Part shown: positions 1 through 64,000 of the stretch, piece after piece
Numbering within the stretch: position 1 is the stretch's first letter
How the letters are laid out: each line of letters starts with the position of its first letter
Origin: Anaeromyxobacter sp. Fw109-5
GTDB lineage: Bacteria > Myxococcota > Myxococcia > Myxococcales > Anaeromyxobacteraceae
NCBI RefSeq assembly: GCF_000017505.1
Contig: NC_009675.1
Coordinates: 3,357,001 to 3,421,000, forward strand
Length of the DNA stretch: 64,000 nucleotides
Direction: 5' to 3'
Notes under the pieces: model-generated
Told to the model about the DNA's origin: nothing
Databases searched by the model: none
Seen by the model: only the letters and a program-made list of their open reading frames with translations
Program-made: the position numbers and the translations under genes

Positions 1-473
1 GCGGCGAAGCCTCGCTCCTCCCGCGTCGCGGCGCGCCAGTAGGTGAGCGCGCCGAGCGCGATGGGAGCGAGGAGCCAGGGGTTCCCGGCGGCGACGAGCC
101 CCCCGGCGAACGCGAGCAGGTAGCTCGCGTAGAACGGGTGGCGCACCAGGGCGTAGGGGCCGCGCGTCTGGAGGTGCTCGGGGACGTGCGCGGCGAAGGC
201 GAGGAGGAGCGGCCGCTCTCGGTTGACCCGCGCCGCCCAGAAGAAGAGCCCGAGCGAGGCGCCGAGCAGCGCGAGCGCGCCGGCGAGCCGCGCGGGCGGG
301 ACGGGACCGGCCGCGATCGCGGCGGCCTCGGAGGCGAGGACGAGGCCTGAGACGAGCGACGCCCGGTAGCGGTGGGGGCCTTCGGGGCGACGGAACACGC
401 GGCGCACTCCGCCGAGGAAGGTGGCGGCGACCCCCGCGAGCGCGGCGAGCGCGACGAGGCGCAGATCGCTCAT
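1..473 (-). CDS. Partial isoprenylcysteine carboxyl methyltransferase (ICMT/PEMT)-like membrane protein
   Basis: The 157 visible residues begin at ATG 473 and the 3' end lies outside the window. Hydrophobic helices lie near residues 4-20, 38-55, 62-80 and 112-145. The family signature RGPYALVRHPFYASYLL is at residues 104-120, and a conserved Glu pair (REE) is near 151-153. These proteins are integral membrane SAM-dependent methyltransferases; the bacterial members mostly have unknown substrates. The start overlaps the stop of the upstream PilZ-acyltransferase gene by four bases (ATGA), so the two are probably translationally coupled. The family assignment is fairly secure. The substrate is unknown. 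Confidence 0.75.
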   Translation of the reverse strand, partial: MSDLRLVALAALAGVAATFLGGVRRVFRRPEGPHRYRASLVSGLVLASEAAAIAAGPVPPARLAGALALLGASLGLFFWAARVNRERPLLLAFAAHVPEHLQTRGPYALVRHPFYASYLLAFAGGLVAAGNPWLLAPIALGALTYWRAATREERGFA

Positions 474-2029
474 CGGCGCCACCCCCGCGCGCCCTTGCGG
501 CGCACGTGGAAGGCCGCGGCGGCGCGGGCGAGCGGGCCGAAGAGCCGCCACACCGCGACGCGCGCCTCGAGCAGCCTGCTCTCCGGCGCCACGCCGCAGA
601 GGCGCGAGAACGACCAGAGCTCCCAGCCGCCCATCAGGTTCCAGACCACGGGGTTCACGTGCTTGCCCGACACCACCCGCGCGACCTCGGCCATCATGAG
701 GTGGTGCTCGAGCCTCATGGTCGGGTGGACGTAGGACGCGCCGAGGGGACGGAAGCCGACCCGGCCGTACGCCTTCACGAGCTCGTCCGTGCAGCTCATC
801 ACCGCGTACCGCCGCCCCGACTGCAGCGTGGTGAGCGCGCAGTGCTTCACGAGCGTGTAGAAGAGATCGCTGCCGCGGAACTCGGGGTGCGTGCAGAACT
901 TGGAGAGCTCGACGATCTCGTCGTGGGGCGGGGTCCCGGGCGGCAGCGTGACGTAGTCCTGGTGCTTGAGCGGCGAGTCCGGCGTGGGCGGGAACAGGAG
1001 CCGGACCGTCGCGACGATGCGGCCACGGTACTTCGCGACGAGGATGCGCGAGCGCGCGTCGAGGGCGTCCGCCATCTGCTCGTCGGTGGCCTCCGGCCCC
1101 GCCTTGCCCGCGTGCACGTACGCGAGGCGGCGAAGCGCGAGCACCTCCCGGTACTCCTCCTCGCTGCGGACGGCGCCGAAGTCCATGGCGCGGCTGGAGG
1201 AGCGGACGTGGAACCCGGTCTCGCGCAGCTGCTGCACGCTCGCGCCCGGGCCGAACTGCAGCAGGTACTGCCCGACGAGCTCGCGCGCCCCGGGCTCCTC
1301 GACGGACCAGGTCACTCCCAGCGCCAGGCTGCGCTTCGCGCCGTGCTGCGCGACCCGCGCGTGGACCACCTGGAAGCGGACCTCGGCCTGGCCCATGGTC
1401 GGGAAGGTGCAGGTGCCGCTGAACTCGACCCCGGGGATGAGGAACTTGTTCCGCAGGCTGGTGACGAGCTGCATCCCGTCCCGCGAGATGTCGACGATCC
1501 GGAAGTGGATGCGGTCGTCGTAGCGGACCGCGCTCGCCGCCACGCCCGTGGGGAGCCACTCGCGCTCGCAGGGAAACCGGGAGGCCCCGCGCTTCTCTTC
1601 GGGCGAGGGCTCCGGGTCCGCCGGCTCCGACCAGCGCACGGCCAGGATCTCCCGCCCGCGGTCGGAGCGGAGCGCGGCCACGCGGAGCGCGGCGAACGTG
1701 GTGGTGCTCGCGCCCACCCGCAGCGTCACGTCCAATTCGTCGCCGGGGGCGACCGTCCCGAGGGCAGGGCTGCGCACCAGCTCCACGCCGAGCGGAGACA
1801 GCCGCCAGACCTGCGCGGCCAGCTCGCCTGCCCGGCCCGCCACGCGGACCTGCGCCGAGATCGGGTCACCCGGCCGGACGTCAGCCGGCGAGATGGCGCC
1901 GTGGACCGGATCGCGCGCGGCGAGCGGGTGCACACGCGCCGTCGCGCCCTCGAGTCCGTCGAACCGGCCTCTCGGCAGCTCCGGCGCCGAGCGAGGGGGG
2001 TGGTAGAGCGGGGTGTTCAGCGATCGCAT
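470..2029 (-). CDS. PilZ-domain protein fused to a FeeM/GNAT-type acyltransferase domain
   Basis: 519 residues from ATG 2029. Residues 45-135 form a first PilZ-like beta domain (LSPLGVEL near 78-85). Residues 150-255 form a second with the classic elements RFPCERE (151-157) and DISRDGMQL (180-188), which in PilZ domains bind cyclic di-GMP. Residues 285-450 resemble the N-acyl amino acid synthase/GNAT fold: an EEYREVLALRRLAYV start, a core strand ILVAKYRGRIVATVRL, and an ELSKFCTHPEFRG block typical of acyl-carrier-dependent synthases. I infer an acyltransferase controlled by cyclic di-GMP. The acyl donor and acceptor cannot be read from sequence. The downstream ICMT-like gene overlaps it by four bases. 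Confidence 0.75.
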   Translation of the reverse strand: MRSLNTPLYHPPRSAPELPRGRFDGLEGATARVHPLAARDPVHGAISPADVRPGDPISAQVRVAGRAGELAAQVWRLSPLGVELVRSPALGTVAPGDELDVTLRVGASTTTFAALRVAALRSDRGREILAVRWSEPADPEPSPEEKRGASRFPCEREWLPTGVAASAVRYDDRIHFRIVDISRDGMQLVTSLRNKFLIPGVEFSGTCTFPTMGQAEVRFQVVHARVAQHGAKRSLALGVTWSVEEPGARELVGQYLLQFGPGASVQQLRETGFHVRSSSRAMDFGAVRSEEEYREVLALRRLAYVHAGKAGPEATDEQMADALDARSRILVAKYRGRIVATVRLLFPPTPDSPLKHQDYVTLPPGTPPHDEIVELSKFCTHPEFRGSDLFYTLVKHCALTTLQSGRRYAVMSCTDELVKAYGRVGFRPLGASYVHPTMRLEHHLMMAEVARVVSGKHVNPVVWNLMGGWELWSFSRLCGVAPESRLLEARVAVWRLFGPLARAAAAFHVRRKGARGWRR

Positions 2030-2344
2030 CTGTCTCCATCTCCAGGCCCCCCGGCCTCCCGCACTCGCGGGACACGCTAAGGTAGCAGAGCGGTCCCCTA
2101 CGGGTCACATTTCACGTACCGTAGTGGGTGCACGCACATGTTGACGCCGGTCACGGATCGGAGGTCCAGATGGGCGCCGATTGCTCCTGAAATCGCTGCC
2201 GTTGCACAGGGTTACACCGGACTCCCGCCGCACTTTTTCCGGGCGGTGAAGCGGCTTCGCGGCTAAGGGCACCCGAGCGGCTGCGGCGGAAAACCGCACG
2301 CTGCCGCCCCCCACGCTCTCGATACCCCGACTCGGAGGCCCACC
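2030..2344. other. Divergent intergenic region between the PilZ-acyltransferase and serA
   Basis: 315 bp without a convincing gene. Promoters for both divergent genes should lie here. The only clear structure is the spaced inverted repeat at 2098-2124. I searched for riboswitch- or tRNA-like folds by eye and saw none I would defend. Confidence 0.5.
2098..2124. promoter_or_regulatory. Spaced inverted repeat, candidate operator
   Basis: CTACGG at 2098-2103 and CCGTAG at 2119-2124 form a perfect 6-bp inverted repeat with half-site starts 21 bp apart, about two helical turns. The flanks extend the symmetry imperfectly to about 8 of 10 bases. It lies 70-95 bp upstream of the PilZ-acyltransferase start and 220 bp upstream of serA. 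The spacing suits a dimeric regulator, but no family can be named. Confidence 0.3.
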
Positions 2345-3544
2345 GTGAAGATCCTCGTCGCCGACGCTTTCCCGACCGAGCGCCTCGCCGACTTCCAGGC
2401 GCTCGGGCTCGAGGTCGCGCATCGCCCCGACGTCGCCGTGCAGGAGCTCGCCGCGGCCGCCCGCGACGCGGCGATCCTCGTGGTCCGCTCGAAGCAGGTG
2501 CAGGCGGACGTCTTCGACGCCGCGCCCGGCCTCTCCCTCGTGGTCAGGGCCGGCGCCGGCGTGAACACCATCGACGTGGCGGCGGCGTCGCGGCGGGGCG
2601 TCTACGTCGCGAACTGCCCGGGCCAGAACTCCATCGCGGTGGCGGAGCTCGCCATCGGCCTCGTGGTGGCGCTCGACCGGCGCATCCCCGACAACGTCGC
2701 GCTCCTGCGCGCCGGCAAGTGGGACAAGAAGACGTTCTCCGAGGCGCAGGGGCTCTACGGGCGCACGCTGGGCGTCGCCGGCGTCGGGTCCATCGGCCGC
2801 GAGGTGGCGCGGCGCGCGCAGGCGCTCGGGATGCGCGTCGTGGCCTGGTCGCGCTCGCTCGACGACCGCCAGGCGAAGCTGCTCGGCGTGGAGCGGGCTC
2901 CCGACCTGGCCGCGCTGGCGCGCGAGTCCGACTTCCTCTCCCTGCACCTCGCGCTCTCGAAGGAGACGCGGGGCATCGTCTCGCGCGAGGTGCTCGAGGC
3001 GCTGAGGCCCGGCGCCGCCCTCGTGAACACGGCGCGCGCCGAGATCGTGGACCAGGCGGCGCTCCTCGAGCTCGCGCGGGCAGGCCGGCTCCGGGTCGGC
3101 ACGGACGTGTTCGCCGGCGAGCCCGAGAAGGGCAAGGCGGAGTTCGACAGCGAGCTCGCGAAGCTGCCGAACGTGTACGGCACGCACCACATCGGCGCGT
3201 CGACCGCCCAGGCGCAGGACGCCATCGCCCGCGAGACCGTGCGGATCGTCGAGGCGTTCGTGAAGAGCGGCGAGGTGCCGAGCTGCGTGAACGTGGCGCG
3301 GAAGACGCCCGCGCGCGCCCGGCTGGTCGTGCGCCACCTCGACAAGGTCGGGGTCCTCGCCAACGTGCTCGGCGCGATCCGCGAGGCGGGCATCAACGTC
3401 GAGGGGGTCGAGAACACGATCTTCGAGCACCACCAGGCGGCGTCGTGCACCATCGACCTCGACGAGCGCCCGCCGGCGCCCCTCCTCGAGCACCTGCGGA
3501 CTCGCGTGGGGGACGTGCTCTTCGTGGGCTCCTTCGACCTGTGA
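2345..3544 (+). CDS. serA: D-3-phosphoglycerate dehydrogenase-like 2-hydroxyacid dehydrogenase with ACT domain
   Basis: 399 residues from a GTG or ATG at the 5' end of a frame preceded by the SD-like CGGAGG. The D-isomer 2-hydroxyacid dehydrogenase fold is clear: the NAD-binding loop GVGSIG at 146-151, and the catalytic triad Arg231 (TARAE), Glu259 (FAGEP) and His282 (HHIGAST). Residues 325-399 form a C-terminal ACT domain (HLDKVGVLANVLGAIREAGI), as in serine-feedback-controlled SerA. The enzyme would oxidise 3-phosphoglycerate to 3-phosphohydroxypyruvate, the first step of serine synthesis, in the cytoplasm. It is shorter than the 520-residue long form and is the short SerA type. A different 2-hydroxyacid substrate is possible, because no serB or serC is adjacent. 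Confidence 0.85.
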   Translation: MKILVADAFPTERLADFQALGLEVAHRPDVAVQELAAAARDAAILVVRSKQVQADVFDAAPGLSLVVRAGAGVNTIDVAAASRRGVYVANCPGQNSIAVAELAIGLVVALDRRIPDNVALLRAGKWDKKTFSEAQGLYGRTLGVAGVGSIGREVARRAQALGMRVVAWSRSLDDRQAKLLGVERAPDLAALARESDFLSLHLALSKETRGIVSREVLEALRPGAALVNTARAEIVDQAALLELARAGRLRVGTDVFAGEPEKGKAEFDSELAKLPNVYGTHHIGASTAQAQDAIARETVRIVEAFVKSGEVPSCVNVARKTPARARLVVRHLDKVGVLANVLGAIREAGINVEGVENTIFEHHQAASCTIDLDERPPAPLLEHLRTRVGDVLFVGSFDL

Positions 3545-3568
3545 GCGGCCCTCGGCGCGGGGACGTCC

Positions 3569-3600
3569 GCGGGGCGGCGCGGCGCGCTTGCCCGCCCCGC
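3569..3600. terminator. GC-rich hairpin after serA
   Basis: GCGGGGCGG at 3569-3577 pairs perfectly with CCGCCCCGC at 3592-3600 across a 14-nt loop, 25 bp after the serA stop. No T-run follows, so intrinsic termination is only suggested. Confidence 0.35.
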
Positions 3601-3645
3601 TCCGCGCGACTAGAACGCTGCGTCACCTCGAGCCGGAGCCCTCGG

Positions 3646-5637
3646 ATGAACCACGCGCGCGCCGCCTTCCTCGCCGTCCTCCTCGCCTCCTCCTCCGCGG
3701 GCTGCGCCACCCGCGGCGGCGCCCCCGGCGCGATCCGGCCAGGCGCGCCGGGGCGCGCGGCGCTGAACCGCGCCTCCCTCGAGCTCGCCTATCCCCTCTT
3801 CTGGAGCGAGGACCGCGACGGGGACGGCGTCCTCGATCCCGAGGAGCTCGCCGTGGTGTGGGGCCTCGATCCGCGCCCGCGCGAGCACTGGGTGACGAAG
3901 GACGGCAGCTTCACCCACGCCTTCCTCGAGGCGTGGGACCGCGTCCGGGCCCGCGCCGCCGCTCCGCCCGCGCCGGAGGACGCGCGCCAGAGGGCGCTCG
4001 CGAAGGAGCTGGCGCAGAGCTACTTCACCGTCCTCGAGAGCGACTTCACGCCCGCGCCGGAGGAGGAGCGCGCGCTCGTGCGACACGTGCTCGAGGCGGC
4101 CCGGCTCGTCGAGCGGCTCCACGCGAGGCAGCTCGGGACGTACGGGATGGAGGCGCGGATCCCGCCCGCCGACGGCCGCTCGCGGCTGGTCTTCTTCCTG
4201 AACCAGGGCCCCTGGTGCAGCGGCCCCGCCACCGAGAAGGACCCCGCCTGCAGCGCGATCGCGCCCACCCCCGCGCGAATCTCCGGCCTCTACCCTCCCG
4301 AGCTCCAGACCGGCGCCGGGTTCTGCGACGCCCTCGCGAACGGCGCGCGGGGCGGCGAGCTCGCGCGGCCGTTCTCGCTCGTGTCGCGCGACGGGGCGGG
4401 CGACCTCGTGCCCGTCCCGTACCACGTCGCCTATCGCGAGGACATGGAGGCGATCGCGCGGGAGCTGGAGGCGGCGGGCGCCGCCCTCCGCGATCCCGGC
4501 GAGGCGGCGCTGCGGGCGTACCTCGCGGCCGCGGCCCGCGCCTTCCGCACCGGCGACTGGGCCGCCGCCGACGAGGCGTGGGCGCGCATGGACGCGGAGA
4601 GCTCGCGCTTCTACCTGCGCGTGGCGCCGGACGAGGTGTACTTCGAGCCGTGCAACCAGAAGGCCGGCTTCCAGCTGAGCTTCGCCCGCATCGACCGCGC
4701 CTCGCTCGAGTGGCAGCGCCGGCTCGACCCGGTGAAGGGGGAGATGGAGCAGGCCCTCGCGGCGCTGGCGGGGCCGCCCTACGCCGCGCGCGCCGTGTCC
4801 TTCCACCTCCCGGACTTCATCGAGATCGTCGTGAACGCCGGCGACGCCCGCGCGGCCCGCGGCGCCACCATCGGCCAGTCGCTGCCGAACTGGGGCGCGG
4901 TGGCGAACGAGGGCCGCGGCCGCACCGTCGCGATGACGAACTTCTACACGGACCCGGAGAGCAAGGAGATCCAGCGCCGGCGCGCGGAGTCGCTGCTCTG
5001 CCCGGCGACGATGGCGCGCTACTCGGACGACCGGGACGCGTCGGTGCTCGGCACCGTGCTGCACGAGGCGGCGCACAACCTCGGCCCCGCCCACGAGTAC
5101 GCGGTGGAAGGGCGCACCGACGATCAGATCTTCGGCGGCCCGCTGGCGACCACGCTGGAGGAGCTGAAGGCGCAGACGAGCGCGCTCCACCTCACGGACT
5201 GGCTCGCCGCGCGCGGGATCCTCGACCGCGACCTCGCCGAGCGCGCGCACGTGCGCGACGTGGTGTGGACCTTCGGCCACGTGAGCCGGGGCATGTACGA
5301 CGCGGAGGGGAAGGTGAAGCCGTACAGCGCCCTCTCGGCGATCCAGCTCGGCTTCCTCCTGAAGGAAGGCGGGCTCGCGTGGCGCCCCGAGGCGGATGCC
5401 GCGAACGGGCGCGACCGGGGGTGTCTCGACATCGACTTCGCCGCCTTCCCCGCCGCCGTCACCCGGCTCGAGCAGGTGGCGCTCGGAGTGAAGGCGCGCG
5501 GCGACGCCGCGGCCGCGCGGGCGCTGGAGGCCGAGTTCGTCCGCGGCGGGGGGGCCTTCGACGAGGTGCTGCGCGTCGTCGCGGAGCGCTGGCTGCGCCA
5601 TCCCGGCGCGACGTTCCTGTACTCGGTCCGCTACTAA
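3646..5637 (+). CDS. M49 (dipeptidyl peptidase III)-like zinc metallopeptidase, predicted lipoprotein
   Basis: 663 residues from ATG 3646. This start places a signal peptide with a lipobox-like SSSAGC at the N-terminus. An EF-hand-like calcium loop (DRDGDGVLDPEEL) is near residues 58-70. The zinc site is HEAAH at 473-477 with a downstream EELKAQ (505-510), matching the EECRAE helix of M49 peptidases. A preceding block with SLPNWG also matches the DPP III fold. M49 enzymes release dipeptides from peptide N-termini. Here the motif is HEXXH rather than the family's usual HEXXGH. The protein is probably exported and tethered in the periplasm. It appears to be a single-gene unit closed by a strong hairpin overlapping its stop codon. 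Confidence 0.75.
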   Translation: MNHARAAFLAVLLASSSAGCATRGGAPGAIRPGAPGRAALNRASLELAYPLFWSEDRDGDGVLDPEELAVVWGLDPRPREHWVTKDGSFTHAFLEAWDRVRARAAAPPAPEDARQRALAKELAQSYFTVLESDFTPAPEEERALVRHVLEAARLVERLHARQLGTYGMEARIPPADGRSRLVFFLNQGPWCSGPATEKDPACSAIAPTPARISGLYPPELQTGAGFCDALANGARGGELARPFSLVSRDGAGDLVPVPYHVAYREDMEAIARELEAAGAALRDPGEAALRAYLAAAARAFRTGDWAAADEAWARMDAESSRFYLRVAPDEVYFEPCNQKAGFQLSFARIDRASLEWQRRLDPVKGEMEQALAALAGPPYAARAVSFHLPDFIEIVVNAGDARAARGATIGQSLPNWGAVANEGRGRTVAMTNFYTDPESKEIQRRRAESLLCPATMARYSDDRDASVLGTVLHEAAHNLGPAHEYAVEGRTDDQIFGGPLATTLEELKAQTSALHLTDWLAARGILDRDLAERAHVRDVVWTFGHVSRGMYDAEGKVKPYSALSAIQLGFLLKEGGLAWRPEADAANGRDRGCLDIDFAAFPAAVTRLEQVALGVKARGDAAAARALEAEFVRGGGAFDEVLRVVAERWLRHPGATFLYSVRY

Positions 5638-5691
5638 ACCATGGTTCGTGATTCGCGATCACCTTCGGTGTCGCGAATCACGCCATGGTTT
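5636..5691. terminator. Long imperfect hairpin overlapping the peptidase stop codon
   Basis: The arms 5636-5658 and 5671-5691 are complementary over 21 bp, with a 2-nt bulge (TT) in the left arm. The loop region 5659-5670 can itself form CACC/GGTG around TTC. The hairpin begins inside the TAA stop. The right arm ends in TTT, so it may terminate transcription. It may also be a mobile palindromic element. Confidence 0.55.
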
Positions 5692-5703
5692 AGCCATGTT
5701 CTG

Positions 5704-5732
5704 ACGGGGGCTGCGCCCCCGCCCCGCCGAGC
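5704..5732 (+). repeat. Dispersed intergenic repeat, copy A
   Basis: These 29 bases are identical to the reverse complement of 44319-44347, and weaker similarity continues downstream (GCTCG, then GCCCCACCC and TGCT.CGC.GGG). The copy sits between the peptidase and the permease. The rest of the gap to 5953 holds further short GC hairpins, for example GCGCGGC at 5812-5818 pairing with GCCGCGC at 5822-5828, and no gene. Confidence 0.6.
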
Positions 5733-5953
5733 GAAGCTCGTCGGGGCCCCACCCCTGCTACGCGGGGCCCGGGCGCGCTTCGCCCCTCGGGGCTCGCGCG
5801 CCGTCCCGCGGGCGCGGCTTCGCCGCGCTGTTTCCGAATCGCGCACGGTCGTTTAGGGCCACCCGCACGCTCGGCCGCCGGGGCGACGCCCGCCCGCGCG
5901 CGGCGAATGCGGAGCGTTGACGCCCGCTGCGGCGCGGCCGAACGTGGGCGGGC

Positions 5954-7312
5954 ATGGGGGCGGGGGGAACGTCCGCGCGGCGAGGGGATCGGGACGGTGC
6001 GCCGCGCCCGTCGCTCGCGCGGCACGACGCGATCGCGCTGGTGCTCGGGATCGTCATCGGCGCGGGGATCTTCCGCGCGCCGTCCGCGGTCGCGGCGAGC
6101 GCGCCGGACGCCGCGGCGATCCTCGCGGCCTGGATCGCGGGCGGCGTCGTCTCCCTCGCCGGGGCGATGTGCTACGCGGAGCTCGCCGCCGCCTACCCGC
6201 ACGCCGGCGGCGACTACCACTTCCTCACCCGCGCGCTGGGGCGCCCGATCGCCTTCCTCTTCGCGTGGGCGCGGCTGACGGTGATCCCCACCGGCTCCGT
6301 CGCGATGCTCGGCTTCGTGTTCGGAGACTACGCGGCCGACCTCCTCGGCGCGCCGCGCGCGAGCGGGCCGCTCGCCGCCGCCCTGGTCGTGACGCTGACG
6401 CTCGTGAACGCCGCGGGCCTCCGGGTCGCGCGCCGCCTGCAGAACCTCCTCACCGTCGCGCTCGTGCTCGGGCTCGTGGCGGTGATCGTGACGGGGTTCG
6501 CGCTCCCGCCGGCGCCGCCCGCCGCCGCGCATGTCCCGGCGCGGCCGGCGTTCGGCCTCGCCATGGTGTTCGTGCTGCTCGCGTACGGCGGGTGGAACGA
6601 GGCGGCCTACGTCTCGACCGAGCTGCGCGGGGGCCGGCGCGCCATCGCGATCACCCTCGTCGTCTCGCTCCTCCTCGTGACCGTGCTGTACGTGCTCGCG
6701 AACGTGGCGTACCTGCGCGGCCTGGGGGTCGACCGGGTTCGGGAGTCGAGCGCGGTGGCGGCCGACCTCCTCGCGCGCGGCCTCGGGCCGGCGGGCGCCG
6801 CGGCGATCGCGGCGATCGTCATCGCCGCGGCGGTGACGTCGGCGAACGCGACGCTGCTCATGGGCTCGCGGCTGGTGTGGGCCTTCGGTCGCGACTTCCC
6901 CCTCTTCGGCTCGCTGGGGCGGTGGAGCGAGCGCGCCTCCTCGCCCGTCAACGCCGTGCTGCTGCAGGGCGCGATCGCCCTCGCGCTGGTGGGGCTCGGC
7001 ACCCTCTCCCGCCGCGGCTTCGAGGCGATGGTGGCGTACACGGCGCCGGTGTTCTGGCTGTTCTTCCTGCTCACCGGGATCTCGCTGTTCGTGCTCCGCC
7101 GCCGCGATCCCGCGGCGGCGCGCCCGTTCCGGGTCCCGCTCTACCCCGCCACGCCGGCCGTCTTCTGCGCGGCGTGCGCGTTCCTGTTGTGGTCGAGCCT
7201 CGTCCATGCCGGCCCCGGCGCCATCGCCGGCGTGGCGGTGCTCGCGACGGGGCTCGCACCCATGTGGCTCTCGCTGCGGCGGGCGCAGGCGCGCCCCTCC
7301 CCCGCGGCGTGA
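5954..7312 (+). CDS. APC-superfamily amino acid permease
   Basis: 452 residues from ATG 5954, with a basic cytoplasmic N-terminus and about 12 membrane helices. The first helix carries the substrate-site signature GIVIGAGIFRAPS (family pattern GxxIGxGIF), and the next helices include LAGAMCYAELAAAYPHAGGDY, as in LAT-type exchangers and basic or neutral amino acid permeases. It should carry an amino acid across the inner membrane with a proton or by exchange. The substrate is not predictable. The downstream exported methyltransferase starts 13 bp after its stop with a good ribosome site (GAAGGAGGAGA), so they are probably co-transcribed. Confidence 0.85.
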   Translation: MGAGGTSARRGDRDGAPRPSLARHDAIALVLGIVIGAGIFRAPSAVAASAPDAAAILAAWIAGGVVSLAGAMCYAELAAAYPHAGGDYHFLTRALGRPIAFLFAWARLTVIPTGSVAMLGFVFGDYAADLLGAPRASGPLAAALVVTLTLVNAAGLRVARRLQNLLTVALVLGLVAVIVTGFALPPAPPAAAHVPARPAFGLAMVFVLLAYGGWNEAAYVSTELRGGRRAIAITLVVSLLLVTVLYVLANVAYLRGLGVDRVRESSAVAADLLARGLGPAGAAAIAAIVIAAAVTSANATLLMGSRLVWAFGRDFPLFGSLGRWSERASSPVNAVLLQGAIALALVGLGTLSRRGFEAMVAYTAPVFWLFFLLTGISLFVLRRRDPAAARPFRVPLYPATPAVFCAACAFLLWSSLVHAGPGAIAGVAVLATGLAPMWLSLRRAQARPSPAA

Positions 7313-7325
7313 AGGAGGAGACGAG

Positions 7326-7958
7326 ATGACCGCACGCTTCGAGGTCCCGTTCTCGGCGCGGCGCATCGCCGCGCGTGCCGCCGCCGCGGCCACCCTCGCC
7401 GTCGCGCTCGCGGGGCAGGCCCGCGCCCAGCTGGCACCGCCGCCCGGCGCGGCCGTCGAGGAGGCGCCCTCCCGGATCCCGGACGTGGTCTACGTGCCGA
7501 CCCCTGAGCGCGTCGTCGCCACGATGCTCGACCTCGCGAAGGTCGGCCCCCGCGACGTGGTGTACGACCTCGGCTGCGGGGACGGCCGCATCGTCGTGGA
7601 GGCGGCGAAGCGCGGCGCCCGCAAGGCGATCGGCGTGGACATCGACCCGGAGCGGATCGCCGAGGCGCGCGAGAAGGTGCGCGCCGCGGGCGTAGGGGAC
7701 CGGGTGGAGATCCGGGAGGGCGACCTCTTCGAGATGGACTTCTCCGACGCCACCGTCGTGACGCTCTACCTCCTGCCCGATCTCAACCTCAGGCTGCGAC
7801 CGAAGCTCCTCGCCCTCCCGCCCGGCACCCGCATCGTCTCCCACGCCTTCGACATGGGCGACTGGGCGCCGCAGGAGGTCCGGCAGGTGGACGGCAAGAC
7901 GGTCTACTTCTGGACCGTCCCCGCCCGCCCCAAGGCGCAGGCCCGGACCGCGAAGTAG
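7326..7958 (+). CDS. Exported class I SAM-dependent methyltransferase
   Basis: 210 residues from ATG 7326, placed by the strong upstream GGAGGAG. Residues 1-34 look like a signal peptide (ARRIAARA, then a hydrophobic alanine-rich stretch ending GQARA). The core is a Rossmann methyltransferase: YVPTPERVV at 56-64, motif I VVYDLGCGDGR at 78-88, and GVDIDPE at 103-109, resembling FAM173/ATP-synthase-c-type lysine methyltransferases. The acceptor is unknown. A SAM enzyme outside the cytoplasm is unusual because SAM is made inside, so the N-terminus may act as a membrane anchor instead. It follows the permease by 13 bp. Confidence 0.75.
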   Translation: MTARFEVPFSARRIAARAAAAATLAVALAGQARAQLAPPPGAAVEEAPSRIPDVVYVPTPERVVATMLDLAKVGPRDVVYDLGCGDGRIVVEAAKRGARKAIGVDIDPERIAEAREKVRAAGVGDRVEIREGDLFEMDFSDATVVTLYLLPDLNLRLRPKLLALPPGTRIVSHAFDMGDWAPQEVRQVDGKTVYFWTVPARPKAQARTAK

Positions 7959-8052
7959 CGGGGTTTTCGCCTGTGCCGCCGGCGCCTCCCGGCTAGATCC
8001 CACGCGCGCGCCGCTTCTCGCCGGATGGGCGTCCGCGGCGCGAGGAGGCGCG

Positions 8053-13293
<5,241 letters not shown>

Positions 13294-13359
13294 CCGCGCC
13301 GCGGCGCTCCGCCCATTCGCGCGCCCGCCGCCCGCGGGTGACGTCGCGCCGCCGCCCGC

Positions 13360-14196
13360 TCAGCGCGGCAGCGCGAGCGGCAGCTGCCCCTCGCGCGGAT
13401 CGATCCCGCCGAGCACCGCCGCGCCGTGCTGGCCTGCGCGCGCGCACGCCTCCGCGATCGGCACGCCCGCGGCCAGGAAGAACGTGAGCGCCGCGGCGAA
13501 GCTGTCCCCCGCGCCGTACGCGCCGCCGCCCGCGGGCGGCGAACGCGGCGCCTCGAACGTGGCGGTCCCCTCCTCCGTCTCGATGCGCCCGCCGCGCGCG
13601 CCGTCCGTCAGCACCAGCGCGACCGGCGGCACCGGGTAGTCCGCGCGCGCGCTCGCCTCGCGCGGATCGCGGGCGCTGCCCACCACCACGTCGGCGCGGA
13701 CCCCGGAGGCCGCGAGCGCCGGCCGGCGCCGGGCGGCGACCACGAGGAGGCGGGCCGCGCGCGCCGCGCGGAGCGCGGCGGGATCCTGCGCCGTGAAGTA
13801 CGCCGCGTCGAGCCCCGCGAGCGCCCCCCAGGGCAGGGGGTCCTCGGCGCGGGGGTGCAGCGGCTCGCCCACGACGAGGATCGTCCGCTCGCCGGCGGGG
13901 TCGATCATGGCGATGGCGCGGGTGTGCGGCTCGGACCGGCGCACCGCGTGGACGTGCGCGCCGCTCGCCCCGAGCTCGGCCGCGATCGCGTCGCCCGCGG
14001 CGTCGTCGCCGATGGCCGTGTAGAGGTGCACCTCCGCCGGGCTCCGAACGAGCTGCCAGAACGCGACGCCCCCGCCGCCCCCGGGGAAGGCGAGCGGCGC
14101 CGCCAGGTGGACGATCGCGCCCGGCGCGGGCACCGCGGGGACGCGACCCGCCGTGACGTGCTCGACGTGGCCGACGACGGCGAGGCGGAGGCTCAC
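13360..14196 (-). CDS. PfkB-family carbohydrate/nucleoside kinase
   Basis: 278 residues from GTG 14196, giving MSLRLAVVGHVEHV at the N-terminus. The PfkB signature AYGAGDSFAAAL is at 226-237, with Asp231 the catalytic base, and a GGGGG substrate loop is near 39-43. Ribokinase-fold enzymes phosphorylate a sugar or nucleoside hydroxyl with ATP. This one is shorter than ribokinase (about 305) and the substrate is unassigned. It lies 44 bp downstream of the DEAD-box helicase on the same strand, so the two may share a transcript. A second PfkB-type gene starts at 63500. Confidence 0.75.
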   Translation of the reverse strand: MSLRLAVVGHVEHVTAGRVPAVPAPGAIVHLAAPLAFPGGGGGVAFWQLVRSPAEVHLYTAIGDDAAGDAIAAELGASGAHVHAVRRSEPHTRAIAMIDPAGERTILVVGEPLHPRAEDPLPWGALAGLDAAYFTAQDPAALRAARAARLLVVAARRRPALAASGVRADVVVGSARDPREASARADYPVPPVALVLTDGARGGRIETEEGTATFEAPRSPPAGGGAYGAGDSFAAALTFFLAAGVPIAEACARAGQHGAAVLGGIDPREGQLPLALPR

Positions 14197-14240
14197 CCGC
14201 CGGTTGTAGCGCGGGAGCGGCGGGCGGCGCACGCCGACCG

Positions 14241-15998
14241 CTACCTCGGCCCGCGCCGCTTGGCGGCCGGCGCGCTCCGCCGCGGCGGCGCCGGCTCCCC
14301 GTCCGCGCGCTCGTGACGCCGCGCCCCCTCCGCCCGGACCGGACGCGGGGCGTGCCGCGGCTCGCCGGCGCGCGGGTTCGTGCCCAGGAGCTCGATCCGC
14401 GCGTCGGGCATGCGCGGGTCGGGCCGCCGCGCGGCGCGGAGGAAGCGCTGGGCCGCGTCGGCGGCGACCTCGAAGCGCGTCTCCTCGGGCTGGATGACGA
14501 TCTTCCCGATCTCGTCGCGGGTCACGCCGCCGCGCCGGCAGAGGAGCGGCAGCACCCAGCGCGGATCTGCCTGCCGCGCGCGGCCGAGGGAGAGCCGGAA
14601 CCACACCGCGTTCGCGGGCGGCCCGGCGCGCGGCGCGCGCTTCTCGGCGCGCGCCGGCACCTCGCGGGCGGCGCGTGCCGTCTCGGGCAGCTCCTCGGGG
14701 GCGGGGCGCCGCGACCGATCGCGCCGCACGAGCGCGACCGCCAGCTCGAGCGCGGAGCGGCTCTCGGCGAGCCGCCGCGCCGCCGCGAGATCCTCCTCCG
14801 CGGCGTCTCCGGCGAGCGCGACCACGTCCGCGGCGAGCCGCTCGGCGTCGCCCGCGCGGATGGCCTCGGCGGTCGGCACCGGCGTCCACTCGGCGCGCAC
14901 CCCCGCGTCGCGGAGCATCCGCTCGAGCCGGTAGCGCTCGGGCGGCGCGGCGAGGAGGACGGCGACGCCCTTCCGCCCCGCCCGGCCGGTGCGGCCGCTG
15001 CGGTGCTGCAGCGCCTCCGCGTCGCGGGGCAGGTCGGCGTGCAGCACGAGGGCGATGCCGGGGAGGTCCAGCCCGCGCGCGGCGACGTCCGTCGCGACCA
15101 GGACGCGGGCGCGGCCGTCGCGCAGCGACTTGAGCGCCCGCGTCCGCTCCGCCTGGGTGAGCTCGCCGGAGATGGCGACCACCTCGAAGCCCCGCTCGCC
15201 CAGGCTCACGGCGGTGTGCTGCACCGCCTCGCGCGTCGCGCGGAAGACGAGGGCGCTCGGAGGCTCCGCCTCGCGCAGCACGTTCACCACCGCGTGCTCC
15301 CGCTCCCTGGGCGCGACGACGTGCGCCCGGTAGGCGATGTCGGCGTGCGCCTCGCCGGCGGGCGTGGCGGCGATGCGCGACGCGTCGCGCGTGTAGCGCT
15401 TCGCGAGCTCGAGGATCGGCCTCGGCAGGGTCGCCGAGAAGAGCACGGTCCGGCGATCCGGCGGCGCGGCCCCGAGGAGCTTCTCGAGCTCCTCCCGGAA
15501 CCCCATGTCGAGCATCTCGTCCGCCTCGTCGAGGACGAGGGCGCGGAGGGCCGAGAGGTCGAGCGCGCCGCGCTCGAGGTGATCGACGAGGCGCCCGGGC
15601 GTGCCCACCACGACGTGGGTCCCCTCGGCGAGGGCGCGCGCCTCGCGGCGCGGGTCCATCCCGCCCACGCACGAGGCCACGCGCCCACCCGCGTCCGCGA
15701 AGAGCCAGGCCAGCTCGCGCTGGACCTGGACCGCGAGCTCTCGCGTGGGCGCCACGACCAGCGCGCCAGGCGGGCCTGCCTCGCCGAAGGCGTCGGCGTC
15801 GCCGAGCAGCGTCTCCGCCAGGGCGAGCCCGAACGCGACGGTCTTGCCCGAGCCGGTGCGTGACGAGACCAGCAGGTCCTGGCCGCGGTGCGCGGGCTCG
15901 AGGACGGCGGCCTGGACGGACGTCGGCTCGAGGTAACCGCGGCGGTCGAGAGCGGGGAGGAGCGCGGGGTGCGCCCCGACGGAGCTAAAGGTGTTCAC
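14241..15998 (-). CDS. DEAD-box ATP-dependent RNA helicase (DeaD/CsdA-like)
   Basis: 585 residues from GTG 15998, with GGGGG a few bases upstream. All helicase motifs are visible: Q-motif region to residue 30, Walker A SSRTGSGKT at 45-53, PTRELA near 84, GTPGR near 132, DEAD at 157-160, SAT at 188-190, then VLVATDVAARGLD and HRSGRTGRAG in the second RecA domain. A charged linker leads to a C-terminal DbpA-type RNA-binding domain (KIVIQPEETRFEVA) and a basic Arg/Pro tail. Such proteins unwind short RNA duplexes in ribosome assembly and cold adaptation. The C-terminal domain favours DeaD/CsdA or DbpA over RhlE. Confidence 0.9.
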   Translation of the reverse strand: MNTFSSVGAHPALLPALDRRGYLEPTSVQAAVLEPAHRGQDLLVSSRTGSGKTVAFGLALAETLLGDADAFGEAGPPGALVVAPTRELAVQVQRELAWLFADAGGRVASCVGGMDPRREARALAEGTHVVVGTPGRLVDHLERGALDLSALRALVLDEADEMLDMGFREELEKLLGAAPPDRRTVLFSATLPRPILELAKRYTRDASRIAATPAGEAHADIAYRAHVVAPREREHAVVNVLREAEPPSALVFRATREAVQHTAVSLGERGFEVVAISGELTQAERTRALKSLRDGRARVLVATDVAARGLDLPGIALVLHADLPRDAEALQHRSGRTGRAGRKGVAVLLAAPPERYRLERMLRDAGVRAEWTPVPTAEAIRAGDAERLAADVVALAGDAAEEDLAAARRLAESRSALELAVALVRRDRSRRPAPEELPETARAAREVPARAEKRAPRAGPPANAVWFRLSLGRARQADPRWVLPLLCRRGGVTRDEIGKIVIQPEETRFEVAADAAQRFLRAARRPDPRMPDARIELLGTNPRAGEPRHAPRPVRAEGARRHERADGEPAPPRRSAPAAKRRGPR

Positions 15999-16122
15999 GG
16001 GCCCCCTTGTATCTCCCCCGGCGCCGGACCGTTAGGCACTTCTTAGGAAGCGCGCGCCGCCGCGTCCGGTCACATTGCGCACGGCACCGCGGGGGACGGA
16101 GCCCCCGGGGGCCGGAGGCGAG

Positions 16123-17283
16123 ATGCGACGGACGGCGGGAGCGGGGCTTCGGGGCGGCTCCCGCCGGCGCCGCGCGGGCGTCGCGGCGGCGGCCGCGGCC
16201 CTGGCCGGCGCGCTGCTGACCCTCGGCGGCCCCGCCCCGCGCGCCGCGCCGGGGGACCACGGGGGATCGGCGGCCCCCGGCGCGCCGGCGCCCGCCCACC
16301 TCTCGGACACCGGGCTGTACGCCGACGCGGCCACGCGGCGGGTGGCTCCGGACGTGCTTCCCTACACGCCGCAGTACCCTCTCTGGTCGGACGGAGCCGC
16401 GAAGCGGCGCTGGATCCGCCTGCCCCCAGGGACGGCGATCGACGCCTCGGATCCGGACGCCTGGGTGTTCCCGGTCGGGACCCGCCTCTGGAAGGAGTTC
16501 AGCTTCGGGAGGCGCGTCGAGACGCGCTACATGGAGCGCACCGGCGACGGCAAGTGGCTCTTCGCGGCCTACGCCTGGACGCCGGACGGCGCCGACGCGC
16601 TCCTCGTCCCGGAGGGCGGCCTCCGCGCCGCGGCCGAGAGCCGCCCGGGGCTCCCCCACGACATCCCGTCGGTCTACGACTGCCGCGCCTGCCACGAGGG
16701 CGGTCCGACGCCCGTGCTCGGGTTCTCGTCGCTCCAGCTCTCGCCCGATCGCGATCCGCTCGCCGCCCACGCGGAGCGACCCGGGGCGGGCGACGTGGAG
16801 CTCCCGGCGCTCGTGGCGCGCGGGCTCGTCCGCGGCCTGCCCCAGGCGCTGCTGGACCGGCCGCCGCGCATCGAGGCGCCGACCGGGAGGGCGCGCGCGG
16901 CGCTCGGCTACCTCCACGCGAACTGCGGCATCTGCCACGACTCGCGGGGCCAGCTCGCGCCGCTCGGGCTCTCGCTGGTGCAGCGCGTCTCGGCGCCCGG
17001 CGGGGCCGGCGCGGCCCTGGCGACGGCGAGCGACGTGCCGTGCCGGTTCCACCCGCCCGGCACCGAAGGCGCCGCGCTGGTGCGGATCCGGCCGGGGCGA
17101 CCCGCCGACAGCGTGCTCGTCGCGCGCATGGCGTCGCGCGATCCGCTCGTCCAGATGCCGCCGCTCGGGAGCCACGCCGTCGACGACGAGGCGGTGGCGC
17201 TCGTCTCCGCCTGGATCCGCGAGCTGCGGCCGCGGGCGCCGACGCTCTCTCGCAGCACCCATCCCAAGGAGGAAGCCCGATGA
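16123..17283 (+). CDS. Secreted di-haem c-type cytochrome
   Basis: 386 residues from ATG 16123, after GGAGGCGAG. An arginine-rich start and hydrophobic stretch (residues 18-36) form a signal peptide or anchor. Two haem-binding motifs are visible, CRACH at 187-191 and CGICH at 268-272. The body resembles the SO2930/DUF1111-neighbour class of exported cytochromes ([19 protein letters not shown]), often found with periplasmic oxidation or metal reduction. The stop overlaps the start of the next cytochrome gene (ATGA), so the two are probably partners in one electron path. Confidence 0.8.
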
Positions 17284-17861
17284 AGAAGCGCATCGTCCCC
17301 GTCACCCTCGGCGGCGCCGCCATCCTGCTCGCAGCGCTCGTCCTCGGCCGCGCGAGCGCGCAGGCGGGCGGTGACGTCGCCCGCGGCAAGTACCTCGTCA
17401 CCGTCGGTGGCTGCAACGACTGCCACACGCCGTGGAAGCTCGGGCAGAACGGTCCGGAGCCGGACATGACGCGGCTGCTGTCCGGGCACCCGGAGCAGCT
17501 GACGATGCCCCCCGCGCCGACGCTGGCGAAGGGGCCCTGGATGACCACGGTGGCGGGCTCGATGACGGCGTGGGCCGGCCCCTGGGGGGTCAGCTTCACG
17601 GCGAACCTGACCCCGGACCCCGAGACCGGGCTCGGCAAGTGGACGGAGAAGGACTTCATCGACACGCTTCGATCCGGCCGTCACCTCGGCCGCGGGCGGG
17701 CCATCCTCCCGCCGATGCCGTGGCAGAACTACGGCACGATGACCGATGACGACCTGCGCGCGGTGTTCGCCTACCTGCGGTCGATCCCGGCGATCCGCAA
17801 CCGCGTCCCCGAGCCCCGCCCGCCCGCCGTCGCCGCAGCGCAGGGGAAGCCGGCGCGGTGA
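17280..17861 (+). CDS. Mono-haem c-type cytochrome
   Basis: 193 residues from ATG 17280, overlapping the upstream cytochrome stop by four bases. Signal peptide [20 protein letters not shown] and so on, cleaved near ASAQA. One haem site, CNDCH at 45-49. ILPPMPW near residue 145 offers the methionine axial ligand. The sequence resembles the diheme/isoquinoline-1-oxidoreductase-type cytochrome subunits but carries one haem only. It probably passes electrons between the di-haem protein and a periplasmic acceptor. It ends 7 bp before the stop of the converging regulator gene. Confidence 0.8.
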   Translation: MKKRIVPVTLGGAAILLAALVLGRASAQAGGDVARGKYLVTVGGCNDCHTPWKLGQNGPEPDMTRLLSGHPEQLTMPPAPTLAKGPWMTTVAGSMTAWAGPWGVSFTANLTPDPETGLGKWTEKDFIDTLRSGRHLGRGRAILPPMPWQNYGTMTDDDLRAVFAYLRSIPAIRNRVPEPRPPAVAAAQGKPAR

Positions 17862-17868
17862 GCCGCGC

Positions 17869-19221
17869 TCACCCGCACTCCTTCTCGACGAGCGCCACGG
17901 CACAGTCGAGCTTCAGGGCGAAGCGGCCGCGGCACACCGGCACGAGCCGCACCTCCGGACACTTCTCCTGGAGACGCCGGCGCAAGAGGATGAGCCGGCT
18001 CTCCAGGTTGTCCTTCAGGGGGGGCAGCCCGAGCCCCGGGTCGAGGCGCAGCTCGCGGTTCGTGAACTCGTTGCGGCCCTCGCTCCGGTTCAGCGCGAGC
18101 AGCTTCCAGAGGATCTTCCCCGGCACGTTGCGGACGAGGTACTCCCCGTCCACGAACACGCAGTCGTCGTTCCGGTAGTAGCAGAAGACGCGGGTGCGCG
18201 CCGGGGCGGGGCCGTCCCGCGGCGCCTCCCGCTCGACGGCGGGGCGCCGCACGCGGTCCATGCCCATGGCGATGAGGTTCCCGACCACCCCGAGGAACGC
18301 CTCGTCCCAGTCGTCGAAGCGGAGCGGATCCCGGCTCTCGAACGCGAGGACGCCGAGGAGCCGATCGCCTGCGAGGAGCGGGAGCGCGAGCTGCGCCTGC
18401 GCGTCCGCGAGCCCGGGGAGCGGAAGCTCGGGGTGGAGCGCGCCGCCGTCCCCGCAGGCCGCCGCCCGCTCGCGGATCGCGCGGCCGTAGCGCAGCTCCG
18501 AGCCGACCTTCGCCACCCGGACCAGCCGCCGCCGCTGGGCGACGCAGCCGATGATCCCCTCCCCCACCCGCACCGACGCGCCCAGGCCGGAGACGCCGTA
18601 GCCCCGGCTCGCGACGGTCACGAGCCGTCCCGCCTCGGAGGGCACGAGCACCATCGCGTGGGAGAACCCGAACAGCGCGTCGAGCGCCTCGAGGGCCTCC
18701 GCGAGGAGCGTCCGGAGGTCCGCCGCGCGGGCGATCCGGTCCGACACGAGCTGCAGCCCGCGCAGCTCCGTGAGCGGGCCCGCGGGCAGCGCGGGGGCCG
18801 GCTCCTCCGCCGCGGTGGCCGCCAGCAGCCCCTGCACGTGCTCGATCGAGAGCACCTCGTACACGTCGGCGGAGCGGAGCGCGAAGACTCCCGCCATGCC
18901 GGTGTGCGAGGCGATCACCTGGATCCGCGCCGCCATCGTCTCGAAGAGCGGCCCCTCGGTCTCCGCGTGGTCGAAGCGGAGCCGCAGCCGGTACGCCTCG
19001 AAGCTGAGCGGATGCCACACGACCACCGAGGCGAGCGGGTTCTCGTCGACGTTGCGCCTCGTCTTGTTGAAGAACTGGCAGGAGAGCGCCACGTGGCGAG
19101 CGTCCAGGTGGTGGACGTGCGAGAGGTACGTGACGTTCGGCTCTCCGTCGCGGCTGCACGTCGCGATCTGCGCCGGGACGACGCCTTGGAAGCACGGGCC
19201 GAGCTCCTCGAGCCGGATCAT
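17869..19221 (-). CDS. Flavin-type (PNPOx-like) / GAF / winged-helix regulator
   Basis: 450 residues from ATG 19221. Residues 1-140 resemble pyridoxamine-5'-phosphate-oxidase-like split-barrel FMN proteins (PAQIATCSRDGEPNVTYLS). Residues about 160-325 are a GAF sensor domain (LLAEALEALDALFGFSHAMV, then GEGIIGCVAQRRRLVRV). Residues about 345-450 look like an OmpR-type winged helix (GKILWKLLALNRSEGRNEFTNREL, DNLESRLILLRRRLQEKCP). I infer a one-component redox or ligand sensor that binds DNA. Flavin binding is not proven, and the domain could bind haem or F420. It overlaps the second flavin-domain gene by four bases. Confidence 0.7.
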   Translation of the reverse strand: MIRLEELGPCFQGVVPAQIATCSRDGEPNVTYLSHVHHLDARHVALSCQFFNKTRRNVDENPLASVVVWHPLSFEAYRLRLRFDHAETEGPLFETMAARIQVIASHTGMAGVFALRSADVYEVLSIEHVQGLLAATAAEEPAPALPAGPLTELRGLQLVSDRIARAADLRTLLAEALEALDALFGFSHAMVLVPSEAGRLVTVASRGYGVSGLGASVRVGEGIIGCVAQRRRLVRVAKVGSELRYGRAIRERAAACGDGGALHPELPLPGLADAQAQLALPLLAGDRLLGVLAFESRDPLRFDDWDEAFLGVVGNLIAMGMDRVRRPAVEREAPRDGPAPARTRVFCYYRNDDCVFVDGEYLVRNVPGKILWKLLALNRSEGRNEFTNRELRLDPGLGLPPLKDNLESRLILLRRRLQEKCPEVRLVPVCRGRFALKLDCAVALVEKECG

Positions 19222-19697
19222 CGCGCGCCCCCGCCGCCTCCCTCGAGCGGCGCCCCCGCCCCCGGCCCGGGCGTCTGAACGAAGACCCCCTCCACCCTGA
19301 GGCGCACGACGTGACACGGCCAGTGCGCCAGGCGGAGGGTCGCGCGTGGCGGCACCCCCACGTAGCCCAGCTCCTCGGCGAGCGCGGCCCGGTACCGGTC
19401 CACCAGCGCCCGCTCCGGCTCCGCCGCGAGGCGCACCTCGATCGCACGGCCCTTCACCTGCACGGCGCGATGATCGAAGGCCCGGGAGAAGCAGACCGCG
19501 ATCCGGCCGTTCTCGCCGACGTTCGCGAGCGCCGTCGCGCAGGTGGCGGCGGGCAGGAACACCATCAGCTCGCCGCCGCCGTGCACCACGCGAGCCCCCA
19601 CCGCGCGTGTGGCGTCGGGCGCGAGGCGGGCATCGCGCGTGCCGACGAGCACCGAGACGCCCGACTCGAGAAATCCGGCGAGGTCCTGCGGGATCAC
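19218..19697 (-). CDS. PNPOx-like split-barrel (FMN-binding) protein
   Basis: 159 residues from GTG 19697, chosen because GGAGG lies just upstream; a TTG at 19730 would add 11 residues. The fold pattern is that of pyridoxamine-5'-phosphate-oxidase-related proteins: QDLAGFLESGVSVLVGTRDARLAP, then FLPAATCATALANVGENGRIAV. Such proteins bind FMN, haem or F420. The exact reaction is unknown. The stop overlaps the start of the flavin/GAF/winged-helix regulator, which carries a similar domain, so they probably act in the same sensing or redox function. Confidence 0.7.
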   Translation of the reverse strand: MIPQDLAGFLESGVSVLVGTRDARLAPDATRAVGARVVHGGGELMVFLPAATCATALANVGENGRIAVCFSRAFDHRAVQVKGRAIEVRLAAEPERALVDRYRAALAEELGYVGVPPRATLRLAHWPCHVVRLRVEGVFVQTPGPGAGAPLEGGGGGAR

Positions 19698-19893
19698 GGC
19701 GCCTCCGTCGGGTGATCCTAAGCGGCGCAAGGTCTGCGCTCGATCCGTGCGTCGATCCCGAGCGGGTCCGGCGGCTGGTCGGGCGACGCGATCGACGCCC
19801 CGGCCTGCGTCCCGTCCTCCGGCGGCTTCTCGGCGCGCGCGACAACCGCTAACGTGGATCGTCCGCCCCGACGCACGCCCTGTGGAGAACGCG

Positions 19894-21429
19894 GTGACCC
19901 GAGAGGAGACGCTCCAGCTCGCGCTGCCTCCGTCCCCCGCGGCCGCGCCCGCCGAAGCGGCCGGAGCTGCGGGGATCCGCCCCGGATACCTGCTGGACGG
20001 GCGCTACCTGCTGCAGGCGCTGCTCGGCGAGGGCGGCATGTCGAGCGTCTGGCGCGCCGAGCACGTGCGCATCGGTCGCCCGGTGGCGGTGAAGATCCTG
20101 CGCTCCGAGGTGGCGGCGCACGGCGCGCGCGACGCGGAGCGCTTCCGGCGCGAGGCCCGGATCGCCGTGCGCCTGTCGTCGCCGCACGTGGTGGACGTGC
20201 TGGACTTCGGGGAGACCGCGGACGGCGCGCTGTACCTGGTGATGGAGCTCCTCCCCGGGGAATCGCTGCGCGAGCGGCTGCGCCGCGAGGAGCGGCTGCC
20301 GCCCGAGCGCGTCGTCGAGCTGTTGCGCCAGCTGCTCGCCGGCCTCGACGCGGCGCACCGGGCAGGCATCGTCCACCGCGACCTGAAGCCGGACAACCTC
20401 TGGCTCGTCCCCCTGCCCGACGGCGGAGAGCGGCTGAAGATCCTGGACTTCGGCATCGCGAAGCTCCAGGAGCCCGCTCAGGTCGCGGAGCCGACGCAGG
20501 TGGGGCTCGTCGTCGGAACGCCGCAGTTCCTCTCGCCCGAGCAGGCGGTCGGGGGCGAGGTGGACCACCGCGCCGATCTCTACAGCGCAGGCATCCTCGC
20601 GTGGCTGCTCGTCACGGGGCGTCACCCGTTCCCCACGCTCGATCCGCGCACGCTGCTGCGGGCCCACGCCTACGACCCGGTCCCGTCCCCCGTCGGCGAG
20701 CTGCCCTCGCTCCAGGAGCACCCCGCGCTCCTGCGCTTCATCGCGTGCGCCACGGAGAAGGACCGGACCGTGCGCGCGCAGAGCGCCGCCGAGCTGCTCG
20801 CCGTCCTCGAGGGGCGGACGCGTCCGCCGCCCCCCGCCCGCCTCCCGGCGCTGCGCTCCCTCCCGGACGCGCTGCTCGGCGCGCTGCGCGCGCGCCGGCC
20901 GGGACCGGTGCACGCGGCGGCCGCCCTCGCGATCGTCGCCGCCGCCGCCCTCGCCTGGGCGGCCCTCCGGCCGCCGCTGGAGTCCCTCATCTCCTCCGGG
21001 CGCCTCGCGGACGCGGAGGACCGCATCGCCGCCCTCGCCGCGCGCCGCGGGGCGGGAGATCCGGAGGTGCAGTACCTCCGCGGCCTCCTCGAGGCGGCGT
21101 ACGCAGAGCACGACGCGCCCGAGCGGCTGCCCCACGCCTTCATCTCGTGGTCCCGCGCCCTCGCCGCCGGAAGCGCCGACGCGCTCGCCGCGCTCCGCCG
21201 CGAGGCAGCCTCCCCGCGCTGCGATCGGCGGCGCCTCGCCGCGCGCGCGCTCGGCGACTCCAGGGCGCCCGCCGCGCTCGAGGCCCTTCGCGAGCTGGCC
21301 GCGTCGGAGCCAGCCACGCCGGAGCCGTCCGGCGCGCTCGCCCGCGTGCTCCGCGACGTCGACCAGCGCTGCGGGGCGGGCGACCTCGCGCGCCGCGCCA
21401 TCCGCGAGCTCGAGCCTCCTCGCGGTTGA
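19894..21429 (+). CDS. Hanks-type Ser/Thr protein kinase with a membrane segment
   Basis: 511 residues from GTG 19894, preceded by GGAG at proper spacing (an in-frame GTG at 19882 is the alternative). Kinase motifs are complete: GEGGMSSVW loop, VAVKIL with Lys67, HRDLKPDN with Asp163, DFG with Asp185, and a GTPQFLSPEQ activation-segment end. A single membrane helix spans about 339-360. The 150-residue exported part is helical and repeat-like (LADAEDRIAALAARRGAGDPEVQYLRGLLEAAYAEHDAPE), probably TPR- or HEAT-like. Myxobacteria carry many such kinases. The target is unknown. The gene converges on glcF, 33 bp away. Confidence 0.85.
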   Translation: MTREETLQLALPPSPAAAPAEAAGAAGIRPGYLLDGRYLLQALLGEGGMSSVWRAEHVRIGRPVAVKILRSEVAAHGARDAERFRREARIAVRLSSPHVVDVLDFGETADGALYLVMELLPGESLRERLRREERLPPERVVELLRQLLAGLDAAHRAGIVHRDLKPDNLWLVPLPDGGERLKILDFGIAKLQEPAQVAEPTQVGLVVGTPQFLSPEQAVGGEVDHRADLYSAGILAWLLVTGRHPFPTLDPRTLLRAHAYDPVPSPVGELPSLQEHPALLRFIACATEKDRTVRAQSAAELLAVLEGRTRPPPPARLPALRSLPDALLGALRARRPGPVHAAAALAIVAAAALAWAALRPPLESLISSGRLADAEDRIAALAARRGAGDPEVQYLRGLLEAAYAEHDAPERLPHAFISWSRALAAGSADALAALRREAASPRCDRRRLAARALGDSRAPAALEALRELAASEPATPEPSGALARVLRDVDQRCGAGDLARRAIRELEPPRG

Positions 21430-21462
21430 CGAGCCCCCGCCGTCCACGGGCGCGCCGGGGCC

Positions 21463-22881
21463 CTACGACGGGCGCGCCGGCGCGGCCACACCCTGGCGCG
21501 CGGCGTCCTCCTCCTCGGCGGCGCGGATGGCGCGGTCCAGCAGCTCGATCGGGTGCGCCGCGGGGAGGTCGACGTCCCGCTCGGCGAGCATGCGCCGGAT
21601 GTGGAGCGAGCAGCCGGGGTTGGCGCTCGCGAGCAGCGCCGCGCGCGTGGAGAGCACCGCGTCCGCCTTCCGGCGGCCGATCTCGACCGCCGACTCGGGC
21701 TCCACGAGGTTGTAGACGCCCGCGGAGCCGCAGCACTGCTCGCCGTCGGGGATCTCCACGAGCTCGAGCTCGGGGATGGACCGTAGCAGCGCCCTCGGCG
21801 GCTCGTTCACGCGCTGGGCGTGGCCGAGGTGGCAGGGGGAGTGGTACGCGACGCGCGCGCGCACGGCGGCGCGGCGAGCGCGGGCCGGCAGCGCGGCGAG
21901 CAGCTCCGTCACGTCCTTCACGCGGGCGGCGAAGGCGCGGGCGCGCGGGCCGAACTCCGGATCGTGCTCGAAGAGCGCCCCCACGTCCTTGAGGTGCGAG
22001 CCGCAGCCGGCCGCGTTCACCACGACCACGTCGATCGCCTCGCGCTCGAAGCGCTCGATGAGCGCGCGCGTCAGCCGGCGCGCCTCGGCGTCCCGCCCGG
22101 CGTGCAGCGAGAGCGCGCCGCAGCAGCCCTGGCCGCGGGGCGCGACCACCTCCACGCCCTCGGCGGCGAGCACTCGCACGGTCGCCGCGTTCACGCCGGG
22201 GAAGAAGACCCGCTGGACGCAGCCGGTGACGAGCCCGGCGCGCAGCCGCCGCGCGCCCCGCGCCGGCGTCCGCGCGGGCACGCGGGCGAGGAGCTCGCGG
22301 AGCGAGACCGGCGGCGCGAGCGCCTCGAGCGCGGCGAGCCGGCGGGAGAAGCGCAGCAGCCCGAGCCGCCGCGCGAGCCGGCGCAGGCCGGTCGCGCGCC
22401 AGGCCCACAGCAGGAACCCGGCCGCGCGCAGCCGCCCGGGTCGTGGGAAGAGCGCGAACACCGCCGAGCGATGCAGCCGGTCCCCGGCTCCGCGCCGCAG
22501 GTCGCGCTCGACCCGCGCACGCGCCGCCTCGATGACGTGATCGTAGCGCACGCCGGACGGGCACGCGGTCAGGCAGGCCATGCAGCCGAGGCAGCGGTCG
22601 AAGTGCTCGGCGACGATGGGCGACATGGCGATGCGGCCGTCCTCGAGCGCGCGGTACAGGTCGATGCGGCCGCGCGGCGAGTCCATCTCCTCCTGCCAGC
22701 TCTGCCAGGTCGGGCACACCGGGAGGCAGAAGCCGCAGTGGACGCAGTCGTCGGCGGGGTTGCGCGCGCGCTCCGGCGCGCCGCCGCTGCGGCCGGTGCC
22801 GCGGTCCTCGGCGGGGACGCCGCTCGCGTCCCGGGCCGCCGTCCGCTGCGTGGCGATGAGCGCCTCGTCGCTGGTCGCCAT
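21463..22881 (-). CDS. glcF: Glycolate/D-lactate oxidase iron-sulfur subunit
   Basis: 472 residues from ATG 22881. Two 4Fe-4S sites are visible: C46, C49, C52, C56 and C97, C100, C103, C107. Two CCG-type cysteine modules follow (GCCGALSLHAG; CCGSAGVYNL). GlcF passes electrons from the flavin subunits GlcD and GlcE to the quinone pool at the inner membrane. It begins directly after the glcE stop (TGAATG) and is the last gene of the TRAP-glcDEF unit. Family: heterodisulfide-reductase-like CCG domain. Confidence 0.9.
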   Translation of the reverse strand: MATSDEALIATQRTAARDASGVPAEDRGTGRSGGAPERARNPADDCVHCGFCLPVCPTWQSWQEEMDSPRGRIDLYRALEDGRIAMSPIVAEHFDRCLGCMACLTACPSGVRYDHVIEAARARVERDLRRGAGDRLHRSAVFALFPRPGRLRAAGFLLWAWRATGLRRLARRLGLLRFSRRLAALEALAPPVSLRELLARVPARTPARGARRLRAGLVTGCVQRVFFPGVNAATVRVLAAEGVEVVAPRGQGCCGALSLHAGRDAEARRLTRALIERFEREAIDVVVVNAAGCGSHLKDVGALFEHDPEFGPRARAFAARVKDVTELLAALPARARRAAVRARVAYHSPCHLGHAQRVNEPPRALLRSIPELELVEIPDGEQCCGSAGVYNLVEPESAVEIGRRKADAVLSTRAALLASANPGCSLHIRRMLAERDVDLPAAHPIELLDRAIRAAEEEDAARQGVAAPARPS

Positions 22882-24096
22882 TCAGATCCCTCCCGCGACG
22901 CGGCCGGGCGCGAGCCGCCCGTCCGGATCGAGCTCACGCTTCAGCCTGCGCATCAGCTCGAGGGCTGGCGGCGGATCGCCCCACGGGTCGGCGAGCGCGC
23001 GCAGCGCGGCGGGCGCGGCGGCGATCACGAGCGAGCCGTTGCCCGGCCGCAGCGCTGCACGCGCCGCGGCGACCGCGCTGCCGGTCGCGTCGTCGCGGAC
23101 GAGCGTGCCCCCGGCGAAGGCGATCCCGAGCGTCGGGTACAGCACGAGCGCTCCCCCGCCCAGGGTCGCGGCGAGCGGCGCGAGGGCGCGGACGGCGCCC
23201 TCGAGCGCGGCGGGCGGGAACGCCGCCTTCGCGCGCACGTCTCCCGCCGCGCGGAGCGCGTCGTGCCTCGCCCAGAGGGCCGCCTCGTCGCCGCCCTCCA
23301 GCCGCTCGGCGCGCGCGTCGAGGGCGAGCACCCGCTCCGCCTGCTCCCGCACGCCGGGGGCGAACCCCTCGAAGCGGAAGGCGAGCCGGAACCCCTCCCC
23401 CTCCTGGATCGCCGCGACGGCGGACGGCTCCGCCCGCGCGTCGAGGGCGGCGCGGGTGAGCGCGGCGACCTGCGCGGCCGACAGCCCCCCCGCGGCGACG
23501 GTGGCCGAGGCCTCGGGCAGGGGGTGCAGCCGGAACACCACCTCGGCGACGAGCGCGAGCGAGCCGAGCGAGCCGCAGAGGAGGCGCGGCAGGTCGAACC
23601 CCGCCACGTTCTTCACGACCTTGCCGCCGCCGCGCGCGACGACGCCGTCCGCGCGCACCAGGGTGATCCCGATGACGAGGTCGCGCACGGCGCCGAAGCG
23701 CGTCCGCCGCGGTCCGAACGCGCTCGCGGCGAGCACCCCGCCCACCGTCGCGCGCTCCGGGTGAGGCGGGTCGAGCGCGAGCCGCTGCCCGTGCGGCTGC
23801 AGGTGGCGCTGCAGCGCGGCGATGGTGATGCCGGCCTCGACCGCGACGATCTGATCGGAGGGTGCGTGCTCGCGGACCCGATCCAGCCGGCGCGTGCGCA
23901 GCACCGCGTCCAGCCGCGAGGGCGGGGCGCCCAGCTCCAGGTCGGTGCCGCCGCCGACGAACACGACCGCGGCGCGGTCGCGGGCGAGGGCGCGCATCGC
24001 CTCGGCGGCCTCCTCGAGCGAACCCGGCTCGAGCGCCACCCGGGGGCGCACTCCGAGGACGGCGTCGCCGTCCGCCGGCGCGTGCACCGCGCTCAC
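22882..24096 (-). CDS. glcE: Glycolate/D-lactate oxidase FAD-binding subunit
   Basis: 404 residues from GTG 24096, which overlaps the glcD stop (GTGA). FAD_binding_4 signs: AVVFVGGGTDLELG at about 43-56, then GQRLALDPPHPERATVGGVLAASAFGP and KVVKNVAGFDL. The length suits GlcE (about 350-400). With GlcD and GlcF it forms the membrane-associated oxidase that converts glycolate or D-lactate to the keto acid. Confidence 0.88.
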   Translation of the reverse strand: MSAVHAPADGDAVLGVRPRVALEPGSLEEAAEAMRALARDRAAVVFVGGGTDLELGAPPSRLDAVLRTRRLDRVREHAPSDQIVAVEAGITIAALQRHLQPHGQRLALDPPHPERATVGGVLAASAFGPRRTRFGAVRDLVIGITLVRADGVVARGGGKVVKNVAGFDLPRLLCGSLGSLALVAEVVFRLHPLPEASATVAAGGLSAAQVAALTRAALDARAEPSAVAAIQEGEGFRLAFRFEGFAPGVREQAERVLALDARAERLEGGDEAALWARHDALRAAGDVRAKAAFPPAALEGAVRALAPLAATLGGGALVLYPTLGIAFAGGTLVRDDATGSAVAAARAALRPGNGSLVIAAAPAALRALADPWGDPPPALELMRRLKRELDPDGRLAPGRVAGGI

Positions 24097-25586
24097 CAGC
24101 GCTCCGCGAGCCCGGCCGCCTCGGCGGGGTGGGGGCGGTACGGGCCGGGCTTCTCGCCGCAGAGGCGCGGCGTGGGGAAGACCTTGCCCGGGTTCATGAG
24201 CGCCGCGCCGTCGAAGGCGCAGCGGACGCGCTGCATGGTGTCGAGGTCGTCCGGGCCGAACTGCTCGGCCATGTACGCGGCCTTCTCCGCGCCCACGCCG
24301 TGCTCGCCGGTGATGGAGCCCCCGTAGCGGATGCAGAGGCGGAGGATCTCGCCGCCGAGACGCGCCGCCCGCTCCTCCTCCCCCGGCACGCGCGCGTCGT
24401 ACAGCACGAGCGGGTGGAGGTTGCCGTCGCCGGCGTGGAAGACGTTCGCGACCCTGAGCCCCGCCGCGTCGGCGAGCCGGCCGATGTCGCGGAGGACGCG
24501 CGCGATCTCGGAGCGCGGGATGACCCCGTCCTCGACGAGGTAGCTCGGGCTGATGCGGCCCACCGCGGCGAAGGCGGACTTGCGTCCCTTCCACATGAGC
24601 TGCCGCTCGGCCTCGTCGCGGGGCACGCGGATCTCGAGCGCGCCCGCCCCGCGCGCGATCTCGATGGCTCGGGCGGAGACGTGCTCGACCTCCGCGCGGG
24701 GGCCGTCGGCGTCCATGAGGAGCGCCGCGCCCACGTCCGGCCAGTCGAGGCCGGTCGCCGCCTTCGCGGCGACGATGGCGAGGCGATCCATCATCTCGAT
24801 GGCCGCGGGCAGGATCCCGGCCGCGATGATCCCCGAGACGGCCGCGCCCGCCTCGTCGGTGGACGGGAAGGTGGCGAAGAAGGTCCGCGTCGTCTCGGGC
24901 TTGCGCAGGAGGCGCACCGTGATCTCGGTCACCACCCCCAGCATCCCCTCGCTCCCCACGAGCGCGGCGAGCAGGTCGTAGCCCGGCGCGTCCGCGGCGG
25001 GCCCGCCAAGGTCCACGACCTCGCCGTCCGAGAGCACCACGCGCGCGGCGAGGACGTGGTTCGTGGTGAACCCGTACTTGAGGCAGTGGGCGCCGCCCGA
25101 GTTCTCCGCGACGTTGCCGCCGATGGAGCAGACGCTCTGCGACGACGGATCGGGCGCGTAGTAGAAGCCGTCGGTCGCCACCGCGCGCGTGACGTCGAGG
25201 TTGATCACCCCCGGCTCCACCCGCGCCCAGCCGTTCGCGAGATCCACCTCCAGGATGCGCCGCATCCGCGTGAGCGAGAGCACCGCGCAGCCGGGCACCG
25301 GCCGCGCCCCGCCCGAGAGGCCGGTGCCGGCGCCCCGCGGGACGAGCGGGACGCCCGCCTCGCGCGCCACGCGCACCACCGCCACCACCTCCGCGGTCGA
25401 GCCGGGCAGCACCACGAGGTCCGGCCGGACGCGCCCATGGGTGAGCCCGTCCGCCTCGTAGACGAGCAGCTCCGCGGGGTCGGTGATCACGTTGCGCGCG
25501 CCGACGATCTCCGCGAGCCGCCGGGCGACGCGCGGCGAGGCGCGGCCGTCGCGCCGAACAGTCTCCCCATGCACCGTGGCGGTCAT
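24093..25586 (-). CDS. glcD: Glycolate/D-lactate oxidase catalytic FAD subunit
   Basis: 497 residues from ATG 25586. VAO-type flavoprotein: FAD loop PRGAGTGLSGGARPV, GNVAENSGGAHCLKYG, and C-terminal catalytic FHAGDGNLHPLVLYD and ITGEHGVGAEK. It oxidises a D-2-hydroxy acid (glycolate or D-lactate). Sequence alone does not choose between them. Its start overlaps the dctM stop (ATGA), tying oxidation to transport. Confidence 0.9.
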   Translation of the reverse strand: MTATVHGETVRRDGRASPRVARRLAEIVGARNVITDPAELLVYEADGLTHGRVRPDLVVLPGSTAEVVAVVRVAREAGVPLVPRGAGTGLSGGARPVPGCAVLSLTRMRRILEVDLANGWARVEPGVINLDVTRAVATDGFYYAPDPSSQSVCSIGGNVAENSGGAHCLKYGFTTNHVLAARVVLSDGEVVDLGGPAADAPGYDLLAALVGSEGMLGVVTEITVRLLRKPETTRTFFATFPSTDEAGAAVSGIIAAGILPAAIEMMDRLAIVAAKAATGLDWPDVGAALLMDADGPRAEVEHVSARAIEIARGAGALEIRVPRDEAERQLMWKGRKSAFAAVGRISPSYLVEDGVIPRSEIARVLRDIGRLADAAGLRVANVFHAGDGNLHPLVLYDARVPGEEERAARLGGEILRLCIRYGGSITGEHGVGAEKAAYMAEQFGPDDLDTMQRVRCAFDGAALMNPGKVFPTPRLCGEKPGPYRPHPAEAAGLAERW

Positions 25587-27556
25587 CGATAGAGCACCTG
25601 CGGGAGCCACAGCCCGATCGCCGGGAAGAGGTACAGGATCAGCACGGCGAACACCTGGATCGCCATGAACGGCATCATGCCGGCGAAGATCTGGTTGAGC
25701 GTCACGTGCTTCGGCGCGACGCCCTTCAGGTAGAACGCCGCCATCGCGACCGGCGGGGAGAGGAAGGCGGTCTGCAGGTTCAGCGCCACGAGCAGGCCGA
25801 AGAAGAGCGGGTCGATGTTGAAGTGGCCCAGCAGCGGGATGAAGATCGGCATGAAGATGACGATGATCTCCGTCCACTCCAGCGGCCAGCCGAGCAGGAA
25901 GATGATGGCCTGCGCGAGGAGCATGAACTGGAGGGGCGTCAGGTTCAGGCCGAGCACCCAGTGCTCGATGATCGCCTGGCCGCCGAGGAGCGCGAACGCG
26001 GCCGAGAAGATCGAGGAGCCGACGAACAGCCAGCACACCATGGCGGTCGTCTTCGCCGTCAGGAAGACCGACTCCTTGAGCACGCTCCACTTGAACTGAC
26101 GGTACGCGCCGGTGAGCAGCATCGCCCCCGCCGCGCCGAGCGCGGCCGCCTCGGTCGGCGTGGCCCACCCGAAGATGATCGACCCGAGCACCGCGAGGAT
26201 GAGCGCGGTGAGCGGGAAGAACGACGTGAGCAGCATCTTCAGGATCTCGAGCCGCTCGAAGGTGAAGATGCTGTAGTGGAAGGCGAGCAGCGCGACGCCG
26301 GCCGCGAGGGCGATCCAGAAGGCGAGCGGCACGGGCTTGCGCCCGGGCGCGGTCTCGACCTGCGCGCCCTCCGCCCGCTCCGTCTCCGCCTTCAGCGCCC
26401 CGCCCGGCGCCTCCGCGCCGGGCGGCTCGGCGACCGCGCCGGGCGGCTCCTCGACGCCGGGAGGCTCGGCCACCGCGGGCGCCTCGGCCCCGCCCGCGGG
26501 CGCGGCCTCCTCCGCGGGCGGCTCCTCGACCCCCTCGTAGACGAAGGCGTCGGCTCCGCCGCCCGTCTCCGCGATCTCCTCCAGCCCGCCGGTGTCGATG
26601 ACGACCGTCCGGGTGACGGCCTCGTAGACGACGAGGAAGGCGACCGCGCCGAAGATCGCCGGCAGGGCCGAGACGGCGAGCTGACCGGCGACCCACCGGC
26701 GCGGCGGATCGCCGGGCGCCGGACGGACGAGGGCGGAGACGAGCCGCGGCACCGCCCGGCGGTGCTCGCCGCCTGCGAGGGCGACGGCGCCCGCGGTGAG
26801 CGGCACCCGCCGCTCCTCCTCGGGCGGCATCGGCGCGAGGCGCGGCTTCAGCTTGGCGAGGACGACCACGTAGCCTATGTAGAGCCCCGCGAGCATGAGC
26901 CCGGGGAAGAACGCGCCCGCGTAGAGCTGGACGACCGACACGCCCGCGGTCGCCCCGTACAGGATGAGCATGACCGAGGGGGGGATGAGGATCCCCAGGC
27001 AGCCGCCGGCGGTGATCGCGCCCGCCGAGAGCTTGATGTCGTAGCCGGAGCGCAGCATCGCCGGCAACGCGAGCAGGCCCATGAGCGTGACGACCGCCCC
27101 CACGATGCCGGTCGCGGTGGCGAACAGCGCGCACGTCGCCAGCGTCGCGACCGCGAGCGAGCCGGGGATGAACGACATCGAGAGGTGCAGGCTCTTGAAG
27201 AGCTTCTCGATGAGGTTCGCCCGCTCGACCATGTAGCCCATGAACACGAACAGCGGCACGGCGATGAGGACGTCGTTCGTCATCGTCGCGTAGGTGCGCT
27301 GCACCATGAGGTCCAGCGTCTGCTGGACCGCGATGTCCGGGTTGACCCATCGATAGGCGAGCCACGCGAAGAGCACGCCCATGCCCATGAGCGTGAAGGC
27401 GGTCGGGAAGCCCAGCATGATGGCGACCACCACGAGCGAGAGCATCAGCAGCCCGAGGTGGCCCTGCGTCATCTGCGAGGGCGCCGGCATGATGATCACC
27501 GTCGCGAGGACGATGAGCCCCATGATCGTGAAGCCGAACAGGAGCTCCTTCCTCAC
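25583..27556 (-). CDS. dctM: TRAP transporter large permease (DctM) with a long acidic proline-rich insert
   Basis: 657 residues from GTG 27556, overlapping the dctQ stop (GTGA). The DctM pattern is clear in both halves: GFPTAFTLMGMGVLFAWLAYR, GCLGILIPPSVMLILYG and FGWATPTEAAALGA. Between them, at about residues 340-405, lies a low-complexity stretch rich in Glu, Pro, Ala and Gly (EEPPAEEAAPAGG, repeated EPPG), extending a protein that is usually about 430-450 residues. Large permeases of the mannitol/chloroaromatic-type or lactate TRAP group can be longer, but the insert is striking. DctM with DctQ uses a sodium gradient to import an organic acid delivered by DctP. Confidence 0.88.
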   Translation of the reverse strand: MRKELLFGFTIMGLIVLATVIIMPAPSQMTQGHLGLLMLSLVVVAIMLGFPTAFTLMGMGVLFAWLAYRWVNPDIAVQQTLDLMVQRTYATMTNDVLIAVPLFVFMGYMVERANLIEKLFKSLHLSMSFIPGSLAVATLATCALFATATGIVGAVVTLMGLLALPAMLRSGYDIKLSAGAITAGGCLGILIPPSVMLILYGATAGVSVVQLYAGAFFPGLMLAGLYIGYVVVLAKLKPRLAPMPPEEERRVPLTAGAVALAGGEHRRAVPRLVSALVRPAPGDPPRRWVAGQLAVSALPAIFGAVAFLVVYEAVTRTVVIDTGGLEEIAETGGGADAFVYEGVEEPPAEEAAPAGGAEAPAVAEPPGVEEPPGAVAEPPGAEAPGGALKAETERAEGAQVETAPGRKPVPLAFWIALAAGVALLAFHYSIFTFERLEILKMLLTSFFPLTALILAVLGSIIFGWATPTEAAALGAAGAMLLTGAYRQFKWSVLKESVFLTAKTTAMVCWLFVGSSIFSAAFALLGGQAIIEHWVLGLNLTPLQFMLLAQAIIFLLGWPLEWTEIIVIFMPIFIPLLGHFNIDPLFFGLLVALNLQTAFLSPPVAMAAFYLKGVAPKHVTLNQIFAGMMPFMAIQVFAVLILYLFPAIGLWLPQVLYR

Positions 27557-28185
27557 GGCTTCACCTCCTCGTGCTCCTTGCGCAGGACGACCTGGTCGAG
27601 CGCGGCGATGTCCTCGTCCTTGACGTGGACCATCTCCTTCAGCTTGTCGACGTCCACCTCCTCCACGTCCTCCTCGCGCGACGGCCACGCGCCGTCCCGG
27701 AGGGCGACGACGCAGCGGACGATCTCGACCACGCCCTGGAGCAGGATGAGCGCGCCCGCGATGGGGATGAACGCCTTGAACGGATAGATGGGCGGCCCGT
27801 CGACCGTGATGGTCGAGTGCTCGCGGATGAGCCAGGACTCCTTCGCGTAGTACCAGCCCGCGAAGACCATCGCGATCGAGCCGGGCACGAAGAAGACGAC
27901 GTACAGGAGGAGGTCGATGCTCGCCTGGACGCGCGGGGGGAAGAAGCCGTAGAGCACGTCGCCCCGCACGTGGCCGTTCTTCGCGAGGGTGTAGGCGCCC
28001 GCCATCATGAAGAGGACGCCGTAGCCCATGATCTGCGCGTCGAACGCCCAGGCGTGCGGGGTGTCGAAGAACTTCCGCGACAGCACCTCCCAGGTGATGA
28101 GCACGGTGAGCACGACGATGAGCCAGGCGAAGAGCTGGCCGATCCAGGTGGAGAGCTTGTCGACCGTGAGGAGGAGGCGCTGCAT
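27553..28185 (-). CDS. dctQ: TRAP transporter small permease (DctQ)
   Basis: 210 residues with four membrane helices (first at about 14-34, ending at about 165-180) and an acidic cytoplasmic tail (VEEVDVDKLKEMVHVKDEDI). DctQ-type motifs: LITWEVLSRKFFDTPHAWAFD and VRGDVLYGFFPPR. It pairs with DctM. It begins 7 bp after the dctP stop and overlaps dctM. The 40-residue charged tail is longer than in most DctQ proteins. Confidence 0.88.
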   Translation of the reverse strand: MQRLLLTVDKLSTWIGQLFAWLIVVLTVLITWEVLSRKFFDTPHAWAFDAQIMGYGVLFMMAGAYTLAKNGHVRGDVLYGFFPPRVQASIDLLLYVVFFVPGSIAMVFAGWYYAKESWLIREHSTITVDGPPIYPFKAFIPIAGALILLQGVVEIVRCVVALRDGAWPSREEDVEEVDVDKLKEMVHVKDEDIAALDQVVLRKEHEEVKP

Positions 28186-28192
28186 CGAGGTC

Positions 28193-29356
28193 CTAGCCCT
28201 TCTTCGCGGCGCCCTGCTTCTTGCCGAAGAAGTGGTTGTAGGCCATGCGGAAGTCGACGTTCGTGTCGTTCTGCCAGCGCGCGGCGCGCTGCGCGAACTT
28301 GCGCTGCGACTCGAGGACCTTCTTGAACATCGGGTTCTCGCTGGACCGCTTCTCCATCACGTCGTTCCAGATCTCGAGCTGCCGCTTCAGGATCGCGTCG
28401 GGGGTCTTGTAGAACTTCACCCCCTGCTTCTGCTGCATCTCCATGTAGTCGGTGGAGTAGCGATCGATCGCCTTCCACGACATGTCCGCGGACGAGGCCT
28501 GGACCGCGTAGGCGATGATGTTGCGGAGGTCCTGCGGCAGCGCCTTGTACTTGGTGCCGTTGAAGAGGATCTCGAACTGCTCCGAGCACTGGTGGAAGCT
28601 CTGGAGCATGCAGACCTTGGAGACGTCGGGGAACCCGAGGGCGCGGTCCGACGACGCGTTGTTGAACTCGGCGGCGTCGAGGAGTCCGCGGTCCATCGCC
28701 GGCACGATCTCCGCGCCCGGCAGCGCGTTCACCGCCGCGCCCAGGCCCGTGAAGATGTCGATGGACAGGCCGACGGTGCGGAACTTGAGCCCCTTCATGT
28801 CGTCGACCTTCGCGACCGGCTTCTTGAACCAGCCGAGCGGCTGCGTGGGCATCGGCCCGTACAGCATGGAGACGACGTCGAGGTTCAGCGACTTGTAGAC
28901 CTCGTCGATGAGGTCCTTGCCGCCGCCGTAGTAGTGCCAGGCGAGCAGCATGTTGGGATCCATCCCGAACTCCGGGCCCGAGCCCCACAGCGCGAGGGCG
29001 GTGTTCTTGCCGTACCAGTAGGCGACGACGCCGTGGCCTCCGTCGAGCGTCCCCTTCGCCACCGCGTCGAGCAGGTCGAACGCCTTCACGACCGCGCCGG
29101 CCGGCAGCACCTCGATCTTGAGGCGGCCGCCCGACATCTCGTTCACCTTCTTGGCGAAGTCGAGGGCGTACTCGTGGAAGATGTCCTTCGTGGGCCAGGT
29201 GCTCTGGAAGCGCAGCGTGGTCGGGGCCTGCGCCACGTGGATGGTGGGACCTGCGGCGACCGCGGCGCCGGCGGCGCCCAGGGCCGCCTTGCGCAGGAAG
29301 TCACGGCGGGAAGGCACCTTCGTCTCGGACTGCGCGCTCTTCGCGTTCTTCTTCAT
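28193..29356 (-). CDS. dctP: TRAP transporter substrate-binding protein, Tat-exported (TakP/DctP-like)
   Basis: 387 residues from ATG 29356. A Tat signal SRRDFLRKA at 16-24 precedes a hydrophobic alanine-rich stretch, so the protein is folded before export. The mature part is a TRAP solute receptor (TTLRFQSTWP, GLKFRTVGLSIDIF, AEFNNASSD), closest in feel to the TakP group that binds alpha-keto acids or lactate with a metal ion. With glcDEF downstream, a 2-hydroxy acid such as lactate or glycolate is the likely ligand. It is the first gene of the operon. Confidence 0.88.
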   Translation of the reverse strand: MKKNAKSAQSETKVPSRRDFLRKAALGAAGAAVAAGPTIHVAQAPTTLRFQSTWPTKDIFHEYALDFAKKVNEMSGGRLKIEVLPAGAVVKAFDLLDAVAKGTLDGGHGVVAYWYGKNTALALWGSGPEFGMDPNMLLAWHYYGGGKDLIDEVYKSLNLDVVSMLYGPMPTQPLGWFKKPVAKVDDMKGLKFRTVGLSIDIFTGLGAAVNALPGAEIVPAMDRGLLDAAEFNNASSDRALGFPDVSKVCMLQSFHQCSEQFEILFNGTKYKALPQDLRNIIAYAVQASSADMSWKAIDRYSTDYMEMQQKQGVKFYKTPDAILKRQLEIWNDVMEKRSSENPMFKKVLESQRKFAQRAARWQNDTNVDFRMAYNHFFGKKQGAAKKG

Positions 29357-29741
29357 TCTTCCGCTCCTCGTGCGGGTGAGCCGGTGGGTGGACGCCTGCG
29401 AAACACTTCCTTGGGACCGCGCACGACGGCCGGCAACGTACCGGCGGGGCGTCTTGGCGCATCCTCGGCCATGCCGCGGCGCGGCATGAGCCGTGTCGGC
29501 CTTCCCGGCCGCGGGCTGGACGCCTGAATGGGTGTAAGAGGCGCTGCGCGGAGGGCTCCGCGCAGCGTCGACCTTGGGTCTACTCGAGCGGCGGATGACG
29601 CTCGACCGTGGGAAGCCCCGAACGGCGCGCCGCTGCGGCGGGCGAGCCAGCGGTGCTCGACGGGTGTAACCGGTCGTCGGGTTCGCGGCTGGCCGCGCGG
29701 CTACCCGCCGGCTCGCGTTGCGGCCACCCTACGGCTGAGCG
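29357..29741. other. Intergenic region between dctP and the giant repeat protein, with a hairpin
   Basis: 385 bp without a convincing gene. The dctP promoter should lie at the left end. A 12-bp inverted repeat (CGCTGCGCGGAG at 29542-29553 and its complement at 29556-29567) ends about 175 bp past the stop of the giant gene. The hairpin's inner pairs must open to make a loop. It may terminate the giant transcript. The rest shows no structure I can support. Confidence 0.45.
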
Positions 29742-32700
29742 CTACTTGATCGCCAAGGGGGCTGGTCCCCCGTCGTTGTCGGCGTTCGTCAGCGACACCG
29801 TCGCGCTGGCCACGCTGTACAGAGGGTCCGTGCTCGCCGCCGACAGGTTCACGGCGTACGCGATCGGGCCGTCAGGCAGCGCGTCATCCACCCCGGTGAC
29901 CGTCACCGTCTGCGCGAGGTTCCAGTCCGCGGGCGTGAAGGTCACGGCCGCAGGCGCGACGGTGCCTTCGCCGGGGTTACTGCTCGTCAGCGAGACCACC
30001 ACGTCGGCGCTGGGCGGCGACGACAGCGTCAGCTGGAAGGTCGCCGTCCCGCCCGCCTCGGTCGTCACCAGGCCCGTCGACGGGCTCGCCATGAGCTGTC
30101 CCGCGGCGTCGTCGTCCGTGTTCGTCAGGGAGATGTCGCCCGGGTCGATCCCGCTGTAGCTCCCGTCCAGGCTCGTCGCCGCGCCGACGAGGACCGTGTA
30201 GAGCTGGTCGCCGTCGTTCACCAGGTCGTCGACGCCCGTGACCGTCACGGTCTGCGCCACGTTCCAGTTCGCCGCCGTGAACGTCAGCGGCGCCGGGGCG
30301 ACCGTGCCCTCCGTGGGGTCGCTCGACGTGATCGGGACCGTCACGTCCGACGTCGGCTCCGAGGTCAGCACCACCGTGAACGTGACCTGGAGCCCCGCCT
30401 CGGAGGTGGACAGCCCGCTCGGAGCGCTCACCGCGATCCCCGCCGCGTCGTCGTCGGCGTTGGTCACCGACACCGACCCGGTACGCCCGCCGTAGCCCGG
30501 GTCCGTGCTCGTCGCGGAGAGGTTCACGGCGTAGGCGATCGGTCCGTCCGCCACCGCGTCGTCCACCCCGGTGACCGTCACGGTCTGCGCCGCGTTCCAG
30601 TTCGCCGTCGTGAACGTCACGCTCGCAGGCGCGACGGTGCCCTCCGTCGGATCGCTGCTCGACACCGCCACCACCACGTCTGCGAGGGGCTGCGACGACA
30701 GCGTCAGCTGGAAGCTCGCCGTCCCGGCTGGCTCGCTCGTCGTCAGGCCCGTCGACGGGCTCGCCACCAGCCCCGCCGCGTCGTCGTCCGTGTTCGTGAA
30801 GGTGAGGTCCGCCGGATCCTTCCCGGCGTAGCCCGCGTCGGAGCTCGTGGCCGGCCCGATCGCGACCTGGTAGGTCTGATCGCCGTCGTCCACCGCGTCG
30901 TTCACGCCCGTCACGGTCACCGTCTGCGCGACGCTCCAGTTGGCCGCGGTGAACACCAGCGACGCGGGCGCGACCGCGCCCTCCGTGGTGTCGCTCGACG
31001 AGACCGGGACCGTCACCTCCGCGGTCGGCTGCGACGTCAGCACCACCGTGAAGGTGGCGGAGGCCCCCGCCTCCGACGTCGTGGTGGCGCTCGGCGCGCC
31101 GACCGCGATGCCCGCCACGTCGTCGTCCGTGTTCGTGAAGGTGAGGTCGGCCGGATCTCTGCCTGCGTACCCCGCGTCGGAGCTCGTCGCCGGCCCGATC
31201 GCGGCCCGGTAGGTCTGGCTGCCGTCTGCCACGAGGTCGTCGACCCCCGTCACCGTCACGGTCTGCGGCACGCTCCAGTTCGCCGCCGTGAACAGCAGCG
31301 ACGCAGGCGCGACCGTGCCTTCCGTGGGGTCGGTCGACGAGACCGGGACGGTGACGTCCGCGGTCGGCTGCGACGTCAGCACCACCGTGAAGGTGGCGGA
31401 CGTGCGCGTCTCGGACGTCGAGGTGGCGCTCGGCGCGCCGACCGCGATGCCCGCCACGTCGTCGTCCGTGTTCGTGAAGGTGAGATCGGCCGGATCCTTC
31501 CCGGCGTACCCCGGGTCGGCGCTGGTCGCCGGCCCGATCGCGGCCTGGTAGGTCTGGCTGCCGTCTGCCACGAGGTCGTCGACCCCCGTCACCGTCACGG
31601 TCTGTGGCACGCTCCAGTTGCTCGCCGTGAACAGCAGCGACGCAGGCGCGACCGTGCCCTCGGTGGTGTCGTTCGAGGAGACCGGGACCGTCACGTCGGC
31701 GGTCGGCTGCGACGTCAGCACCACCGTGAAGGTGGCGAAGGCCCCCGCCTCCGACGTCGTGGTGGCGCTCGGCGCGCCGACCGCGATCCCCGCCGCGTCG
31801 TTGTCGCCGTTGGTCACCGACACCGAGCCGGTGCGGCCACCGTAGCCAGGATCCGTGCTCGTCGCGGACAGGTTCACGGCGTACGCGATCGCGCCGTCCG
31901 CCAGCGCGTCGTCCGCGCCGGTGATCGTCACCGTCTGCGCGGTGCTCCAGTTGGCCGCCGTGAACGTCACGCTCGCAGGGGCGACGGTGCCCTCCGTCGC
32001 GTCGCTGCTCGAGAGCGCGACCACCACGTCCGCGAGCGGCTGCGTCGCCAGCGCCACCTGGAAGCTCGCCGTCCCGCCCGCCTCGGTCGTCATGAGGCCC
32101 GTCGTCGGGCTCGCCACGAGCGCCGCGGTGTCGTCGTCGGTGTTCGTCAGGGTGATGTCGCCCGGATCGACCCCGTTGTAGCTCGGGTCCGCGCTGCTCG
32201 ACGCGCCGACGAGGACCGTGAAGAGCTGGTCGCCGTCGTCCACCAGGTCGTCGACGCCCGTCACCGTCACGGTCTGGGCCACGTTCCAGTTGGCCGCCGT
32301 GAACGTCAGCGGCGCCGGGGCGACCGTGCCCTCGGTGAGGTCGCCCGACGTGATGGGAACCGTCACGCTCGCCGTCGGCTGCGAGGCGAGCACCACCGTG
32401 AACGTGACCTGGAGCCCTGCCTCGGAGGTGAACAACCCGCTCGCGGGGCTCACCGCGATCCCAGCCGCGTCGTCGTCGGCGTTCGTGACCGACACGGTCC
32501 GGACAGCCCCGTTGTACAGGGAGTCCGTGCTCGTCGCCGACAGGTTCACGGCGTACGTGATGGGACCGTCCGCCACCGCGTCGTCCACCCCGGTGACCGT
32601 CACGGTCTGCGCCGTGTTCCAGTTGGCCGAGGTGAACGTCACGCTCGCAGGCGCGACGGTACCCTCCGACGCGTCGCTGCTCGACACCGCCACCACCACG

Positions 32701-35700
32701 TCGGCGCTCGGCTGCGACGACAGCGAGAGCTGGAAGCTCGCTGACCCTCCTGCCTCGGTCGTCGTCAGACCCGTGGCCGGGCTCGCCACGAGCCCTGCCG
32801 CGTCATTGTCCGTGTTCGTGAAGGTGAGGTCCGCCGGGTCGCTCCCGGCGTAGCCCGGGTCGGCGCTCGTCGCCGGCCCGATCGCGGCCCGGTAGGTCTG
32901 GTCCCCGTCCACCGCAGGGTCGTCGACGCCCGTGACCGTCACGGTCTGCGGCGCGTTCCAGTTGGTGGCCGTGAACACCAGCGTCGCGGGAGCGACCGTG
33001 CCCTCCGTGGTATCGGTGGAGGAGACCGGGACCGTCACGGCCGAGGTCGGCTCCGAGGTCAGCACCACCGTGAAGGTGGCGGACGTCCCCGCTTCGGACG
33101 TCGAGGTGGCGCTCGGCGTGCCGACCGTGATCCCCGCCGCGTCGTTGTCGTTGTTCGTCGCCGACACCGACCCGATTCGGCCGCCGTAGCCGGGATCCGT
33201 GCTCGTCGCGGACAGGTTCACGGCGTAGGCGATCGCGCCGTCCACCACCGCGTCGTCCACTCCGGTGACCGTCACGGTCTGCGCAGAGTTCCAGTTGCCC
33301 GCCGTGAAGGTCACCGTCGCAGGCGCGACGGTGCCCTCGGTGGTGTCGCTGCTCGAGAGCGCGACCACCACGTCGGCGCTCGGCTGCGACGCGAGCGTCA
33401 GCTGGAAGCTCGCCGTCCCGCCCGCCTCGGTCGTGACGAGGCCCGTCGACGGGCTCGCGATCAGCCCCGCCACGTCGTTGTCCGTGTTCGTGAAGGTGAG
33501 GTCCGCCGGATCCCTCCCGGCGTACGCCGCGTCGGCGCTGGTCGCCGGCCCGAGCGCGGCCAGGTAGCTCTGATCGCCGTCCACCGCCGCGTCGTCGACG
33601 CCCGTCACCGTCACGGTCTGCGGCGCGTTCCAGTTGGCCGTCGTGAACACCAGCGAGGCAGGCGCGACCGTCCCCTCCGTGGTGTCGCTCGACGACACCG
33701 GGACCGTCACGCTCGCCGTCGGCTGCGACGTCAGCACCACCGTGAAGGTGGCGGACGTCCCGGCCTCGGACGTCGCGGTGGCGCTCGGCGCGCCGACCGC
33801 GATCCCCGCAGCGTCGTCGTCAGTGTTCGTCACCGGCACGGCCCGGGTGGCCCCGTCGTACAGGGTGTCCGTGCTCGTCGCGGAGAGGTTCACGGCGTAG
33901 GCGATCGCGCCGTCCGCCACCGCGTCGTCCACGCCGGTGACCGCCACGGTCTGCGCCACGTTCCAGTTCGCGACCGTGAAGGTCACGGTCGCGGGCGCGA
34001 CGGTGCCCTCCGTGGAGTCGCTGCTCGACACCGCGACCACCACGTCGGCGCTCGGCTGCGACGTCAGCGTGAGCTGGAAGCTCGCCGTCCCGCCCGCCTC
34101 GGTCGTCGTGAGGCCCGTCGACGGGCTCGCCGCGAGGCCCACCGCGTCGTTGTCCGTGTTCGTGAAGGTGAGGTCCGCCGGATCCTTTCCGGCGTACCCC
34201 GCGTCGGCGCTCGTCGCGGGCCCGATCGCGGCCAGGTAGCTCTGGTTGCCGTCCACCGCCGCGTCGTCGACGCCCGTGACCGTCACGGTCTGCGCCACGT
34301 TCCAGTTCGTCGCCGTGAACACCAGCGACGCAGGCGCGACAGTGCCTTCCGTCGTGTCGCTCGAGGCCACCGGGACCGTCACCGTCGCCGTCGGCTGCGA
34401 GGTCAGCACCACCGTGAAGGTGGCGGACGTCCCGGCCTCGGACGTCGAGGTGGCGCTCGGCGCGCCGACCGCGATCCCCGCCAGGTCGTCGTCGCCGTTC
34501 GTCACCGACACCGCGCTCGTGAGCCCGCCGTACAGGGCGTCCGTGCTCGTCGCCGACAGGTTCACGGCGTACGCGATCGCGCCGTCCGCCACCGCGTCGT
34601 CCACCCCGGTGACCGTCACCGTCTGCGCCACGTTCCAGTTGGCCGAGGTGAACGTCACGCTCCCAGGCGCCACGGCGCCCTCGGTCGGGTCGCTGCTCGA
34701 GAGCGCGATCACCACGTCGGCGCTCGGCTGCGACGACAGCCTGAGCTGGAAGCTCGCCGCCACGGCCGGCTCGCTCGTCACCAGGCCCGCCGACGGGCTC
34801 GCCACGAGCCCCGCCGCGTCGTCGTCGGTGTTCGTCAGCGACACCGTGCCGGTACGCCCGGCGTACTGACCGTCCGTGCTCGTCGCGGACAGGCTCACGG
34901 CGTAGGCGATCGCGCCGTCCACCGAGGCGTCATCCACTCCGGCGACCGTCACGCTCTGCGCCACGTTCCAGTTGGCCGCCGTGAACGTCACGGTCGCAGG
35001 GGACACGGTGCCCTCCGTCGTGTCGCTGCTCGCGAGCGCGATCACCACGTCGGCGACCGGCTGCGAGGCCAGCGTCACCTGGAAGCTCGCCGTCCCGCCC
35101 GCCTCGGTCGTCGTCAGGCCCGTCGACGGGCTCGCCACGAGCCCTGCCGCGTCGTCGTCGTCGTTCGTGACGGACACGGTCCCGACAGCCCCGTTGTACA
35201 GGGCGTCCGTGCTCGTCGAGGCCAGGCTCACGGTGTACGGGATCGCGCCGTCCGCCACCGCGTCGTCGACCCCCGTGATCGTCACGGTCTGCGGCAGGTT
35301 CCAGCTCGCCGCCGTGAACGTCACGGTCGCAGGCGCGACGGTGCCCTCGGTCGCGTCGCTGCTCGACACAGCGACCACCACGTCGGCGAGCGGCTGCGAC
35401 GCCAGCGTCACCTGGAAGCTCGCCGTCCCGCCCCCCTCGTTCGTCACGAGGCCGGTCGACGGGCTCGCCACGAGCCCCGCCGTGTCGTCGTCCGTGTTCG
35501 TCAGGGTGACGTCGTTCGGGTCGATCCCGGAGTAGCCCGGGTCCGAGCTGATCGCCGCGCCGACGAGGGCGGAGAAGAGCTGATCGCCGTCGTCCAGCAC
35601 GTCGTCGACGCCCGTGACCGTCACGGTCTGCGGCGTGTTCCAGTTGGCCGCCGTGAACAGCAGGGAAGCCGGGGCGACCGTGCCCTCCGTGATGTCGCTC

Positions 35701-38700
35701 GAGGACACCGGGACCGTCACGTCCGACGTCGGCTGCGAGGTCAGCGCCACCGTGAAGGTGATTGAGACCCCCGCCTCCGAGGTGTACAGCCCGCTCGGAG
35801 CGCTCACCGCGATCCCGGCCGCGTCGTCGTTGCTGTTCGTCACCGACACCGCGCCGGTGCGGGTGTTGTAGCCCGGGTCCGTGCTCGTCGCGGACAGGTT
35901 CACGGTGTACGCGACCGCACCGTCCGCCACCGCGTCGTCCACCCCGGTGACCGTCACGGTCTGCGCCGCGTTCCAGTTGGTGGCCGTGAAGGTCACGGTG
36001 GCGGGGGCGACGGTACCCTCCGTGGAGGCGCTGCTCGACACCGCGACCACCACGTCGGCGGTCGGCTGCGACGCCAGCGTGAGCTGGAAGCTCGCCGTCC
36101 CGCCTGCCTCGGTCGTCACGAGGCCCGTCGACGGGCTCGCCACGAGCCCCGCCGCGTCGTCGTCGATGTTCGTGAAGGTGAGGTCCGCCGGATCCCTCCC
36201 GGCGTACCCCGCGTCGGCGCTCGTCGCCGGCCCGATCGCGGCCTGGTAGGTCTGGTCGCCGTCGTCCACCGCGTCGTCGACGCCGGTGACCGTCACCGTC
36301 TGCGCCACGCTCCAGTTGCTCGCCGTGAACACCAGCGACGCGGGGGCGATCGTGCCCTCCGTGGCGTCGCTCGAGGAGACCGGGACCGTCACGTCGGAGG
36401 TGGGCTGCGAGGTCAGCGCCACCGTGAAGGTGGCGGACGTCCCCGCCTCGGACGTCGAGGGGGCGCTCGGCGCGCCGACCGCGATCCCCGCCACGTCGTC
36501 GTCCGTGTTCGTGAAGGTGAGGTCCGCCGGATCGCCGGGCCTGCCGGCGTAACCCGGGTCGGCGCTGGTCGCCGGCCCGATCGCGACCAGGTAGGTCTGG
36601 TCGCCGTCCGCGACGAAGTCGTCGGCGCCCGTGACCGTCACCGTCTGCGGCACGTTCCAGTTGGTCGTGGTGAACACCAGCGGCGCGGGGGCGACCGTGC
36701 CCTCCGTGGGGTCGCTCGAGGTGATCGGGACCGTCACGTCCGACGTCGGCTGCGAGGTCAGCACCACCGTGAAGACAGCGGCCCCGCCCACCTCGGAGGT
36801 CGAGGTGGCGCTCGGAGCACCGACGGCGATCCCGGCCACGTCGTTGTCGGCGTTCTCGACCGCCACGGCCCAGGCGCGGCCGCCGTAGCCGGGATCCGTG
36901 CTCGCCCCGGCGAGGGTCACGGCGTACGCGATCGCGCCGTCGGCCACGAGGTCGTCCACCCCGGTGATCGTCACGGGCTGCGGCACGTTCCAGTTCGCCG
37001 CCGTGAACGTCACGGTCGCAGGCGCGACGGTGCCCTCGGTGGTGTCGCTGCTCGCCAGCGCCACCACCACCTCGGCGAGCGGCTCCGAGGTCAGCGCCAG
37101 CCCGAAGCTCGCCGTCCCGCCCGCCTCGGTGGTCACCAAACCCGTCGACGGGGTGGCCGCGAAGCCCGCCACGTCGTCGTCCGCGTTGGTCAGGGACGCG
37201 GCCGCGGTCAGGCCGTTGTACAGCGGGTCCGAGCTCGTCGCGGACAGGTTCACGGCGTAGGCGATCGGGCCGTCCGCCACGAAGTCGTCCTTCGCGGCGA
37301 CCGTCACGCTCTGCGGCACGTTCCAGTTCGTCGCCGTGAACGTCACGCTCACGGGCGCGACGGTGCCCTCGGTCGTGTCGCTGCTCGCCAGCGTCACCAC
37401 CACGTCCGCGAGCGGCTCCGAGCCGAGCGTCAGGCCGAAGGTCGTCGTCCCGTCCGGCTCGGCCGTGACCAGGCCCGTCGACGGGCTGGGGAGGAGCTCC
37501 GCCGTGTCGTCGTCGGTGTTCGTCGCCGAGACGCTGCCGGTGAGCCCCTGGTACTTGGGGTCGGTGCTGCTCGAGGACAGCGCGATCGAGTACCCGATGT
37601 CGCCCTCGTCCACGAAGTCGTTCACGCCGGTGACGGTCACGGTCTGGGCCACGTTCCAGTTCGCCGGCGTGAAGGTGACGCTCGCCGTGACCGTGCCCTC
37701 GGTGGTGTCGCTGCTCGTCAGCGCGACGACCACGTCGGCGAGCGGCTCGGACGTCAGCGCCAGCTGGAACGTCGCCGTGCCCCCCGCCTCCGTGGTGACC
37801 AGGCCCGTCGTCGGGCTCGGCGCGAGCCCCGCCGTGTCGTCGTCGGTGTTCGTGAACTCCACGTCGGCGGGGTCGATGCCGTGGTAACGCGGGTCGCTGC
37901 TCGTCGCGGGCGCGGTCACGATCGTGTACGCCACGTCGTCGTCGTCGACCCAGTCGTTCGCGCCCGTGACGGTCACGACCTGCGGCGTGCTCCAGTTGGA
38001 CGGCGTGAAGGTGATGCTCGGAGACGAGACCGTGCCCTCGGTCGTGTCGCTGCTCGAGAGCCCCACCACGACGTCGGCGGCCGGCGGCTTGTTCAGGACG
38101 ACGTCGAACGTGGCCGTTCCGCCCGCCTCGGTGGTCACCAGGCCGGACGTCGGGTTCACGAGGACCTGGTGGCCGCGCAGATCCCACGTACCCCTGACCC
38201 CTCCCTCGGCACCGCAGTCCGCGGTGTAAGCGCCGCGGATGAAGTCCTTCTCGGCGTACTGGCCCGGGTCGAAGGTCCCGGCGCACCGGGCGAGGTTGAT
38301 ACCCATCGTGTCGAACACGGCGGGCATGAACCGCGTCGTCACGCGGCCGTCGGTCCCGGTGCACGTCAACGTCCAGCCCACGCCGGTGCCCCAGCGGAAC
38401 ACGGACCTCACCTTGTCGATCTCGGCGGCGTTCGCCCAGGACTTCGTGGTCTGGTCGGGGACGCAGGTCTCGGTCCCCAGCGTCATCGTCGCGGGGACGG
38501 TGAGCGTGCCGGCCAGCACGTACGTCGTGAGCGACGTGGATTCGTCCCGGAGGTAGACCGTCGCCCGGCCCTGGGCGTCGAAGGGCACGTTGAGGTTCTG
38601 CGCGAGGCGGATCGGTCCGTCCGCCAGCGGCTCTCCCGTCTGCCAGGTGACGGTCCAATCGCTGAAGTGAGTCGTCTTGACGCTGATGGTGTTCGCGCCG

Positions 38701-39158
38701 AGATCTCGCGTCGCGGGCCCCACCTTCATCCAGAATCCGTTCCGATCCTGGGACTCGACGCCGACGTTGTCGATGCTGGTGCCGATCGGATATTGCTCCG
38801 GCCCCTTGAACGTGATCGTGACGGGGGCGGTGAAGCTCGCGCCCTCGGGCCCGAGGCGGAAGGCGCCGGCGACGGCGCCACGCGCCGTGTTCGTGATCGG
38901 CGTGATCGTGAACTCGGTCGGGGAGGCGACGGCACCGGCCGGGAACGAGATGGAGATCGCGCCGTCCGCGGCCGAGAGCGTCCCTCCCTCCGGCGTGATC
39001 GTGTCCGAGATGGGCGGGCCGGACGGAACGCCGGGCTTGGTGGGTACGGGAACGAGCGCGTCGTTCCCGTGATCGTTCGATGCTTCGATGCCACACGCGA
39101 GCGCGATGACCAGCAGCACCGTCGAGGCGCCACGGCGGTGCTGCTGAGTCAAGGGCAT
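29742..39158 (-). CDS. Giant secreted Calx-beta-like repeat protein, predicted lipoprotein, 3,138 residues
   Basis: Starts at ATG 39158 (MPLTQQHRRG); an in-frame TTG at 39167 has a better-placed ribosome site (GAGGTGG) and would add three residues. Residues 1-27 form a signal peptide ending ALAC, a possible but imperfect lipobox. Residues about 45-165 resemble a ZU5 domain (SISFPAGAV, PVTITFKG). A linker with six cysteines follows (about 235-325). From about residue 330 to the C-terminus there are 25 tandem beta-sandwich repeats of 111-113 residues, each with SSDTTEGTVAP, NWNVAQTVTVTGVDD and a DDD/DND end that could bind calcium. There is no C-terminal anchor. It is probably an adhesion, filament or surface-coat protein. 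The repeats lack cysteine and are very poor in lysine. Confidence 0.85.
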   Translation of the reverse strand: MPLTQQHRRGASTVLLVIALACGIEASNDHGNDALVPVPTKPGVPSGPPISDTITPEGGTLSAADGAISISFPAGAVASPTEFTITPITNTARGAVAGAFRLGPEGASFTAPVTITFKGPEQYPIGTSIDNVGVESQDRNGFWMKVGPATRDLGANTISVKTTHFSDWTVTWQTGEPLADGPIRLAQNLNVPFDAQGRATVYLRDESTSLTTYVLAGTLTVPATMTLGTETCVPDQTTKSWANAAEIDKVRSVFRWGTGVGWTLTCTGTDGRVTTRFMPAVFDTMGINLARCAGTFDPGQYAEKDFIRGAYTADCGAEGGVRGTWDLRGHQVLVNPTSGLVTTEAGGTATFDVVLNKPPAADVVVGLSSSDTTEGTVSSPSITFTPSNWSTPQVVTVTGANDWVDDDDVAYTIVTAPATSSDPRYHGIDPADVEFTNTDDDTAGLAPSPTTGLVTTEAGGTATFQLALTSEPLADVVVALTSSDTTEGTVTASVTFTPANWNVAQTVTVTGVNDFVDEGDIGYSIALSSSSTDPKYQGLTGSVSATNTDDDTAELLPSPSTGLVTAEPDGTTTFGLTLGSEPLADVVVTLASSDTTEGTVAPVSVTFTATNWNVPQSVTVAAKDDFVADGPIAYAVNLSATSSDPLYNGLTAAASLTNADDDVAGFAATPSTGLVTTEAGGTASFGLALTSEPLAEVVVALASSDTTEGTVAPATVTFTAANWNVPQPVTITGVDDLVADGAIAYAVTLAGASTDPGYGGRAWAVAVENADNDVAGIAVGAPSATSTSEVGGAAVFTVVLTSQPTSDVTVPITSSDPTEGTVAPAPLVFTTTNWNVPQTVTVTGADDFVADGDQTYLVAIGPATSADPGYAGRPGDPADLTFTNTDDDVAGIAVGAPSAPSTSEAGTSATFTVALTSQPTSDVTVPVSSSDATEGTIAPASLVFTASNWSVAQTVTVTGVDDAVDDGDQTYQAAIGPATSADAGYAGRDPADLTFTNIDDDAAGLVASPSTGLVTTEAGGTASFQLTLASQPTADVVVAVSSSASTEGTVAPATVTFTATNWNAAQTVTVTGVDDAVADGAVAYTVNLSATSTDPGYNTRTGAVSVTNSNDDAAGIAVSAPSGLYTSEAGVSITFTVALTSQPTSDVTVPVSSSDITEGTVAPASLLFTAANWNTPQTVTVTGVDDVLDDGDQLFSALVGAAISSDPGYSGIDPNDVTLTNTDDDTAGLVASPSTGLVTNEGGGTASFQVTLASQPLADVVVAVSSSDATEGTVAPATVTFTAASWNLPQTVTITGVDDAVADGAIPYTVSLASTSTDALYNGAVGTVSVTNDDDDAAGLVASPSTGLTTTEAGGTASFQVTLASQPVADVVIALASSDTTEGTVSPATVTFTAANWNVAQSVTVAGVDDASVDGAIAYAVSLSATSTDGQYAGRTGTVSLTNTDDDAAGLVASPSAGLVTSEPAVAASFQLRLSSQPSADVVIALSSSDPTEGAVAPGSVTFTSANWNVAQTVTVTGVDDAVADGAIAYAVNLSATSTDALYGGLTSAVSVTNGDDDLAGIAVGAPSATSTSEAGTSATFTVVLTSQPTATVTVPVASSDTTEGTVAPASLVFTATNWNVAQTVTVTGVDDAAVDGNQSYLAAIGPATSADAGYAGKDPADLTFTNTDNDAVGLAASPSTGLTTTEAGGTASFQLTLTSQPSADVVVAVSSSDSTEGTVAPATVTFTVANWNVAQTVAVTGVDDAVADGAIAYAVNLSATSTDTLYDGATRAVPVTNTDDDAAGIAVGAPSATATSEAGTSATFTVVLTSQPTASVTVPVSSSDTTEGTVAPASLVFTTANWNAPQTVTVTGVDDAAVDGDQSYLAALGPATSADAAYAGRDPADLTFTNTDNDVAGLIASPSTGLVTTEAGGTASFQLTLASQPSADVVVALSSSDTTEGTVAPATVTFTAGNWNSAQTVTVTGVDDAVVDGAIAYAVNLSATSTDPGYGGRIGSVSATNNDNDAAGITVGTPSATSTSEAGTSATFTVVLTSEPTSAVTVPVSSTDTTEGTVAPATLVFTATNWNAPQTVTVTGVDDPAVDGDQTYRAAIGPATSADPGYAGSDPADLTFTNTDNDAAGLVASPATGLTTTEAGGSASFQLSLSSQPSADVVVAVSSSDASEGTVAPASVTFTSANWNTAQTVTVTGVDDAVADGPITYAVNLSATSTDSLYNGAVRTVSVTNADDDAAGIAVSPASGLFTSEAGLQVTFTVVLASQPTASVTVPITSGDLTEGTVAPAPLTFTAANWNVAQTVTVTGVDDLVDDGDQLFTVLVGASSSADPSYNGVDPGDITLTNTDDDTAALVASPTTGLMTTEAGGTASFQVALATQPLADVVVALSSSDATEGTVAPASVTFTAANWSTAQTVTITGADDALADGAIAYAVNLSATSTDPGYGGRTGSVSVTNGDNDAAGIAVGAPSATTTSEAGAFATFTVVLTSQPTADVTVPVSSNDTTEGTVAPASLLFTASNWSVPQTVTVTGVDDLVADGSQTYQAAIGPATSADPGYAGKDPADLTFTNTDDDVAGIAVGAPSATSTSETRTSATFTVVLTSQPTADVTVPVSSTDPTEGTVAPASLLFTAANWSVPQTVTVTGVDDLVADGSQTYRAAIGPATSSDAGYAGRDPADLTFTNTDDDVAGIAVGAPSATTTSEAGASATFTVVLTSQPTAEVTVPVSSSDTTEGAVAPASLVFTAANWSVAQTVTVTGVNDAVDDGDQTYQVAIGPATSSDAGYAGKDPADLTFTNTDDDAAGLVASPSTGLTTSEPAGTASFQLTLSSQPLADVVVAVSSSDPTEGTVAPASVTFTTANWNAAQTVTVTGVDDAVADGPIAYAVNLSATSTDPGYGGRTGSVSVTNADDDAAGIAVSAPSGLSTSEAGLQVTFTVVLTSEPTSDVTVPITSSDPTEGTVAPAPLTFTAANWNVAQTVTVTGVDDLVNDGDQLYTVLVGAATSLDGSYSGIDPGDISLTNTDDDAAGQLMASPSTGLVTTEAGGTATFQLTLSSPPSADVVVSLTSSNPGEGTVAPAAVTFTPADWNLAQTVTVTGVDDALPDGPIAYAVNLSAASTDPLYSVASATVSLTNADNDGGPAPLAIK
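29745..38170 (-). repeat. 25 tandem protein-coding repeats in two alternating subfamilies
   Basis: The gene body repeats with a period of about 333-339 bp. Type A starts LVASPSTGLVTTEAGGTASF and has DGAIAYAVNLSATSTD. Type B starts IAVGAPSATSTSEAGTSATF and has DGDQTY and DPADLTFTNTD. Order from the N-terminus: A-like 1-4 (the first has a B-like second half), B 5-6, A7, B8, A 9-11, B12, A13, B14, A15, B16, A17, B18, A19, B 20-22, A23, B24, A25. Repeats 11-20 form an AB dimer unit of about 672 bp. Confidence 0.85.
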
Positions 39159-39853
39159 GGCGCGCAAGTTACCACCTCTTTTGGCGCACGTGACCGTGCG
39201 GCCCCGCTCGCGAGAAAGGCGAAAGGATTGCGCGAGCACCCGCGGAAGCTCGCCGTCACCGTCCGCAAACCAAGCCAACAGTCGCACCGGCCCAAAGCTT
39301 CCACGCGGCCAGAAGTGCTGGGCTTTCACCCGGGCTGATTGCGGCGGAGCGCCACATTGTCCCCAATGACCCACCCCCGCGGCAGATAGCTGCGGCGCGG
39401 TTCGGTCCTCGAGTCGATCGGCGACCTCAGGGCATCGGAACCGCCGCGAGGAGCGTCCGCCGTGTGCGACGACGGAGCAGGATGTGCGTGACGCGGGACG
39501 GCAAACCATCACGATCGGTGAACCGTCCGCCGTGGCGCGACGCGCGCGAAGGTACCTTGCACCACGGGTACCCGTAGACTCGGGCGTGCACGAGCTGCGT
39601 CTCTGCGACGAGGGGGGAGGCTGCCGGCAAGGACCTGGACGACCGAGGCGACATCCGGCTCGACCTGCACACAAACGCCGCCGCGAGACCACCTCGCCCC
39701 CGATCGTCCACGGAGGCGACGGTGCGTGGAGTCGGCTCCCGGTCGCGCGAGGACCGCGGAAGCGGGCTCCCTCCGGCGGCGCCTGTTCCCCCGGCGGGGC
39801 GGCTTCCTCCCGGGGGCTCGCCTGGACGTCCGCCCTGCTCCCACCTTGGCGCC
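39159..39853. other. 695-bp intergenic region between the giant gene and the PrsW gene
   Basis: No convincing gene on either strand. The first 250 bp (about 39160-39420) are somewhat less GC-rich than the flanks and should hold promoters for the two divergent genes. No clear sigma-54 or sigma-70 boxes were found by eye. No structure I would defend. Confidence 0.4.
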
Positions 39854-40546
39854 ATGGGGGAGCTCCTCTTCTTCGCCAGCTGTGCCGCGTCGGCCGTGGC
39901 GTGGGCCTCGCTCGGGGCGCGCCGCGCCGGCGACGGTCGGCGCAGCCCGATCGCGTACGCGCTCTTCGGCGGGGCCGCGGCGTTCGGGCTCGCCGTGCTC
40001 GCCTATGAAGCGCTCGCGGCGGCGGGCGTTCGCGTCGAGTGGGAGCGGCTCGTCCGGGGCGAGCTCGCCGTGGCGATCGCGCTGGCCGTCGCGGTCGGCC
40101 TCGTCGAGGAGGGGGCGAAGCTCGCGGGGATCCTGCTCGTCGTGGAGCGCGGCTGGCGGACCTCGGCGGTGCTCGGGGCCTCCGCCGGCGTGTCGGCCGG
40201 GTTCGCCGCGCTCGAGGCGCTCACCACGCTGCACGGGGCGGCCTCGCCGGTCGCGCTCGCGCGCGTGGCGCTCGGCCCCGCCGCGCACGCCCTGCTCGCG
40301 CTGCCCCTCGGGCTGGCCGTCGCGGCGGACGGCGGAGCGGGACGCCGCCCCTGGGCGACCGTCGCGGTCGGCCTCGCCGTGTCGGCGACGCTGCACGCCA
40401 CCGGAGATCTGAGCCTCGCGCGCGCGCCCGCGGGCCAGCTCGGCTACGGCCTCGCGCTCCTCGCGGCGCCGCTCTGGGTCTTCGTGCGCGCCCGCCTCGC
40501 GGCGCGGTCGCCCGCCCCCGGCCGCAGGGCGATGGCGGCTACCTGA
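39854..40546 (+). CDS. PrsW-family intramembrane protease
   Basis: 230 residues from ATG 39854, with six to eight membrane helices. The PrsW/CPBP-like active-site elements are visible: EEGAK at 85-89, FAALE at 117-121, His145 (GPAAH) and HATGD at 181-185. PrsW cleaves anti-sigma factors within the membrane in Bacillus; bacterial relatives act on other membrane proteins or have unknown targets. It lies divergently from the giant secreted protein. No anti-sigma gene is adjacent. The 3' end overlaps the stop of the converging esterase gene. Confidence 0.78.
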   Translation: MGELLFFASCAASAVAWASLGARRAGDGRRSPIAYALFGGAAAFGLAVLAYEALAAAGVRVEWERLVRGELAVAIALAVAVGLVEEGAKLAGILLVVERGWRTSAVLGASAGVSAGFAALEALTTLHGAASPVALARVALGPAAHALLALPLGLAVAADGGAGRRPWATVAVGLAVSATLHATGDLSLARAPAGQLGYGLALLAAPLWVFVRARLAARSPAPGRRAMAAT

Positions 40547-41666
40547 CCCCGGCCGCCACGTACGCCGCCACCTCGCGCCAGACCTGCTCGAACTGCGCGC
40601 GGTCGAAGCCGCTGCCGCTCGTGAGCCAGTCGAAGTGCGGCGGCACGCGCGTCGGATGGTGGAAGTGGCCGATCACGTCCAGGTGATCCGCCCACGCCGC
40701 GTGGACCACGTCACCCCAGAGCTGGCTGAGCGTCGGGACCATCCCGTCGTTCGCGCGCACGTCGGTGCGCCAGCCGTACGCGCGCCGCAGCACGGCGGCC
40801 TGCGCGCGCGTGAGGCGCGGCTGCCGCTCCGCGGGGGTGCGAGAGGCGATCCGGTACAGCGCCACGTACACCGCGTGCGTGGTCTGCGCGTAGGGGTCGA
40901 GCCCCGCGCCGATCGCGGAGCGGAGCCCCGGCGGGCGGGCGCGCGTGAGGACGCAGCCGTAGCGCACGCCCGGGCGATCCTGGGTGGCCGCGTTGAACAC
41001 GTCCATCGAGCCGGGCGTGATCTGGCCGACGAGATCCTGATCCTTGCCCAGGCTCGAGAAGAACGACTCGATCTCCACGCGCCGATCGCGCGAGAAATCG
41101 GCGAGCAGCTCGTGCATGAGCTGCTGGACGAGGCTGCCCGGCGGGGCCTCGCGGCGGCGGAGGAGGCGGGCCACGCGGAGCCCGAGGCCGATGGGGAGCC
41201 TCCCTGCGCGGAGCACGTAGATGGTGAGCAGCGACAGCAGCCGGAGCACCTGCTGCCCGAGCAGGCTGTTGAAGAGGTGCGCCACGGGCGTGCCGTGGTG
41301 GGGCGTCGAGACGCTGACGACGGTGCGGACCGCGCGCGCGTAGCGCTCCACCTCGCGCGGCGAAGGGAGCGACACCTCGGGCGTGACGACGAGCCGCGCG
41401 TCGAGGCCGCCGCTCGAGTGGCCGATCACCGAGACCGTCCCGCCCTCCGCGTCCACCGCCTCGGCGATGCTCTCCACGAGCCGCGCGGCGCGGACCCGCA
41501 GGGACGCCGTGGGGACGGTCGGCACCACGCGGACCGAGCCCCGTACGCCTAGCGCGGGACCGATCTCCGACAGGTAGTCGCGGACGTGCCCGAAGTAGGC
41601 GAAGTCGCCGAGGTTCGCGAACCCGAAGAAGCCGGGGACGAGCAGGAGGTGGTGCGGCCCGTTCAC
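40539..41666 (-). CDS. Alpha/beta-hydrolase lipase/esterase
   Basis: 375 residues from GTG 41666. The oxyanion segment LLLVPGFFGF (7-16) and the nucleophile elbow GHSSGG (Ser84) identify an alpha/beta hydrolase of the triacylglycerol-lipase/PGAP1-like kind, and DHLDVIGHFHHP near 340-355 supplies the catalytic His. No signal peptide is present. It would cleave lipid or ester bonds in the cytoplasm or at the membrane. Its stop codon overlaps the PrsW stop region by 8 bp (converging genes). Confidence 0.78.
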   Translation of the reverse strand: MNGPHHLLLVPGFFGFANLGDFAYFGHVRDYLSEIGPALGVRGSVRVVPTVPTASLRVRAARLVESIAEAVDAEGGTVSVIGHSSGGLDARLVVTPEVSLPSPREVERYARAVRTVVSVSTPHHGTPVAHLFNSLLGQQVLRLLSLLTIYVLRAGRLPIGLGLRVARLLRRREAPPGSLVQQLMHELLADFSRDRRVEIESFFSSLGKDQDLVGQITPGSMDVFNAATQDRPGVRYGCVLTRARPPGLRSAIGAGLDPYAQTTHAVYVALYRIASRTPAERQPRLTRAQAAVLRRAYGWRTDVRANDGMVPTLSQLWGDVVHAAWADHLDVIGHFHHPTRVPPHFDWLTSGSGFDRAQFEQVWREVAAYVAAGVR

Positions 41667-41892
41667 GCGGGGCAATCTACCCGAGCGAGCGGCCCCACCG
41701 GCCTCCCGGGCGTGGCGCGAGGCGCCGCCCCCCCGAACGAGCGCGCACCGCGCCCGCCTGACCCGCACGCGGCCGGGTCCAGCTTCACGCCGGTTCCGGG
41801 CCGGCATCGCGTCGGGGACGCGGGTGTACCGGGTCGCGTGACGTCGGGTCGCCGCCACGGTGGCGCTCCGCGCGGATGCCCTGCGGGCGGGA

Positions 41893-42204
41893 TCAGACGA
41901 GCACGTCGCGCAGGGAGGCGTCGCGATCGAAGATCGCCTTCGCGTACGGGCAGAGCGGGACGAGGCGGGTGCCGCTCGCCCGCGCCCAGGCGACCGCGGC
42001 GTCCACCAGCCGGCGCGCGACCCCCTGACCGCGCAGCGCGTCCGACACCTGCGTGTGCTGGAGAAGGGCGCGGTCGGCTCCCTCGCGCTCGTAGGCAAGC
42101 TCCGCGACGCGGCGGCCGCCCTGCTCGACGTAGAACGCCCCCCACCGACCCTCCTCCTCCTGCCGCACGTCCAGCCCGCCGGCCTCCACGTTCACCTCGC
42201 TCAT
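41893..42204 (-). CDS. Small GNAT-type N-acetyltransferase (YjdJ-like)
   Basis: 103 residues from ATG 42204, with GGAG just upstream. The acetyl-CoA site reads VSDALRGQGVARRLVDAAVAWARA, followed by VPLCPYAKAIFDRD, the pattern of the small GNAT_2/YjdJ group (family about 95-110 residues). The substrate is unknown. It is transcribed divergently from the hybrid kinase at 42322. Confidence 0.82.
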   Translation of the reverse strand: MSEVNVEAGGLDVRQEEEGRWGAFYVEQGGRRVAELAYEREGADRALLQHTQVSDALRGQGVARRLVDAAVAWARASGTRLVPLCPYAKAIFDRDASLRDVLV

Positions 42205-42321
42205 GCTCCAGGAGTAAGGCTCGGGCGCCCGCGCCGCACGCCTGACGGCGGCGGCCTGGAATGTGACGCGTCCCTGACCCAGGGGTATCATCGACCACAC
42301 CTGCAGCGGAGGTGTTCCGAC

Positions 42322-44193
42322 GTGCGGAGCAACGGGGGCACCGCAGCAGACGGTCTGGCGGACGCGCTCTTCGAGGAGGCCGGCGCCGGCCTCTGCCTCG
42401 TGAGCGCGTCCGGGAAGGTCCTCCGCGCCAACCGCGAGTGGCTGCGCGTCACCGGCCACCTCGAGGGTGAGGCGCTCGGGCGCGAGGTGGCGGAGCTGCT
42501 CCCGTGGGATCGCGCGCTCTCGCGCGCCCTGGACGAGCCGCTCTCCGCCGGGGAGCGGCGCGAGCTGCCGCGGCGGCCGCGGAGGGTGAACGGGCGCGAG
42601 GTGTGGTGGGAGGGGCGCGTCACGGGCGTCGCGCTCGAGGGCGGGACCGGTCGCCTCCTCGCGCTGCGCGACGTCACCGCCGAGGCCGTCCCCGGCCCGT
42701 TCCGCGACGCGGGCGCGCGCTACCGCCGGCTCTTCGACGAGCTGCGCGAGCACGTCTTCGTGTACACGGTGGTCCGCGACGGCGCGGGCCTGGTGATCGA
42801 CTGGATCCTGGCGGACGCGAACCACCAGGCGCTGGCCCTCCTCGGCGCACCGCTCGAGCGCGTCGCCGGGCGCCGCGCCTCCGAGCTCTTCGGCGCCGCC
42901 GCGCTCGCGGAGCAGCTCGCCGCGTCCCGCGAGGTGATGGCCACCGGGCGCGGCCTCACGTTCGAGCGCCGGTTCGCGTGGGACGGCCGGCACTACCTCA
43001 CCTCGCTCTTCCCGCTCGACCACTGGAACCTCGTCGCGGCCGGGATAGACACGACCGAGCGGGTCGCGGCCGAGGAGGCGCTCCGCGCGGAGGACCGGCG
43101 CAAGAGCGAGTTCCTCGCCATGCTGTCGCACGAGCTCCGGAACCCGCTCGCGCCCATGCGCACGGCCGTCGCCGTCCTCGAGCGGGCCGCCCCGGGGGCG
43201 CCGGAGGCCAGCCGGGCGCGCGCGGCGATCACCCGGCAGACCGAGCACCTCGCGCGGCTGGTGGACGATCTCCTCGACGTGACCCGCATCGCGCACGGGA
43301 AGATCCGGCTGCGCACCGAGCGGCTCGACCTCGCCGCGCTGGTGCGATGCACCGCCGACGACCACCGCGACCTCCTCGCCGCGAGCGGCGTCGCGCTGCG
43401 GGTGACGGGCGCGGTCGAGCCGCTGCCCATCCTCGGCGATCGCACCCGTCTCGAGCAGGTGGTCGGGAACCTGCTCGCGAACGCCGGCAAGTTCACGAGG
43501 CGCGGCGGCAACGTGACCGTGACGCTCGGCCGCGAGCGCGACCGGGCGGTCTTCTCGGTGGCGGACGACGGCGAAGGCATCGACCCCGAGCTCGTGCCGC
43601 GCCTGTTCGCGCCGTTCGTGCAGGCGGACGACGGCCTCGACCGGCCGCGCGGCGGCCTCGGCCTGGGGCTCTACCTCGTGAGATCGCTGGTGGAGCTCCA
43701 CGGCGGCAGCGTGGCGGTCCGGAGCGGCGGCTCGGGACGCGGCGCGGAGTTCACGGTCGGGCTGCCGCTCGTCGAGGAGGCGCGGGCGCCCGAGCCCACG
43801 CGCGATCCGCTCTCGGGGAAGGGCCCGCGGCGCGTCCTCGTCATCGAGGACAACCCGGACGCCGCCGAGATGCTGCGCGACCTGCTCGCCGGGGCGGCGC
43901 ACGAGGTCGAGGTCGCCCCCGACGGCCGCCAGGGCGTGGCGCGGGCGCGCGCGCTGCGGCCGGACCTGGTCCTGTGCGACATCGGCCTGCCGGTGATGGA
44001 CGGGTACGAGGTCGCTCGCACCCTGCGCGGTGACCCCGACCTCTCGGCGACGCTCCTCGTCGCCCTGTCGGGCTACGCGATGCCCGACGACGTCGCGAAG
44101 GCGGCGCAGGCCGGATTCGACCGCCACCTGGCGAAGCCGGTGTCGCTGTCCGAGCTCGGCGCAGTGCTCGCGGCGGCGGCGCGTAGCGTCTGA
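42322..44193 (+). CDS. Hybrid sensor histidine kinase with PAS domains and receiver
   Basis: 623 residues from GTG 42322, GGAGG nine bases upstream. Order: PAS (about 10-110), PAS (about 130-240), HisKA with His270 (SHELRNPLAP), HATPase (DDGEGIDPELVPRLFAPFVQ; GLGLGLYLVRSL), and a C-terminal receiver (about 500-620, phospho-acceptor Asp553 in CDIGLP). There is no membrane helix, so it senses a cytoplasmic signal. It appears to be a single gene with no output partner nearby, as is common in myxobacteria. Confidence 0.88.
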   Translation: MRSNGGTAADGLADALFEEAGAGLCLVSASGKVLRANREWLRVTGHLEGEALGREVAELLPWDRALSRALDEPLSAGERRELPRRPRRVNGREVWWEGRVTGVALEGGTGRLLALRDVTAEAVPGPFRDAGARYRRLFDELREHVFVYTVVRDGAGLVIDWILADANHQALALLGAPLERVAGRRASELFGAAALAEQLAASREVMATGRGLTFERRFAWDGRHYLTSLFPLDHWNLVAAGIDTTERVAAEEALRAEDRRKSEFLAMLSHELRNPLAPMRTAVAVLERAAPGAPEASRARAAITRQTEHLARLVDDLLDVTRIAHGKIRLRTERLDLAALVRCTADDHRDLLAASGVALRVTGAVEPLPILGDRTRLEQVVGNLLANAGKFTRRGGNVTVTLGRERDRAVFSVADDGEGIDPELVPRLFAPFVQADDGLDRPRGGLGLGLYLVRSLVELHGGSVAVRSGGSGRGAEFTVGLPLVEEARAPEPTRDPLSGKGPRRVLVIEDNPDAAEMLRDLLAGAAHEVEVAPDGRQGVARARALRPDLVLCDIGLPVMDGYEVARTLRGDPDLSATLLVALSGYAMPDDVAKAAQAGFDRHLAKPVSLSELGAVLAAAARSV

Positions 44194-44235
44194 ACGTCCG
44201 ATCCCGAAGCCGACGAGCGAAGCGAGTCCGCCGGG

Positions 44236-44347
44236 GCGCCATCGCGTTCGCGGCGAAGGCGCCCGCGATGGCGCAGGGGACCCGGCGAGCCAGGGTGGGG
44301 CTGCACACGCCGAGCTCGGCTCGGCGGGGCGGGGGCGCAGCCCCCGT
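44236..44347 (-). repeat. Dispersed intergenic repeat, copy B, with 11-bp hairpin
   Basis: Positions 44319-44347 are the reverse complement of 5704-5732 (29 identical bases). Within the same element, GCGCCATCGCG (44236-44246) pairs perfectly with CGCGATGGCGC (44264-44274). It follows the hybrid kinase stop and may serve as a terminator. It fills most of the gap 44194-44410. Confidence 0.55.
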
Positions 44348-44378
44348 TAGACGCCGCGCCCCGTCCGGAAATGCGTTA

Positions 44379-44407
44379 AACCCTCGCGCCGACACCGCCC
44401 GAGGGTT
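44379..44407 (+). promoter_or_regulatory. Inverted repeat sequestering the kbl ribosome site
   Basis: AACCCTCG at 44379-44386 is complementary to CGAGGGTT at 44400-44407 across a 13-nt loop. The right arm contains the kbl Shine-Dalgarno (GAGGG at 44401-44405), six bases before ATG 44411. The folded mRNA would hide the ribosome site. Confidence 0.45.
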
Positions 44408-44410
44408 CCC

Positions 44411-45604
44411 ATGAACGACGCCTTCACCGCGCACCTCCGCGCGCAGCTCCGCCAGCTCGAGGCCGACGGCCTGCTGAAGCGCGAGCGGGTGCTCACCACG
44501 CCGCAGGGCGCCTGGGTGGAGGCCGACGGCCGTCGCGTCGTGAACCTCTGCGCGAACAACTACCTCGGCCTCGCCGGGCGCCCGGAGCTCGTGAAGGCGG
44601 CCCAGGAGGCGCTGCCGCGGCACGGGTTCGGCCTCTCCTCGGTCCGCTTCATCTGCGGGACGCAGGACGTCCACAAGGAGCTCGAGGGGCGAATCGCCCG
44701 CTTCCTCGGCTTCGACGACGCGATCCTCTTCTCGTCGTGCTTCGACGCGAACGGCGGCGTGTTCGAGGCGCTGCTCGGCGAGGAGGACGCGGTCGTCTCG
44801 GACGCGCTCAACCACGCCTCCATCATCGACGGGATCCGGCTCTGCAAGGCGCAGCGCTACCGCTACGCGAACGGCGACATGGCGGAGCTCGAGGCGCGGC
44901 TCCGCGAGGCGGACGCGGCCGGGGCCCGCTTCAAGCTGGTCGTGACGGACGGCGTGTTCTCGATGGACGGATACCTCGCGAGGCTCCCCGAGATCTGCGA
45001 CCTCGCGGAGCGCCACGGCGCGCTCGTCATGGTGGACGACAGCCACGCGGTGGGGTTCATCGGCGCGAAGGGGCGCGGAACGCCCGAGCACTTCGGCGTG
45101 ATGGGCCGCGTGGACCTCGTGACCGGCACGCTCGGCAAGGCCCTCGGGGGAGCGTCGGGCGGGTACGTGGCCGGCTCCCGCGAGGCGGTGGAGTGGCTCC
45201 GCCAGAAGGCGCGGCCGTACCTGTTCTCGAACACCCTCGCCCCCGTGATCGCCGCCGTGAGCCTGGAGGTGCTGGACCTCGTGGAGCGGAGCGACGACCT
45301 GCGGCTCCGGCTTCGCGAGAACGCCGCCCACTTCCGCGCCGGGCTGACGCGGCTCGGCTTCGAGCTGCTCCCCGGCGAGCACCCCATCATCCCGGTGATG
45401 CTGCACGACGCGCCGCTCGCCCAGGAGTTCGCGCGCCGCCTCCTCGAGGAGGGGGTCTACGCGATCGGCTTCTTCTTCCCGGTCGTCCCCAAGGGCCGGG
45501 CGCGCATCCGCACGCAGATGAGCGCCGCGCACTCGCGGGAGGACCTCGACTTCGCCGTGGGCGCGTTCGAGAAGGTAGGCCGCGCGCTCGGCGTCATCCG
45601 CTGA
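44411..45604 (+). CDS. kbl: Glycine C-acetyltransferase (2-amino-3-ketobutyrate CoA ligase)
   Basis: 397 residues from ATG 44411, full family length. A fold-type I PLP enzyme of the alpha-oxoamine synthase group: [24 protein letters not shown] (Asp binds PLP) and GTLGKALGG (Lys forms the Schiff base). It converts 2-amino-3-ketobutyrate and CoA to glycine and acetyl-CoA, the second step of threonine degradation. tdh follows after 12 bp, in the usual pair. The family also includes KBL-like serine palmitoyltransferases, but the tdh neighbour settles the call. Confidence 0.93.
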
Positions 45605-45616
45605 GAGGGACCATCG

Positions 45617-46648
45617 ATGAAGGCGCTGGTGAAGTCGCGGCGGGCCGAGGGCATCTGGATGGTGCACGACGCGCCCGTGCCGGAGGTGGGCGTCCACGAC
45701 GTGCGCATCCGCGTCCGCAAGAGCGCCATCTGCGGCACCGACGTCCACATCTACAACTGGGACGAGTGGAGCCAGCGCACCATCCCGGTGCCGATGATCG
45801 TCGGGCACGAGTACGTCGGCGTGGTCGACGCGGTGGGCGGGGAGGTCGAGGCGTTCCACCCGGGGGACCGCGTCTCGGGCGAGGGGCACGTCACGTGCGG
45901 CTTCTGCCGGAACTGCCGCGCGGGCAGGCGGCACCTGTGCCGCCACACCATCGGCGTCGGCGTGAACCGGCCCGGCTCCTTCGCCGAGTACGTGGTCATC
46001 CCCGCCGACAACGTGTACCGCATCCCCGACGACATCCCGGACGAGGTCGCCGCGATCTTCGATCCCTACGGGAACGCGACCCACACCGCGCTCTCGTTCG
46101 AGCTCGTCGGCGAGGACGTGCTCGTCACCGGCGCGGGGCCGATCGGCGTGATGGCGGTGTCGATCGCCCGGCACGTCGGCGCGCGCCACGTCGTCGTCAC
46201 CGACGTGAACGACTACCGGCTCGGGCTCGCGCGGAGGATGGGCGCGACGCGCGCCGTGAACGTCGCCCGCGAGGACCTCCGCGCCGTGATGAAGGACCTC
46301 GGGATGAAGGAGGGCTTCGACGTCGGCCTGGAGATGAGCGGGAACGGGCGGGCGTTCCGGCAGATGCTCGAGGCGATGAACCACGGCGCCAAGGTGGCGC
46401 TCCTCGGCATCATGCCCGGCGAGGAGGCGATCGACTGGAGCCAGGTCGTCTTCAAGGGCCTCGTGCTGAAGGGCATCTACGGCCGGGAGATGTACGAGAC
46501 CTGGTACAAGATGGTCGCGATGCTGCAGAGCGGCCTCGACATCTCGCCCGTGATCACCCACCGCTTCCCGATCGACGAGTTCCAGCAGGGCTTCGACGTG
46601 ATGCGGAGCGGCCAGTCCGGCAAGGTCGTGCTCGACTGGGGGACCTAG
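45617..46648 (+). CDS. tdh: L-threonine 3-dehydrogenase
   Basis: 343 residues from ATG 45617. Zinc alcohol dehydrogenase family: catalytic zinc ligands Cys39, His64 and Glu65; structural zinc Cys94, Cys97, Cys100, Cys108; NAD-binding GAGPIGV. It oxidises L-threonine to 2-amino-3-ketobutyrate, which Kbl splits. The length matches E. coli Tdh (341). Confidence 0.94.
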
Positions 46649-46709
46649 ACGCGCCGCGGGCGATCCCGGTCCGCTCGGGGTTGTCGAAGGTGCGCGGCCC
46701 GGGGGCGCG

Positions 46710-47108
46710 TCAGCCCGAGAGCGGGTCCTCGCCCTCGGTCCACGACGGCAGCACCCGGTCGTCGAGCTGGAAGTTCTCGCCGTCGTGCTCGGTGAAGACG
46801 ACGTAGACGCTCCGCTTCGGCACGCGCCAGGTCTTCTCCAGCTCGTCCATCACCGCGAGGGCGAGGCGGCGCTTCTGGTCGGCGGTGCGCCCGCGGCGGA
46901 TGTCCGCGTCGAGGAACGCGATCCCCTGCTCCGGCCGCTCGGCCCTCCCGAACACGAGGTCCTCCCGGCCGTAGGCGCGGAAGGTGATGCCGATGTGATC
47001 GGTGCCCGTGTCCATGATCTTCGCGAAGTGCCCCACGACGGCCTCCGCGAAGCGGCGCTTCTCCTCGGGCGTGGGGCTGAAGTTCAGGTCGAAGGAGAGG
47101 TGGGGCAT
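46710..47108 (-). CDS. Tautomerase/MIF-superfamily protein
   Basis: 132 residues from ATG 47108. After Met removal the N-terminus is Pro (MPHLSFDLNFSP), the catalytic base of the tautomerase superfamily. The beta-alpha-beta pattern is repeated: TPEEKRRFAEAVVGHFAKIM and TADQKRRLALAVMDELEKTW, as in a fused 4-oxalocrotonate-tautomerase pair or MIF-like fold. The substrate is unknown. It is a single-gene unit facing tdh. Confidence 0.75.
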   Translation of the reverse strand: MPHLSFDLNFSPTPEEKRRFAEAVVGHFAKIMDTGTDHIGITFRAYGREDLVFGRAERPEQGIAFLDADIRRGRTADQKRRLALAVMDELEKTWRVPKRSVYVVFTEHDGENFQLDDRVLPSWTEGEDPLSG

Positions 47109-47236
47109 GGCGGGCTCCGGCGTCGAGGGAGGTCCGCTGTCGAGTAAGCGCCGCGCGGCGACGTCGCGACGGCCCGGGTGGGAGCGCCGGCGCGGGCCGG
47201 CTGACGCGCGGCGGCCGCGCGGTTACGCTCCGCTCC

Positions 47237-47782
47237 GTGCGCGTGGTGAGCAGGTGGGGGGCGACTGCGGACGAGGCCGCGGAGGAGTTCCCCTGCGATC
47301 GGCTGTGCGCGGGCGCCGACGCCGCCTACCTCAGGGCGGTCACCGTCCGCGCCGCGCCGCCCACGGTGTTCCGCTGGCTGTGTCAGCTTCGGGTGGCGCC
47401 CTACTCCTACGACTGGATCGACAACCTCGGTCGTCGCAGCCCGCGCGCGCTCACGCCCGGCGCGGAGCGGCTCGCCGCCGGCCAGACGGTGATGACGATC
47501 TTCGAGCTCCGGGCGTTCGAGCCGGACCGCTCGCTCACCGTCGTGAACAAGGTCCGCCGGGGCGGGCGCGCGCTGTTCGGCGAGGTCTGGGTGAGCTACC
47601 GCGTCGTCCCCGCGCCGGGCGGCGCTTCCAGGCTGACGGCGAAGGTCCTCGTCCGATATCCCCGTGGCCCGTTCGGCCGGCTGATGCGCGCCGTCCTGCC
47701 GATCGGGGACCTGCTCATGATGCGGCGCCAGCTCCTCAACCTGGGAGCGCTGGCGGAGCGCGAGGACCGGAGCCGCCGCTGA
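47237..47782 (+). CDS. SRPBCC-family (polyketide cyclase-like) protein
   Basis: 181 residues from GTG 47237. Start-domain pattern: YLRAVTVRAAPPTVFRWLCQLRVAPYSYDWIDNLGRRSPR, with later VNKVRRGGRALFGEVWVSYRV. This fold binds hydrophobic ligands. Function unknown. GTG at 47243 or 47246 are alternative starts close by. Confidence 0.7.
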   Translation: MRVVSRWGATADEAAEEFPCDRLCAGADAAYLRAVTVRAAPPTVFRWLCQLRVAPYSYDWIDNLGRRSPRALTPGAERLAAGQTVMTIFELRAFEPDRSLTVVNKVRRGGRALFGEVWVSYRVVPAPGGASRLTAKVLVRYPRGPFGRLMRAVLPIGDLLMMRRQLLNLGALAEREDRSRR

Positions 47783-47866
47783 TCCCTAGTCCCGAAGAGT
47801 GGGACCCACCGTCGAGGATCTGGGGACAGACGAACCCGGCCCGGGTTGAGTATCCTGCGCGTCCCC

Positions 47867-49039
47867 ATGTCGTCCGGTAGCGACAGCGCCGCCCGCGGAC
47901 GCGGCTCCTCCGCGAGCCCCACCCTCCCCGAGGCCCGCCGCGCGGCGCCGGAGGAGGTCCTCCGCCAGGTCGAGGCGGCGGGGCGCAGCCCGGTGGTGGC
48001 GGCGGTGCTCGAGGTCGCGGACGGAGCGGTGCTGGTGCTCAACGCGGAGCGCCAGATCGTGGCGTCGAACGATCGCGGCCCGCTGGCCGGCGATCCCGGC
48101 CACGCCCTGGGGCTGCGCATGGGGGAGGCCCTCGGCTGCGTGAACGCCCTCGCCGCGGGCGACTGCGGGGTCACCCCGGCGTGCGGGCAGTGCGGCTCGC
48201 TCGCCGCGCTCGTCGGCTGTCACCGCGAGGCGCGCTCGCTCGAGGCCGAGTGCCTGCTGCGGAGCGAGCTGCCCGGGCACGGCGCGCTCGAGCTCAACGT
48301 CCGCGCGACCCCGCTCGTGATCGACGGCCATCGCTTCACGGCGGTCTCCCTGCGCGACGTCTCCGCCGAGAAGCGGCGCGACGCGCTCGAGCAGCTCTTC
48401 CTGCACGACGTCCTCAACACCGTGGCCGGGCTGCGCGGCTGGGCCGCCCGCATGCGACGCGGCACCGTCGACCCCGCGGCGGCCTCGGCGCGGATGGATC
48501 AGCTCTCCGCCCAGCTCGAGCGGGAGATCCGCGATCACCGCGCCCTCGTCGCCGCCGAGCGCGGCCTGCTCGTGGTGGACCCCGGCCCGGTGCGGGCGGC
48601 GGACGTCCTCGCCGACCTCGCCGCGATCTTCGCCTCGCACCGCGCCGCGCGCGATCGCCGGCTCGCCGTCGCGCCGGCGCCCGCCGAGCTCGTCCTCGTC
48701 ACCGACGCGTCGATCCTCCTCCGCGTGCTCGCGAACATGGTCGTCAACGCGCTCGAGGCCACCGCGCCCGGCGGGGTGGTCCGCGTCCGCTGCGACGCCC
48801 AGCGCGGCGAGGTGGGGTTCGAGGTCCACAACGCCGAGCTCATTCCCCTCGACGTGCAGTCCCGGATCTTCCAGCGCTCCTTCAGCACCAAGGCCGCGCG
48901 CGGGCGCGGCCTCGGCACCTACGGCATGAAGCTCCTCGGCGAGGGCCAGCTCGGCGGCGAGGTGGCGTTCACCTCGGACCCGGCGCGCGGCACCGTCTTC
49001 TCCATCCGCCTGGCCGCGGGCGGGCCTCGCTCCGCCTGA
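47867..49039 (+). CDS. PAS-domain sensor histidine kinase with a four-cysteine motif
   Basis: 390 residues from ATG 47867. A PAS domain (about 45-165) carries an insert with Cys91, Cys100, Cys106 and Cys109 (GCVNALAAGDC, then CGQC). The kinase part has an FLHDVLNTV H-box with His180, in place of the usual SHELR, and a HATPase domain with ANMVVNALEA and RGRGLGTYGMKLL. No membrane helix. The cysteine pattern is found in PAS kinases of other anaerobes and could bind a metal or iron-sulfur cluster, making the protein a redox sensor. No response regulator is adjacent. Confidence 0.8.
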   Translation: MSSGSDSAARGRGSSASPTLPEARRAAPEEVLRQVEAAGRSPVVAAVLEVADGAVLVLNAERQIVASNDRGPLAGDPGHALGLRMGEALGCVNALAAGDCGVTPACGQCGSLAALVGCHREARSLEAECLLRSELPGHGALELNVRATPLVIDGHRFTAVSLRDVSAEKRRDALEQLFLHDVLNTVAGLRGWAARMRRGTVDPAAASARMDQLSAQLEREIRDHRALVAAERGLLVVDPGPVRAADVLADLAAIFASHRAARDRRLAVAPAPAELVLVTDASILLRVLANMVVNALEATAPGGVVRVRCDAQRGEVGFEVHNAELIPLDVQSRIFQRSFSTKAARGRGLGTYGMKLLGEGQLGGEVAFTSDPARGTVFSIRLAAGGPRSA

Positions 49040-49063
49040 GGCCGGGGGCGCGGCCCCCCGGCA

Positions 49064-49615
49064 TCATCTCCGCGCGCCCGAGCGCCTCCCCTCGATCCGC
49101 GCCTCGGCGGTGCCCCGCACCGGCGTCTCGGGAGCCAGGCCTTCCGGAATCGCGAGCTCGCTGCCCATCACCTGGATCCGCTGCCCGCCGAGCCGCATCC
49201 GCACCGCCCCGGAGAGCTCCCACGCGAGCTCCAGGTCGAGGGCGTCCCCGTGCGCGCGGCCCCTGCCCGAACGCAGCGTCCCCTCGACCCGCCCCTGCGC
49301 GCCCTCGTTCTCGTCGAGCTCGAACGCGCAGCGCTGCCCTGCCTCGAAGGCGAGCTCCCCCTTCGGCCCCGCCCGTGCCTGGAGCTCGCAGCTCTTGCCT
49401 CGCGCGGCGAGCCGCACCCGTACCCGCCCCGGTCCGCCCTGCGAGACGACGGCCCGCCCCTCCTCGCGGAGCTCCTCCTCGGGAAGGCCGCTGGCGCGGA
49501 CGCGCACCGTCGCCTCGAGGCGGTACTCGCCGGCAGGCGCCGGCGGCGCCGCCGTCGCGGGAAGGGCCGCGCACGCGGCGATCAAGGCGAGCTGCATGAA
49601 GGACGTGCTCCGCAT
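49064..49615 (-). CDS. Secreted hypothetical protein
   Basis: 183 residues from ATG 49615. Signal peptide MRSTSFMQLALIAACAALPATA. The mature part is beta-rich and charged (YRLEATVRVRASGL, GRVRVRLAARG, RMRLGGQRIQVMG), with two cysteines that could form a disulfide. I do not recognise the family. It is a single gene facing the PAS kinase. Confidence 0.55.
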   Translation of the reverse strand: MRSTSFMQLALIAACAALPATAAPPAPAGEYRLEATVRVRASGLPEEELREEGRAVVSQGGPGRVRVRLAARGKSCELQARAGPKGELAFEAGQRCAFELDENEGAQGRVEGTLRSGRGRAHGDALDLELAWELSGAVRMRLGGQRIQVMGSELAIPEGLAPETPVRGTAEARIEGRRSGARR

Positions 49616-49757
49616 CGCTCCTCCTCGTCGACTGCCCGGTTCCCACTCGGCCCCCCGGTGCGACGGCCGCCCGGAGGCTCACGCCCCCGGCCGGGCGCTA
49701 CTGTGCGAGAATCGCACGTCCGGACCGGCCGGTCCGCAAACTCGAGGAGGAAGTCCG

Positions 49758-50360
49758 TTGAACAAGAACACCATCATCGCGCTGCTCGTCGGCGTGCTCG
49801 CCGGTCTCGTGATCGGCTACTCGGTCGGCTCGAGCATGTCGGCCAGCGCCCCCCCGCCGGTCATGGCCGCGCCCGCCGGCGCCCCACCGGCCGGCATGCC
49901 CGGCATGCCCGGCGCGCCCGCGCCCAGCGGCGGCATGGACGTCCAGCAGCGGATCGCGACGCTCCAGCAGGTCGTGACCCAGGACCCCAAGAACGCCGGG
50001 GCGTGGACGCAGCTCGGCAACGACTACTTCGACACGAACCAGCCGCAGAAGGCGGTCGACGCCTACGGCAAGGCCCTGGCGCTCCAGCCCGGAAACGCCG
50101 ACGTGCTGACCGACCAGGGCGTCATGTACCGGGCGCTCGGGCAGTTCGACAAGGCGGTCGAGAACTTCCGCAAGGCGAACGAGGCGAACCCGCGCCACAT
50201 GCAGTCCCTGTTCAACCTCGGGGTGGTCTACGCCTACGACCTCAAGCAGCCGAACAAGGCGATCGAGGCGTGGGAGAAGCTCGTCGCGCTCGAGCCGAGC
50301 AGCCCCCAGGCGATCCAGGCGCGCACGCAGATCGAGCAGCTGAAGAACGCGCCCAAGTAG
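49758..50360 (+). CDS. Membrane-anchored TPR protein
   Basis: 200 residues from TTG 49758, identified by GAGGAGGAAG just upstream. One membrane helix (about 5-24, IIALLVGVLAGLVIGYSVGS) and a Pro/Ala/Gly/Met-rich linker (35-60) precede three TPR units (NAGAWTQLGNDYFDTNQPQKAVDAYGKAL; ADVLTDQGVMYRALGQFDKAVENFRKA; QSLFNLGVVYAYDLKQPNKAIEAW). TPRs bind protein partners. The periplasmic or cytoplasmic side cannot be fixed. The partner is unknown. Confidence 0.82.
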   Translation: MNKNTIIALLVGVLAGLVIGYSVGSSMSASAPPPVMAAPAGAPPAGMPGMPGAPAPSGGMDVQQRIATLQQVVTQDPKNAGAWTQLGNDYFDTNQPQKAVDAYGKALALQPGNADVLTDQGVMYRALGQFDKAVENFRKANEANPRHMQSLFNLGVVYAYDLKQPNKAIEAWEKLVALEPSSPQAIQARTQIEQLKNAPK

Positions 50361-50477
50361 CCTTCGGGGAGGGTCGGGCGCACGACCTGGCGACGGTGCC
50401 GGGTGCCCGCCCGGGTCGGGCGCGCTCGCCTCGACTGGAGGCGCGCGCGACGCCGGCAGGTGCGGTATCTCACCCAC

Positions 50478-51509
50478 GTGAGAACGCACCGCCTGCTCGC
50501 CGCCTCCACCCTCGCCGCCGTCGCCCTCCTCGCCAGCGCCTGCGCGTCGCGCCGCAGCGCGCGGCTCGCCGAGCAGCCCATCTCGCCCGAGCGCGACTGG
50601 GACTCGGAGCTCCGCCGCGATCACCCGCTCGTCGGCAAGATCTGGGACCAGCGCGGGCAGCGCTTCGTCGACGAGGCGACCCTGGCCGCCTCGGTGTCGG
50701 CCGCCGAGTTCGTGATCCTGGGAGAGGTCCACGACAACCCCGATCACCACGCCGTCCAGGCGCGCCTCGTCGGCGCCATCGGCGCGACGCGCCGTCCGGC
50801 GCTCGCCTTCGAGATGCTCGAGGAGGACGATCAGCCCGCGGTGGACGCGGCGCTCGAACGCCACCCCTCGGATCCGGACGCCCTCGCCCGCGCCGTCGAC
50901 TGGGAGCACAGCGGCTGGTACGCGTTCTCGATGTATCGGCCGATCTTCGTCGCCGGGCTCGCGGCGAAGATGCCCATCGTCGCCGCGAACCTCCCGCGGA
51001 AGGTGGCGAAGGACGTCGCGTTCCAGGGCGAGGCGGCGCTGCCCGAGGAGGTGCGGGCAGCGCTCCAGCGCGCCGGCCCGCTCGCGCCCGAGACCATCGC
51101 CACCTGGCGCGCGGAGATGAAGTCCTCGCACTGCGACGCGCCGATGCCGGAGGAGATCCTCGATCGGCTCGCCCTCGCCCAGCGCGCCCGCGACGCGCAG
51201 ATGGCGCTGCGGATGATCGGCGGCGCCGCCTCCGGCGCCGTGCTCGTGACGGGGAACGGGCACGCCCGCGTCGACCGGGCGGTCCCCGCCGTCCTCGGGC
51301 GCGAGGCGCAGGGACGGACCGTGCTCGCCGTCGGCGTGCTGGAGGTGCAGGAAGGGCTGCTCGAGCCCTCCCGCTACGCCGCCGACCTGAAGGCGGCCAC
51401 GCTCCCCTATGACTTGGTCGTGTTCACCCCCGCGACCGAGCGCGAGGACCCGTGCCTCGCCCTGCGCGGTCACGACTTCTCGAAGCCCAAGGCGCCTCCA
51501 CGCCGCTGA
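50478..51509 (+). CDS. ChaN-family (DUF399) lipoprotein
   Basis: 343 residues from GTG 50478 (an in-frame GTG at 50460 is also possible). The signal peptide ends ASAC, a lipobox-like site. The ChaN signature LGEVHDNPDHH is at 81-91, with VLVTGNGHARVDRAVP in the second half. ChaN of Campylobacter is a haem-binding lipoprotein. The GTG lies in the stem of a small hairpin (TCTCAC at 50468-50473 and GTGAGA at 50478-50483, loop CCAC), which may modulate translation. Confidence 0.78.
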   Translation: MRTHRLLAASTLAAVALLASACASRRSARLAEQPISPERDWDSELRRDHPLVGKIWDQRGQRFVDEATLAASVSAAEFVILGEVHDNPDHHAVQARLVGAIGATRRPALAFEMLEEDDQPAVDAALERHPSDPDALARAVDWEHSGWYAFSMYRPIFVAGLAAKMPIVAANLPRKVAKDVAFQGEAALPEEVRAALQRAGPLAPETIATWRAEMKSSHCDAPMPEEILDRLALAQRARDAQMALRMIGGAASGAVLVTGNGHARVDRAVPAVLGREAQGRTVLAVGVLEVQEGLLEPSRYAADLKAATLPYDLVVFTPATEREDPCLALRGHDFSKPKAPPRR

Positions 51510-51623
51510 CCGGGAGTGCCCCGCCGCGACCTCCCACCCCGAGAACGAGAGGACGCCGCCGGCCCCGAGCCCAGCGGCGTCCAACCCCTCGTGGCGACGC
51601 GAGGGGCTCCCGCTGAGAGAGCT

Positions 51624-51839
51624 CTAGTTCGTGGCGGACGCCTTCTGCGGCGTGGTCTTGGCCGTCTTCGTCTGGGTCGCCTTCTTCTCGGTCTTCTCGG
51701 TCTTCGCTACCGCGGCCTTGCCCTTCTCGGAAGCGCTGGTGGAGGACGCGGTGGTCATCTGCTTCTCGCCGCAGGGGAACGCCGGGGTCGCGAGGCCGAG
51801 GATCGCGAGCGCGGTGGCGGCGCGGAGGACGAGCTTCAT
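51624..51839 (-). CDS. Small secreted Lys/Thr/Ala-rich protein
   Basis: 71 residues from ATG 51839 with GGAG upstream. Signal peptide MKLVLRAATALAILGLATPAFP, then one cysteine (CGEK) and a low-complexity cationic tail rich in Lys, Thr, Ala and Ser (KTEKTEKKATQTKTAKTT). The gene's base composition is less GC-rich than its neighbours because of Lys codons. No family recognised. It could be a cell-wall or polyanion-binding peptide. Confidence 0.6.
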   Translation of the reverse strand: MKLVLRAATALAILGLATPAFPCGEKQMTTASSTSASEKGKAAVAKTEKTEKKATQTKTAKTTPQKASATN

Positions 51840-52064
51840 GAAGGACTCCTTCCGTTTTCTGGGCCCCGGAGCGGAGCCTCGCGTCCCATGCCGGCCGCGA
51901 CAGGCTGCCGCAACCCGTCCGCCTCGAAGCGGACGTTTGCGCCCCGTCGTCGCCCGTGCGCGCCCTGCCGCTCGAGGCCCCGCCGGGCGCCCCTCTTGCG
52001 GGCGACCCCACCGAAGGGCTGGGGCGGTGACCGTCCAATGACGCCGCCTCGGTAAGCCGCAGGG

Positions 52065-53630
52065 ATGCGTGCGCTCCTCGTCCAGGGTTCCACGCCGCCG
52101 ACGTACTGGGGCTACGGGCACAGCCTCCCCTTCATCCGGAAGGACGCGGCGCTGCCGCCCCTCGGCCTCGCGACGCTCGCCGCGCACCTGCCTCCGGGCT
52201 GGGAGCTGCGGCTCCACGATCTGCACCTCGGTCCGCTCCCCGACGAGCTGATCCGCTGGGCGGACGCGGTGCTCGTGTCGGGCATGCTCGTCCAGGCGCC
52301 GTCGATGCTTGCGACGCTCGCGCGGGCGCGCGACCTCGGGAAGCCGGGCGTCGTGGGTGGGCCGGCGCCCACCACCTCGCCGGAGCGGTTCCCGGAGGCG
52401 GCGTACGTGTTCCGCGGCGAGGCGGAGGGCCGCCTCGATCGGCTCGTCGCCGCGCTCGAGCACCCGGGGTCCGTCCGCGAGCGCGAGCTCTCGCCGCGCG
52501 GCGACGGCCGGCCCGATCTCGCGCTCACGCGCGTGCCGCGCTTCGACCTGCTCGCCCTCGACCGGTACGCGAGCCAGGCCATCCAGGTGTCGCGCGGCTG
52601 CCCGTTCAGCTGCGAGTTCTGCGACATCATCGAGGTGTTCGGGCGCGTGCCGCGCGTGAAGTCGGCGGCGCAGGTCCTCGCCGAGCTCGACGCGCTCTGG
52701 CGCCTCGGCGCGCGCGGGCCGCTGTTCCTCGTGGACGACAACTTCATCGGGAACCGGCGCGCCGCGGCGCGGCTCCTCCCGGAGATCGCGCGCTGGCAGC
52801 TCGCTCATGGGCGCCCGTTCGACCTCTACACGGAGGCGAGCCTCGACCTCGCCACGCTCCCGGACCTGCTCGACGGCATGGTCGCCGCCGGCTTCTCCGC
52901 GGTGTTCGTGGGGGTCGAGACCCCGGAGCCCGCCGCGCTCGAGGAGGCCGGCAAGCGCCAGAACCTGCGCGTCGACCCGGCGGAGGCGGTGCGGCGCCTC
53001 ACCGCGGTGGGCCTCGAGGTGTTCGCCGGGTTCATCGTCGGCTTCGACGCCGATGGCGCCGAGACGTTCGAGCGGCAGCGCGCGTTCATCCAGGGGCTCC
53101 CCATCCCGCGCGCGATGGTCGGCACCCTCACCGCGCTGCCCGGCACCGCGCTGTGGCGTCGGCTCGAGCGCGAGGGTCGACTCCGCTCCGAGGCGACCGG
53201 CGACCAGTTCGACCGCACCAACTTCGAGCCGGCCATGGGGGAGGAGCCGCTCCTCACCGGCTACCGGCGGCTGCTCTCGGAGCTCTACGACGAGGACGCG
53301 TACTTCCGGCGCTGCGCGCTGCACCTCGCCCTCTCCCGGCCGCTGCGGTCGCCGCTGCGGAACGGCTCGCTCGCCGCGCTCGGGCGGGCGGTGTGGCGCC
53401 TCGGCCTGCTGGGCCCCCGGCGCCGGCACTTCTGGCGCCTCGTCGGCGCGGCCCTGCGGCGTGGCCCGGCGGCCGTCCCGCGCGCGGTGACGCTCGCGAT
53501 CCTCGGGGAGCACCTCGTGCGCTACACGCACGAGGAGGTGCTCCCGCGCCTCGACCGCCGGCTCGCGGAGCTGCGCGCGGCCGGCGGCGGCGGCGGTCCC
53601 GCGCGAGCGGTGGCGTCGCCGGTGACCTGA
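52065..53630 (+). CDS. B12-binding radical SAM protein with DUF4070-like C-terminus
   Basis: 521 residues from ATG 52065. Residues 1-140 follow the cobalamin-binding fold (PPLGLATLAAHLP, VVGGPAPTTSPE), although the DxHxxG base-off motif is not seen. The radical SAM cluster is C179, C183, C186 (RGCPFSCEFCDIIEVFGRVPR), with the rest of the TIM barrel to about 400 and a DUF4070-type tail. Relatives include hopanoid methylases HpnP and HpnR and other B12-dependent methyltransferases. The substrate is unknown and no hopanoid genes are nearby. Single gene. Confidence 0.82.
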   Translation: MRALLVQGSTPPTYWGYGHSLPFIRKDAALPPLGLATLAAHLPPGWELRLHDLHLGPLPDELIRWADAVLVSGMLVQAPSMLATLARARDLGKPGVVGGPAPTTSPERFPEAAYVFRGEAEGRLDRLVAALEHPGSVRERELSPRGDGRPDLALTRVPRFDLLALDRYASQAIQVSRGCPFSCEFCDIIEVFGRVPRVKSAAQVLAELDALWRLGARGPLFLVDDNFIGNRRAAARLLPEIARWQLAHGRPFDLYTEASLDLATLPDLLDGMVAAGFSAVFVGVETPEPAALEEAGKRQNLRVDPAEAVRRLTAVGLEVFAGFIVGFDADGAETFERQRAFIQGLPIPRAMVGTLTALPGTALWRRLEREGRLRSEATGDQFDRTNFEPAMGEEPLLTGYRRLLSELYDEDAYFRRCALHLALSRPLRSPLRNGSLAALGRAVWRLGLLGPRRRHFWRLVGAALRRGPAAVPRAVTLAILGEHLVRYTHEEVLPRLDRRLAELRAAGGGGGPARAVASPVT

Positions 53631-53737
53631 CGGCGGTGACCGCGACGCGGCGGGACGCGGCGGATCGAGAGGCCCGCTCCTCCCGAGCGTGGCGTCTCCG
53701 CGCACCGCAGACGCGGACGCGGCGGCAACAGTCGTTT

Positions 53738-55246
53738 ATGTTGTCGAGCGCCACCCCCGTGACGCTCGCCGACCTCATCGACCTCGAGGCCCAGCTCGCC
53801 CGCGACCGCGAGGCGCCGTCCGGCGCGCTCGAGCGGCGCGACCGCGCGCTCCTGGAGGACGAGCCCGCCGGCCTCCCGCGGGGGGAGCTGCTGCGTCGCT
53901 GGCTCGCCGCGCTGCGCGAGCACGAGCCCGGCCTCCTCTTCCCCGGCCGGACGGTGTCCCGCACGCTGTCCGGCGTCCGGGTCGCGCTCGCGGCGATCGG
54001 GCTCGTCCTCGGGTGGGGCGCCGCGGCGGCCCTCCTGCGCTACACCGGCGAGCACCCGGTGAACGTCTGGGACGTGCTCCTCGCCCTCGTCGGCGTGCAG
54101 CTGCTGCTCCTGCTGTCCCTCGTCGCCGCCTTCCTGTTCCCGCTCGCGACCCTCGGCGCGCCGCTGCTCGGCGTCTTCCGCGAGGCGATCGCGGCCGTGT
54201 CCGCGCGGCTCGCCGGGCGCGCCGCGGGGCCCGCGCGCGGCGAGGAGTGGCGCGCGCTCTGGCACCGGCTGCGGAGCCGCCGCTCGCTGTACCACCACGT
54301 GGAGCCGTGGCTGCTGCTCGGCGCCACGCAGGCGTTCGGGGTCGCCTTCAACGCCGGCGCGCTCCTCGGCTGCCTCCGCCTCGTCGTCTTCTCCGACGTC
54401 GCGTTCGCGTGGAGCACCACCCTCGTCGATCTGGACGCGGCGCGCTTCCACGCGCTCGTCGCCGCGCTCGCCCGGCCCTGGGCCTGGCTCTGGCCCGACG
54501 CCGTCCCCTCGCTCGCGCTGGTCGAGGCCACGCGCTACTCGCGCCTCGAGAGCGCGTACCTCGGCCACGGCGGGGCGGGCCGCGCGGCGGATCCTGCGCT
54601 CGTCGGCGGGTGGTGGCGCTACCTGCTCGCCGCGGTCGCGACCTACGGGCTGCTCCCGCGCGCCGTCGCCCTCGCGCTGGCGCGCCTGCGGGCGGCGCGG
54701 CTCCTCGCGCGCCTGCCGCTCGACGACGCCGAGGTCTCGCGGGTCGTGAGCAGGCTCGCCGAGCCGCACGTCGAGGCGGGGGCCCTCGCGCCGGAGCCGG
54801 AGATCGCCGCCGCGCACCGCCCGCTCGCGCCCGCGGCGGCGCCCGCGAGCGGCGACCGCTGCGCCGTGGTGCTCTGGCGCGACGTGCCGGCGCGGCCCGA
54901 CGTGCGGGCCGCGATCGCCCGTCACGTCCGGCGTGACATCGCCTCCGTCCACGCCGCGGGGGGGCGGGACGACGCGGGCGCGAGCTGGGGTGCGGCGGTG
55001 GACGGCGCGGAGCCGGTGGTGGTGGTGGCCGAGGCGTTCGAGGCGCCGGACCGGGCGGCGCTGCGCCTCGTGCGCGAGCTCCGGGGCGCGCTCGGTCCGC
55101 GCCGCCACCTGCTCGTGCTCGTGGTGGACGTGGGCGACGGGCGCGTCGGGCCCGCCTCGGAGGCGAGCGTTCGCACCTGGCGCGAGGGGCTCGCCCGCCT
55201 CGAGGATCCCTACCTCGCCGTCGAGTCGCTCGAGGAGGCGCCGTGA
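53738..55246 (+). CDS. DUF2868 membrane protein
   Basis: 502 residues from ATG 53738. Four to six membrane helices (about 78-102, 112-150, 190-235, 290-320) separate an N-terminal cytoplasmic domain from a C-terminal globular domain (about 370-500). This is the DUF2868 family, which is habitually paired with DUF3482 GTPases. Its stop overlaps the GTPase start (GTGA). Function unknown. The pair probably forms a membrane-attached GTPase complex. Confidence 0.8.
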   Translation: MLSSATPVTLADLIDLEAQLARDREAPSGALERRDRALLEDEPAGLPRGELLRRWLAALREHEPGLLFPGRTVSRTLSGVRVALAAIGLVLGWGAAAALLRYTGEHPVNVWDVLLALVGVQLLLLLSLVAAFLFPLATLGAPLLGVFREAIAAVSARLAGRAAGPARGEEWRALWHRLRSRRSLYHHVEPWLLLGATQAFGVAFNAGALLGCLRLVVFSDVAFAWSTTLVDLDAARFHALVAALARPWAWLWPDAVPSLALVEATRYSRLESAYLGHGGAGRAADPALVGGWWRYLLAAVATYGLLPRAVALALARLRAARLLARLPLDDAEVSRVVSRLAEPHVEAGALAPEPEIAAAHRPLAPAAAPASGDRCAVVLWRDVPARPDVRAAIARHVRRDIASVHAAGGRDDAGASWGAAVDGAEPVVVVAEAFEAPDRAALRLVRELRGALGPRRHLLVLVVDVGDGRVGPASEASVRTWREGLARLEDPYLAVESLEEAP

Positions 55247-56769
55247 CCCCGGACGTGCCGCGCTTCGCGGTGGTCGGCCGCGTGAACAAGGGCAAGTCGA
55301 GCATCGTCGCGACGCTGGCCGAGGACGACACCGTCCGCATCGACGCGCGCCCGGGCACCACCACGGAGGTCCGCGAGTTCCCGGTCCGCGTGGACGGCCG
55401 CACGCTGTTCGTGCTCGTGGACACCCCCGGCTTCGAGGACGCCCCGCGCGCCCTCGCGTGGCTCCGGGCGCGGGAGCCGAGCGCCGCCGAGCGTCCGGCG
55501 CGGGTCGCGGAGCTGGTGCGGACGTTCGAGGGCACCGACGAGTTCGTCGAGGAGCGCCGCCTCCTCGCGCCCATCCTCGCCGGCGCGAGCGTCCTGTACG
55601 TGGTGGACGGCACCCACCCCTACCGGCCGAACTACGAGGCCGAGATGGAGATCCTCCGCTGGACCGGCCGGCCCGGCATGGCGCTCGTGAACCGCATCGG
55701 CGCGGACGACCACGCCGCCGAGTGGCACCGCGCCCTCGACCAGTACTTCAAGATCGTGCGCGACTTCGACGCGTTCGCGGTGTCGTTCGAGGAGCGGGTG
55801 CACCTCCTGCGCGTCTTCCGGGAGCTCCGCCCCGACTGGCGCGCGGCGGTGGACGAGGCGGTGGCCGCGCTCGTGGCGCAGCGCGGGCGCCGGCGCGCCG
55901 AGGCCGCCGCGGTGGTCGCCGAGCTCCTCGTGGACGCGCTCACCCACACCGAGGAGCTCGCGGTCGAGGACGAGGCCGCCATCGAGGAGCAGCGCGATCG
56001 GCTCGAGCGGAGCTTCCACGACGCCCTGCGCGCGCGCGAGGCGGAGGCGCGCCGCCGGATCGAGGCGCTGTACGGCCACCGCGAGGCGCGGTTCGAGGAG
56101 GCCGCCGGCCTCGAGCGGCCGGTCTACCGGCAGGACCTGTTCGCGGAGGAGGCGTGGAAGCTCCTCGGGCTCTCGCCGGCCCAGCTCGTCGCGGCGGGCG
56201 CGCTCGCGGGCGCCGCCATCGGCGGAGCCGTGGACGCGGCCGTCGGCGGGGCGAGCATCTTCGCGGGCACCGTGCTCGGCGGCGCGCTCGGCGGCGGGGG
56301 CGCGCTGTACGGGGTGGGGAAGCGCTACGCGCGCGTCCGCTCCGTGGGGCCGCCGGGGATCCCCGGCCTGATCGTGGACGTGCAGCGCTACTGGTCAGGC
56401 GCCCGGCGCTTCCGCATCGGCCCGCACGCGCAGCCGAACTTCCCCTGGGTCCTGCTCGACCGGGCGCTGCTGCACTACGACAGCGTGGCCCGCCGGACGC
56501 ACGCGCGCCGCGGCGCCATCCCGGTGCAGGGCGAGGGCGCCCGCGCCGGGATGGTGACGGAGTTCGCGCGCGGCGAGCGGCGCGCCCTCGAGACCCTCTT
56601 CCGCCGGCTCCGGCGCGAGCCTCACGACCCGCCGCGCACCGTCCGCGACGCGCTCGAGCGGGCGATCGCCCGCATCCTGCGCCGCGTGGATCCGCTCCCC
56701 GGCGAGGAGCCCGGCGCGGAGCCCCTCCCGGACGGCCCGGGCCCGGGCGGTGCCACGCCTGCGCGCTGA
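55243..56769 (+). CDS. DUF3482 Era/EngA-type GTPase
   Basis: 508 residues from GTG 55243. G1 VVGRVNKGKSS (10-20), G3 DTPG (60-63), and G4 reading NRIG at 150-153 instead of NKxD. A helical region follows (about 220-300, rich in Glu and Arg). A glycine-rich hydrophobic patch at about 325-365 (GAAIGGAVDAAVGGASIF) could insert in membrane. DUF3482 GTPases work with DUF2868 membrane proteins. It may be involved in membrane or envelope remodelling, but the process is unknown. Confidence 0.82.
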   Translation: MTPDVPRFAVVGRVNKGKSSIVATLAEDDTVRIDARPGTTTEVREFPVRVDGRTLFVLVDTPGFEDAPRALAWLRAREPSAAERPARVAELVRTFEGTDEFVEERRLLAPILAGASVLYVVDGTHPYRPNYEAEMEILRWTGRPGMALVNRIGADDHAAEWHRALDQYFKIVRDFDAFAVSFEERVHLLRVFRELRPDWRAAVDEAVAALVAQRGRRRAEAAAVVAELLVDALTHTEELAVEDEAAIEEQRDRLERSFHDALRAREAEARRRIEALYGHREARFEEAAGLERPVYRQDLFAEEAWKLLGLSPAQLVAAGALAGAAIGGAVDAAVGGASIFAGTVLGGALGGGGALYGVGKRYARVRSVGPPGIPGLIVDVQRYWSGARRFRIGPHAQPNFPWVLLDRALLHYDSVARRTHARRGAIPVQGEGARAGMVTEFARGERRALETLFRRLRREPHDPPRTVRDALERAIARILRRVDPLPGEEPGAEPLPDGPGPGGATPAR

Positions 56770-56793
56770 CGGGGGAAGACCGATGTTTGGTCC

Positions 56794-57069
56794 ATGGGCT
56801 CGCTCCTGCACCGCGCGTTCACGGCCGCCGAGGAGGCGCTCCTCGCCCGCACGCTCGTCGGACGGCGGCTCGCCCGGGACGTCCGGGGAGGCGACGGCCT
56901 CGTCGCGTTCGCGGCGGGGGCGGAGATCGACCGCGCCTTGCTCGATCGCGCGCGAGAGCGCGAGCTCCTCGACGAGGTGGCGCGGGCGGCCGAGCCGGGC
57001 ACCAGCGACACCGAGCTCGAGGACCTGTTCCTGTGGCTCGCGGAGCGCCGGCGGAGCCGCGGCGCGTGA
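56794..57069 (+). CDS. Small conserved hypothetical protein
   Basis: 91 residues from ATG 56794, 24 bp after the GTPase. The segment VGRRLARDVRGGDGLVAFAAGAEIDRALLDRA resembles short beta-hairpin/PRC-like modules seen elsewhere in bacteria. The tail is acidic and helical (TSDTELEDLFLWL). The stop overlaps the lipid-kinase start (GTGA), so it belongs to the DUF2868-GTPase operon. Function unknown. Confidence 0.65.
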   Translation: MGSLLHRAFTAAEEALLARTLVGRRLARDVRGGDGLVAFAAGAEIDRALLDRARERELLDEVARAAEPGTSDTELEDLFLWLAERRRSRGA

Positions 57070-58025
57070 CCGGTCCGAGGACGGCGCTCGTGGTGAACGT
57101 GCGCGCGCGGCGCGGGGAGGACTGGTTCGCGCGCGCGCGCGCCGGCCTCGCCGGACGCGGCGTGGAGCTCGCCGCGGCGCACGCGGTGGATCCGGACGAG
57201 CTCCCCGGGCGCGTGCGCGAGGAGCTCTCGCGCGGCGCCGAGCGGATCGTGGTCGGGGGAGGCGACGGCTCGATCGCGGCGGCCGCGGGCGTGCTCGCCG
57301 GCACCCGCGCTGCGCTCGGCGTGCTGCCGCTCGGCACCGCCAACGACTTCGCGCGGAGCCTGCGCATCCCGGACGACCTCGAGCGCGCGCTGCGGGTCGT
57401 CTCGCGCGGCGCCGTTCGCGCGGTCGACGTGGCGTGGCTCGGCGACCGCGCCTTCCTGAACGCCGCGAGCCTCGGCGTCTCGTCCGAGCTCACGCGCCGG
57501 CTGCACGGCGGCCTGAAGCAGCGCGTCGGGAAGCTCGCCTACCCCGTCGCCGCGCCGGCCGCGGCGGTCGGGCAGCCGGCGTTCAAGCTGCGGCTCGAGC
57601 TCGACGGGCAGGTGCTCGAGGAGGACGCGCTCCAGGTGGTCGTCGGGAACGGGCGGTTCCACGGCGGGGGCCGGCTCGTCGCCCCCGGCGCGCGGATCGA
57701 CGACCATCGCCTCGACGTCTACGTCCTCCGCGCCGCCGCCGACGTGCGCAGGCCGGACCGCCTCCGCGACCTCGCCGCCCTCGCCCGCTACGGCTGGCTG
57801 CTCCTGCGCGGGCGGCACCTCGAGCACCCGCGCGTCTTCCACGCACGGACCGGCCAGGTGCGCGTGGTCACGGATCCGCCGCTCGAGGTCGACGCCGACG
57901 GCGAGCTCGCCGGCCATACTCCCGCCGAGCTGCGCGTCGCCCCCGGCCAGCTCCTCGTCATCGCGCCGCCGCCGCGCCGGTGGGCGAGACCCTGGAGGAG
58001 CGAGGTGCGCGAGGTCCGGGTGTGA
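57066..58025 (+). CDS. YegS/DgkB-type lipid kinase
   Basis: 319 residues from GTG 57066. The diacylglycerol-kinase catalytic signature IVVGGGDGS is at 61-69, followed by GVLPLGTANDFARSL. The second domain has VVVGNGRFHGGGRLVAPGARIDD. It phosphorylates a membrane lipid such as diacylglycerol, phosphatidylglycerol or a sphingoid base. It is the last gene of the operon with the membrane GTPase, consistent with a membrane-lipid function. Confidence 0.85.
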   Translation: MTGPRTALVVNVRARRGEDWFARARAGLAGRGVELAAAHAVDPDELPGRVREELSRGAERIVVGGGDGSIAAAAGVLAGTRAALGVLPLGTANDFARSLRIPDDLERALRVVSRGAVRAVDVAWLGDRAFLNAASLGVSSELTRRLHGGLKQRVGKLAYPVAAPAAAVGQPAFKLRLELDGQVLEEDALQVVVGNGRFHGGGRLVAPGARIDDHRLDVYVLRAAADVRRPDRLRDLAALARYGWLLLRGRHLEHPRVFHARTGQVRVVTDPPLEVDADGELAGHTPAELRVAPGQLLVIAPPPRRWARPWRSEVREVRV

Positions 58026-58257
58026 GGACGACCGGGGCTGCGCGGTGATCACCGACCGCGACCTTGTCATTCGTCACATCGGCTCGCGCTGGACTCGGGA
58101 CGAGGTGCCGACCGCGCGAGCGTGGTGGGCACGCGCGACGGAGCAGTACGAGCGAGGGAAAGGCGGGCTACGAGGAGGCCCGCGGGGCGGAGTCGCCGCG
58201 GATCGGCGTCGCCGGAAGACGCTGCGGTCGGCTTTGCTCCCGTTCCGCCGACCGCGG

Positions 58258-59428
58258 TCACGTTGCCCACAAGCCCTGCTGAATGGCAGCTGGCGCGGCG
58301 CCGGCGTACCCCGTCCGCTCGGAGGCGCTCTCACGCCGGAAACGATCCATGTGCTCGCGCCCGTAGGTCTGTTCGGCGTGCAACAGGTTGTGCGACCTGC
58401 AGGCGACTCGGAGGTTCTCGACCGTCGAGGGTCCGCCCAGGGCCTGCGGGTGGATGTGGTCGAGCTCCAGCTGCCAGCGGCTGTTGCAGCGCCGCCCGTC
58501 CGGAGCGACCCAGGCGCAGCGTCCGCCGTCGCGCTTCCAGACCTCGCGCCGCACTATCGCCGGGATCGTGCTCGTGGGCGCGGCGGGCTCGGCAGAGGGC
58601 CGTGGGTCCCGGTCCGCCTTCCGCTGACGCTGCAGCTGCGGCGCGACCGCGCCCTTGCGCTTGCCGTGCTTCTCGACGGCGCAGCGGATGGCCTCGCGGA
58701 GCACCGCCGCGAGATCGCCGTCCGGGATCTTGTGCGAGAGCAGCGCGGTGAGCGTCGAGGTCCTCCTTGCAGCCCCGGTCGATGGTGACCCGCAGCGACC
58801 AGTCGCTCTCGCTCACCGCGCGGGTCTCCGCCCGCGCCTTCTGGCGAGGAACGTCGGGCAGCGCGGAGACCGTGGGCGGCAGCGACCCACCAGCCGCCGC
58901 CGGCGCGGGGATCGCCTCCTGCGGCTCGGCAGGTCCGGCATCCACTGCCGCCAGCGGCAGCGCCGGGGCGCTCGCGGCTGGAGCGCGGTCGGGCAGCTTG
59001 CGGACGCCCGTCCGCGGAGCGGTGCGCGCCTGGAGCGAGGCGACGAGGTGATCCACCTCGGCCTTGGTGCGGTAGGCGGCCCGGGCGACGAGGTCGGGCA
59101 GGTTCTCCTCGGTCAGCACCTGGCCGAGCAGCTGGACGGTGGAGATGCAAAGGCGGCCATCGCGCAGGGCGCCCTCGAGGCTGGGGAACCGGCGCAGCAC
59201 CCGCATCGCCTGGATGCGTCGCCCGGCCGCGCCCTCGCGCAGGTGGAGCACCTCCAGGCAATACGCCCAGAGCGAGGGGTAGCCGGCGTCCACGTACGCG
59301 CGGCGGCGATCGAACTCCTCGAGGTGGAGGAGGAACTCGACCTGGACGTCGCGCTCCTGGCCTGCGAGCTCGCGCAGGCGCTGGGCGAGCAGGGTCGAGT
59401 CGAGGGCGGAAGGGGCGACAGCGGGCAT
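58258..59428 (-). pseudogene. HNH endonuclease gene broken by a frameshift
   Basis: The N-terminal part reads from ATG 59428 (GGAGG upstream; MPAVAPSALDSTLLAQRL) through a DUF222-like helical domain, then leaves frame. The continuation is in another frame and ends at 58258 with the HNH site LELDHIHPQALGGPSTVENLRVACRSHN and two CxxxxxxC-type zinc cysteines. The junction is at about 58747-58756 (GACGCTCACC on the minus strand): restoring two bases gives an uninterrupted DLDALTALLSHKIPDGDLAAVLREAI. HNH/DUF222 proteins are often multi-copy nucleases. It may be a real inactivation, a sequencing error, or programmed. Confidence 0.75.
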
Positions 59429-59429
59429 G

Positions 59430-59447
59430 GTGCACCTCCTTGTGCAC
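59430..59447 (-). promoter_or_regulatory. Hairpin presenting the HNH gene ribosome site in its loop
   Basis: GTGCAC at 59430-59435 and 59442-59447 pair with each other. The six-base loop plus one arm holds the SD (AAGGAGG in the minus strand), directly before ATG 59428. Confidence 0.4.
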
Positions 59448-59974
59448 CGTTCGTAACACGCGATTTGCGGCTCTCCTGGAACGCACCAGGCTCGCGCCTG
59501 CGCTGCGTTCCGGGCCCGCCCCTTCGCCGTCCACGCGGCGCGCAGGACGCGCACGGCGCGCCCTGCCTACGCTCGCGAGGAGCGTGTTCCCGACGCGCCG
59601 AAGACGTGTGAGCGCGTTTCGTCTCGAACCTCGTCAAGAGGGCAACGTTCACCCACCGCAACTGGGACTCGCGTGGCTCGCAAGAGCTATCGCTGGAGAT
59701 AGCAAGGACTATGAGTGAATGCCGCCGTCGGCCGAGCGTGCGCGCAACTTCCTCGGACCTGCTCTGCCCGCACGTCCAGTCCTCGCGCCGACGGCGACGA
59801 AGACCCGCCGCGTGCCATGCCCGAGGCGCGCCGGGAACCGGGCGCTTCTCCCCTCGATGCCCGAGCCCTCTGCGTCGAGCGGCGGCACACAACCCCGCGC
59901 GCGCGCGCGTGCTGTCGCCGTGGGATGTGATGAATCGAGAGACCGCGACCCCGACGTCGCCCCGGTCGGATCAC

Positions 59975-60036
59975 TCGAGGCCGGTCATCCCGAACGTAGC
60001 TCCGTCGCGTCAGCGACCGAGCGGAGTCGAGGGACC
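59975..60036. repeat. REP-like intergenic element
   Basis: The pattern GTCATCCCGAACGTAGC through GAGCGGAGTCGAGGGACCG resembles short dispersed intergenic elements common in high-GC genomes, with CCTCGACTCCGCT-like arms. Only one copy is seen here, so its repeat nature is inferred from general knowledge. Confidence 0.35.
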
Positions 60037-60040
60037 GCGA

Positions 60041-60088
60041 CCCCAACCACCCCGACCTCGACGACCCCAACCACCCCGACCTCGACGG
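60041..60088. repeat. Two tandem 24-bp units
   Basis: Two units at 60041-60064 and 60065-60088 differ at one position (last base A versus G), with a partial third unit (ACCTCGACCCCGACC) running to about 60103. The array lies directly downstream of the PilZ stop codon (60104). Confidence 0.7.
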
Positions 60089-60103
60089 ACCTCGACCCCG
60101 ACC

Positions 60104-60469
60104 CTACTCGTCCTCCACCAGGGCGGCGAGCTCGCCGTGCACGTCGCCGCCGAGGTTCAGCTCCACGAGCCGGCGCAGGTGCGCGATGCTCTCGAGATCG
60201 ATCGCGTGCCAGCGGATCCCGACGCGCGTCCCCTCGCGATGCGCGACCGCCCCGTCCATCCGGACCACCGCGTCGCCGCCGCCGAGCCGGAGCGCGAGCG
60301 CGCACGGCTCGCCGCGCTCGGCGTCGAAGCCGTCGCCCACCTCGATGAGCGCGCCCTTCAGCGACACGTCGACGAGCCTGGCCGGCGCGACGCCGTTCCG
60401 GACGTGCAGCTCGACGCTCGACTGGAACGGGATGCGCGAGAACCGCCGCCGCTCGGGTGCGTCCGCCAT
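60104..60469 (-). CDS. Single-domain PilZ protein
   Basis: 121 residues from ATG 60469. It carries the PilZ signature RRRFSRIPF (7-15) and DVSLKGALIEV (34-44). PilZ domains bind cyclic di-GMP and pass the signal to a partner. No output domain is attached, so it is probably an adaptor. It is a second PilZ gene in the window, after 470-2029. Confidence 0.88.
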   Translation of the reverse strand: MADAPERRRFSRIPFQSSVELHVRNGVAPARLVDVSLKGALIEVGDGFDAERGEPCALALRLGGGDAVVRMDGAVAHREGTRVGIRWHAIDLESIAHLRRLVELNLGGDVHGELAALVEDE

Positions 60470-60532
60470 TTCGCCCCTCCTCGTCGCCCGAGCCAGGGAT
60501 CCGGGGCGTCCGAGCGAGGGTCGCCCGGACGG

Positions 60533-60820
60533 TCACCGCGACGCAACGGGGGGGCCGGGGCGCGCGTGTGCGCACACGTCCACGTGCGACCCGGTCACCA
60601 TCACCGGGCCCAGGCGCGCGTCGGCGAGGGCCTCGAAGATGGCGCGAGAGACCACGGCGGGATCCTGGAAGACGTCGGCGACGACGGACGCCGGAAGGAT
60701 TTCCCGGGCTTCCCCGGGACGCCGGTGGGGCTGGAATCCGGAGCGCCCGAGCAGCTCGAAGGCGTCGCGGTAGCGAGCGGGTTCGGCGCTGGAGAGCGCG
60801 AATCGGATGACCGTCCACAT
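60533..60820 (-). CDS. Small hypothetical protein
   Basis: 95 residues from ATG 60820 (MWTVIRFALSSAEPARYRDAFELLGRSGF). A mixed alpha/beta short protein with one cysteine (HVDVCAHA). No family recognised. A longer start upstream (60985) is possible but begins with an implausible Arg/His-rich sequence. It is transcribed towards the PilZ gene and may be co-transcribed with it (63-bp gap). Confidence 0.5.
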   Translation of the reverse strand: MWTVIRFALSSAEPARYRDAFELLGRSGFQPHRRPGEAREILPASVVADVFQDPAVVSRAIFEALADARLGPVMVTGSHVDVCAHARPGPPVASR

Positions 60821-60957
60821 GACCCTTTCGGCAACCTCCGTCCCGACAGTCGACCCACCAAGTGCCCGAAGGGGAGCCGCCAGCGGGTGAGGCAGGGTGT
60901 GCGGCGCTCGCCCGCCAGGGTTGCGCCGCGTCCTCGTGGCGTGGTGTGTGGTCCCTC

Positions 60958-61611
60958 GTGCGAACGCTCGACGAGCTCGTGACATTCGTGCGCGAGCGAA
61001 CCGCGCCCGCCCCCGTGCCGCTCGTGCCCGAGATCGTGCTTCACCAGGCGAGCGAGCTGACGCCGCTGTGGCACGCGACGGCGGCCGAGCTGGCGGGGTG
61101 GGACGACTCGCCGTTCTGGGCGTTCCCCTGGGCGGGCGGGCAGGCGCTCGCGCGCCACCTGCTCGATCACCCGGAGCTCGTCCGTGGCCGGTCCGTCGCC
61201 GACTTCGCGACGGGCAGCGGCCTCGTCGCCTTCGCGGCCCTGCGCGCCGGCGCGGCGCGGGTGCTCGCCCTCGACCTCGACCCGTTCTGCGAGGCGGCGG
61301 TCCGGGCGAACGCGGCGCTGAACGGGGTCGCGCCCGAGTTCCGCGCCGGCGACGCGATCGGCGACGCGCTGCCGGGGGTGGAGGTGCTGCTCGCCGGCGA
61401 CGTCTTCTACGAGCGATCGCTCGCCGCCCGGAGCACGGCCTGGTTCCGCGCCCTCGCCGCTCGAGGCGTGCGGGTCCTGGCAGGCGACGCCGGCCGCACC
61501 TACGCGCCGCCCGCCGGGTTCGAGGACCTGGCCAGCTACGACGTTCCCACCAGCCTGGAGATCGAGGACGGTCCCTCGCGCCGCGCGCGCGTGCTCGCGT
61601 TCCTGGCCTGA
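60958..61611 (+). CDS. ETF-beta/METTL20-type protein lysine methyltransferase
   Basis: 217 residues from GTG 60958. The class I methyltransferase core reads PFWAFPWAGGQALARHLLDHPELVRG (52-77), motif I VADFATGSGLVAFAAL (80-95) and LLAGDVFYERS near 145-155. Bacterial relatives methylate lysines of the electron-transfer flavoprotein beta subunit next to its AMP site. No etf genes are in the window, so the target is inferred. It lies 66 bp upstream of the OPT transporter. Confidence 0.78.
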   Translation: MRTLDELVTFVRERTAPAPVPLVPEIVLHQASELTPLWHATAAELAGWDDSPFWAFPWAGGQALARHLLDHPELVRGRSVADFATGSGLVAFAALRAGAARVLALDLDPFCEAAVRANAALNGVAPEFRAGDAIGDALPGVEVLLAGDVFYERSLAARSTAWFRALAARGVRVLAGDAGRTYAPPAGFEDLASYDVPTSLEIEDGPSRRARVLAFLA

Positions 61612-61677
61612 GCGTCCCGCCCCGGTCGGCGCCGCGCGGGCGGCGCGTCCGCCGGTCGGGTGTTAGGCTCCGCGGCC

Positions 61678-63495
61678 ATGCTCGACGTCTCCGCCCCGCC
61701 CGGCCCCGAGGATCCCGAGCGCCGCTGGCTCGCCGAGGTCTATCAGCCGGACGCCCGCCAGCTGACGCTCCGCGCCGCGCTGGCGGGCTGCGCGCTCGGA
61801 GCGGTGATGGCGCTCTCGAACCTCTACGTCATCCTCAAGACGGGGTGGAGCCTCGGCGTCACGATCACCGCCTGCATCCTCGCGTTCGCCTTCTTCCGGG
61901 CGGCGCGCGCCGCCGGGCTCGCGCGGACGGAGTTCGGCCCGCTCGAGAACAACGCGATGGCCTCCGTCGCCTCGTCCGCGGGGTACATGACCGGCGGCGG
62001 GAACATGGCGGCGCTCCCCGCGCTCCTGATGCTCACGGGCGCGCGCCCGGACGCGCTCCCGCTCGTCGCCTGGTTCGCGACGATCGCGGCCCTGGGCGTC
62101 TTCGTCGCCATCCCCATCAAGCGCCAGCTCGTGAACCGCGAGCAGCTCCCGTTCCCGACCGGCACCGCGACGGCGGAGACGATCCGGGCCCTCCACGGCG
62201 ACGCCTCGAGCGGCAAGGCGCGGCTCCTCGGCGGCGCGGCGCTGCTCGGCGCGGCGCTGGCCTGGCTGAAGGACGCGCCCGCCGCCTGGACGCCTCTGCG
62301 ACTCCCCGCGACGCTCGGCCTCCCCTTCTCGATCGCAGGGCTCCCCGCCGCGCGCTGGGGGCTCGCCGCCGAGACCTCGCTCCTGCTCGTCGGCTCGGGC
62401 GCGCTCGTCTCCTTCCGCACCGGCTGGTCCATGCTCCTCGGCGCGTTCCTCACCTACGGCGTCCTCGCGCCGGCGATGGTCGCGCGCGGCGCCATCGAGG
62501 CGGTCACCTACCGCGCCATCGTCCAGTGGACGCTCTGGGGCGGCGCCGCACTGCTCGTCAGCTCGGGCCTGCTCACCTTCGCCCTGCAGTGGCGGAGCGT
62601 CGTCGCGTCGCTCGGCGGCCTCGGGCGCGCGGTGCGCGGCGGCGACCGCGGCGACCCGCTCGCCGCCGTCGAGGCGCCGGCGTCCTGGTTCGTCGGGGGG
62701 CTGCTGGTGCTCGGTCCGGCGGTCGTGCTGCTCATGCGCGCGCTGTTCGGGATCCCGCTCTGGGTGGGCGCGCTCACCGTCCCCCTCGCGGTCGTGCTGG
62801 GGTTCATGGCGGCGCGCATCACCGGCGAGACGGACACCACGCCGACGAAGGCGTTCGGGCCGCTCACGCAGCTCCTGTACGGCGGGCTCCTCCCCGGCCA
62901 GCTCGTGCCGAACCTGATGGGGGCGAACGTGACGGGGGGCATCGGCCTCCACGCGGCGGATCTCCTCACCGACCTCAAGAGCGGCTACCTCCTCGGCGCG
63001 CGCCCCCGCCCCCAGCTCGCGGCGCAGCTCCTCGGCACGATCGTCGGGGCGGCGGCGATCGTGCCGGTGTTCGACCTGCTCGTGCCGGACGCGAGCGTGC
63101 TCGGCTCGGAGAAGTTCCCCGCCCCCGCCTCCCAGGTGTGGGCGGGCGTCTCGCGCGTCCTCGCGGCTGGCGTCGGCGCGCTCCACCCGACGGCGCGGGT
63201 GGCGATCGCCGCCGGCGCGGCGCTCGGAGCGGCGCTGGTCCTGCTCGAGCGCCTCCTGCCGGCCCGGGCGCGCGCGTTCGTGCCGACCGCCTCGGGCCTC
63301 GGCCTCGCCATGGTCATCCCGGGCACGAGCTCGATCGCGATCTTCGTCGGCGCGACGCTCGCCGACGCCCTGCGGAGGACGCGGCCGGCGCTCGCGGACG
63401 CGGCCGTGCTCCCCGTGGCGTCCGGGCTGATCGCCGGCGAGAGCCTCATGGGCATCGTCGTGGCGATCGTGCTCGCGCTGGGGCTCGGCGGGTGA
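61678..63495 (+). CDS. OPT-family oligopeptide/metal-chelate transporter
   Basis: 605 residues from ATG 61678, about 14-16 membrane helices. OPT family signs: LSNLYVILKTGWSLGVTIT, FGPLENNAMASVASSAGYMTGGGN (two internal repeats) and ITGETDTTPTKAFGPLTQLLYGG. It imports small peptides or iron-siderophore chelates by proton symport. The substrate is unknown. The second PfkB-type gene begins 4 bp after its stop. Confidence 0.85.
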   Translation: MLDVSAPPGPEDPERRWLAEVYQPDARQLTLRAALAGCALGAVMALSNLYVILKTGWSLGVTITACILAFAFFRAARAAGLARTEFGPLENNAMASVASSAGYMTGGGNMAALPALLMLTGARPDALPLVAWFATIAALGVFVAIPIKRQLVNREQLPFPTGTATAETIRALHGDASSGKARLLGGAALLGAALAWLKDAPAAWTPLRLPATLGLPFSIAGLPAARWGLAAETSLLLVGSGALVSFRTGWSMLLGAFLTYGVLAPAMVARGAIEAVTYRAIVQWTLWGGAALLVSSGLLTFALQWRSVVASLGGLGRAVRGGDRGDPLAAVEAPASWFVGGLLVLGPAVVLLMRALFGIPLWVGALTVPLAVVLGFMAARITGETDTTPTKAFGPLTQLLYGGLLPGQLVPNLMGANVTGGIGLHAADLLTDLKSGYLLGARPRPQLAAQLLGTIVGAAAIVPVFDLLVPDASVLGSEKFPAPASQVWAGVSRVLAAGVGALHPTARVAIAAGAALGAALVLLERLLPARARAFVPTASGLGLAMVIPGTSSIAIFVGATLADALRRTRPALADAAVLPVASGLIAGESLMGIVVAIVLALGLGG

Positions 63496-63499
63496 CCCC

Positions 63500-64000
63500 G
63501 TGAGCGCGGCGAGACCGGTCGCGGTCGTGTGCGGGAACGTGACGCTCGATCGCGTCGGGGCCGGGCTCGTGCCGGGCGGCTCGGCGTGGTACGCGGCGCA
63601 CACCCTGCGCGCGCTCGGCGCGGACGCGCGGGTGCTCACCTCGTCCGGCGCCGACTACCCGAGGGAGGCGCTCGCGGGCGTGGAGGCGCGGATCGCCCCC
63701 GCGCCGCGCACCACGCTGTTCGTGAACGTGCACGCACCCGGCGGCGAGCGCACGCAGCGGGTCGAGGCCGCCGCGCCGCCGCTCGATCCCGCCTCGCTGC
63801 CCGCGGAGTGGCGTGGGGCGGACGTGCTCCACCTCGCCCCGGTGCTGGGCGAGCTCTCGCCGCGCGCCTTCGCCGACGTCGCCGGCGCGGGGCGGGTCGG
63901 CCTGGGCGTGCAGGGGCTCGTGCGGGCGGTGGCACCCGACGGCGCGGTGCTGCAGCCGCGCTGGTCCTTCGCGCCCGAGGACCTCGCCGGCGTGACCGCC
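63500..64000 (+). CDS. PfkB-family kinase-like protein, partial
   Basis: 167 residues from GTG 63500 to the window end. It reads MSAARPVAVVCGNVTLDRVGAGLVPGGSAWYAAHTLRALGADARVLTSSGADYP, the ribokinase-fold N-terminus with a GGSAWYAA substrate loop. The C-terminal GAGD signature lies outside the window. It probably phosphorylates a small sugar or nucleoside. It starts 4 bp after the OPT stop, so co-transcription is likely. Confidence 0.7.
   Translation, partial: MSAARPVAVVCGNVTLDRVGAGLVPGGSAWYAAHTLRALGADARVLTSSGADYPREALAGVEARIAPAPRTTLFVNVHAPGGERTQRVEAAAPPLDPASLPAEWRGADVLHLAPVLGELSPRAFADVAGAGRVGLGVQGLVRAVAPDGAVLQPRWSFAPEDLAGVTA

Follow-up and report, generated by a model that had tools for sequence, protein, structure and literature searches.

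Anaeromyxobacter sp. Fw109-5, a metal-breathing soil bacterium, carries on its single contig of 5,277,990 bases a gene for a protein with 25 tandem repeats, and the locus raises the question of what such a protein does and how its repeats came to stand in their present order. We analyzed a stretch of 64,000 nucleotides that includes the gene, referred to here as the window. The first-pass annotation had called a protein of 3,138 residues, and we found the open frame where it had been placed, on the minus strand, read from 39158 down to 29742. The same frame stays open further upstream, with a GTG at 39692; we preferred the ATG at 39158 as the start because the signal peptide and an aligned cysteine then fall directly at the N-terminus. 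From there the gene encodes a lipoprotein-type signal, a weak ZU5-like domain, a domain with four conserved cysteines, and 25 Ig-fold, Calx-beta-like repeats (Table 1). Both the repeat family and the overall architecture are ordinary, the same repeats being common in bacteria. Neither an obviously foreign composition (G+C 0.69-0.72 in the gene, 0.70-0.75 in its flanks) nor a viral origin was indicated, viral contigs yielding no relative. The genome also holds a second gene, at G000:C1:3534934-3535266, with an open frame of 1,074 aa and a Calx-beta match of 38.8 bits, above the cut-off.

Table 1. Features of the array gene and its surroundings (positions in the window), and the kinds of tail borne by related heads.
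Feature	Position	Strand	Basis or remark
Whole gene, 3,138 aa	29742..39158	-	Open frame and translation; GC3 of the open frame 0.93
N-terminal signal with lipobox-type Cys (MPLTQQHRRGASTVLLVIALAC)	39093..39158	-	Cys aligned in 17/17 heads
ZU5-like domain, about residues 50-171	38646..39011	-	PF00791, 16.6 bits
Second head domain, four conserved Cys, about residues 177-328	38175..38630	-	Alignment; no Pfam match
Repeat 1, generic type	37836..38177	-	Closest to repeats from other phyla (67-69% identity)
Repeats 2-25, classes A, B, C	29745..37835	-	Delimitation, identities, tree
Repeats 11-20, strict alternation A / (B or C)	31458..34817	-	Repeat delimitation and shuffling
B-A-C-A unit, copy 1 (R6-R9)	35151..36494	-	Identities and shuffling
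B-A-C-A unit, copy 2 (R16-R19)	31797..33140	-	Identities and shuffling
B-A-C-A unit, copy 3 (R22-R25)	29745..31118	-	R6-8 vs R22-24 DNA identity
Segment without DNA match in sisters G003/G006	29453..39788	.	Slot there: head gene of a different subfamily, inverted
Left flank, TRAP transporter DctP	28193..29356	-	PF03480; syntenic with G006
Left flank, DctM	25583-27688	-	PF06808
Right flank, DUF676-like esterase	40539..42098	-	PF05057, 21.9 bits; syntenic with G003/G006
Tail: Cys-rich repeats, about 50 aa each, in some followed by a C-terminal region			e.g. G003, G006, G007, G009
Tail: ten Big_9/cadherin repeats			G002 (by Pfam), G005 (by sequence)
Tail: short, Cys-rich			G004a, G010, G023 and others

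The head of 328 residues is conserved among relatives. The lipobox positions -4 to -1 read IALA, followed by the cysteine, a motif that we take to fit the broad lipobox pattern. By its signal peptide with lipobox cysteine the protein is a predicted bacterial lipoprotein, probably acylated, and the conservation of that cysteine in every aligned head speaks for the lipid anchor that had been proposed as a possibility. On the suggested ZU5-like head the scores were mixed: the array protein stayed below the PF00791 cut-off of 21 bits, but two homologues passed it (L029, 22.8 bits; L021, 22.9 bits). The four-Cys domain was present in 17 of 195 genomes of the phylum. A single-sequence structure model of the head (pLDDT 38) was useless.

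The 25 repeats, each of 110-115 residues, follow one another directly end to end, and with R1 written as H their type order is H AAA BBACA AABABABACA BBBACA. Class A comprises R2-4, 7, 9-11, 13, 15, 17, 19, 23 and 25; class B comprises R5, 6, 12, 14, 16 and 20-22; and R8, 18 and 24 form a third class, C, which the first-pass annotation had merged into B. Its two-type scheme was right in that A and B differ consistently, with no residue in common at 17 alignment columns, but it missed C. Mean amino acid identity was 0.72, 0.83 and 0.78 within A, B and C, respectively, compared to 0.51 for A against B and 0.68 for B against C. A repeat tree, run as a check on A and B as distinct types together with about 180 repeats of other bacteria, recovered A, B and C as monophyletic (0.984, 0.856 and 0.96), thus placing A and B in separate clades (0.98 and 0.86 when rounded). 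B and C joined (0.974) together with two repeats of a genome of the same order, G105, and A was placed elsewhere in the tree. Given this placement, and best foreign matches of about 55-68% identity, A and B resemble foreign repeats at least as much as they resemble each other. Models of A and B separated the A and B repeats of the window by about 80-110 bits, whereas 667 other repeats formed a continuum in the same scores, 90% of them falling within about 26 bits.

R1 had been read as an A/B hybrid, a reading that we abandon because R1 groups with the generic repeats of other phyla; it looks like an unspecialised form of the domain. Its generic-model score of 154.7 bits is among the highest, with the C repeats and R14 scoring alike. 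The generic bacterial repeats (AGITVxPTSGLxTTEAGG...TNTDND; at least 502 confirmed matches in many phyla), to which type R1 belongs, share the length and motifs of the array, but they usually occur as arrays of one homogeneous class each, while the classes here are interspersed. In a comparison of 33 array entries with at least eight repeats, two of them apparently one and the same array, none showed balanced and interspersed classes as clearly as the present one. The nearest other interspersed case is L146, a gammaproteobacterial array of eight repeats in two partly interspersed classes.

Searched as a whole, the protein matched Calx-beta (PF03160) in 11 stretches at 74 bits, against a cut-off of 27 bits, but none of the ten single repeats tested reached that cut-off, the best scoring 19.2 bits. 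A model of the R14-R15 dimer (pLDDT 97, pTM 0.79) matched CBD1 of NCX1 (3gin, Z 10.3, 107 aligned residues, 3.4 Å) and the CBD1-2 pair (3us9, Z 10.3, 217 aligned residues, 8.6 Å). Pilus chaperones and MSP domains tied with these matches in the fold search, so we describe the model as an Ig sandwich compatible with Calx-beta. The Calx-beta identity claimed for the repeats thus agrees with the whole-protein score and with the presence of NCX1 CBD1 among the fold matches, but not with the scores of single repeats. No convincing solved homologue of the protein was found in a search by sequence.

The likeness to CBD1 and CBD2 of NCX1 and CALX lies in the Ig fold and in an E...D...DD...DDD pattern of acids at the apex; the differences are an identity of about 20% over one domain, the sub-threshold Pfam scores of the ten single repeats, and the lack of an acid at the E454 position. 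The E, D, DD, D and DDD/DND positions, which would form the apical Ca2+ site, are retained in nearly all 25 repeats. The residue that we take, from a by-eye alignment, to occupy the NCX E454 position is Q in B and C and mostly I in A. The A repeats also lack the acid neighbouring this position, and the Ca2+ sites may therefore be partial. Where most B and C repeats have Asp, the A repeats have Ala or Pro, except R2, which retains the generic acid ('DGDIGY', compared to the 'DGAIAY' type). The prediction from these residues is that A repeats bind fewer ions.

The order of the classes had been described as a strict AB alternation over R11-20, arising from duplication of the AB pair as a unit. 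The actual string is ABABABACAB, so that the alternation holds only when C is counted as B. When the same letters were shuffled, 1.9% of the shuffles had a longest alternation of at least 10 (p 0.019); for the number of type changes p was 0.064, which makes the alternation alone modest evidence. The B-A-C-A unit, in contrast, occurs three times and holds all three C repeats, an arrangement seen in 0.09% of shuffles (0.0009, post hoc). At the DNA level, R6-8 and R22-24 share 87.8% identity across 1,050 nt, and a second block, 968 nt long and lying around R11-R13, matches the one 672 nt further on at about 88%. The identity of two repeats also predicts that of the repeats that follow them (lag 1 r 0.40, permutation p 0.009). 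Since the block matches are longer than two repeats and neighbours share a history, we conclude that blocks of several repeats were copied. Duplication of a multi-repeat unit was therefore correctly proposed, but AB as the sole unit gives way to B-A-C-A plus A-B runs. A recent expansion was not supported, as the closest pair, R12/R14, shares only 91.7% DNA identity and near-identical copies were absent from the array; fourfold-site identity in the duplicated blocks was mostly 0.74-0.86, compared to 0.50 by chance. The A, B and C classes would have formed first, possibly from a generic repeat like R1, and the array would then have grown in this lineage by duplication of blocks of several repeats.

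Head matches were found in 20 of 60 related genomes, including all well-assembled members of the genus, and this genome was the only one of the 60 with a Calx-beta array on the head. The tails in the relatives, Cys-rich or of Big_9/cadherin repeats, are unrelated to the array, and an A-B dimer query in the rest of family f1 returned no match. The open-licence literature searched, in the portions available, held no report of the head family.

We compared the surroundings of the gene with those in two sister genomes, G003 and G006. The DNA at 24002-29452 and 39789-47000 of the window is 80-90% identical to that of G006, and most of it also aligns with G003. The left flank aligns as far as 29452 in G006, the right flank from 39789 in G006 and from 39795 in G003, and the intervening 10.3 kb are unaligned with the sister species; remnants of the other allele were sought in this segment, and it had no DNA match in G003 or G006. 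In both sisters the slot is occupied by an oppositely oriented head gene whose tail is Cys-rich and whose head is just 34% identical. The flanking DctP is 93% identical in G006, and G003 lacks this gene. The G006 slot also carries an HNH endonuclease gene (L025 11637-12953, minus strand; PF01844), and a related sequence with no Pfam match lies in the window at 58331-59554 (minus strand), about 19 kb away. Integration at a tRNA was discarded, the window having no tRNA. In the head tree, the head of the window grouped with G004a/G007a (0.998) and not with the syntenic genes, and a search for the neighbours of the window beside the G007 and G004 heads found none at a syntenic place. Two histories would fit equally: reciprocal loss from a tandem pair in opposite orientation, such as survives in G007 with the heads about 8.6 kb apart, or the replacement of one allele by another.

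On balance we lean slightly towards a fibrillar-adhesin-type outer-membrane lipoprotein with an exchangeable, probably Ca2+-stiffened stalk. The putatively acylated head, ZU5-like and four-Cys domains together, would be the family-conserved anchoring or docking module. The 25 Ig-fold domains would form a C-terminal stalk, roughly 100 nm long and probably given stiffness by Ca2+ bound at the acidic apices between domains, and this stalk would attach the presumably surface-exposed protein, and with it the cell, to matrix, to surfaces or to other cells. The stalk would be the exchangeable part, the same head bearing Cys-rich or Big_9 repeats in relatives. This reading draws on the lipobox cysteine shared by all 17 heads, the three tail kinds on a shared head, the whole-protein Calx-beta match, the R14-R15 model with its NCX matches, the acids kept in nearly all repeats, and the precedent of BapP. 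BapP of Pseudoalteromonas tunicata combines Calx-beta and BIg_9 repeats in one adhesin named as Ca2+-dependent (PMC12153261). Its Calx-beta-matching repeats likewise fall into several classes, with Ca2+ predicted at the linkers (PMC12153261), and Big_9 repeats, which it also has, are a tail kind in the relatives here. BapP has an N-terminal beta-propeller and a Sec signal (PMC12153261), whereas our protein has a lipoprotein head, and one repeat family in three interspersed classes.

Fibrillar adhesins, as described in PMC8286594 and PMC9210967, are long surface proteins that combine a stalk of numerous Ig-like repeats with a distinct module at the end, and a single module with differing stalk types is a known theme among them. 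The 25 repeats provide such repeated stalk domains. The present protein differs in its putative N-terminal lipid anchor and in its lack of a known adhesive domain: a Pfam scan of the whole protein found none, which counts against an adhesin, as do the single-repeat Calx-beta scores, the generality of the Ig sandwich and the non-acidic residue at the E454 position. The same scan gave no RTX nonapeptide match (HemolysinCabind) of the kind sought for an RTX/T1SS adhesin, and a weak CBM_20 match (26 bits) lies inside the repeats and is probably spurious.

Other readings have to be weighed against this one. We consider it improbable that the protein, instead of forming an anchored stalk, is released or periplasmic and serves as a matrix- or polysaccharide-binding scaffold. 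Binding to polysaccharide or to one another is within the capacity of tandem Ig or cadherin-like arrays (Cab proteins, cited in PMC12153261), and a C-terminal anchor was not seen, but the conserved cysteine of the heads favours lipid anchoring. A different matter is whether the A/B/C order is a mere by-product of slippage and unequal crossing-over, with no function hanging on it. This concerns the order only, is compatible with an adhesin, and in our estimation falls somewhat short of an even chance. Block duplications account for both B-A-C-A and the alternation, and most other arrays lack such an order, yet the classes are sharply distinct and not a continuum, recent homogenisation was not seen, and selection on two surfaces could also be at work.

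The cytochromes near the head genes of relatives suggest a further role. For ten head genes, spread over seven genomes, the distance to a homologue of one 26-haem cytochrome is 3.0-13.0 kb; for two others it is longer (G011, 23.6 kb; G009, 45.1 kb). The clusters inspected encode 26- and 16-haem proteins and, in most of them, a 6-haem protein, and in the two cases tested the 6-haem protein matched OmcS (1.4e-113 in the genome of the window, 2e-108 in G007); OmcS homologues in Anaeromyxobacter are known (PMC10954620). The G007 cluster also encodes a PPIC isomerase and a GNA1162-like lipoprotein. The head could be an accessory to extracellular electron transfer of the OmcS type, perhaps as a surface lipoprotein by which cytochrome filaments are positioned or the cell is kept on the mineral, with the stalk setting only reach or partner and the present gene keeping its job away from the cytochromes. 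We regard this as rather unlikely, although it is compatible with the adhesin reading: the link is lost in the genome of the window, whose cytochrome cluster lies 1.3 Mb from the head, the cluster of G003/G006 is on another contig than the head, gene neighbourhood is not function, and counts from related genomes are not independent. A more far-reaching reading, which we hold to be less likely than not, is that the head defines an undescribed surface-lipoprotein family of Anaeromyxobacteraceae OmcS-type nanowire clusters with exchangeable stalks (Cys-rich, Big_9 or Calx-beta), and that the present gene may have left its cluster for an allele-swapping slot whose alleles differ in subfamily, orientation and stalk. 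The OmcS-type clusters (26-, 16- and 6-haem) beside heads are L062-L064, L059, L061, L066, L068, L070 and L072, and that of the genome of the window (L215 3394-15501, outside the window) has no head gene. G007 (L062/L063/L064) and G004 (L066/L068) each have two paralogous OmcS-type clusters with one head gene each; the two head genes of G007 lie between its clusters and point towards each other.

What gives this locus its interest is that a conserved head bears differing stalks, that a syntenic gene has been replaced, and that relatives have their heads near OmcS-type clusters. With its three classes, the array lends itself to the question of whether Ca2+ affinity and stiffness vary among alternating Calx-beta-like domains. 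The link between head and OmcS offers a candidate, open to test, for the means by which metal-respiring cells cling to minerals or arrange their cytochrome filaments. Since one head bears stalks of three unrelated kinds, and two of these kinds occupy the same syntenic slot in sister species, stalk exchange is visible between close relatives.
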